The notes under the pieces: model-generated
The model's input: only the letters and a program-made list of their open reading frames with translations
What the model was told of the DNA's origin: nothing
Databases searched by the model: none
Virus record (IMG/VR): IMGVR_UViG_3300032820_000091
Coordinates: 1-27,113 of that record
From: a virus
DNA length: 27,113 nt
Direction: 5' to 3' (one strand)
Program-made: the position numbers and the translations under genes
Shown here: piece by piece, positions 1 to 27,113 of the stretch
Layout: the number at the start of each line of letters is the position of its first letter
How positions within the stretch are numbered: position 1 is the first letter of the stretch

Positions 1-917
1 TTATAAACAAGTTTATTTTTATACCTGTTCATAACGTCTGCAAGGTATTGTTCTGCCTTAGCTTTAGGTAAATTACCTACATCAATGTAGAAGATTCTCC
101 TTTCGGGAGCTCTTGATATCCTATAGATAACAAGTGCATCTTCCATCATTGATAACTGATTTGCAGTTTTCAATGCCTTGTGCAAATACCCAACTACTAC
201 ATTCTTCGTGTAATCAAGTAAACCTGATGTAGTGTATGTCACTGCCTCAGGTGCAATTTTAAGAGTGGAACCTTCTGCTGAAACTGTTCCAGTCTTATCA
301 AAACCTTTATCGTTGAAAACGTAGAACTCTTCTACTTTTTTGACAATCTCCATGCCTTTGGCATCTTTGTCTTTTTCAACATTTCTGACCTTCTTAATTT
401 TAAGTGGGTCAACATTTCTTAAGTCTACTAAACCTAATTTAGGGCGTTTGCTATCAACGACCTTATGGAAGTATACTCTTCCATCTATATACCACTTTCT
501 AAATATTTCATGAGAGTTCTGATTGAACTTCATTAGAGATAAGATGTGACTAAACTCGTCTTGTATCTTGTTCTTGATACTATCAGAGAGTTTAACATCT
601 CTGAGATCGAGTGTCACTATTCTATCTGCACTATCCGAAGTGATACACTCATTTATAATGTCCTCAATTGCTGAGTCACACTCAGGTATTAAGGATGTCT
701 CTCGGTATCTTCGAATGAGTTCTGCCTCATTCTTAATACCACCTTCCATATCAATGTAGGCACCATATGCCCCACCTGTTATGAAACCGCCGGGCTGAGT
801 TTGAATGATCGGAGTTCCGTCATCATCAATTGGTGGAACGAAACTAGTAGCTTTGCTCTTAATTTCAGACCTTAACTCGGCTTTTTTACGAGTTATTTCA
901 AACCCAAATATATCCAT
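1..917 (-). CDS. gp20: Portal vertex protein (gp20), C-terminus cut off by window edge
   Basis: Portal protein of T4-like phages: a dodecameric ring at one capsid vertex through which DNA is packaged and to which the neck binds. The frame opens at ATG 917 (MDIFGFEITRKKAELR) and stays open for 305 codons to the window edge, against about 524 residues in T4 gp20. The region near residues 270-305, with YRISRAPERRIFYIDVGNLPK-like sequence followed by KAEQYLADVMNRYKNKLVY, is the highly conserved gp20 core used as a marker for marine T4-like phages. It follows gp19 after 46 nt, as in T4. A TATAAATA box lies 5 nt before the ATG and no Shine-Dalgarno sequence is placed correctly. Identification is by remembered family sequence and by gene order; both agree. 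Confidence 0.96.
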   Translation of the reverse strand, partial: MDIFGFEITRKKAELRSEIKSKATSFVPPIDDDGTPIIQTQPGGFITGGAYGAYIDMEGGIKNEAELIRRYRETSLIPECDSAIEDIINECITSDSADRIVTLDLRDVKLSDSIKNKIQDEFSHILSLMKFNQNSHEIFRKWYIDGRVYFHKVVDSKRPKLGLVDLRNVDPLKIKKVRNVEKDKDAKGMEIVKKVEEFYVFNDKGFDKTGTVSAEGSTLKIAPEAVTYTTSGLLDYTKNVVVGYLHKALKTANQLSMMEDALVIYRISRAPERRIFYIDVGNLPKAKAEQYLADVMNRYKNKLVY

Positions 918-922
918 ACTAT

Positions 923-930
923 TATTTATA
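923..930 (-). promoter_or_regulatory. T4-type late promoter, TATAAATA, directly before gp20
   Basis: Exact match to the T4 late consensus TATAAATA read on the minus strand. T4 late boxes occupy about -13 to -6, so initiation would fall at 917, the A of the gp20 ATG. The box overlaps the 3' arm of a small hairpin (929-949). Confidence 0.75.
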
Positions 931-949
931 TACCCCTAAGGGGAGTATA
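929..949 (-). other. Small hairpin between gp19 and gp20
   Basis: On the minus strand CCCC and GGGG pair around a TTA loop, and TATA/TATA extends the stem beyond a 2-nt bulge. There is no T-tract after it, so it is not a convincing terminator. Its 3' arm shares bases with the gp20 late promoter. Confidence 0.4.
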
Positions 950-963
950 TCTCACTTTTAAAA

Positions 964-1461
964 TTAAATGACTCTTTCCCAGTGCGAGAATGCGAATTCA
1001 ACATCGAATTGTTCTAATGCATCCACCGTTTCATGACTTAATTCGATTGCCCCTATGTTTAGTGGGAACATGTTGAAGAACTCATATCTTGCAAGGACAG
1101 AATCATCTTTGTTAAGTTGTTCTACGAACGCCCTTGAAATCAAGTAGTCCGTTGTGGTTGAACCATTGCCACCACCCATTTCTTGAATCTCTTGTTGCCA
1201 TGCTTCAATAGCAGTTCTTGCAGAGAATTCTACGTCATTTAGGATCGAGACAGTCCAATTTTCAAATGTTCTATCACCTGCCAGTTTAAGAACACTTCCT
1301 CTCCATTGAACTTCAACAATACCAACTGTTGCCGCGGGTATATTACCTGCTTTTGCAAGAAACTGAATCTTGTCACCAGCTCTAGGTATGAAGATGTTGA
1401 ACCTATTGGCTCTTGGGCCTCCACCGATCAGTTGTGCTTTAAATTCATCTATAGTTGTCAT
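964..1461 (-). CDS. gp19: Tail tube protein (gp19)
   Basis: Major subunit of the inner tail tube of a contractile tail. At 165 residues it matches T4 gp19 (163). It starts MTTIDEFKAQLIGGGPRANRF and contains the conserved stretch around FLAKAGNIPAATVG and EVQWRGSVLKLAGDRTFENW, typical of marine T4-like tube proteins, and ends near AFSHWERVI. It sits between the sheath gene (13 nt upstream) and the portal gene, exactly the T4 order 18-19-20. A GGGGAAACAG sequence before the ATG can serve as ribosome binding site. Probably co-transcribed with gp18 from the late promoter at 3530-3537. Confidence 0.96.
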   Translation of the reverse strand: MTTIDEFKAQLIGGGPRANRFNIFIPRAGDKIQFLAKAGNIPAATVGIVEVQWRGSVLKLAGDRTFENWTVSILNDVEFSARTAIEAWQQEIQEMGGGNGSTTTDYLISRAFVEQLNKDDSVLARYEFFNMFPLNIGAIELSHETVDALEQFDVEFAFSHWERVI

Positions 1462-1474
1462 CTGTTTCCCCTAA

Positions 1475-3490
1475 TTATTCCGTTGTCCCAGCTTCGTATC
1501 CGACTGCTGCGTAAATTTCTTCAAACTCGACACCACTTCTTGCTGCTACAAAGTTTAAAGTAATATAATTAATTGACTTAGCAGGTTTGACAAAGATTGA
1601 ACATACAAATTCGTTTCTATCAATTACAGTATCCGTGTTATTTGTTTCGTCACACAATACTGAGAAGTCTACTACCCCTCTTCTGTTTTTTACATCTCTT
1701 AAGAAAGGTTCTACAGCTGCTCTGAACTGTGCCCTTGTAAATGAATCATTAAATTCAAAGAGTTGTGCTTTGGCTGCTGTTGCAATTGCCTTTTCAAGAA
1801 CGATGAACAACCTTCTAACATTGATTCTATCAAATGCAGATGGTGATGTTAACATTGTCTTATCACCGTAAAGAACTGTGCCTTGGCCGGGAAAAGTCAC
1901 GACTGGGTTGATTCTTGCATTATAGAGATCATCTCTAGATGCCTGTTTAGGGTTAAATGCAAGTTTAGTAATACCTAAGTATTGTCCTCTTGAGAATCCT
2001 GCTGGTGAAAACCATGGGTCTCTTAAAAGGTCTGCTCTTGCCATAATTCCGCCTGTGTGACCACTTGCTGGAACCCAGCAATACCTGTCGTTGAATCTAT
2101 CGTATTGATAAACCCATGTGCTATCCATTACTGAGAATGAACTAGACGATGCTGTGTTTCCTGTTGTCACTACATTTGAAGATTGTGTTGACTCTGAAGT
2201 CACACCAACAACATCAGTTCGTCTTGGTGATAATATCACCATACAATCTTTTCTTGCTTCACAAAGATTAATTGCTTGATTTGCAAGTGTTGTCCAATCT
2301 GTAAGAATATCTTGATCTACTCCTGATCCGTTATCAGTTCTAGTTGAACCAACGACTAGGAAAGAAATGTCAAGTGTTTCTGAATCTTGAAAATGATCAG
2401 TCCATGCAGTGTATTTTTCTAATGCTGTTCCTGATCTTCCGTTTGCACCACCTGCCAATGTATCATTGATAACTGCTGATGGTCTTGCAAAAGTATCTGA
2501 TACTGATTCTGCAAGTGTTATGTCTTCGTTTGCTGCTGTGAATATTGAAGTAGAATGACCAGTCCAATACACATAATCTGATTGTTGATTAACAACATTT
2601 CTGTAGTAACTTGTTGCACCTTGTCCGTCTTTTGCGTCTGATGCACAAGATACGAAACCAAATGTTTCGAGAACTGTGTGTGCTGTTCCTGAGAAGAGAC
2701 CGTCTTCGTCTACGACTACGACATGAACTTCATCTGCACCAGCACCTGCGTTTGTTGCACCTGCTGATGTGCCTGGCGCACCTGAGAAATAGGAGTAAAA
2801 CTCCCAATATCTATCAATGTTTGCTGCGTTAGGAACTGCTTCAGTTAAACCTGTTCCAGCTGGTTGATTAAGTGCTTCTATTGTGATTGTGGTTCCTGAT
2901 GGAGCAGTTAAGACTCTATATTCTGTTGTGTGTCCTGCGAATCTGATTATATCTCTGATTGTGAATACGTTACTGGCAGTTACGGATATTGTTGTTTGTC
3001 CTGCTGCTTCTGCCGCACTTGCTGTAGTTACTGCATCATTAAAGAATGCGTTTGAACTTGCACAAACTGAAACCTTGAGTGTATTACCCAATGCACCAGC
3101 ACTTTTAGATATCCAACGACCTACTGTGCCGGTCGCCTGACCGTCTTGGTAACTAGATTCATATTGACTGAAATTTTTAAGTAAGGTTGTTGCATGTGCT
3201 GAAGAGTTTGCACTGTAAAGCGCATTAGCATTTACACGAACTATTCTTAGACTTGAACCATACCTTAAGAAACTTTCTGCTGAATAAAAGTCTTCAGCTC
3301 CAGCATCTGTGTTTGCGGGAGAGTGAAAATTCTCTACCAAGCCCTTACTGTCTGAAACTGTTACTACTTCATCAACAGGGCCCCATTGAAATTGTCCAGC
3401 GAATGCACCTGTAGTAGATGATACTGCTGGCACAACATTTGTTAAGTCTATTTCAGAGACTTGAACGCCTGGCGATACTTGAAATGTCAT
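1475..3490 (-). CDS. gp18: Contractile tail sheath protein (gp18)
   Basis: Tail sheath monomer, 671 residues against 659 in T4. The N-terminus (MTFQVSPGVQVSEIDLTN) and the C-terminal part (TDTVIDRNEFVCSIFVKPAKSINYITLNF) are the conserved sheath core that polymerises around the tube. The middle (about residues 140-330) carries variable beta-rich inserts, as expected for the outward-facing domains. It is preceded by AGGAG and by an exact TATAAATA late promoter, giving a leader of about 34 nt, so the start is well supported. It is followed after 13 nt by the tube gene. Confidence 0.97.
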   Translation of the reverse strand: MTFQVSPGVQVSEIDLTNVVPAVSSTTGAFAGQFQWGPVDEVVTVSDSKGLVENFHSPANTDAGAEDFYSAESFLRYGSSLRIVRVNANALYSANSSAHATTLLKNFSQYESSYQDGQATGTVGRWISKSAGALGNTLKVSVCASSNAFFNDAVTTASAAEAAGQTTISVTASNVFTIRDIIRFAGHTTEYRVLTAPSGTTITIEALNQPAGTGLTEAVPNAANIDRYWEFYSYFSGAPGTSAGATNAGAGADEVHVVVVDEDGLFSGTAHTVLETFGFVSCASDAKDGQGATSYYRNVVNQQSDYVYWTGHSTSIFTAANEDITLAESVSDTFARPSAVINDTLAGGANGRSGTALEKYTAWTDHFQDSETLDISFLVVGSTRTDNGSGVDQDILTDWTTLANQAINLCEARKDCMVILSPRRTDVVGVTSESTQSSNVVTTGNTASSSSFSVMDSTWVYQYDRFNDRYCWVPASGHTGGIMARADLLRDPWFSPAGFSRGQYLGITKLAFNPKQASRDDLYNARINPVVTFPGQGTVLYGDKTMLTSPSAFDRINVRRLFIVLEKAIATAAKAQLFEFNDSFTRAQFRAAVEPFLRDVKNRRGVVDFSVLCDETNNTDTVIDRNEFVCSIFVKPAKSINYITLNFVAARSGVEFEEIYAAVGYEAGTTE

Positions 3491-3529
3491 ACTTTTCTCC
3501 TGTTAATGTAAAAAGTTTGTTTACTGTTT

Positions 3530-3537
3530 TATTTATA
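3530..3537 (-). promoter_or_regulatory. T4-type late promoter for gp18-gp19
   Basis: Exact TATAAATA on the minus strand, in the gap between gp17 and gp18. Predicted +1 is near 3524, leaving a normal leader with an AGGAG ribosome binding site before the gp18 ATG at 3490. Confidence 0.85.
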
Positions 3538-3554
3538 AGTTTGTTTACTTCAAC

Positions 3555-3572
3555 AATACCAACGATGGTATT
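3555..3572 (-). terminator. Possible weak terminator hairpin after gp17
   Basis: Perfect 7-bp inverted repeat AATACCA/TGGTATT with a TCGT loop, starting on the last base of the gp17 stop codon. No T-tract follows, so intrinsic termination is doubtful; it may instead protect the 3' end or reduce read-through into gp18. Confidence 0.3.
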
Positions 3573-5218
3573 TAATTCCTTCCATCGGCATAACCTTTAG
3601 GATTCGGATGATCCTCTCCATAATTAGGGCCTTCATCAACTTTAAACCATCTGTCTCCTTCGATGTCTACGAAGGTGTCAGGATTTTCTACGTCTTGTTG
3701 ACCGAAAACACCTGCTGGGAGTAAATCCTCTTCCATCAGTTTTTGTTGTTCTGCATATAATAAATCTTTTATCTTTGTGTCCGTAAGATGTAAGAAGTAT
3801 TCTGTCGTTACAAACCAACTGAACAAGATTAAAGTAGTGACCATATCGTCATGATAACCCCTATCTGCTTCATAGGAACTCCCTTTAGTGACGAAAGTCA
3901 TCAATTCGGTGATTGATACTCGATCAACTAGTGTTAATCTGTTCTCTTCTAATAATTCTTTGAGAGTTGAACAACCGACTCTTTTAGTCTTTTTGTTCAT
4001 TGTGACCCCAATATCTTCTGCTTTAGTCAATCCTTGCACAAAAACATTGTCATATTCTATGTCATAATGCAATTGTGTTGCAACAATTCCACCTTCTGCA
4101 TTGTTTTCAATAATAACTATCGGTTTATTATATGGACTGACATACTTATTGATAACATCAGGAAACAACATTGGTGAGATAAAAGAATCTCTATAAGTTG
4201 CAACCTGTTTAAAAGGTGTTTGGGATACATCAAAAATAGTAAAGGTTGAGAAATCTATCCCTCTTCCTTTAGCAACATCAACTGTGCAAACATATTGATG
4301 TCCTGTTTGTGGTCTCTCGTATATATTTATGTTATCTTTATTCCAATCAGGTTCTTCTGCCCGCATACCTAATAGGGTATCTGCATTTATAAGTGTGCTA
4401 CCTGTTCCTAAGAAACTATTACCATACTCTTGTTCGAATTGTGTTTCTGAAGTATTGGCAATGGTCATTTTCTTCCATGCTTCATCTCTATCAGGAACAT
4501 CCCACCAATTTATGCAGTAGGGTTTATATTCTGATTTCTCTGCAACAGCAGATTGATATATCTTATGGAACATATTACCTACACCATTTGCAGTTGAAGT
4601 GATAATAACCTTTGAATTTAGACCTGATGTGATTACAGGATACGTTGCAGTATAGAACTCTTCTGCACCTTCAACGAATGCAAACTCATCTAGATACAAT
4701 AAATTGATTGACAATCCACGAATAGAACTTGAAGATGTGGCAGCTGCAACGATCTTGCTATCATTCGCAAATTCTATACTACCTTTGTTTAAAATCTTTA
4801 CGCCTGGCTGTAGGAAAAACGGAACAGACTCCAACATCGTTACGACCCTTGATATCATTTCCCTTGCAATTGCACCCTTGTTTGCAAGAATAGCTACTGT
4901 GACTTCGGGATGGAATAACAAATACCATAACATATATGCACAAGAAGTAATTGATTTACCACTCTGTCTTGATGCAAGAACAACATTAAAACGATTATCA
5001 TCGTATTGTCTTACCAGTTCTTCTTGATATCCACGGAGTTTAAAAGGAACTAATCCTTCATCAAGTGAAATAACTTGAGTGTATTCTTCGGTGAAATATA
5101 CAGGATCAGCAGAACACTTTAAGTATTCTGCCATCTCTTCTTCGGTATATTGGAGTTCAATACCAGCTCTTTTAATGAGCGTATTACCCAAATATCCTGT
5201 ATTTTTAGGTTGAACCAT
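3572..5218 (-). CDS. gp17: Terminase large subunit (gp17)
   Basis: DNA packaging motor: N-terminal ATPase plus C-terminal RNase H-fold nuclease, acting at the portal. It has 548 residues, somewhat shorter than T4 gp17 (610). Visible motifs: Walker A SRQSGKS at residues 83-89, Walker B LLYLDE at 173-178, a coupling region TSTANG after it, the first nuclease aspartate in TVDVAKGRGIDFSTF, the acidic motif in PIVIIENNAEGG, and the terminal acidic pair in YHDDMVTTLIL. It overlaps the end of gp16 by 14 nt, implying translational coupling; the ATG at 5218 has only a weak AGAAG ahead of it. Confidence 0.97.
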   Translation of the reverse strand: MVQPKNTGYLGNTLIKRAGIELQYTEEEMAEYLKCSADPVYFTEEYTQVISLDEGLVPFKLRGYQEELVRQYDDNRFNVVLASRQSGKSITSCAYMLWYLLFHPEVTVAILANKGAIAREMISRVVTMLESVPFFLQPGVKILNKGSIEFANDSKIVAAATSSSSIRGLSINLLYLDEFAFVEGAEEFYTATYPVITSGLNSKVIITSTANGVGNMFHKIYQSAVAEKSEYKPYCINWWDVPDRDEAWKKMTIANTSETQFEQEYGNSFLGTGSTLINADTLLGMRAEEPDWNKDNINIYERPQTGHQYVCTVDVAKGRGIDFSTFTIFDVSQTPFKQVATYRDSFISPMLFPDVINKYVSPYNKPIVIIENNAEGGIVATQLHYDIEYDNVFVQGLTKAEDIGVTMNKKTKRVGCSTLKELLEENRLTLVDRVSITELMTFVTKGSSYEADRGYHDDMVTTLILFSWFVTTEYFLHLTDTKIKDLLYAEQQKLMEEDLLPAGVFGQQDVENPDTFVDIEGDRWFKVDEGPNYGEDHPNPKGYADGRN

Positions 5219-5618
5219 CTTCTTTTTGTTTATTTTTCTTTAAGAACTTCTGTAGTTCTGATGTTGAACCAACATATAAATGATTATGTTGGGTTTTTAT
5301 ATGTTCGTCTTCTTTTTCTAAATCTTTTATCTTTTTCTGAACGTCTAAAAGTTTCTCTGCGGTCTCACCAACTGTTTTAATTAACTGTCCTGCGACCTCA
5401 TATGCGCGTGGTTGCTCTGTTTCTTTACATAGGTCTAGGATACCATCAATTGCATCTTGCCCGCGTTCTACGAGACTATAGAGGTTCTCACGAGTATATC
5501 TATAATCGGTTTCCATGTTCTCTACCTTGGCAGGAAGTTGGATCACTTCCGTTTCCTTTTTAATGTCAGTAGAGATGTCTAGAATTTTATTTAATTTAGA
5601 ATCTATATCTTTCGTCAT
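5205..5618 (-). CDS. gp16: Terminase small subunit (gp16)
   Basis: DNA-recognition and regulatory subunit of the packaging terminase. At 137 residues it is a little shorter than T4 gp16 (164). It is strongly charged and helical, with a long coiled-coil-like stretch from about residue 55 to 115 (AIDGILDLCKETEQPRAYEVAGQLIKT, then VQKKIKDLEKEDEH), as expected for the oligomerising core of T4-type small terminases. The function rests partly on position: it lies between gp15 and gp17 as in T4, and its end overlaps gp17. The start is 2 nt after the gp15 stop. Confidence 0.88.
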   Translation of the reverse strand: MTKDIDSKLNKILDISTDIKKETEVIQLPAKVENMETDYRYTRENLYSLVERGQDAIDGILDLCKETEQPRAYEVAGQLIKTVGETAEKLLDVQKKIKDLEKEDEHIKTQHNHLYVGSTSELQKFLKKNKQKEDGST

Positions 5619-5620
5619 AA

Positions 5621-6670
5621 TTAAGCTTGATCTTCTGCAAGGTTATCTGCATAAGTATCAAGAGCTCCATCATCATAAAAAGTCACTGTTTCTGCAACAA
5701 CAAATGTATCGCCGGGATCAACTGATCCAACAAACTTAAGTGTTGTTTCTGCATCTAAAGTGACTGCCGCACTTAGTGTTATGGATAATTTATCTCCAGC
5801 AATTGCACTAACCGTTGGGTTAGTTGTTAAATTAGTTCCAAAGACTTCATCGTTTACACTTATCTTACTATTTATTGCTGTAGAAAAGGACACTGTTGTG
5901 GATGCCGAAACTGCTGTAGATGTATCTTCTCCAAATGCTGGTTCATAATGTTTAACTTCTTTAACCAGTCCTGATGCATTAATTTCTGAAGAGGTAAATC
6001 CTGTGTTCTGTCCACCTTGAAGATAAGTTCTTTCAATAACATTCTTAATGATTTCACCAGTATAAACAGGCCCGAAGAAGTATAATTTCATTTGAAAATC
6101 AAGGGTATACTCAATCACTCGTCTTTCTTCAAATGAACCCTCATAAGTGTCTGTCATCGTTACACTTTGCAACACTATAGGAACGTCTCTAACGTCACTC
6201 ATTTCATCAATCATTTTCATAGACACGGTGTATTCAGGTTGGAAATATGGAAGTATTTGTTCTACAATTTGAAGTGCATCAACCACATTTTTTGCAAGAA
6301 CACTTAATTGAAAATTAAGAGTATATGGTGCTGGGTTATATTGAAACCCTCTTGCACCCGAAGTTTCTAAATTTGCTTTTTCACTTCTGATAAGTTTGTT
6401 TTGTTGCCTAGTTGCATCATATTCAATTCCTGTTAGTTCAAAGGTAAGACGTGGTAAACTAATTGCAGTTCTATTACCAGTTGTTAAATCGGGTTCTTCT
6501 GCAAGTCTTTGGAGAAACTTTTGCTTCGGCCCATAGGAAATAGGAACTTTATTCTCTGCAAGAACAGTTCCATCGTCCAGTGTTTTTTTAATAGAGATGT
6601 TATTGAACATAGTTCCAAATATGGAAACAGCTCTTTTAAAAGTTTCGTTATAGAAATATGTGCCGAACAT
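5621..6670 (-). CDS. gp15: Tail sheath stabilizer / tail terminator (gp15)
   Basis: T4 gp15 caps the completed tail and joins it to the neck. The first 210 residues or so (MFGTYFYNETFKRAVSIFGTMFN, then the conserved block FQYNPAPYTLNFQLSVLAKN and YTLDFQMKLYFFGPV) match the marine T4-like family. At 349 residues it is longer than T4 gp15 (272). The extra material is a low-complexity, Thr/Ser/Ala/Val-rich C-terminal extension from about residue 235 to the end, resembling a small beta-sandwich decoration domain. Its ATG overlaps the gp14 stop (TAATG), indicating translational coupling. Confidence 0.92.
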   Translation of the reverse strand: MFGTYFYNETFKRAVSIFGTMFNNISIKKTLDDGTVLAENKVPISYGPKQKFLQRLAEEPDLTTGNRTAISLPRLTFELTGIEYDATRQQNKLIRSEKANLETSGARGFQYNPAPYTLNFQLSVLAKNVVDALQIVEQILPYFQPEYTVSMKMIDEMSDVRDVPIVLQSVTMTDTYEGSFEERRVIEYTLDFQMKLYFFGPVYTGEIIKNVIERTYLQGGQNTGFTSSEINASGLVKEVKHYEPAFGEDTSTAVSASTTVSFSTAINSKISVNDEVFGTNLTTNPTVSAIAGDKLSITLSAAVTLDAETTLKFVGSVDPGDTFVVAETVTFYDDGALDTYADNLAEDQA

Positions 6671-7524
6671 TACGGTTCTCCAAATGGATTCACTTCACTG
6701 AAGTCTAGATAATCGGAATCTCTATCCTCAAATTCTTTATTCTGTGCCTGACCATCTTGACTGAATGTTAATACATCTGTAATAACTTGAATATCATAAG
6801 ATGCTCCACCTGATGCACCAACAAGAGTATCACCAACTTGAAGTGTCTTAGTGTTATCTTTAATTGTAAGTGTTCTATCTTCACCCAACCATTGCACTGT
6901 TTCTCCAATTACTACACCATCAAGTGTAATATTTTCATTAAGTGAGTAACTACCACTTCCACCACTTAACATTGTCATTTGAATTGTATATGCTTGTTGA
7001 TCTTCTACCATGTCTATTGCTTGAACATCTGTATCAAAATCTTCACCACTGTATTCAAACAATTCACATTGCATCTTGAATACAAATAGTTTACCTACTT
7101 GATAAAATGGATTCTCATGTTCTACAAATCTAATCTCAAATAAAGAACCCGACATTGGGAAATGTATTAAATCCCCTTCGTTTGGTCTTAATGAAGTTGC
7201 AAGATTCGCGTCAAGAGATATGAATCTTTCCCATGACCTTAATGAGATGATAAAGGTTGCTTGGTCTCTAACTTGAACACCAAACTTACTGAATAGATCA
7301 CCTTCACCCTCAAATCCTTCGACATTTTGTATATACATTTCAACAGCATATGCATCACCAAAGGTTGATTGAACATCTTCTCCAAGAATGGTATCTTCTT
7401 CAACTACTTCTCTTGGAAGATAATAACACTCATGACCATACATTCGTAAAGACTCAACAACTATATCCTCATAAAGATGTTGTTCAGTATTTACTGCATG
7501 GTTAAAAAACGTATTAGTTGGCAT
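6670..7524 (-). CDS. gp14: Neck protein (gp14)
   Basis: T4 gp14 joins gp13 in the neck that makes filled heads ready for tail attachment. At 284 residues it is slightly longer than T4 gp14 (256). The sequence around LYEDIVVESLRMYGHECYYLPRE and the C-terminal ending YLDFSEVNPFGEP are characteristic of marine T4-like gp14. An insert of about 70 residues (GGSGSYSLNENITLDG through DIQVITDVLTF) before the C-terminal tail looks like a small beta domain. A GGATAAT sequence precedes the ATG. It lies 4 nt after gp13 and its stop codon overlaps the gp15 start. Confidence 0.93.
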   Translation of the reverse strand: MPTNTFFNHAVNTEQHLYEDIVVESLRMYGHECYYLPREVVEEDTILGEDVQSTFGDAYAVEMYIQNVEGFEGEGDLFSKFGVQVRDQATFIISLRSWERFISLDANLATSLRPNEGDLIHFPMSGSLFEIRFVEHENPFYQVGKLFVFKMQCELFEYSGEDFDTDVQAIDMVEDQQAYTIQMTMLSGGSGSYSLNENITLDGVVIGETVQWLGEDRTLTIKDNTKTLQVGDTLVGASGGASYDIQVITDVLTFSQDGQAQNKEFEDRDSDYLDFSEVNPFGEP

Positions 7525-7528
7525 TTAA

Positions 7529-8344
7529 TTATCCTATCATATCAAGAACAGGCAATTCATAATTTAATCTAGACTCTTCTTCTAACCTCTGTATTTCTTC
7601 TCGTGCTTCAGTCTTCATATTTTCTGCATTCAATTCAACTCCGCCAGGCAATTGGACACCTGTGAATTTCGAAAGATTTTCTCCCCATTGAAATTTAACT
7701 AATGCTGTTGCATATCTTTTCAACCACATGTCATTGTAAATATCTGTCATATCTGAGGGATCAATCATTCTATAACACTCTAACAAAATATATTCATTGT
7801 TATTAATACTACCAAAATCCATATCGATATAAAGTCTGTTTGTATGCATACTATATCTAAGAGGTGGTCTACCTACAAGAATTTGATCCATCATTGAAAT
7901 TTGTTGTTGAACCATCTCGTAATAAAGAATGTTTGTTGCAGTAAGATCATAGATGTCATTCAATCTAAGTTGATATCTTAGATCAAACATGTTTAAATTG
8001 TGTTTATCGTTAAAAGGAAATACGTTTACTACGGAAAGAACAAATTCAGGCATTACAATGTAGTTTTGTTGTTCTAAAACTTCTTGGCCATTGAAGACAT
8101 GAGTTCCCGCAACTGTTTCAGTATGCGTCTCATTAGTTAAGAAAGTGGTTTTCTCAGCTTCGGTAATCTGATGTTTTAGATAGCATTTCATGGAACCATC
8201 ATAATGATATTCCCTAAAATACTGTAGAGCTTCGTCTATTCTGTCATCGAGTTGATCGTCATCGACATTAATCTCAAGAACTGGAGCTCCCAGTTTCCTT
8301 TTTACATATTCTTTAAATGTTGCTTTTGAATTCGGTTCTGACAT
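7529..8344 (-). CDS. gp13: Neck protein (gp13)
   Basis: Head completion/neck protein, 271 residues against 309 in T4. The N-terminus (ATFKEYVKRKLGAPVLEINVDDDQLDDRIDEALQYF) and the segment EYILLECYRMIDPSDMTDIYNDMWLKRYATALVKFQWGENLSKF are the conserved core of T4-like gp13. It is first in the morphogenesis run 13-14-15-16-17 and has its own exact late promoter about 31 nt of leader upstream. The ribosome binding site AGGAAA fits the chosen ATG. Confidence 0.95.
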   Translation of the reverse strand: MSEPNSKATFKEYVKRKLGAPVLEINVDDDQLDDRIDEALQYFREYHYDGSMKCYLKHQITEAEKTTFLTNETHTETVAGTHVFNGQEVLEQQNYIVMPEFVLSVVNVFPFNDKHNLNMFDLRYQLRLNDIYDLTATNILYYEMVQQQISMMDQILVGRPPLRYSMHTNRLYIDMDFGSINNNEYILLECYRMIDPSDMTDIYNDMWLKRYATALVKFQWGENLSKFTGVQLPGGVELNAENMKTEAREEIQRLEEESRLNYELPVLDMIG

Positions 8345-8380
8345 AGTAATAGTTTCCTAACTTCTGTTATGGTCTATTAC

Positions 8381-8388
8381 TATTTATA
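8381..8388 (-). promoter_or_regulatory. T4-type late promoter for gp13 and downstream genes
   Basis: Exact TATAAATA on the minus strand between the small membrane protein gene and gp13. Predicted +1 is near 8375. It is the only exact late box between 8388 and 3572, so it probably drives gp13 to gp17. Confidence 0.85.
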
Positions 8389-8394
8389 ATGAAA

Positions 8395-8655
8395 TTACTC
8401 TTGGAAGTAGGTTTTACTTTGGAGCCTGTCTATCTTTTGATCAATTCTATCTATACTATCAAGAATTCGTTGAAATTCTTTTTCTATTTGTTCTCTTGTA
8501 ACATAGTCGCGAGCAACTTCTTCTCTCGTTTTATTCAATAGAATATCTAATCGTTTAACTTCTGAGACGTATTGACGAATAAAAAACCCTAATGGTGCTA
8601 TGGCGAGAGTTAATAAAATGTTCCAAACTAGTGTGGCATCTACTGTAAATTCCAT
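8395..8655 (-). CDS. Small single-pass membrane protein with C-terminal coiled coil
   Basis: An 86-residue protein. Residues 10-27 (VWNILLTLAIAPLGFFIR) form one hydrophobic segment, followed by a charged heptad-like helix (residues 30-80) with DILLNKTREEVARDYVTREQIEKEFQRILDSIDRIDQKIDRL. Similar small proteins occur beside the neck genes of marine T4-like phages and are usually left unnamed. One membrane helix and a coiled coil would also suit an i-spanin or antiholin-like lysis accessory, but there is no direct evidence for that. The start has no Shine-Dalgarno sequence; instead a TCTAAATA box lies exactly 5 nt before the ATG, overlapping the end of the preceding gene. Confidence 0.85.
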   Translation of the reverse strand: MEFTVDATLVWNILLTLAIAPLGFFIRQYVSEVKRLDILLNKTREEVARDYVTREQIEKEFQRILDSIDRIDQKIDRLQSKTYFQE

Positions 8656-8660
8656 ACACT

Positions 8661-8668
8661 TATTTAGA
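8661..8668 (-). promoter_or_regulatory. Late-promoter-like box TCTAAATA, 5 nt before ATG
   Basis: One mismatch to TATAAATA on the minus strand. The T4 late geometry places +1 on the A of the ATG at 8655, so a transcript from here would be leaderless. The box abuts the preceding stop codon (8669-8671). Confidence 0.5.
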
Positions 8669-9376
8669 TTATCTGAACACTGGATTACCTAATCCATCAA
8701 TGTCAAAAACAAATTCATTTCCATCATAATTCTTTACCTTTCCAAAGTATTCTTTTCCAAAATTATGAATCTCCATATTAAATGCAACACTATATCTATC
8801 TTTTTGGGTTAAATTTGGTTCTACCATATGCATTAATGCACTTGGAAACACTATAAGTTCACCACTTACTGGTGAAACACCAAAAGCTTGTGAAGTTCTT
8901 TCACATGATGGAAACTCAGCAACAACTTTTTGATCAGTTTCAATTGCAACTAAATCTCCTTCATCACCGTCAGCTTTAATGTAAAAAGCACCACTATACC
9001 AACATCCATTATGCATATGTGGTTTATTCCATGCAGTATTATCATTAACATTTGCCCACATGTTTCCAACCTTTACTCTCATATTATGTTCAGGTGGATG
9101 AATTCCATGGAATGGTTTGACTTCATCATTAAAAAGATTTTCAATTGCTTTACAAAGTTTCATAAATGCTGGGTTGCTATCACATCCGTCATTGGATTGC
9201 CACCCAGTGTATGCATTAGATATTTGTCTACCCTCAGGGTCTTTCCTTCTCATCTCGTCAATAGTTCGAACAAGCATATCCAAATAATCCTGATTGATTC
9301 CTCTACCTTCAGGTAATTCTTCTTGTAACAAGTTTCTATGAAATACAAAATAGGGAAATAATAATCTAACTGCCAT
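8669..9376 (-). CDS. Putative 2OG-Fe(II) oxygenase (TIGR02466 / 2OG-FeII_Oxy_5 type)
   Basis: Predicted iron- and 2-oxoglutarate-dependent hydroxylase of 235 residues. The cupin core motif NMWANVNDNTAWNKPHMHNG holds the iron ligands H120 and H122, and the distal H173 lies in FPSALMHMVEPN. R184 in DRYSVAFNME probably binds the 2-oxoglutarate carboxylate. This arrangement with NxWAN...HxH...WYSGAFYI is typical of the TIGR02466 family found often in marine myophages. The substrate is unknown. An ATG two codons upstream (9382) touches GGAG directly, so the second ATG at 9376, 6 nt from GGAG, is preferred. It overlaps the end of the preceding gene by 11 nt. Confidence 0.85.
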   Translation of the reverse strand: MAVRLLFPYFVFHRNLLQEELPEGRGINQDYLDMLVRTIDEMRRKDPEGRQISNAYTGWQSNDGCDSNPAFMKLCKAIENLFNDEVKPFHGIHPPEHNMRVKVGNMWANVNDNTAWNKPHMHNGCWYSGAFYIKADGDEGDLVAIETDQKVVAEFPSCERTSQAFGVSPVSGELIVFPSALMHMVEPNLTQKDRYSVAFNMEIHNFGKEYFGKVKNYDGNEFVFDIDGLGNPVFR

Positions 9377-10256
9377 CGTCATCTCCTAAATCCATTTCTA
9401 TTTGATTTTCATCTTTGTGCATAGGACACTCAGGTGGTGGACTTTCTTCTTTAAATAATTTACTTTTTTCTGCCCAGTAACCATATCTTCTATATGCACC
9501 TAAATGAAACTTTATTCCTTCTCTTTCAGGATGTAATCTATTCCATTCAGGCATTGGTCTGTTAGTAAGATCATCTGAATCATAAGGTGAAGTAATACTC
9601 GATTCTGTTAACATAAATTGTTCATGATCTCTTAATTGATATGATCCTACCCATTCATCTCGTTTAAAAGGAATGATCTGACATAAAGGTGTACCTTCCT
9701 TTATTACAAAAGAATGATTTACAACAGGATAGAATATTATCTGTGCATTGTCTATGTTTTTATTAAAAGTATCGGTATCAATAATACCCTGCCATGTTTT
9801 GAAATATTTGTTTTGATGTAAAAATGGGTCGAGGTAAAAACAAGAATATCCTTTGGGAGTTTTAATGTTCCATGGGTTTTTCATCTTAAATGCATCTTTA
9901 ATCGGTGCATCTTCTGACTCTAAGTAATTGAAAACACCACCCATTTGTAATGCTGGATGAGTTGCAGAGTTATATGATTCACCTTCAAAGTCCATAGCAG
10001 TGTATCTAGTGTCATCATCATCATTTGGATTTGCACCATTAACCACTCCTATATCTCTATTTGCAAGAAGATACCATCCCATCTTTGTCCAATCATCCAT
10101 TGCTGGACAAGCACGAATAGTTTGAACAGTTGTTCCTTGCACAAGTTCTTGAACCCTCATTCGTTTCCACCAATCGGGTTTAACGGAAGCTGCAAGAACT
10201 GGTTTAAAGTTCTTTACTGTGTCTTCACTATACGCTGTGAATTCTATCGTTGGCAT
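9366..10256 (-). CDS. Conserved phage protein, DUF6065-like
   Basis: A 296-residue protein from the chosen start (MPTIEFTAYSEDTV). I recognise the general pattern of DUF6065 proteins of marine phages and bacteria, with a WxxK-rich N-terminal part (PDWWKRMRV), a GYSCFYLDPFLHQN segment and a later GTPLCQIIPFKRDEW segment, but no biochemical function is known to me. The C-terminus is Pro/Cys/His rich (PPPECPMHKDENQ). AAAGGAA before ATG 10256 supports this start over the in-frame ATG at 10295, which lies further inside the upstream gene. It is sandwiched and overlapped by two 2OG-Fe(II) oxygenases, suggesting a shared process. Confidence 0.6.
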   Translation of the reverse strand: MPTIEFTAYSEDTVKNFKPVLAASVKPDWWKRMRVQELVQGTTVQTIRACPAMDDWTKMGWYLLANRDIGVVNGANPNDDDDTRYTAMDFEGESYNSATHPALQMGGVFNYLESEDAPIKDAFKMKNPWNIKTPKGYSCFYLDPFLHQNKYFKTWQGIIDTDTFNKNIDNAQIIFYPVVNHSFVIKEGTPLCQIIPFKRDEWVGSYQLRDHEQFMLTESSITSPYDSDDLTNRPMPEWNRLHPEREGIKFHLGAYRRYGYWAEKSKLFKEESPPPECPMHKDENQIEMDLGDDDGS

Positions 10257-10941
10257 AAAAATATTCCTTTGGATCAGGGATACGAACTTCATCACCCCTA
10301 ATAACTAATGATCTCCTGTCTATATATTTTGCTTTTGGATCAGGTGCATCTGCACCATGAGGTGTTCTCCCATCTAACATAATTAATCGATTCGGTTTAA
10401 AATCTACCTCTGCAATTTGGTGATTCTTAATATGTTCTTTTCTCCCTAAAATTCCTTTTTGTTGTTCATCATAAAACCTAAGTGTTCCACCCCAATGTGG
10501 ATTCCAAAATCTATTAGTATAATAGAGAAAGGATAAATTCCACTCATCCTCAGGTTGACAATCTTGATGAGTTGTTCCCTCTAATCCTTGTGTCTGTGAA
10601 TTCAAACCTGAATATTGAAATCGAACCCACTTAAAACCAAATTCAGTTTGTAATCTTCTATCTAAATATTTGGGAAAATAAGTAATTGATTCATCAATAT
10701 CGTCCATAACATAATTATCTCTAAAAAAAGTTGCACCCCAAAAACTATGTTGTGGTAAACCTGTCGAACTGGTGCTATCAACCTGATTCGTTTTAGACCA
10801 AATCTGTGAGTTGGTTATAAACCCATCAAATGCATGATGTAATTCTGTGCATAACCAATCGTCTAAGACATAAATCTTTTTTAAAGGAAAATCTTCTGAA
10901 GACAACTTAAATGGTTCATCAATGTGAACAACTTCTAACAT
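10228..10941 (-). CDS. Putative 2OG-Fe(II) oxygenase (prolyl 4-hydroxylase-like)
   Basis: Predicted hydroxylase of 237 residues. The facial triad is visible as H125 and D127 in GTTHQDCQP and the distal H195 in DGRTPHGADAP; the arginine of DRRSLVIRG (about 209-210) is the expected 2-oxoglutarate anchor. The strand LSFLYYTNRFWNPHWGGTLRFYDE is typical of the double-stranded beta-helix of this superfamily, frequent in T4-like marine phages, where targets are unknown. GGGGAG lies 4 nt before the ATG. The 3' end overlaps the start of the DUF6065-like gene by 29 nt. Confidence 0.85.
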   Translation of the reverse strand: MLEVVHIDEPFKLSSEDFPLKKIYVLDDWLCTELHHAFDGFITNSQIWSKTNQVDSTSSTGLPQHSFWGATFFRDNYVMDDIDESITYFPKYLDRRLQTEFGFKWVRFQYSGLNSQTQGLEGTTHQDCQPEDEWNLSFLYYTNRFWNPHWGGTLRFYDEQQKGILGRKEHIKNHQIAEVDFKPNRLIMLDGRTPHGADAPDPKAKYIDRRSLVIRGDEVRIPDPKEYFYANDRIHSV

Positions 10942-10949
10942 TGTCTCCC

Positions 10950-11516
10950 CTATGGATGATCAGGTAAATTTGGTGGTGTTGGTAATTTAACTGCGTATTC
11001 TTCGAAGGATGCTAAAAAATCTTCTCTTGTTGCATATATTTCATTTGAAACATCTGCAAGAATAACGTGTTGTGCATCTGCAAATTCTAACACTCTCCTT
11101 GCAGTTGAACGGTGAGGATGATTAGAACCTTCTCTACCAGCATAAACTGCTCCCATAAAATTACTAAAACCGTAATTATTTGACATATCAGTTATCATGG
11201 TATCAACCACTTCTTCAAGACGATTTACATGTTGTCTTTGTAAAGTAACACCTTCAGGTGGTTCTGAATTTGCAATGTATTGTTCAACCATTTCTTTTTC
11301 AGCATCAGTTAAAGGGACTCTCTCTTGTTGATCAAAAGGTAACTCTTTATTCCATTTTACGACTTTAGATTCTTCGTTGTCATAAACTACCATTTCATAT
11401 TCAAACCCCAATGCTGGTGGGTCTACATTTTCAAATGTATATTCCAATCCATCAGGTTTTTTAACCCATAGATTGCAATCTTCATCGAATACTAATGCAT
11501 TCATATTTTGATTCAT
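10950..11516 (-). CDS. Hypothetical protein, possible tail-fibre assembly/DUF4376-like
   Basis: A 188-residue acidic, soluble protein. The first 70 residues read as a short beta-rich module (ALVFDEDCNLWVKKPDGLEY, then YEMVVYDNEESKVVKWNKELP). The C-terminal half is helical, with NNYGFSNFMGAVYAGREGSNHPHRSTARRVLEFADAQHVILADVSNE, which resembles the aromatic-rich C-terminal domain of small fibre-assembly chaperones (DUF4376-like). I assign this only tentatively. Its ATG overlaps the stop of the ABC gene (ATGA) with GGAG upstream, so it is translationally coupled to it. Confidence 0.5.
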   Translation of the reverse strand: MNQNMNALVFDEDCNLWVKKPDGLEYTFENVDPPALGFEYEMVVYDNEESKVVKWNKELPFDQQERVPLTDAEKEMVEQYIANSEPPEGVTLQRQHVNRLEEVVDTMITDMSNNYGFSNFMGAVYAGREGSNHPHRSTARRVLEFADAQHVILADVSNEIYATREDFLASFEEYAVKLPTPPNLPDHP

Positions 11517-12142
11517 AATAAATCTCCATTGTTTTTAATATTTAGAGGTAACATAAAAGTGTTTTTTGTAAATGAGGCGTCTACAGGATCATGTGTTGCC
11601 ATAAGTATAGTTTTTCCGTGATCTTGATTTAATGTGTGCAATAATTGTAGAATTTTAATTGCCATGTCTTTATCGAGGTTAGTAGTTGGTTCATCACAAA
11701 CCAAAATCTGTGGGTCAGTAACCAATGCTCGTGCAATGGATGTCCTTTGTTGTTGTTCGAGTGAAAGTTGTGATACTTGTTGTTCTGATTCGTCTAATAG
11801 ATTGACTATGTTTAAGACTCTTTCCACATGTTCCTTTCGTTGTGAGTTAGAAAGTTTTGATAACAATAATGGTATCTGAACATTACGAAATACTGATAAA
11901 GTTGGTAATAAATTATAAAACTGAAAAAGAAAACCAACATCGCCATCTACTTTAATACTTCCTGAGGTTGGTGTATCTAAGCCTCCTATCAAATTAAGGA
12001 GTGAAGACTTACCTGATTGTTTCGGCCCCATAATAGAAAGAAAATCTCCCTTCGAAACTTCTAGGTTTAAATTATTTAATGCAACAATTGTCTCATCACC
12101 TCTTTGATAAGATTTGTTGACATCTTTAAGTGCTACTATCAT
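11513..12142 (-). CDS. LolD/MacB-like ABC ATPase with degenerate signature motif
   Basis: A 209-residue stand-alone ABC nucleotide-binding domain. Walker A GPKQSGKSS (residues 39-47) is followed by GGLDTPTSG, a hallmark of the LolD/MacB/FtsE group. The Q-loop is Q74 in FLFQFYNLLP, Walker B ILVCDE is at 146-151, the D-loop NLD at 155-157 and the switch histidine H184 in MATHD. The signature that should read LSGGQ is LSLEQ (126-130), so both glycines that cradle ATP gamma-phosphate across the dimer are lost. Walker A also lacks the usual inner glycine (KQSGK instead of SGSGK). No permease is encoded nearby, so any membrane partner would be a host protein. It overlaps the preceding gene by 17 nt. 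Confidence 0.88.
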   Translation of the reverse strand: MIVALKDVNKSYQRGDETIVALNNLNLEVSKGDFLSIMGPKQSGKSSLLNLIGGLDTPTSGSIKVDGDVGFLFQFYNLLPTLSVFRNVQIPLLLSKLSNSQRKEHVERVLNIVNLLDESEQQVSQLSLEQQQRTSIARALVTDPQILVCDEPTTNLDKDMAIKILQLLHTLNQDHGKTILMATHDPVDASFTKNTFMLPLNIKNNGDLL

Positions 12143-13709
12143 TTTGGTAGAGCTCTTTGATCTTATTGTAAGTCTCTAAGTTTGCTATATTTGTGTAATC
12201 CATATTATCGATCCATGGGCCACCTCTAGTGTAATGGATACCTGAGAAGTCCCACTTTACATCAGGATCATCATATCCTTCGGTGAAAACATATTTTTCA
12301 GGTATTTTACTAATCTTATCCGTCCATTCAAACTGATGCAACTGTTTACCTGTCCATGCATTTACTGCCTCAGGTGTTAATTTCTTACAATCTTCATGTC
12401 CGTTATTAAAGAACATCAGACTAGACCACAATTTACACGGATAATCAATGTTGACTTCTCCATCAAACTTTGTTTCTTCGTGTTCATAGTGTGGGTATTG
12501 TATACATGCAATTGCATCATCAGGATCAAGAAAATAGAACATTGTTAATGGTGTTTGTTGAAAAAGGATATCATCATCAACAAACATACTGAACCCTTCA
12601 TAATTTTCTAGGTATGGGATGAGGAATCTACTATAAGTAAACCAAGTAGATTGATTTGCGTATGGTCTATTATACTCGGAAATTTTATCCACGTCAAGAT
12701 ACTTGATCTCAGGATTAAACTTTGTATACTTAGCCCCATATCCTGAGCTCCAAGATTTTTCTACTGCTTTTTCTATGGAATATTTGGTGACCTTTTCTAT
12801 ATCGTTGTGAGTTTTATCTACTCCAATATAAATGTTTAATGGTTTCTTTTTAGATAATTGTGTTAGTTTTCGATTGAATTCCCAAACTAAAGGTCGAAAT
12901 TCAGTGGTATTTGCAAAATCACTGTGCATTTCCAATACACCACCAATCCAAGAAAATGATAAATTTAAACCCTGATCTCTTTTTTCTAATTTGTCTTTCC
13001 AAAAATTTAACAAATCATCCAGTTCAACTGGTTCTGAATCTATTATCTCGAAAGCATCAAAGACTACAAGTTCAAATGAAGGGTCATCCATTTCTTCAAA
13101 AACTAATGATCTGATACTGCCGGGATGGATCATCATTTGATAACCTTCACCCTGTTTTAAAACTACTCCTTGTATTGGAGCCCACAATCCTTCCTTTGTT
13201 ACACTGTTTATAATCCAATGTGCTTTAGCTGAATGATAATAAGAAGACTCCAAATCATTTTTCATTTTAGGTTCGAGAAAAAGACCTTCTTTCATATTAG
13301 GTGGGATGGTTCTTATATCAATGTGTTCATCATTTACATCTTTTGTTCCAAATCCACTATGACCCACTACTACATCTTCTTCCTTTTCTTCTGAAGTGTA
13401 ACAGTGTCTTAAAAAAGAATGATAAACACTAGAATTCCATTTTAAACCATAGAAGGATGAAAACTTTTTTGATTTTCTATCGTCTAAGAATTCACCCCAA
13501 TTAACAATTTTACAAGGTGGTAAACAATTGTCCCAAACGTATTTTAAAATTTTATAACTAGGTTGTTCAGTATAATCTTTATCAAGTTGAAGTCCACCAA
13601 GATGAAACATATGTTCATCGTTAGTTCGTTCTTCAAAGTATTTGTAGTTTTGATCCCAAACGATTTTTGGAATTAATTGACAGTGTTCAATAGTCTTGAT
13701 TTTAATCAT
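12126..13709 (-). CDS. Probable glycosyltransferase with unusual N-terminal domain
   Basis: A 527-residue two-part protein. The C-terminal part (about 290-515) looks like a GT8-type or related GT-A glycosyltransferase: a Rossmann-like start LNIYIGVDKTHND, then FTYSRFLIPYLENYEGFSMFVDDDILF with the metal-binding acidic run DDD at 378-380, and a late HYTRGGPWID motif. The N-terminal part contains AHWIINSVTKEGLWAPIQGVV and MMIHPGSIRSLVFE (about 163-205), which recalls the ParB/sulfiredoxin-like pattern of a helix, an invariant GxxxP step and an HPGxxR loop; this is only a resemblance. The start lies 26 nt after the DUF6356-like gene. A poor late box, ACTAAATA, occurs at 13737-13744, and no Shine-Dalgarno sequence is obvious. 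Confidence 0.7.
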   Translation of the reverse strand: MIKIKTIEHCQLIPKIVWDQNYKYFEERTNDEHMFHLGGLQLDKDYTEQPSYKILKYVWDNCLPPCKIVNWGEFLDDRKSKKFSSFYGLKWNSSVYHSFLRHCYTSEEKEEDVVVGHSGFGTKDVNDEHIDIRTIPPNMKEGLFLEPKMKNDLESSYYHSAKAHWIINSVTKEGLWAPIQGVVLKQGEGYQMMIHPGSIRSLVFEEMDDPSFELVVFDAFEIIDSEPVELDDLLNFWKDKLEKRDQGLNLSFSWIGGVLEMHSDFANTTEFRPLVWEFNRKLTQLSKKKPLNIYIGVDKTHNDIEKVTKYSIEKAVEKSWSSGYGAKYTKFNPEIKYLDVDKISEYNRPYANQSTWFTYSRFLIPYLENYEGFSMFVDDDILFQQTPLTMFYFLDPDDAIACIQYPHYEHEETKFDGEVNIDYPCKLWSSLMFFNNGHEDCKKLTPEAVNAWTGKQLHQFEWTDKISKIPEKYVFTEGYDDPDVKWDFSGIHYTRGGPWIDNMDYTNIANLETYNKIKELYQNDSST

Positions 13710-13735
13710 AATATATTATATAAAGGTTATATCAT

Positions 13736-13954
13736 TTATTTAGTTGTTCTTTCTTTGATATGTTTTTGGAGTGAATCCAATCCCTCACAGAGATTGTTCC
13801 AAAAAATACAAGGAATTAAAGCATGTATAAGAACTCCTAAAGAAAGTATAAGAAGTCTTAAAGAATAATATGATGCGTGATATAAATGAGTGAAATAACT
13901 CTCATCGATTTCTTTAAGATGTTTTGTGTTTAGATATTTAGACCTGATTGACAC
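13736..13954 (-). CDS. Small DUF6356-like membrane protein
   Basis: About 72 residues from a GTG at 13954. The segment KEIDESYFTHLYHASYYSLRLLILSLGVLIHALIPCIF has the ESYxxHL, Tyr/Ser-rich and LLIHAxIPF pattern of DUF6356, a family of small one-pass membrane proteins widespread in marine phages and bacteria; function unknown. The start is uncertain. The only in-frame ATG (14008) lies 52 nt inside the preceding repeat-protein gene and adds Cys-rich sequence that does not look like the family. GTG 13954 overlaps by a few bases but has no clear ribosome binding site. Family members usually start near the HLKEI motif, where no standard start codon exists here. Confidence 0.65.
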   Translation of the reverse strand: MSIRSKYLNTKHLKEIDESYFTHLYHASYYSLRLLILSLGVLIHALIPCIFWNNLCEGLDSLQKHIKERTTK

Positions 13955-13956
13955 AT

Positions 13957-14979
13957 CTATGATGTTACAGGTGTTGCAGGCCACTGTTGTGCTAAGACAC
14001 CATCCCATCTTGAAACAGGAGTTCTACCTTGTCTTGCATATGTGCCTGGCTGTCTATTACTATATGTGTCAGGTGTTTGTCCTTGTCTTGCATATGTGCC
14101 TGGCTGTCTGTTCTGATAAGTGAATGGAGTTTGACCTTGACGTGCATAAGTGCCTGGCTGTCTGTTTTGATAAGTCGTAGGTGTTTGACCCTGACGTGCA
14201 TAAGTAGACGGATTCCTATGTTGATAAGTCGTAGGTGTTTGACCTTGACGTGCATAAGTTGAAGGTTGTCTATTATTATATGTGGTAGGTGTTTGACCCT
14301 GACGTGCATAAGTAGACGGATTCCTATGTTGATAGGTAGACGGTGATCTAGCATTAGCAATATAAGGTGTTTGGTTATTTACTGGTGTTCGATATGTGCC
14401 TGGCTGTCTGTTACTATATGTACTTGGTGATCTTGCTTGTCCAATTACTGGTGACTGTGCATTTCTTGGTGATCTTGCCTGATAACTTGATGGCTGTCTG
14501 TTACTATAAGTGGACGGTGTTTGTCTAGCTGCAATATATGGGTTCTGACCACTTACAGGATTCCTATAGGTAAATGGACTCCTATTCTGATAAGTGAACG
14601 GTGCTTGTGCATTTGCGATATATGGAGTCTGATTATTTACTGGATTCCTATAAGTGCCAGGCTGTCTATTACTGTAAGTAGTTGGTTGTCTTGCCTGATA
14701 AGTAGACGGTGATCTAAATGCGTAAGTGAATGGTGTTCTAAAAGAATAAGTGAATGGTGTTCTAAAAGAATAGGTATACGGTGTTCTAAAAGAATAAGTG
14801 AACGGTGATCTAAAAGAATAGGTAAACGGTGTTCTTGCATTATAGGTAAACGGTGTTCTATAAGCATACGTCTGTGGAGTTCTTGCTTGTCTTGCATAGG
14901 TAAACGGCGTTCTATAAGAATAGGTAGACGGCGATTGACCATCTCTTATGTGAGGTGCTTGTGTTTGTCCAATGGCCAT
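13957..14979 (-). CDS. Octapeptide-repeat protein, fibre-like (repeat only)
   Basis: A 340-residue protein built almost entirely from about 36 short repeats, mostly eight residues, of the form x-P-x-T-Y-x-x-R (for example TPFTYSFR, QPGTYARQ). Some units are lengthened to ten residues by GQ (ARQGQ) or to twelve by NPVNNQ, and a few are of the PYIANAQ type. The N-terminal 14 residues (MAIGQTQAPHIRDG) and the last 12 (RWDGVLAQQWPATPVTS region) are unique. It has no signal peptide, membrane segment or enzyme motif. The regular spacing of Pro, Tyr and Arg suggests an extended beta-structured shaft, by inference only. It lies 11 nt after the Hint-bearing repeat gene 14991-16598, and the two share perfect DNA repeats. 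I know of no named family. Confidence 0.9.
   Translation of the reverse strand: MAIGQTQAPHIRDGQSPSTYSYRTPFTYARQARTPQTYAYRTPFTYNARTPFTYSFRSPFTYSFRTPYTYSFRTPFTYSFRTPFTYAFRSPSTYQARQPTTYSNRQPGTYRNPVNNQTPYIANAQAPFTYQNRSPFTYRNPVSGQNPYIAARQTPSTYSNRQPSSYQARSPRNAQSPVIGQARSPSTYSNRQPGTYRTPVNNQTPYIANARSPSTYQHRNPSTYARQGQTPTTYNNRQPSTYARQGQTPTTYQHRNPSTYARQGQTPTTYQNRQPGTYARQGQTPFTYQNRQPGTYARQGQTPDTYSNRQPGTYARQGRTPVSRWDGVLAQQWPATPVTS
14393..14436 (-). repeat. 44-nt perfect repeat, copy A
   Basis: Identical to 15820-15863; codes part of the ARSPSTYSNRQPGTY unit pair. Confidence 0.93.
14605..14667 (-). repeat. 63-nt perfect repeat, copy A
   Basis: Identical base for base to 16032-16094 and in the same reading frame (codes the QPGTYRNPVNNQ-PYIANAQ unit pair). 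Identity at synonymous positions implies recent duplication or gene conversion. Confidence 0.95.
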
Positions 14980-14990
14980 CTCAGTCTATC

Positions 14991-15470
14991 CTATTTCTTA
15001 AACATGTTATGAACTAACACGCCATTTGCAAAATATGTTTCAGTATCGTTAACCGAAGCTATATTATATGTGGTTGACAGTTCTTCTTGTGGTGTTACTG
15101 AATCAACAGTAACATTCTGTTCGTATAGAGAGAATATTTCATCTCCGACTTTTACTTCACCATGCATTTCTAGGTGTTCAGGTGTAATTCCTTCATCAAC
15201 TTCTTTTTGCCATTCATCTTCTTTTAAATATTTCCAACCTTCAGCAGTGTGTAATGGATGTCCACCACTAATTTCAAGTGTCTTACCATTTGATAATCCA
15301 ACATCAAAAAGTTGAACATTTTCTCTTGGTGTCATCATTTCCATTACAGTTGAAGGAACAAGTGTATTTGTAGTTACATCAAATGTCATTACTGTCATTC
15401 CAGCTTTAACTTCTGATATTGCCATTAATTGATTGTTTGCTAATTGAATCTGAGTCTCAGCACTAAAGCA
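14991..15470 (-). other. Hint domain region of the 14991-16598 protein
   Basis: It encodes residues 377-535. The Cys codon is at 15468-15470. Conserved features seen are Cys1, a MTVMTFD turn, the HPLHTAEGW block and terminal VHN. It resembles bacterial intein-like or hog domains more than a homing-endonuclease intein; no endonuclease insert is present. Confidence 0.85.
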
Positions 15471-16598
15471 ACCACCACCACCGTATTGATAAACCTGAGG
15501 AACCCTGTGTTGATAAGTAAATGGACTTCTTACATTACCAATGTTTGGAGCTCTTGCACTAGCAATATATGGATAAGTTGCTTGTGTGTTTCCAATTACT
15601 GGTGATCTTGCATTAGCAATATATGGTTGTCTTGCATTACCAATGTTTGGAGCTCTCGCATTACCAATTAACGGTTGTCTTGCATTACCAATGTTTGGTG
15701 ACCTTGCATTACCAATGTTTGGTGACCTTGCATTACCAATTGTTGGATTCTGCCTGGCTGCAATGTATGGATTTTGTCTGCTTGCAATGTATGGAGTCTG
15801 ATTATTTACTGGATTCCTGTATGTGCCTGGCTGTCTGTTACTATATGTACTTGGTGATCTTGCATTTGCTATGTAAGGTTGTTGACCATTTACAGGACTT
15901 CTATAGGTAAACGGTTGTCTATTCTGATAAGTAGACGGTGTTCTACGTTGTGCTATGTAAGGACTCTGTGCAGACGCAATATAAGGTAATTGATATGTAG
16001 ACGGATTCCTATGTTGATATGTAAATGGTGATTGTGCATTTGCGATATATGGAGTCTGATTATTTACTGGATTCCTATAAGTGCCAGGCTGTCTGTTACT
16101 ATAGGTGGACGGTGTTTGTGCATTCGCAATAACAGGTGATTGGGCATTAGCAATATAAGGATATGCATTTTGCCTGTTCGCTATGTAAGGACTCTGTGCA
16201 GACGCAATATAAGGATATGCATTCTGCCTGTTTGCGATAACAGGTGACTGTGCATTTGCTATATATGGATATGCATTTTGTCTAGCTGCAATATATGGTG
16301 TTTGATTATTTGCAATATACGGATATGGTTGTTGTGCATCTGCAATATATGGTGTTTGACTATTCGCAATATATGGATATGCATTCTGTCTATTCGCAAT
16401 ATAAGGTGTTTGAGATGCCGCAATATATGGATATGGATTTTGAGTTAATGCTTGACCCGATGCATTGTTCCACCCAGCAGGTGTTTTAATGTATATTTGG
16501 TCTACTGCTTTCCATGTAGATGCAGCTGTCTTTACCCAAGCTCCTTGGGTAGAATTCCATCCACTAGGTGTTTTAACCTTTTGATTACCTGATACCAT
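14991..16598 (-). CDS. Octapeptide-repeat protein with C-terminal Hint domain
   Basis: A 535-residue protein in three parts. Residues 1-50 (KVKTPSGWNSTQGAWVKTAASTWKAVDQIYIKTPAGWN) form a short Trp-rich module like those of phage fibre proteins. Residues 51-372 carry about 37 repeats: 8-mers such as TPYIANRQ or SPNIGNAR, 10-mers NAYPYIANAQ, and xPxTYxxR units. After GGGG, residues 377-535 form a Hint (hedgehog/intein) domain: catalytic Cys377 in CFSAETQIQL, block-B His in GGHPLHTAEGW, and the C-terminal block ETYFANGVLVHN followed by only MFKK. There is no Cys/Ser/Thr after HN, so splicing is not expected; N-S acyl shift and cleavage before Cys377 are. GGAG lies 12 nt before the ATG, rather far. 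Confidence 0.9.
   Translation of the reverse strand: MVSGNQKVKTPSGWNSTQGAWVKTAASTWKAVDQIYIKTPAGWNNASGQALTQNPYPYIAASQTPYIANRQNAYPYIANSQTPYIADAQQPYPYIANNQTPYIAARQNAYPYIANAQSPVIANRQNAYPYIASAQSPYIANRQNAYPYIANAQSPVIANAQTPSTYSNRQPGTYRNPVNNQTPYIANAQSPFTYQHRNPSTYQLPYIASAQSPYIAQRRTPSTYQNRQPFTYRSPVNGQQPYIANARSPSTYSNRQPGTYRNPVNNQTPYIASRQNPYIAARQNPTIGNARSPNIGNARSPNIGNARQPLIGNARAPNIGNARQPYIANARSPVIGNTQATYPYIASARAPNIGNVRSPFTYQHRVPQVYQYGGGGCFSAETQIQLANNQLMAISEVKAGMTVMTFDVTTNTLVPSTVMEMMTPRENVQLFDVGLSNGKTLEISGGHPLHTAEGWKYLKEDEWQKEVDEGITPEHLEMHGEVKVGDEIFSLYEQNVTVDSVTPQEELSTTYNIASVNDTETYFANGVLVHNMFKK
15820..15863 (-). repeat. 44-nt perfect repeat, copy B
   Basis: Second copy of 14393-14436, in the Hint-bearing gene; same orientation and reading frame. 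Confidence 0.93.
16032..16094 (-). repeat. 63-nt perfect repeat, copy B
   Basis: Second copy of the 63-nt sequence at 14605-14667, in the neighbouring Hint-bearing gene. A direct repeat, 1427 nt apart; recombination between copies would fuse the two genes in frame. Confidence 0.95.
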
Positions 16599-16622
16599 TT
16601 ACGGTTCCATCTCCAATATTTT

Positions 16623-16656
16623 AAAAAACACTATACCCTTAGAGATTAAGAGTATA
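16623..16656 (-). terminator. Factor-independent terminator overlapping a stop codon
   Basis: On the minus strand TATACTCTTA pairs with TAAGGGTATA over 10 bp with one G-U pair and a 5-nt loop, followed after GTG by six T. The stop codon of the 685-residue fibre gene lies partly in the loop. It would separate that gene from the repeat/Hint cassette downstream. Confidence 0.6.
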
Positions 16657-18703
16657 ATATCCACAAGTCACCAACTGCTCCATCTCCACCGCCTGGCGCA
16701 GAGGTTGATTGATAAACATTTCTCGCTGTTCCACCTGAGTTAGACGCATTCGTAATAGTTAATGCACCTGTTGAGACTGCAACAGGAGCAATGGTTAGAT
16801 TTCCTGTTGATGCACCAGTAGCTGTAGTTGTTCCGAATACGAAACCATCTGCTGATTCATCCCATGCCATTATGGCATTGTTACCTGTTGATCCTCTTTC
16901 AATAACGATACCTGAGTCATTTGCGTTTGATCCAGCTCCGTTATTAAGTTCTATCAAATTATCTGAAACCACTGTGTTTGTGGTTCCTACGGTAGTTGTT
17001 GTTCCGTTAACAGTTAAGTCACCTGAAAGTATTAAGTCAGCAAATGTAACGTCTGAGGATGTTGCTACGGCCTGTCCGATACTAAATGCACCACCTGAGT
17101 AAGTTACACCAGTTCCAGCACTTAAGTGTGCTCTTGTTTCTGCTGCACTTCCACCTGTGTAAGTAATTACACCTGATGTTGAGTTGTATGCAAGTGAACC
17201 ATCTCCACCTGCGTCTGTGACACTTACTGCAGCTCTTGCTCTCGCAGTCGTGTGATATAAGTTACCACTTTCTCCAATATCTCCTGTGTCTAATGTTATA
17301 TTTGCTGTTCCATCGAAAGACACACCTGATATTGTTCTTGCAGTTGCCAATGCTGTGGCAGTGGCTGCGTTTCCTGTAGTAGATTGGTTAAGAGTTCCAA
17401 CTGTGAAATCGACTGTGCCATCTCCGTCCTGATATGCAACGGTAATACCTGATTCGGTATTACTTGTAAACATTGCACCAACTGTATCTTGAATCTCTTC
17501 TGTTAAGGAAATGTTTCCTGTTCCATCAAATGATACACCATGGATTGTTCTTGCATTTGCTAAAGCAGTTGCAGTTGCCGCTAGTGTAGCAGTCGCTGCT
17601 AGTCCACTAGTTGCCTGATTACCTGCTGCGTTAACGCCTGGCAAGTTAATGTTGGCAGTACCATCAAATGATACCCCACCAATTGTTCTTGCTGTTGCTA
17701 AAGCCGTTGCTGTAGCTGCATTTCCTGTTGTACTTTGGTTAAGTGTTCCGATAACGAAATCGAGGGTATTATCTGAGTCTTCGTATGTAACTGCTATATT
17801 CGTCTCGGTGTTTGATCCTACCATCGCACCGACTGTATCTGCTATGAATTCTGCTGTGACTGCAAGGTCTATTGTGCCATCGCCGTCCTGATATGTCGCT
17901 GTAATTCCTGTTTCAGTATTACCAGTAAACATAGCACCTGCTATGTCTTGAACTCTTTCTGTTGTATGATAAAGATTAGTCCCTTCTGTCAAAGCAGTTG
18001 TATTTGCTAGAACTGTTCCACCTAATGATGTTGCAACTCCACCAATTGTCATCTGACTGTTTGCTAGTTTTGCATTTGAAATTGAACCTGCTAACATGGC
18101 ATCTGTAACACCAGCAGCTTTAACTCTTAGTGCATCTGAATTTATTTCTATTGAACTACCATCAACACCAACTGCAAGTGTTATTGCACCTGAAGTTCCA
18201 CCACCTGTTAAACCATCACCTGCTGTGATACCTGTTAAGTCAGCAGTTGAAGATAAAACACCACCTGATGCAGTTAAATTTGTTCCTGCCATTCCAGCTA
18301 CTAAGTCTACAATGGATTCTTTTCTTGATGCATTACTGTCGTTTGCATCAATAATTGCAATACTGTCAGTGGAAACACTGACTGCAGCTGCTGTTAATTC
18401 GTTTAAGTCTAGTGCAACTGTAACATCACCTGCTGTTCCACCACCTGATATACCATCTCCAGCGACAACACTTGATATGTCACCTGTTTCGGCATCTCTT
18501 GTAATTGTTAGTGTTCCAGCACCGTCATTATAAGATAATGATACACCTGATCCTGCGGTTAATAGAGTATTGACTTGATCATCAATTGCCTCTTTCGCTG
18601 CTGTTCCAAATGCTGCTGCGGTTAAATCTCCTGATGAATCTAATACATCAGCAGTTCCTACTGAAAGACCATTCTTTACTATAAAATTCTTTTCGCCTGC
18701 CAT
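16646..18703 (-). CDS. Tail-fibre-like structural protein with internal repeats
   Basis: A 685-residue Gly/Thr/Ala/Ser-rich protein of phage-fibre style. Repeated elements include GDGISGGGTAGDVTVAL / GDGLTGGGTSGAITLAV near residues 85-180, three copies of an AxATALAxARTIxGVSFDGTxNI unit between about 330 and 480, and three of an Q/IAD-x-GAMxxxNTExxI-xYxDxDxT unit alternating with them. The C-terminal third has FADLILSGDLTVNGTTTTVGTTNTVVSDNLIELNNG, a common fibre module, ending SAPGGGDGAVGDLWILYS. The N-terminus (KNFIVKNGLSVGTADVL) resembles the 84-residue gene just upstream, whose stop overlaps this ATG (TAATG). Probably a virion fibre; which fibre cannot be told. Confidence 0.85.
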   Translation of the reverse strand: MAGEKNFIVKNGLSVGTADVLDSSGDLTAAAFGTAAKEAIDDQVNTLLTAGSGVSLSYNDGAGTLTITRDAETGDISSVVAGDGISGGGTAGDVTVALDLNELTAAAVSVSTDSIAIIDANDSNASRKESIVDLVAGMAGTNLTASGGVLSSTADLTGITAGDGLTGGGTSGAITLAVGVDGSSIEINSDALRVKAAGVTDAMLAGSISNAKLANSQMTIGGVATSLGGTVLANTTALTEGTNLYHTTERVQDIAGAMFTGNTETGITATYQDGDGTIDLAVTAEFIADTVGAMVGSNTETNIAVTYEDSDNTLDFVIGTLNQSTTGNAATATALATARTIGGVSFDGTANINLPGVNAAGNQATSGLAATATLAATATALANARTIHGVSFDGTGNISLTEEIQDTVGAMFTSNTESGITVAYQDGDGTVDFTVGTLNQSTTGNAATATALATARTISGVSFDGTANITLDTGDIGESGNLYHTTARARAAVSVTDAGGDGSLAYNSTSGVITYTGGSAAETRAHLSAGTGVTYSGGAFSIGQAVATSSDVTFADLILSGDLTVNGTTTTVGTTNTVVSDNLIELNNGAGSNANDSGIVIERGSTGNNAIMAWDESADGFVFGTTTATGASTGNLTIAPVAVSTGALTITNASNSGGTARNVYQSTSAPGGGDGAVGDLWILYS
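17295..17750 (-). repeat. Internal repeats in the 685-residue fibre gene
   Basis: Three related coding blocks (about 17300-17395, 17515-17585 and 17650-17750) each encode the AxATALAxARTIxGVSFDGTxNI unit. Two of them are followed by closely similar GTLNQSTTGNA sequence. Confidence 0.75.
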
Positions 18704-18957
18704 TAGAATGTGCCTCCGTTAACTGTTGCAAGTGTAAATACACCTGATGTTGAATTATATGCAAGGTCACCACCCGCTGCTACGGATAATGCTGCCCTAC
18801 CTCTTGCGTTGGTAAAGAATAGATTTGTTGATCCTTCAGTGATATTATCTGATGTTAAAACACTCAATGCAGATGCAGAAAGTTTTCCAGCACTTGAGAT
18901 AATTTCTGTTGAACCAACCGTTAAACCATATTCTATTACGAAATTATTTGTTGCCAT
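18703..18957 (-). CDS. Short fibre module protein with GGTF C-terminus
   Basis: An 84-residue protein. MATNNFVIEYGLTVGSTEIISSAGKLSASAL is the same N-terminal module as in the 685-residue fibre protein; NLFFTNARGRAALSVAAGGDLAYNSTSGVFTLA matches the internal fibre unit (NLYHTTARARAAVSVTDAGGDGSLAYNSTSGVITYT) of that protein. It ends VNGGTF, a C-terminus shared with two other genes here. It could be a separate small subunit, or a remnant of a once longer fibre. AGGACAC precedes the ATG, and an exact late promoter lies about 45 nt of leader upstream. Confidence 0.8.
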   Translation of the reverse strand: MATNNFVIEYGLTVGSTEIISSAGKLSASALSVLTSDNITEGSTNLFFTNARGRAALSVAAGGDLAYNSTSGVFTLATVNGGTF

Positions 18958-19007
18958 TTTGGTGTCCTATTTGTTGTTCCTTGGGTCGGTTAGTAGTTTT
19001 ATACTGG

Positions 19008-19015
19008 TATTTATA
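19008..19015 (-). promoter_or_regulatory. T4-type late promoter within fibre cluster
   Basis: Exact TATAAATA on the minus strand in the 86-nt gap before the 84-residue gene. Predicted +1 is near 19002. Confidence 0.82.
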
Positions 19016-19043
19016 GAATGTTAACTCTACAAACAACTTTTTT

Positions 19044-19871
19044 TTAAACAACTATTAAAGTTTTTTTAAATTTAAAAACAGTAGAGTTATTAGAAGCAGG
19101 AGTTATCCTAACTCTTAAATTTCCACTGTCCACATCTACTGCGAAAGTAGCAAGTTCTGAACCAGTCAGAACTGTTCCATACTGTGAAATACTTGGAGTA
19201 GTTCCATTATGTAAAACCATCAACTCAGTGCTTTGATATGCAGTTCCAGTTGCATCACTTATTTGCACTTGGTAGTGTCCACTTCTATACGATGCTATCG
19301 CGAATGTAGATAAATTGGTTGCACTTGTTGAGGTTGTAGTCACTGTTTCAGTTGTAACGCCTCCTGTGTCTTCAAAAGTTAATGTTCCACTTCCATTCGT
19401 GGTTAAAACTTGACCATCTGTTCCATCTGATGTAGGATAAGATATACTTGCACCTGTTAAACTGTTTGTTGCAGTAAGTGTAGTTGCAGTTAAATCACCC
19501 ACTTGTAAATCTGCGAGTGTATATCCTGTTCCACCTAGATTAACTGTAGTAGTTGGTTCAGCTTCTAATCCTTCAAATAACTTCCATGTAGAATCTGATG
19601 CATCTCTAAACAGACCTGTGAACTCTGATGCACCACCATCTGATAATCCATCATCATAATTTCCGTATATACCAATGTCTATTGTATCTGAACCTGTATT
19701 TCCTTTTGCAAGCTCAATCATAGAGTCTGCAACGGATGTAGTTGTGGATTCTACTGTTACAGAAGACCCATTTACAGTTAGATTTCCAGTAATAGTCGTA
19801 TTACCGTCAACTTGAAGGTCTCCAGCTGTCTGTTCTCCTAAATCTGTATAAAACTTTGCTTTGGTTGCCAT
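19044..19871 (-). CDS. Modular fibre/structural protein with shared C-terminal domain
   Basis: A 275-residue protein. The N-terminal half carries common fibre motifs ([28 protein letters not shown], then DSMIELAKGN, FTGLFRDASDSTWKLFEGL, and DGTDGQVLTTNGSGTLTFED). The last 90-100 residues, with SYRSGHYQVQISDATGTAYQSTELMVLHNGTTPSISQYGTVL and LATFAVDVDSGNLRVRITP, form a domain shared with the two upstream genes at 19958-20368 and 20386-21213. No Shine-Dalgarno sequence is seen; an AATAAATA box lies exactly 5 nt before the ATG, behind a strong terminator at 19910-19936. Confidence 0.85.
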   Translation of the reverse strand: MATKAKFYTDLGEQTAGDLQVDGNTTITGNLTVNGSSVTVESTTTSVADSMIELAKGNTGSDTIDIGIYGNYDDGLSDGGASEFTGLFRDASDSTWKLFEGLEAEPTTTVNLGGTGYTLADLQVGDLTATTLTATNSLTGASISYPTSDGTDGQVLTTNGSGTLTFEDTGGVTTETVTTTSTSATNLSTFAIASYRSGHYQVQISDATGTAYQSTELMVLHNGTTPSISQYGTVLTGSELATFAVDVDSGNLRVRITPASNNSTVFKFKKTLIVV

Positions 19872-19876
19872 ATATC

Positions 19877-19884
19877 TATTTATT
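19877..19884 (-). promoter_or_regulatory. Late-promoter-like box AATAAATA, 5 nt before ATG
   Basis: One mismatch to TATAAATA on the minus strand. Predicted +1 coincides with the ATG at 19871. It sits immediately after a terminator, so a promoter is needed here for the downstream gene to be expressed strongly. Confidence 0.5.
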
Positions 19885-19909
19885 ATAAAAGTGGGTTCGA
19901 GTGGGCGAG

Positions 19910-19936
19910 AAAAAAAAGAGGGGCCGAAGCCCCTCT
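19910..19936 (-). terminator. Strong factor-independent terminator
   Basis: On the minus strand a perfect 8-bp stem AGAGGGGC/GCCCCTCT closes a UUCG tetraloop (cUUCGg, extra stable) and runs straight into seven T. It lies 21 nt after the stop codon of the 136-residue gene. Confidence 0.93.
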
Positions 19937-19957
19937 AAAAGTAGTTTTTACAAAACT

Positions 19958-20368
19958 TTATGCATCCACCACTGTTCGGTCAAATTGGATATTTGTTGCT
20001 GTTGCGGAAGATGGAGTACATCTAAGACGTACATTACTTCCTGATATATCAGCATCAAAAGTAGCCAAACTTGAGTTTTTCAGTGTTCCGTATTGCGTAA
20101 GCGTTACATTCGTTCCGTCATGAACCAACATAATTTCAGTGCTATGATAATCCGTTCCTTTGGACATTGCAACAATATAACGAGCAGCTCTAAAACTAGC
20201 ATGTGCAAATGTGTCTAAACTAAACACAGTTGTAGCTGTTCTTTGAGTGTCATCTCGTTTATTGTTCTTGTCTTCCATTCTTTTAGATGTTGTAACAACA
20301 TCATTGGTAGAATCATACTGAAAGTGTCGGATAAGTTCTGCAATTCTAAAAGCATTTGTTATAGCCAT
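19958..20368 (-). CDS. Small structural protein with shared C-terminal domain
   Basis: A 136-residue protein. Its C-terminal 90 residues (SFRAARYIVAMSKGTDYHSTEIMLVHDGTNVTLTQYGTL, LATFDADISGSNVRLRCTP) are paralogous to the ends of the two flanking 275-residue proteins. The N-terminal 50 residues (FRIAELIRHFQYDSTNDVVTTSKRMEDKNNKRDD) are polar and unlike its neighbours. It has AGGAAG before the ATG, lies 17 nt after the upstream gene and ends before a strong terminator. A minimal, nearly stand-alone version of the shared domain. Confidence 0.82.
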   Translation of the reverse strand: MAITNAFRIAELIRHFQYDSTNDVVTTSKRMEDKNNKRDDTQRTATTVFSLDTFAHASFRAARYIVAMSKGTDYHSTEIMLVHDGTNVTLTQYGTLKNSSLATFDADISGSNVRLRCTPSSATATNIQFDRTVVDA

Positions 20369-20385
20369 TGTTTCTTCCTATCCCC

Positions 20386-21213
20386 CTATGTTAATCTAAT
20401 TTGAAAAGTTTGAAAATCTGTGTTAGTATTAGTAGGTGTTACGAGTAATCTCATATTCCCACTATTAACATCAGAGCTTAATGTAAATAAACTAGCAGTC
20501 GTATATGCATCCCCATATTGGGTATAATATGCGTTGGTAGCGTTGTTTACGAGCAATACTTCAGCAGAGTGTGTTCCGGCAGAAGCGTGATCAGCCATGA
20601 TCACATACTTGATTGCCTTATTCGCAACTGCATTGGCTGACAATACTTGGTTAGCCGTAGTAGCTGTTAGCGATGTATTAGTGAAGTAACCTTGAACAAG
20701 GTTAGCTGCAGCTGTTATCGCAACAATTTCTATGACATCACCACTAAGGGCATTTTCCGCCAGCGTGATGGTTGAACTATTGGTAGCAGTATAATCACTG
20801 CCGCCTCCGACCAACTTTACACCGTTGATATAGACCTGTTCTGATCCAGCAGTGTAAGATAAGGAATTTGAATCGTCATCATTACCAGTAACAACCGTTA
20901 AGGTTGATCCTATGGTATATGTGTATGTTTCAACTCCCGAATTTGGTTGATCTGTCCAAGCCAAAGTTCCTGACCCATTGGTCTTTAGAATTTGGTTGGA
21001 AGAACCATCCGCAGTAGGAAAAGTTATAGCGTCGTTTATTGTCAATGAAGCAGGATTTGAACCTATCTCTGAAACTGCTGCCGAGCCGTCATTCTTCTCG
21101 GTATACATCCTACCGTGGTAGGTGTTTATAGCAATTTCGCCAAGTGATAAATCACCTGTGCCAGGCACTGCGTTTTGTGTCGCACTCCTTTTAAATTGAA
21201 CTAAAGTTGCCAT
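20386..21213 (-). CDS. Modular fibre protein with gp34-like N-terminal motif and shared C-terminal domain
   Basis: A 275-residue protein. MATLVQFKRSATQNAVPGTGDLSLGEIAINTYHGRMYTEKNDGS is the widespread phage fibre N-terminal motif (QxKRS...PxxxxLxxGExAxNTxxGxxY). ITFPTADGSSNQILKTNGSGTLAWTD is a further common module, and SLSYTAGSEQVYINGVKLVGGGSDYTATNSSTITLAENALSGDVIEIVAI is a small beta domain. The last 90 residues (AIKYVIMADHASAGTHSAEVLLVNNATNAYYTQYGDAY) form the domain shared with the two downstream genes. AGGGGAT precedes the ATG. Confidence 0.85.
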   Translation of the reverse strand: MATLVQFKRSATQNAVPGTGDLSLGEIAINTYHGRMYTEKNDGSAAVSEIGSNPASLTINDAITFPTADGSSNQILKTNGSGTLAWTDQPNSGVETYTYTIGSTLTVVTGNDDDSNSLSYTAGSEQVYINGVKLVGGGSDYTATNSSTITLAENALSGDVIEIVAITAAANLVQGYFTNTSLTATTANQVLSANAVANKAIKYVIMADHASAGTHSAEVLLVNNATNAYYTQYGDAYTTASLFTLSSDVNSGNMRLLVTPTNTNTDFQTFQIRLT

Positions 21214-21245
21214 TTGCTTAATCCCCTGTTAACTTAGATGGTTAA

Positions 21246-22766
21246 TTAAAATGTTCCGCCATCAATGCCAGTTACCGTAACAGCACCTGATGTAACAGTG
21301 AAGTTAGCTGTAGCGAATGATGCAATACCTTTATTGGTAATTGTTGCATCTTCACCAGCAATCGTGATACTTCCATTGGCATTAGTGACATCAATTCCTT
21401 CACCAGCTGTTAAAGTTCCAGCTTGGAAGTCGTTGTTTCCACCATGTCCAATTAATAGTTGACCAGCAGTAGGGTTAGAACCATCGTAACTTCCTAAAGA
21501 ACCCGAAAGTCCTAATGTAGTTGCCGTTATGGCACCTGAGAAAGTTCCTGTTGTTGCTCCCACCGCTCCAAAGGTTACATCACCCGCTGTTCCTGACATG
21601 ACACTTGAAGTGTCTGTTGCATCAGGAATAAAGGTAAATTTACCTGTTGAATCGTCATACCCAAAGAATCCTAGTTTTGCAGCTGAACCGTTATGCCATC
21701 TGAATTGCATACCTCTATCGAGGTTATCATCAGATGCCGGAGCGGTATCGCCACCAACTACGAAAATTGGATCATCGACTGTTACAGTTGTGGAATTAAC
21801 AGTTGTCTGTGTTCCGTTTACTGTAAGGTTGCCTGTTACTGTTAATGCGCCACCGATTGTTACGGCGTCGGGTAATGCCACTGTCAGGGTATTTCCTGAC
21901 ATTGTTGTTACGATTTCATTAGCTGTTCCAGCAATTGTCAATGTTTCACTATCTAAGTCGATTGCACCAGTTCCACTATCACCCGCGATATCTAAGTCTT
22001 CTAATGTTGCAGTTGCTTGGATTTTGTCCAAGATAGCTGCAGATGTCATTATAGACGTATCGTTATCTGCGAAGGCTTCACTGGAAAGTTGTACCATTCC
22101 AGTTGCTAGTTTTGCTAAAGTTACGTTCCCATCCACTATGGCTGCTGTGTCAACTGCATCATTCGCTAGTTTTGCAGCGTTAACTGCATTATTCGCGATT
22201 GTTAAAGCACCACCAGCTGCGATTGTTGCATCGCCTGATAAAGCTTTATTGTCCCAAGAATTGGTTCCATCATAGATTAACACATGTCCACTAGCTGCAC
22301 CTGATATACTTGTATCAGTTGCACCTGCTACTGTGGAAGTTGTGCTTGCCCATGAAAGGGTTCCATTTCCTGCGGTTGATAACACTTGATCCGCTGAGCC
22401 GTCTGCGGAAGGGAGAGTCCATGTGGTACTGGCTGCTAAGGTATTTGCAGCTTTCAGTGCAACGTAGTTTGTTCCGTTGTCTGAATCTTCCATAAGTGAT
22501 ATTGAACCACCTGTGGAAGCCGCATTACCAACTTTTAAGTTGGCAGGCGTTGCTGTTGAACCGTCTATAATATCAGTATAAAACTTACCACCAATCGCTT
22601 GGATTAATGGAGTGGAATTATCTGCTGCTACAGACTCAATAAATAGCTTTGCACTAGCACCCGCGTTTGCACGATCTTCTACATAGGCTAACTCACCTTC
22701 TACTAAATCTGAAGTAGTAGGGGCGGCTAGACCAGTTGATCGCTTAATCTGAATAACTGTTGCCAT
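21246..22766 (-). CDS. Large modular fibre protein with GGTF C-terminus
   Basis: A 506-residue protein. It starts with the fibre motif [33 protein letters not shown], followed by [48 protein letters not shown], a helical INDxxKLA-like stretch ([30 protein letters not shown]), then [40 protein letters not shown] and a [38 protein letters not shown] module well known from marine T4-like fibres. It ends [13 protein letters not shown] precedes the ATG. Its leader, from a late promoter 150 nt upstream, is long and structured. Confidence 0.88.
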
Positions 22767-22909
22767 GATTTTCTCCTAAGAAAATTAATTGATTAATTTA
22801 ATATTATTTTTCGTTTCACTATCCACGAAAAGACTACATTATATATCGAACTATCCTCTCACTATGAGGGTCGGACTCTTCACAAGATTGAGCCCCTTGA
22901 TGTTTTGAT
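22767..22909 (-). promoter_or_regulatory. Structured 143-nt 5' leader of the 506-residue fibre gene
   Basis: The longest gene-free stretch of the window. On the minus strand it can form four successive hairpins: 22873-22895 (GGGCTC/GAGTCC), 22855-22870 (CTCA/TGAG extended by CC/GG), 22808-22831 (TTTTCGT/ACGAAAA) and 22782-22799 (AAATTAAT/ATTAATTT). An unpaired AGGAG (22773-22777) then precedes the ATG. GGATAGT occurs twice. It is not a tRNA by eye and no ORF is convincing. Confidence 0.5.
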
Positions 22910-22914
22910 GTAAG

Positions 22915-22922
22915 TATTTATA
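22915..22922 (-). promoter_or_regulatory. T4-type late promoter before the structured leader
   Basis: Exact TATAAATA on the minus strand, just after the stop codon of the 79-residue gene. Predicted +1 is near 22909. Confidence 0.82.
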
Positions 22923-22925
22923 AAA

Positions 22926-23165
22926 CTAAAATGTTCCACCGTCTATATTTGTAGACGTAATCCATTTATCTGTCGCAGCGTCATAGACAAGCATGCCATC
23001 ATCAGTTTCCGTTATGTTAACGTCTCCTAATTCATTTAGAGATTTACTTGAAATATTGATGTTTGCAGTATTTCCTACTGCGAGTTGTTTTGCACGAATG
23101 TTTCCTGCTCCTGAAACAGTTCCACCAATCGTTGCAACTCTTGATAATGTTCCTTTAATTGCCAT
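22926..23165 (-). CDS. Short fibre-associated protein with GGTF C-terminus
   Basis: A 79-residue protein. MAIKGTLSRVATIGGTVSGAGNIRAKQLAVGNTANI is followed by LNELGDVNITETDDGMLVYDAATDKWIT, the common LxDVDxxxxxDGxxLVYDxxxxKW module of phage fibre proteins, and the C-terminus NIDGGTF. It is 2 nt after the BppU-like gene with GAGG before the ATG, so the two are translationally linked. Confidence 0.82.
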   Translation of the reverse strand: MAIKGTLSRVATIGGTVSGAGNIRAKQLAVGNTANINISSKSLNELGDVNITETDDGMLVYDAATDKWITSTNIDGGTF

Positions 23166-23167
23166 GA

Positions 23168-23503
23168 TTACCTCGTTACGCCCGGCGTTATAATTGCTTG
23201 TCCTTCTACTACTCTCGTAGTGACAGATGTATTCGTGTCTGTTATATTTAGATCGTAAACGTATCTGCCATCTGCCAAGGCCGAAGTTTGCGTATCGGTC
23301 AAGGATAAAGTCACCTGACCACCTACTCCACTTAATGCAGTGGTGAAAGTTGAAGATACAGCTGTTGATGCATAAGTTTTTCTTATTTGTGCCGCAGCCG
23401 TATAACCTGTTAAATCTTGCACATTACCACTGGCATCAGTTACATCTACTGTAATAGTGTAATCTGTTCCTTGGTCTATGAATAAGTTTGCTATAATTGC
23501 CAT
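23168..23503 (-). CDS. Small beta-sandwich protein, BppU N-terminal-like
   Basis: A 111-residue protein. FIDQGTDYTITVDVTDASGNVQDLTGYTAAAQIRKTYASTAVSSTFTT followed by GQVTLSLTDTQTSALADGRYVYDLNITDT and VVEGQAIITPGVTR is the pattern of the small Ig-like domain seen at the N-terminus of phage baseplate upper protein and as free-standing proteins in marine T4-like phages. It probably attaches to or decorates the baseplate or fibres. There is no Shine-Dalgarno sequence; a CATAAATA box lies exactly 5 nt before the ATG. Confidence 0.82.
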   Translation of the reverse strand: MAIIANLFIDQGTDYTITVDVTDASGNVQDLTGYTAAAQIRKTYASTAVSSTFTTALSGVGGQVTLSLTDTQTSALADGRYVYDLNITDTNTSVTTRVVEGQAIITPGVTR

Positions 23504-23508
23504 ACAAC

Positions 23509-23516
23509 TATTTATG
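23509..23516 (-). promoter_or_regulatory. Late-promoter-like box CATAAATA, 5 nt before ATG
   Basis: One mismatch to TATAAATA on the minus strand. Predicted +1 falls on the ATG at 23503. It lies in the 18-nt gap after the repeat-protein gene. Confidence 0.5.
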
Positions 23517-23521
23517 CAACT

Positions 23522-24349
23522 TTAATTCTGATACTGGGCTGTTGGGACTGCTTGATGTATTTTCTTAGGTGTAGTATTATCTTTATTAACAAAAATCTCT
23601 TGTGCCTTAACTACTGCACCACTTTGTTGATGGAGAAATACACCTTTAACTTTTGCAAGAGGCCCGATTGCTCTAGTTGCAATATAAGGAACCTGATAGG
23701 TGAATGGATTCCTGTAAGCATAACCTGTTTGGTATATATTTTGATAAATGAAGGGTTGTCTTGCATTAGCAATATAAGGTTGTTGTGCATTCACTGGATT
23801 CCTGTATGTGCCAGGCTGTCTATGTTGATATGTAAATGGATTCCGTCCTTGAGTTGCATAAGTCTGAGGTTGTCTATGTTGATAACTAGACGGTTGTCTT
23901 GCCTGTGCAATATATGGATAAGGGTTCTGTGCATTAGACGGTTGTCTTGCCTGTGCAATATAGGGATAAGGTTGTTGTGTATTGGCTGTGTTTTGTGCGC
24001 TTGCTATATATGGATATGCATTTTGCCTAGCTGCAATATATGGGTTCTGTGCATTAGCAATATAAGGTGTCTGAGAACTTGCTGGAACTCTTCCAGTATG
24101 TTGATATGTAAATGGAGACTGTGCATTCGCGATGGAAGGTGTCTGTGCATTCACTGGACTCCTATATGCATAGGGTGTTTGACCTTGAGTTGCATAAGTT
24201 GAAGGGACTTGATGTTGATAAGTGGTAGGTGTTTGACCTTGACGTGCATAAGTAGACGGTTGCTGGAAAGCATAAGTTGACGGCTGCTGTGTAGATGCCG
24301 CAGCTTGTGCAATGTAAGGAAATGGCCATGGTTGTTGTTGATTTGGCAT
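23522..24349 (-). CDS. Octapeptide-repeat protein, fibre-like (repeat only, second copy)
   Basis: A 275-residue protein. Residues 9-226 hold about 24 units of the same types as in the 13957-16598 genes (QPSTYARQGQ, NPYIAARQ, NAYPYIASAQ, QPGTYRNPVNAQ). The N-terminus MPNQQQPWPFPYIAQ is Gln/Pro rich. The C-terminal 49 residues (AKVKGVFLHQQSGAVVKAQEIFVNKDN) are a short beta module resembling the N-terminal Trp module of the 14991-16598 protein. It lies 11 nt after the second Hint-bearing gene, and AAGGGAT precedes the ATG. No catalytic motif. Confidence 0.88.
   Translation of the reverse strand: MPNQQQPWPFPYIAQAAASTQQPSTYAFQQPSTYARQGQTPTTYQHQVPSTYATQGQTPYAYRSPVNAQTPSIANAQSPFTYQHTGRVPASSQTPYIANAQNPYIAARQNAYPYIASAQNTANTQQPYPYIAQARQPSNAQNPYPYIAQARQPSSYQHRQPQTYATQGRNPFTYQHRQPGTYRNPVNAQQPYIANARQPFIYQNIYQTGYAYRNPFTYQVPYIATRAIGPLAKVKGVFLHQQSGAVVKAQEIFVNKDNTTPKKIHQAVPTAQYQN
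23672..24325 (-). repeat. Octapeptide-coding repeat array 3
   Basis: About 24 coding units of 24-36 nt, a mixture of xPxTYxxR, PYIANxQ and NAYPYIAxAQ types, interleaved with short SNAQ or ASSQ spacers. Confidence 0.88.
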
Positions 24350-24360
24350 TATATCATCCC

Positions 24361-24807
24361 TTACTTATTATGAACCACATAATTGTTAACAACATATGTA
24401 TCATTCCCTGCTGGAGAATCAGTTACATCCAAATTATATACTATTATATTTTCAGTGGCAGAAGTTAATGTAGTAACTTCTTCATTACTAACAGTTCCAT
24501 CATTAGCAGTTTTAACAACAAAATCACCAATTGCTAATTGTGTTATTCCTAAACTAGGATGTGCTTCTGCAGCTGCAGTTACATCGATAGCTTTCCATCC
24601 AGCAGTTGTTAAGAATGGATGTGCTGGGATTGTTTGTATGTCACCGTTTATAGTATATAAAGTTCTGTCTCTTTGGTTTGTTGCAACTAATTCTATAACT
24701 TCATTGATTACACCATCTTGTCCAATAACTCTGTCACCAACAACCATACTTTCAATATTTTTAGTGGTATTGTTTTCTAAAAGAACTTGTGTGCCAGCTG
24801 GGAAACA
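24361..24807 (-). other. Hint domain region of the 24361-26121 protein
   Basis: It encodes residues 439-586; the catalytic Cys codon is at 24805-24807. No endonuclease insert. It shares the Cys1, HPxxTxxGW and VHN landmarks with the other Hint domain, but sequence identity between the two is low outside them. Confidence 0.85.
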
Positions 24808-26121
24808 AAAAGTGCTTACAAGCCAGCCTTGCACAAATGCATTATGTTTTGAATCCATAGCCAAATCAGGAAATCCTGCTTTTCTAAGTGTAGGAGTCCA
24901 AATCCAATTTAAATCACAAGTTGTTTGTCCATCCTCTTCTTTGTTCATACTTAATCTATGTGTGCAATCATATACACTAAGATGTGTTGTCACAGCATGA
25001 AAAGTATCCATGGCTGCACCACTGTCAGTTTCAGTATGTAAGTATCCACCATTACCTGAATGTGTTTCATTAGTTATCTTAGGATAAGTTGCATCACTTA
25101 TCCACGCAGCTGAATCAGCAAATTTACTCGAACCAACAATCACCTGTGTGGCAATTGTTTTGAACGAAGTGTCTAAATCCACATTTCCAGTTTCATCGTG
25201 AAAAGTATGCACAAGCATTTGATCAAAACTATCGTTTCCTCGTTTTATTTGCCATAAGATTGTTTGCTGTGCTGTTGCACCACTACCACTTATCGTCACG
25301 GCGAGTCGATAAACTAATTCTGCATAAGCATTTACCATGTAACCATTACCTGATGATTTCCAATCCAATGTGGCCATATCCACTGCTGTTGTTGTATTGT
25401 CAGTGTCAAGCACACTGTTAGAAGTAGTGTTTTGATTTGAATATGGTGATTGATATATCGCAGGATTTCTTTCATTTCCAATTAAAGGTGTCCGTGCATT
25501 TGCAATGTAAGGATATGCATTCTGTCTATTTGCAATTATTGGTGACTGTGCATTAGCAATGTAAGGATAAGGTGCTCGTCCAATAAGTGGATTTCTATAG
25601 GTAGTTGGTGTCCTATGTTGATAAGTGCTAGGTTGTCTTGCCTGTCCAATATATGGATAAGGATTTTGATATATGTTAGGTTGTCTATTACTATAGGTAG
25701 ATGGTTGTCTATTCTGATAAGTGGTTGGTGTTTGTCCTTGTCTTGCATAAGTTGTAGGATGTTGATAAGTAACAATTGCTTGTGCCTGTCTTGCATAAGT
25801 GAAAGGATGTTGATAAATAGCAGGTGTTCGACCTTGACGTGCATAAGTGAACGGTGCTTGTGCGTTTGCTATAAATGGTGTTTGACCATTTGCAATATAT
25901 GGATAAGGTTGTTGCGCGTTTGCAATTGTTGGAGTCTGACTACTTACAGGACTTCTATAGGTAAACGGATTCCTATTTGCGTAAGTAAATGGATTTTGTG
26001 AGTTCGCAGGTTGTCTAGCAGGGACTTGTCCCGATACTGGTTGTTGTGCGTTTGCTGGAACCCTTGCAGTGTATTGTTGCTGAAAGGTTGTCCCAGTGTT
26101 TATGTATATATCATCTGCCAT
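24361..26121 (-). CDS. Octapeptide-repeat protein with unknown middle domain and C-terminal Hint domain
   Basis: A 586-residue protein. Residues 18-225 are about 24 repeats (NPFTYANR, TPTIANAQ, QPYPYIANGQ, TPTTYQNR). Residues 226-437 form a folded, non-repetitive domain I do not recognise (LDWKSSGNGYMVNAYAELVYRLAVTISG; SFDQMLVHTFHDETGNVDL; CTHRLSMNKEEDGQTTCDLNWIWTPTLRKAGF). Residues 439-586 are a Hint domain: Cys439 in CFPAGTQVLLENN, a VVGDRVIGQDG turn, the block-B histidine in IPAHPFLTTAGW, and terminal NNYVVHN followed only by Lys. No Cys/Ser/Thr follows HN, so cleavage rather than splicing is expected. The ribosome binding site is poor. It sits 12 nt after the partial gene upstream. Confidence 0.88.
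   Translation of the reverse strand: MADDIYINTGTTFQQQYTARVPANAQQPVSGQVPARQPANSQNPFTYANRNPFTYRSPVSSQTPTIANAQQPYPYIANGQTPFIANAQAPFTYARQGRTPAIYQHPFTYARQAQAIVTYQHPTTYARQGQTPTTYQNRQPSTYSNRQPNIYQNPYPYIGQARQPSTYQHRTPTTYRNPLIGRAPYPYIANAQSPIIANRQNAYPYIANARTPLIGNERNPAIYQSPYSNQNTTSNSVLDTDNTTTAVDMATLDWKSSGNGYMVNAYAELVYRLAVTISGSGATAQQTILWQIKRGNDSFDQMLVHTFHDETGNVDLDTSFKTIATQVIVGSSKFADSAAWISDATYPKITNETHSGNGGYLHTETDSGAAMDTFHAVTTHLSVYDCTHRLSMNKEEDGQTTCDLNWIWTPTLRKAGFPDLAMDSKHNAFVQGWLVSTFCFPAGTQVLLENNTTKNIESMVVGDRVIGQDGVINEVIELVATNQRDRTLYTINGDIQTIPAHPFLTTAGWKAIDVTAAAEAHPSLGITQLAIGDFVVKTANDGTVSNEEVTTLTSATENIIVYNLDVTDSPAGNDTYVVNNYVVHNK
25440..26070 (-). repeat. Octapeptide-coding repeat array 4
   Basis: About 24 coding units of 18-36 nt. 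Near 25730-25850 the units shorten to the 7-residue and 9-residue variants QHPFTYARQ and QHPTTYARQGQ. Confidence 0.88.
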
Positions 26122-26133
26122 GAGTATGCCATA

Positions 26134-27113
26134 TTAAATTACGAACCATAGGTGACCTATTGCAGTTGAACCAACTGAGCCTGGCGCAGAACTAACTGTC
26201 TCGTAATCTAATTCGACATCATCAACAAGAATTTTTATACCATCGGATGTGTTTACAGAAAGAGCTGCTGCTCCTGAGGTAGCACCGCCTGCTAATCCCA
26301 CTCCTGCTGTGACCGCTGTAATGTCTCCAGCACCTGCTGCTGAGAAATTTAAGAAGTGACTTCCACCATCATCACCTGTTTCTGTGACAGTTAAGTTAGT
26401 GTGTGTTCCACCAGTAATCATGTCTGCTATAGCATCTTTTGTATCTTCTGCTGACCAAACATTCGATGCAGCTGAATTAGACCATGCACTTCCACTCCAT
26501 GCAAGAACATCTCCTGCTGTTTTGCCTGAATTTGTAACATCACTTAAAACATCTATACTATGATCAGTAATATCCGTTACTTTACCAGTTAAGACCGCAT
26601 TTGTTCCATCAGTTCCATTTTCTAATATTTTACTGGAACCATTGCTAGCATAAACATCACCAATAAGCTTTGGTGAAGTTACAGAAGTTCCCGCGGCAAG
26701 TGTAGTGAATCCTGTTCCAGCTCCACCAGTAATAGTTGCAGTTCCGTCTGAGAAAGCAGTAGAGGTAAGTGAGGTAAATCCTGTTGCAGTAGTATCACTA
26801 AGCACAATACCATCAACAGCTGTTCTTAAAATAGGTGCTTGAATATGATTACCTGCTGAAGTTTCTAAATGTCCGTCAAGGTATGTGCGTCCGTCAAGTT
26901 GAATATCAAAGTTGTTTTGAAGGACAGTAGTTTTAGTTGCTCCGACACCATTTAGAATAACACCACTGTCATTCGTATTATAAATGGTCTTAGCAGTTGT
27001 TTCAGTAAAATAACCAATTGAACCAGCTCCACTCGATACAGTTCCTAAGTAAGAACCAGTAAACGAATAGATTGTGACTTTATCACCACTGGTAGCTGTT
27101 GCATTAAGTGTTA
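26134..27113 (-). CDS. Fibre-like structural protein, N-terminus cut off by window edge
   Basis: The frame is open from the window edge to the stop at 26134, at least 326 residues. A GTG at 26805 is internal, since coding sequence continues upstream (TSGDKVTIYSFTGSYLGTVSSGAGSIGYFTE, TIYNTNDSGVILNGVG, LQNNFDIQLDGRTYLDGHLETSAGNHIQAPILRTAVDGIVLSDTT). The C-terminal half has ITDHSIDVLSDVTNSGKTAGDVLAWSGSAWSN, a TKDAIADMITGGTHTNLTV motif and AVTAGVGLAGGATSGAAALSV, all common in phage fibre proteins. The end SAPGSVGSTAIGHLWFVI resembles the end of the 685-residue fibre protein. Probably a large virion fibre. Confidence 0.85.
   Translation of the reverse strand, partial: TLNATATSGDKVTIYSFTGSYLGTVSSGAGSIGYFTETTAKTIYNTNDSGVILNGVGATKTTVLQNNFDIQLDGRTYLDGHLETSAGNHIQAPILRTAVDGIVLSDTTATGFTSLTSTAFSDGTATITGGAGTGFTTLAAGTSVTSPKLIGDVYASNGSSKILENGTDGTNAVLTGKVTDITDHSIDVLSDVTNSGKTAGDVLAWSGSAWSNSAASNVWSAEDTKDAIADMITGGTHTNLTVTETGDDGGSHFLNFSAAGAGDITAVTAGVGLAGGATSGAAALSVNTSDGIKILVDDVELDYETVSSAPGSVGSTAIGHLWFVI

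Follow-up and report, generated by a model that had tools for sequence, protein, structure and literature searches.

Paired repeat-protein genes around the tail-fibre genes of an uncultured T4-like phage lineage, with an optional BIL-type Hint domain in the first gene

Introduction

The natural role of BIL domains has long been unclear because the residue normally needed for splicing is absent from them and they are usually found in variable proteins. The locus described here raises the question of what a Hint domain does at the end of repeat-protein genes that flank the tail-fibre genes of a virus. A reading of the sequence alone had proposed a duplicated system in which one component processes itself and the other is structural. 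We analyzed the whole of an IMG/VR virus record of 27,113 bp (hereafter, the window), which holds a T4-like tail region with sheath, terminase, neck, and fibre genes, together with 44 records of uncultured relatives, all of them metagenomic contigs. We judge it probable that in this marine lineage of T4-like phages the locus holds two conserved cassettes, each encoding a beta-structured, fibre-like protein of two subunits, the first of which may bear an optional, self-excising BIL insert; the fibre location, the function, the excision, and the ligation are all inferred from sequence.

Results

Two pairs of adjoining Pro/Tyr-rich repeat genes, all on the minus strand, lie exactly where the sequence-only reading had placed them: A1 (24361..26121) with A2 (23522..24349), and B1 (14991..16598) with B2 (13957..14979). 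The ORF coordinates also bear out its count of eight enclosed ORFs, which occupy 16646..23503 on the minus strand (16646-18703, 18703-18957, 19044-19871, 19958-20368, 20386-21213, 21246-22766, 22926-23165, and 23168-23503) and carry tail-fibre modules. Several of them hit tail-fibre or fibre-assembly PHROGs, and the last is L-shaped-fibre-assembly-like by PHROG matches in the region.

A domain search confirmed a Hint domain at the end of the first gene in both pairs. In A1, an N-terminal cap (MADDIYINTG..FQQ), alignable across 35 genomes, is followed by Pro/Tyr repeats, a middle domain of ~200 aa without a family match (residues 231-438; 24808..25431, minus strand), and the Hint domain (residues 439-585; 24367..24807, minus strand), identified by PF05203 (E=3.6e-9) and alignment, which runs from C1 to HN and precedes a single K and the stop codon, with no Gly tract upstream. 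The best-conserved portion of B1 is its N-terminal module (residues 1-49, KVKTPxGW..WKAVDQIYIKTPxGW; 16452..16598, minus strand); after the repeats, a GGGG tract (15471..15482, minus strand) stands directly 5' of Cys1 of the Hint domain (residues 377-531; 15006..15470, minus strand), which has Cys377, block-B His447, His530, and Asn531 and is modelled by AF2 at a pLDDT of mostly 90-97. The gene closes with a four-residue peptide, MFKK, a putative C-extein (14994..15005, minus strand). The two Hint domains of the window are thus of differing type, and they share 27% identity. A2 and B2 are repeat-only genes with C-terminal modules LAKVKGVF...KIHQAV and ARQGRTPxxRWDGxLxQQWPxTP, respectively, and B2 of the window contains no Lys and no Cys.

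Searches for relatives with B1, A2, and A1 gave 116 loci in 46 clusters, and the pairing proved to be kept almost everywhere. Of 41 complete cases of B1, 40 have B2 next, and in the remaining one the contig end interrupts the pair; A2 comes after A1 in 24 of 26, the other two being unresolved; a MAG contig (L305) has the B order swapped, with B2 before B1. Relatives with one of the genes alone or with an unrelated order, the pattern that would have spoken against the earlier reading, are not common. A1 and A2 form a single ORF in nine relatives and B1 and B2 are fused in two (L154 and L158), and these fusions in sister lineages suggest that the products of A1/A2, and those of B1/B2, may be parts of one structure. 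The 11-nt gap noticed earlier is exact in both window pairs, but the shared value is a coincidence, as gaps among relatives range from -1 to 13 nt in A and from -35 to 65 nt in B, or reach ~280-330 nt when a small ORF lies between the genes. Because gap length and frame vary among relatives, joining of B1 to B2 by frameshift or readthrough was rejected.

As an anchor blind to the repeats we used the gp13-like neck gene, a search anchored on the gene at 12126-13709 having found nothing. B1/B2 were present in 12 of 12 neck-anchored contigs with at least 63% neck identity and at least 9 kb upstream (several are near-duplicates and not all are independent) and in none of 16 with at most 53% neck identity, and the pair is therefore a lineage trait. 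One contig with 66% neck identity and 6 kb upstream (L161) lacks B1/B2 at that place. Among cultured phages, searches with P0001, P0003, and the B1 N-terminal module gave no matches with the low-complexity filter on.

That one pair is a duplicate of the other was an interpretation which the DNA does not support. The longest identical stretches between A and B genes (23-29 nt) hardly exceed those in synonymous-codon shuffles (14-26 nt), and the terminal modules of the two pairs are unalike or weakly alike, alignment giving weak or no A-B homology through them. For the likeness proposed earlier between the Trp-type module at the start of B1 and the end of A2, hhalign gave a weak match, with a probability of 42% over 24 columns. 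The window's B1 and B2, in contrast, have 63 nt of identical DNA in common where shuffles reach at most 29 nt, which points to homogenization between these two genes, and no recent duplication of the cassette is seen.

Across the whole repeat family, Pro-Pro spacings are even in 91% of cases, mostly 8, 6, or 10, also 2 and 4, far from chance. Such spacing would fit beta strands with alternating faces and not collagen-like or polyproline repeats. Two 2OG oxygenases encoded nearby are candidates for hydroxylating prolines of the repeats. Because AF2 failed on the repeats (pLDDT 30-45; A1 as a whole at pLDDT 34, with a middle-domain model too poor for reading), the structure proposed for the shaft follows from spacing alone.

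What varies in the cassette is how its first gene ends. B1 ends in a Hint domain (15 of 41), in a Gly-rich stub, or in a tip of ~90-155 residues, in which case a small ORF precedes B2, and only 2 of 26 A1 carry a Hint domain. Homologous tips are found on A1 and B1 in seven genomes; they are 87-95% identical within the genome in five of the seven but 44-59% identical across three such genomes, so that tips are homogenized inside a genome. On the core-gene tree the Hint state requires at least six to seven changes, and the tip state and the B1B2-fusion state one origin each; B1 Hint identity follows core-gene identity (Mantel r=0.86), which argues for mostly vertical descent with losses. The Hint domain is an optional part of the first gene, not a constant one.

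By sequence and predicted fold, the Hint domain of these octad-repeat proteins is a BIL-type domain, with predicted self-cleavage or splicing activity. The best profile match was the C. thermocellum BIL (2lwy, E=5.6e-14); Foldseek placed BIL2 from T. thermophila BUBL1 first, followed by the C. thermocellum BIL and inteins. AF2, Foldseek, and alignment agree on the Hint fold, the N-terminal Cys, and the block-B His of A-type BILs, and ten columns are invariant over 14 aligned Hint domains, including C1, the block-B His, and the terminal His-Asn. A +1 Cys, Ser, or Thr, as expected of a class 1 intein, is never present in the octad family, and the C-terminal His-Asn is found in all but L145, which lost HN and retained Cys and TxxH. 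The domain is under purifying selection (dN/dS = 0.11-0.25). A Hedgehog Hog domain, which makes the N-S shift without Asn cyclization and has a sterol-recognition region behind its Hint, does not fit, as HN is conserved outside L145 and no sizeable region follows the Hint domain.

Twenty-six distinct Hint domains were found in octad proteins, and the stretch preceding them contains Gly, and is mostly rich in it, in all except the two A1 copies; the A1 Hint is off this pattern. All 26 proteins have K or R within the last three residues and 20 of 26 end in K/R, as compared to 13.6% of other ORFs, although the sequences are not independent and the link between Hint domain and K/R tail on the octad tree is not significant after relatedness is removed (median p=0.125). 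Hint-less B1 proteins again show the Gly stub, with similar peptides in sister lineages (e.g., GGGGG|Hint|GEKK versus PPGGEKE). Profile searches found the Gly-Hint-peptide arrangement in further viruses, in gpL-like and lambda gpI-like tail families that have no sequence relationship with the octad proteins. In the gpL-like family (phrog_2048), 10 of 73 contigs are occupied, the Hint domain lying between SSSNTGGG and a K/R-ended peptide. In a gpI-like pair, the occupied allele (L391) and the empty one (L392) are 96.5% identical in DNA to the left of the insert and 95.8% to the right, the insert lies inside a poly-Gly tract, and the proteins end in TRHVVQR and TRHVIQR, so that removing the insert and joining the flanks would nearly recreate the empty allele. 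Occupied and empty alleles of one host gene, a feature of class 1 inteins, are thus present in both the gpI-like pair and the gpL-like set. The B1 Hint is probably an insert that can be removed from a Gly linker near the protein end, and its removal is predicted.

Discussion

In the arrangement that we propose, the N-terminal cap lies on the first protein of each cassette and the C-terminal module on the second, and the first protein has a plastic end that accepts either a Gly stub alone, a globular tip, or a Hint domain; the positions of the cassettes relative to the tail-fibre genes are fixed. The B1 Hint most likely removes itself: Cys377 would attack the Gly-Cys bond to give a thioester, Asn531 would cyclize and thereby free the C-terminal peptide, and the freed alpha-amine may rejoin the Gly tract, leaving a protein like the Hint-free relatives. 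A-type BILs are described as cleaving but not ligating (PMC7765530), and the same paper cites another whose title reports splicing without a +1 nucleophile.

It is also conceivable, if unlikely, that the Hint domain simply cuts itself off B1 to leave a Gly-ended subunit, the peptide after HN being discarded with it. BILs without a +1 nucleophile give mainly cleaved products (PMC7664689), Hint-less relatives finish near a Gly stub, and L145 has kept Cys and TxxH without HN. HN is otherwise invariant, however, and the C-terminal peptide is basic on occupied and empty alleles alike and of the same sequence in the gpI-like pair, features that would be unnecessary if the domain only cleaved. That HN and the C-terminal peptide are conserved argues for rejoining over mere release.

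Conjugation of a thioester to an amine has been suggested for BUBL loci. By analogy, an amine on a partner or on a surface molecule could receive the GGGG-Cys thioester so that the fibre is tethered covalently, a quite improbable outcome here even though the top structural match is a BUBL BIL domain and the Gly tract ahead of Cys is reminiscent of the Gly end of ubiquitin-like proteins. In 9 of the 14 Hint genomes B2 lacks Lys, and in all 14 it lacks Cys, leaving the N-terminus alone, so Lys-directed ligation of B1 to B2 is unlikely; the Hint domain is absent from most lineages; and neither A1 nor B1 has a Pfam hit to a ubiquitin-like domain such as is fused upstream of the BIL in BUBL systems. 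The phrog_32 (lambda gpI) family has a ubiquitin-like N-domain (PMC1779556), and the phrog_32 match is confined to the separate gpI-like proteins.

The original proposal, an obligate duplicated unit of one self-processing and one structural protein, now seems very improbable. Pairing and order are indeed kept and both window pairs carry a Hint domain, but 26 of 41 B1 and 24 of 26 A1 have none and yet both genes are retained, fused A1A2 and B1B2 genes lack it, and none of the relative records has two, the window alone having both. The divergence of the two window Hints and the A-B sharing of DNA hardly above chance weigh against it too, and the B1 Hint behaves like a removable Gly-linker insert that is present also in unrelated tail proteins. 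We give equally little credence to the repeat proteins being secreted or matrix-like, with genes that only happen to sit in the fibre cluster; low-complexity composition and the lack of a cultured homolog among those searched would suit this, but all relatives examined have the repeat genes placed between the fibre and the neck genes, and the tip domains, the conserved N-terminal caps, and an insert of like type in known tail-tip families all speak against it. HINT domains do precede toxin domains in polymorphic toxins (PMC3482391), but release of a C-terminal effector has next to no likelihood here, as octad-family proteins continue for only 1-29 residues past HN, with no toxin domain among them and no toxin or immunity gene seen at the locus.

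More broadly, we tentatively suggest that short, endonuclease-free BIL inserts in Gly linkers near the C-terminus of tail proteins may splice without a +1 nucleophile and delay maturation until excision, although we would not bet on it. If true, the presence of the inserts in several unrelated host families would make them a natural, testable case of proteins being ligated without that nucleophile while virions assemble. From near-identical occupied and empty alleles in three unrelated tail-protein families, an exact product is predicted and could be checked by mass spectrometry. The context is new for a known kind of domain, and the uncultured T4-like lineage has a fibre-like family, with swappable ends, for which the cultured-phage collection searched gave no match. 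Matched tips on what would be two fibres of one virus may be relevant to host range in the ocean.

Comparison with known systems

The A-type BILs of C. thermocellum (2lwy) and of Tetrahymena BUBL1 (BIL2, 6y75) have in common with the B1 Hint the fold, Cys1, a block-B TxxH-like motif, the C-terminal His-Asn, and the absence of a +1 Cys, Ser, or Thr, but the phage domains are embedded in Gly linkers, only a few residues short of the C-terminus of tail proteins, and have closely related empty alleles. Class 1 inteins of phages, such as those in TerL of phiCbK (PMC3556154) and in terL, phoH, and nrdA of IBB_35 (PMC3322345), are alike in having occupied and empty alleles and the residues for the N-S shift and Asn cyclization; they reside in conserved enzymes, whereas the octad insert is of ~150 aa, has a structural tail protein as its host, and lacks both a +1 nucleophile and an endonuclease. 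In the literature searched we found no papers on Hint domains in tail proteins, the phage inteins that turned up being in enzymes. The same layout of Gly tract, Hint domain, and basic peptide is seen in the lambda gpI (phrog_32) and gpL-like (phrog_2048) tail-tip proteins.

The C-terminal triple beta-helix of T4 gp5 resembles the octad proteins in its eight-residue repeat and even periodicity, with a Pfam match that is weak and below the cut-off (E=0.013); the octads of its intertwined trimer follow VxGxxxxx, whereas here the repeat is Pro-centred with Tyr/Ile and Arg/Gln, spacings of 6 and 10 are also common, and the repeats could not be modelled. The repeat proteins have no match in the phage collection, unlike the neck protein, by which Melnitz, Mosig EXVC030M, and HTVC008M (T4-like phages of Methylophilales and Pelagibacter) are among the nearest cultured relatives at ~50% identity. 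In Melnitz-3, fibre genes stand directly before the neck gene.

Results and Discussion

The tips, which are alternative C-terminal ends of the paired Pro/Tyr-rich repeat proteins A1 and B1, are near-identical between A1 and B1 of the same genome (87–95%; L046/L095, L044/L129, L060/L110, L033/L128, and L022/L126) and share only 44–59% between genomes (comparison of three of these tip-bearing genomes). The pattern is one of intragenomic homogenisation of the two fibre tips. In tip-bearing genomes, an ORF of 86–100 aa separates B1 from its partner gene B2 (L012:10220-10480; L046:9487-9774; L033:9377-9655; L022:9563-9865) and is possibly a tip chaperone.

Two 2OG-Fe(II) oxygenases (8669-9382 and 10228-10941, both minus strand) were both present in 11 of 11 tested loci bearing the Pro/Tyr octads and were missing from 15 of 15 related loci without octads; the repeat prolines may be their hydroxylation targets. 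One relative, L161, has a block resembling the oxygenase-containing one and no B1/B2 at that place. The conserved block after B2 holds an ABC-transporter ATPase ORF (11513-12142, minus strand; PF00005, E=4e-26), which had no match among the loci of about 110 relatives. Another minus-strand ORF (13736-14008), matching DUF6356 (E=1.5e-13), starts within the end of B2 in a different frame.

The genome collection yielded only two matches, L305 (JAAXIF010000105.1) and L306 (NZWA01000048.1), both Bacteroidota MAGs, which weakly hint at a Bacteroidota host.

Two or more Hint domains occur in tandem in viral proteins of 750–910 aa (L234, L240, L258, L264, and similar). The insert of Hint-bearing B1 proteins, comprising a Gly tract, Hint, and basic peptide, is also found in other phage tail-tip families, namely gpI-like (L391, L392) and gpL-like (L311–L390) proteins, and in both families empty alleles exist beside Hint-occupied ones.
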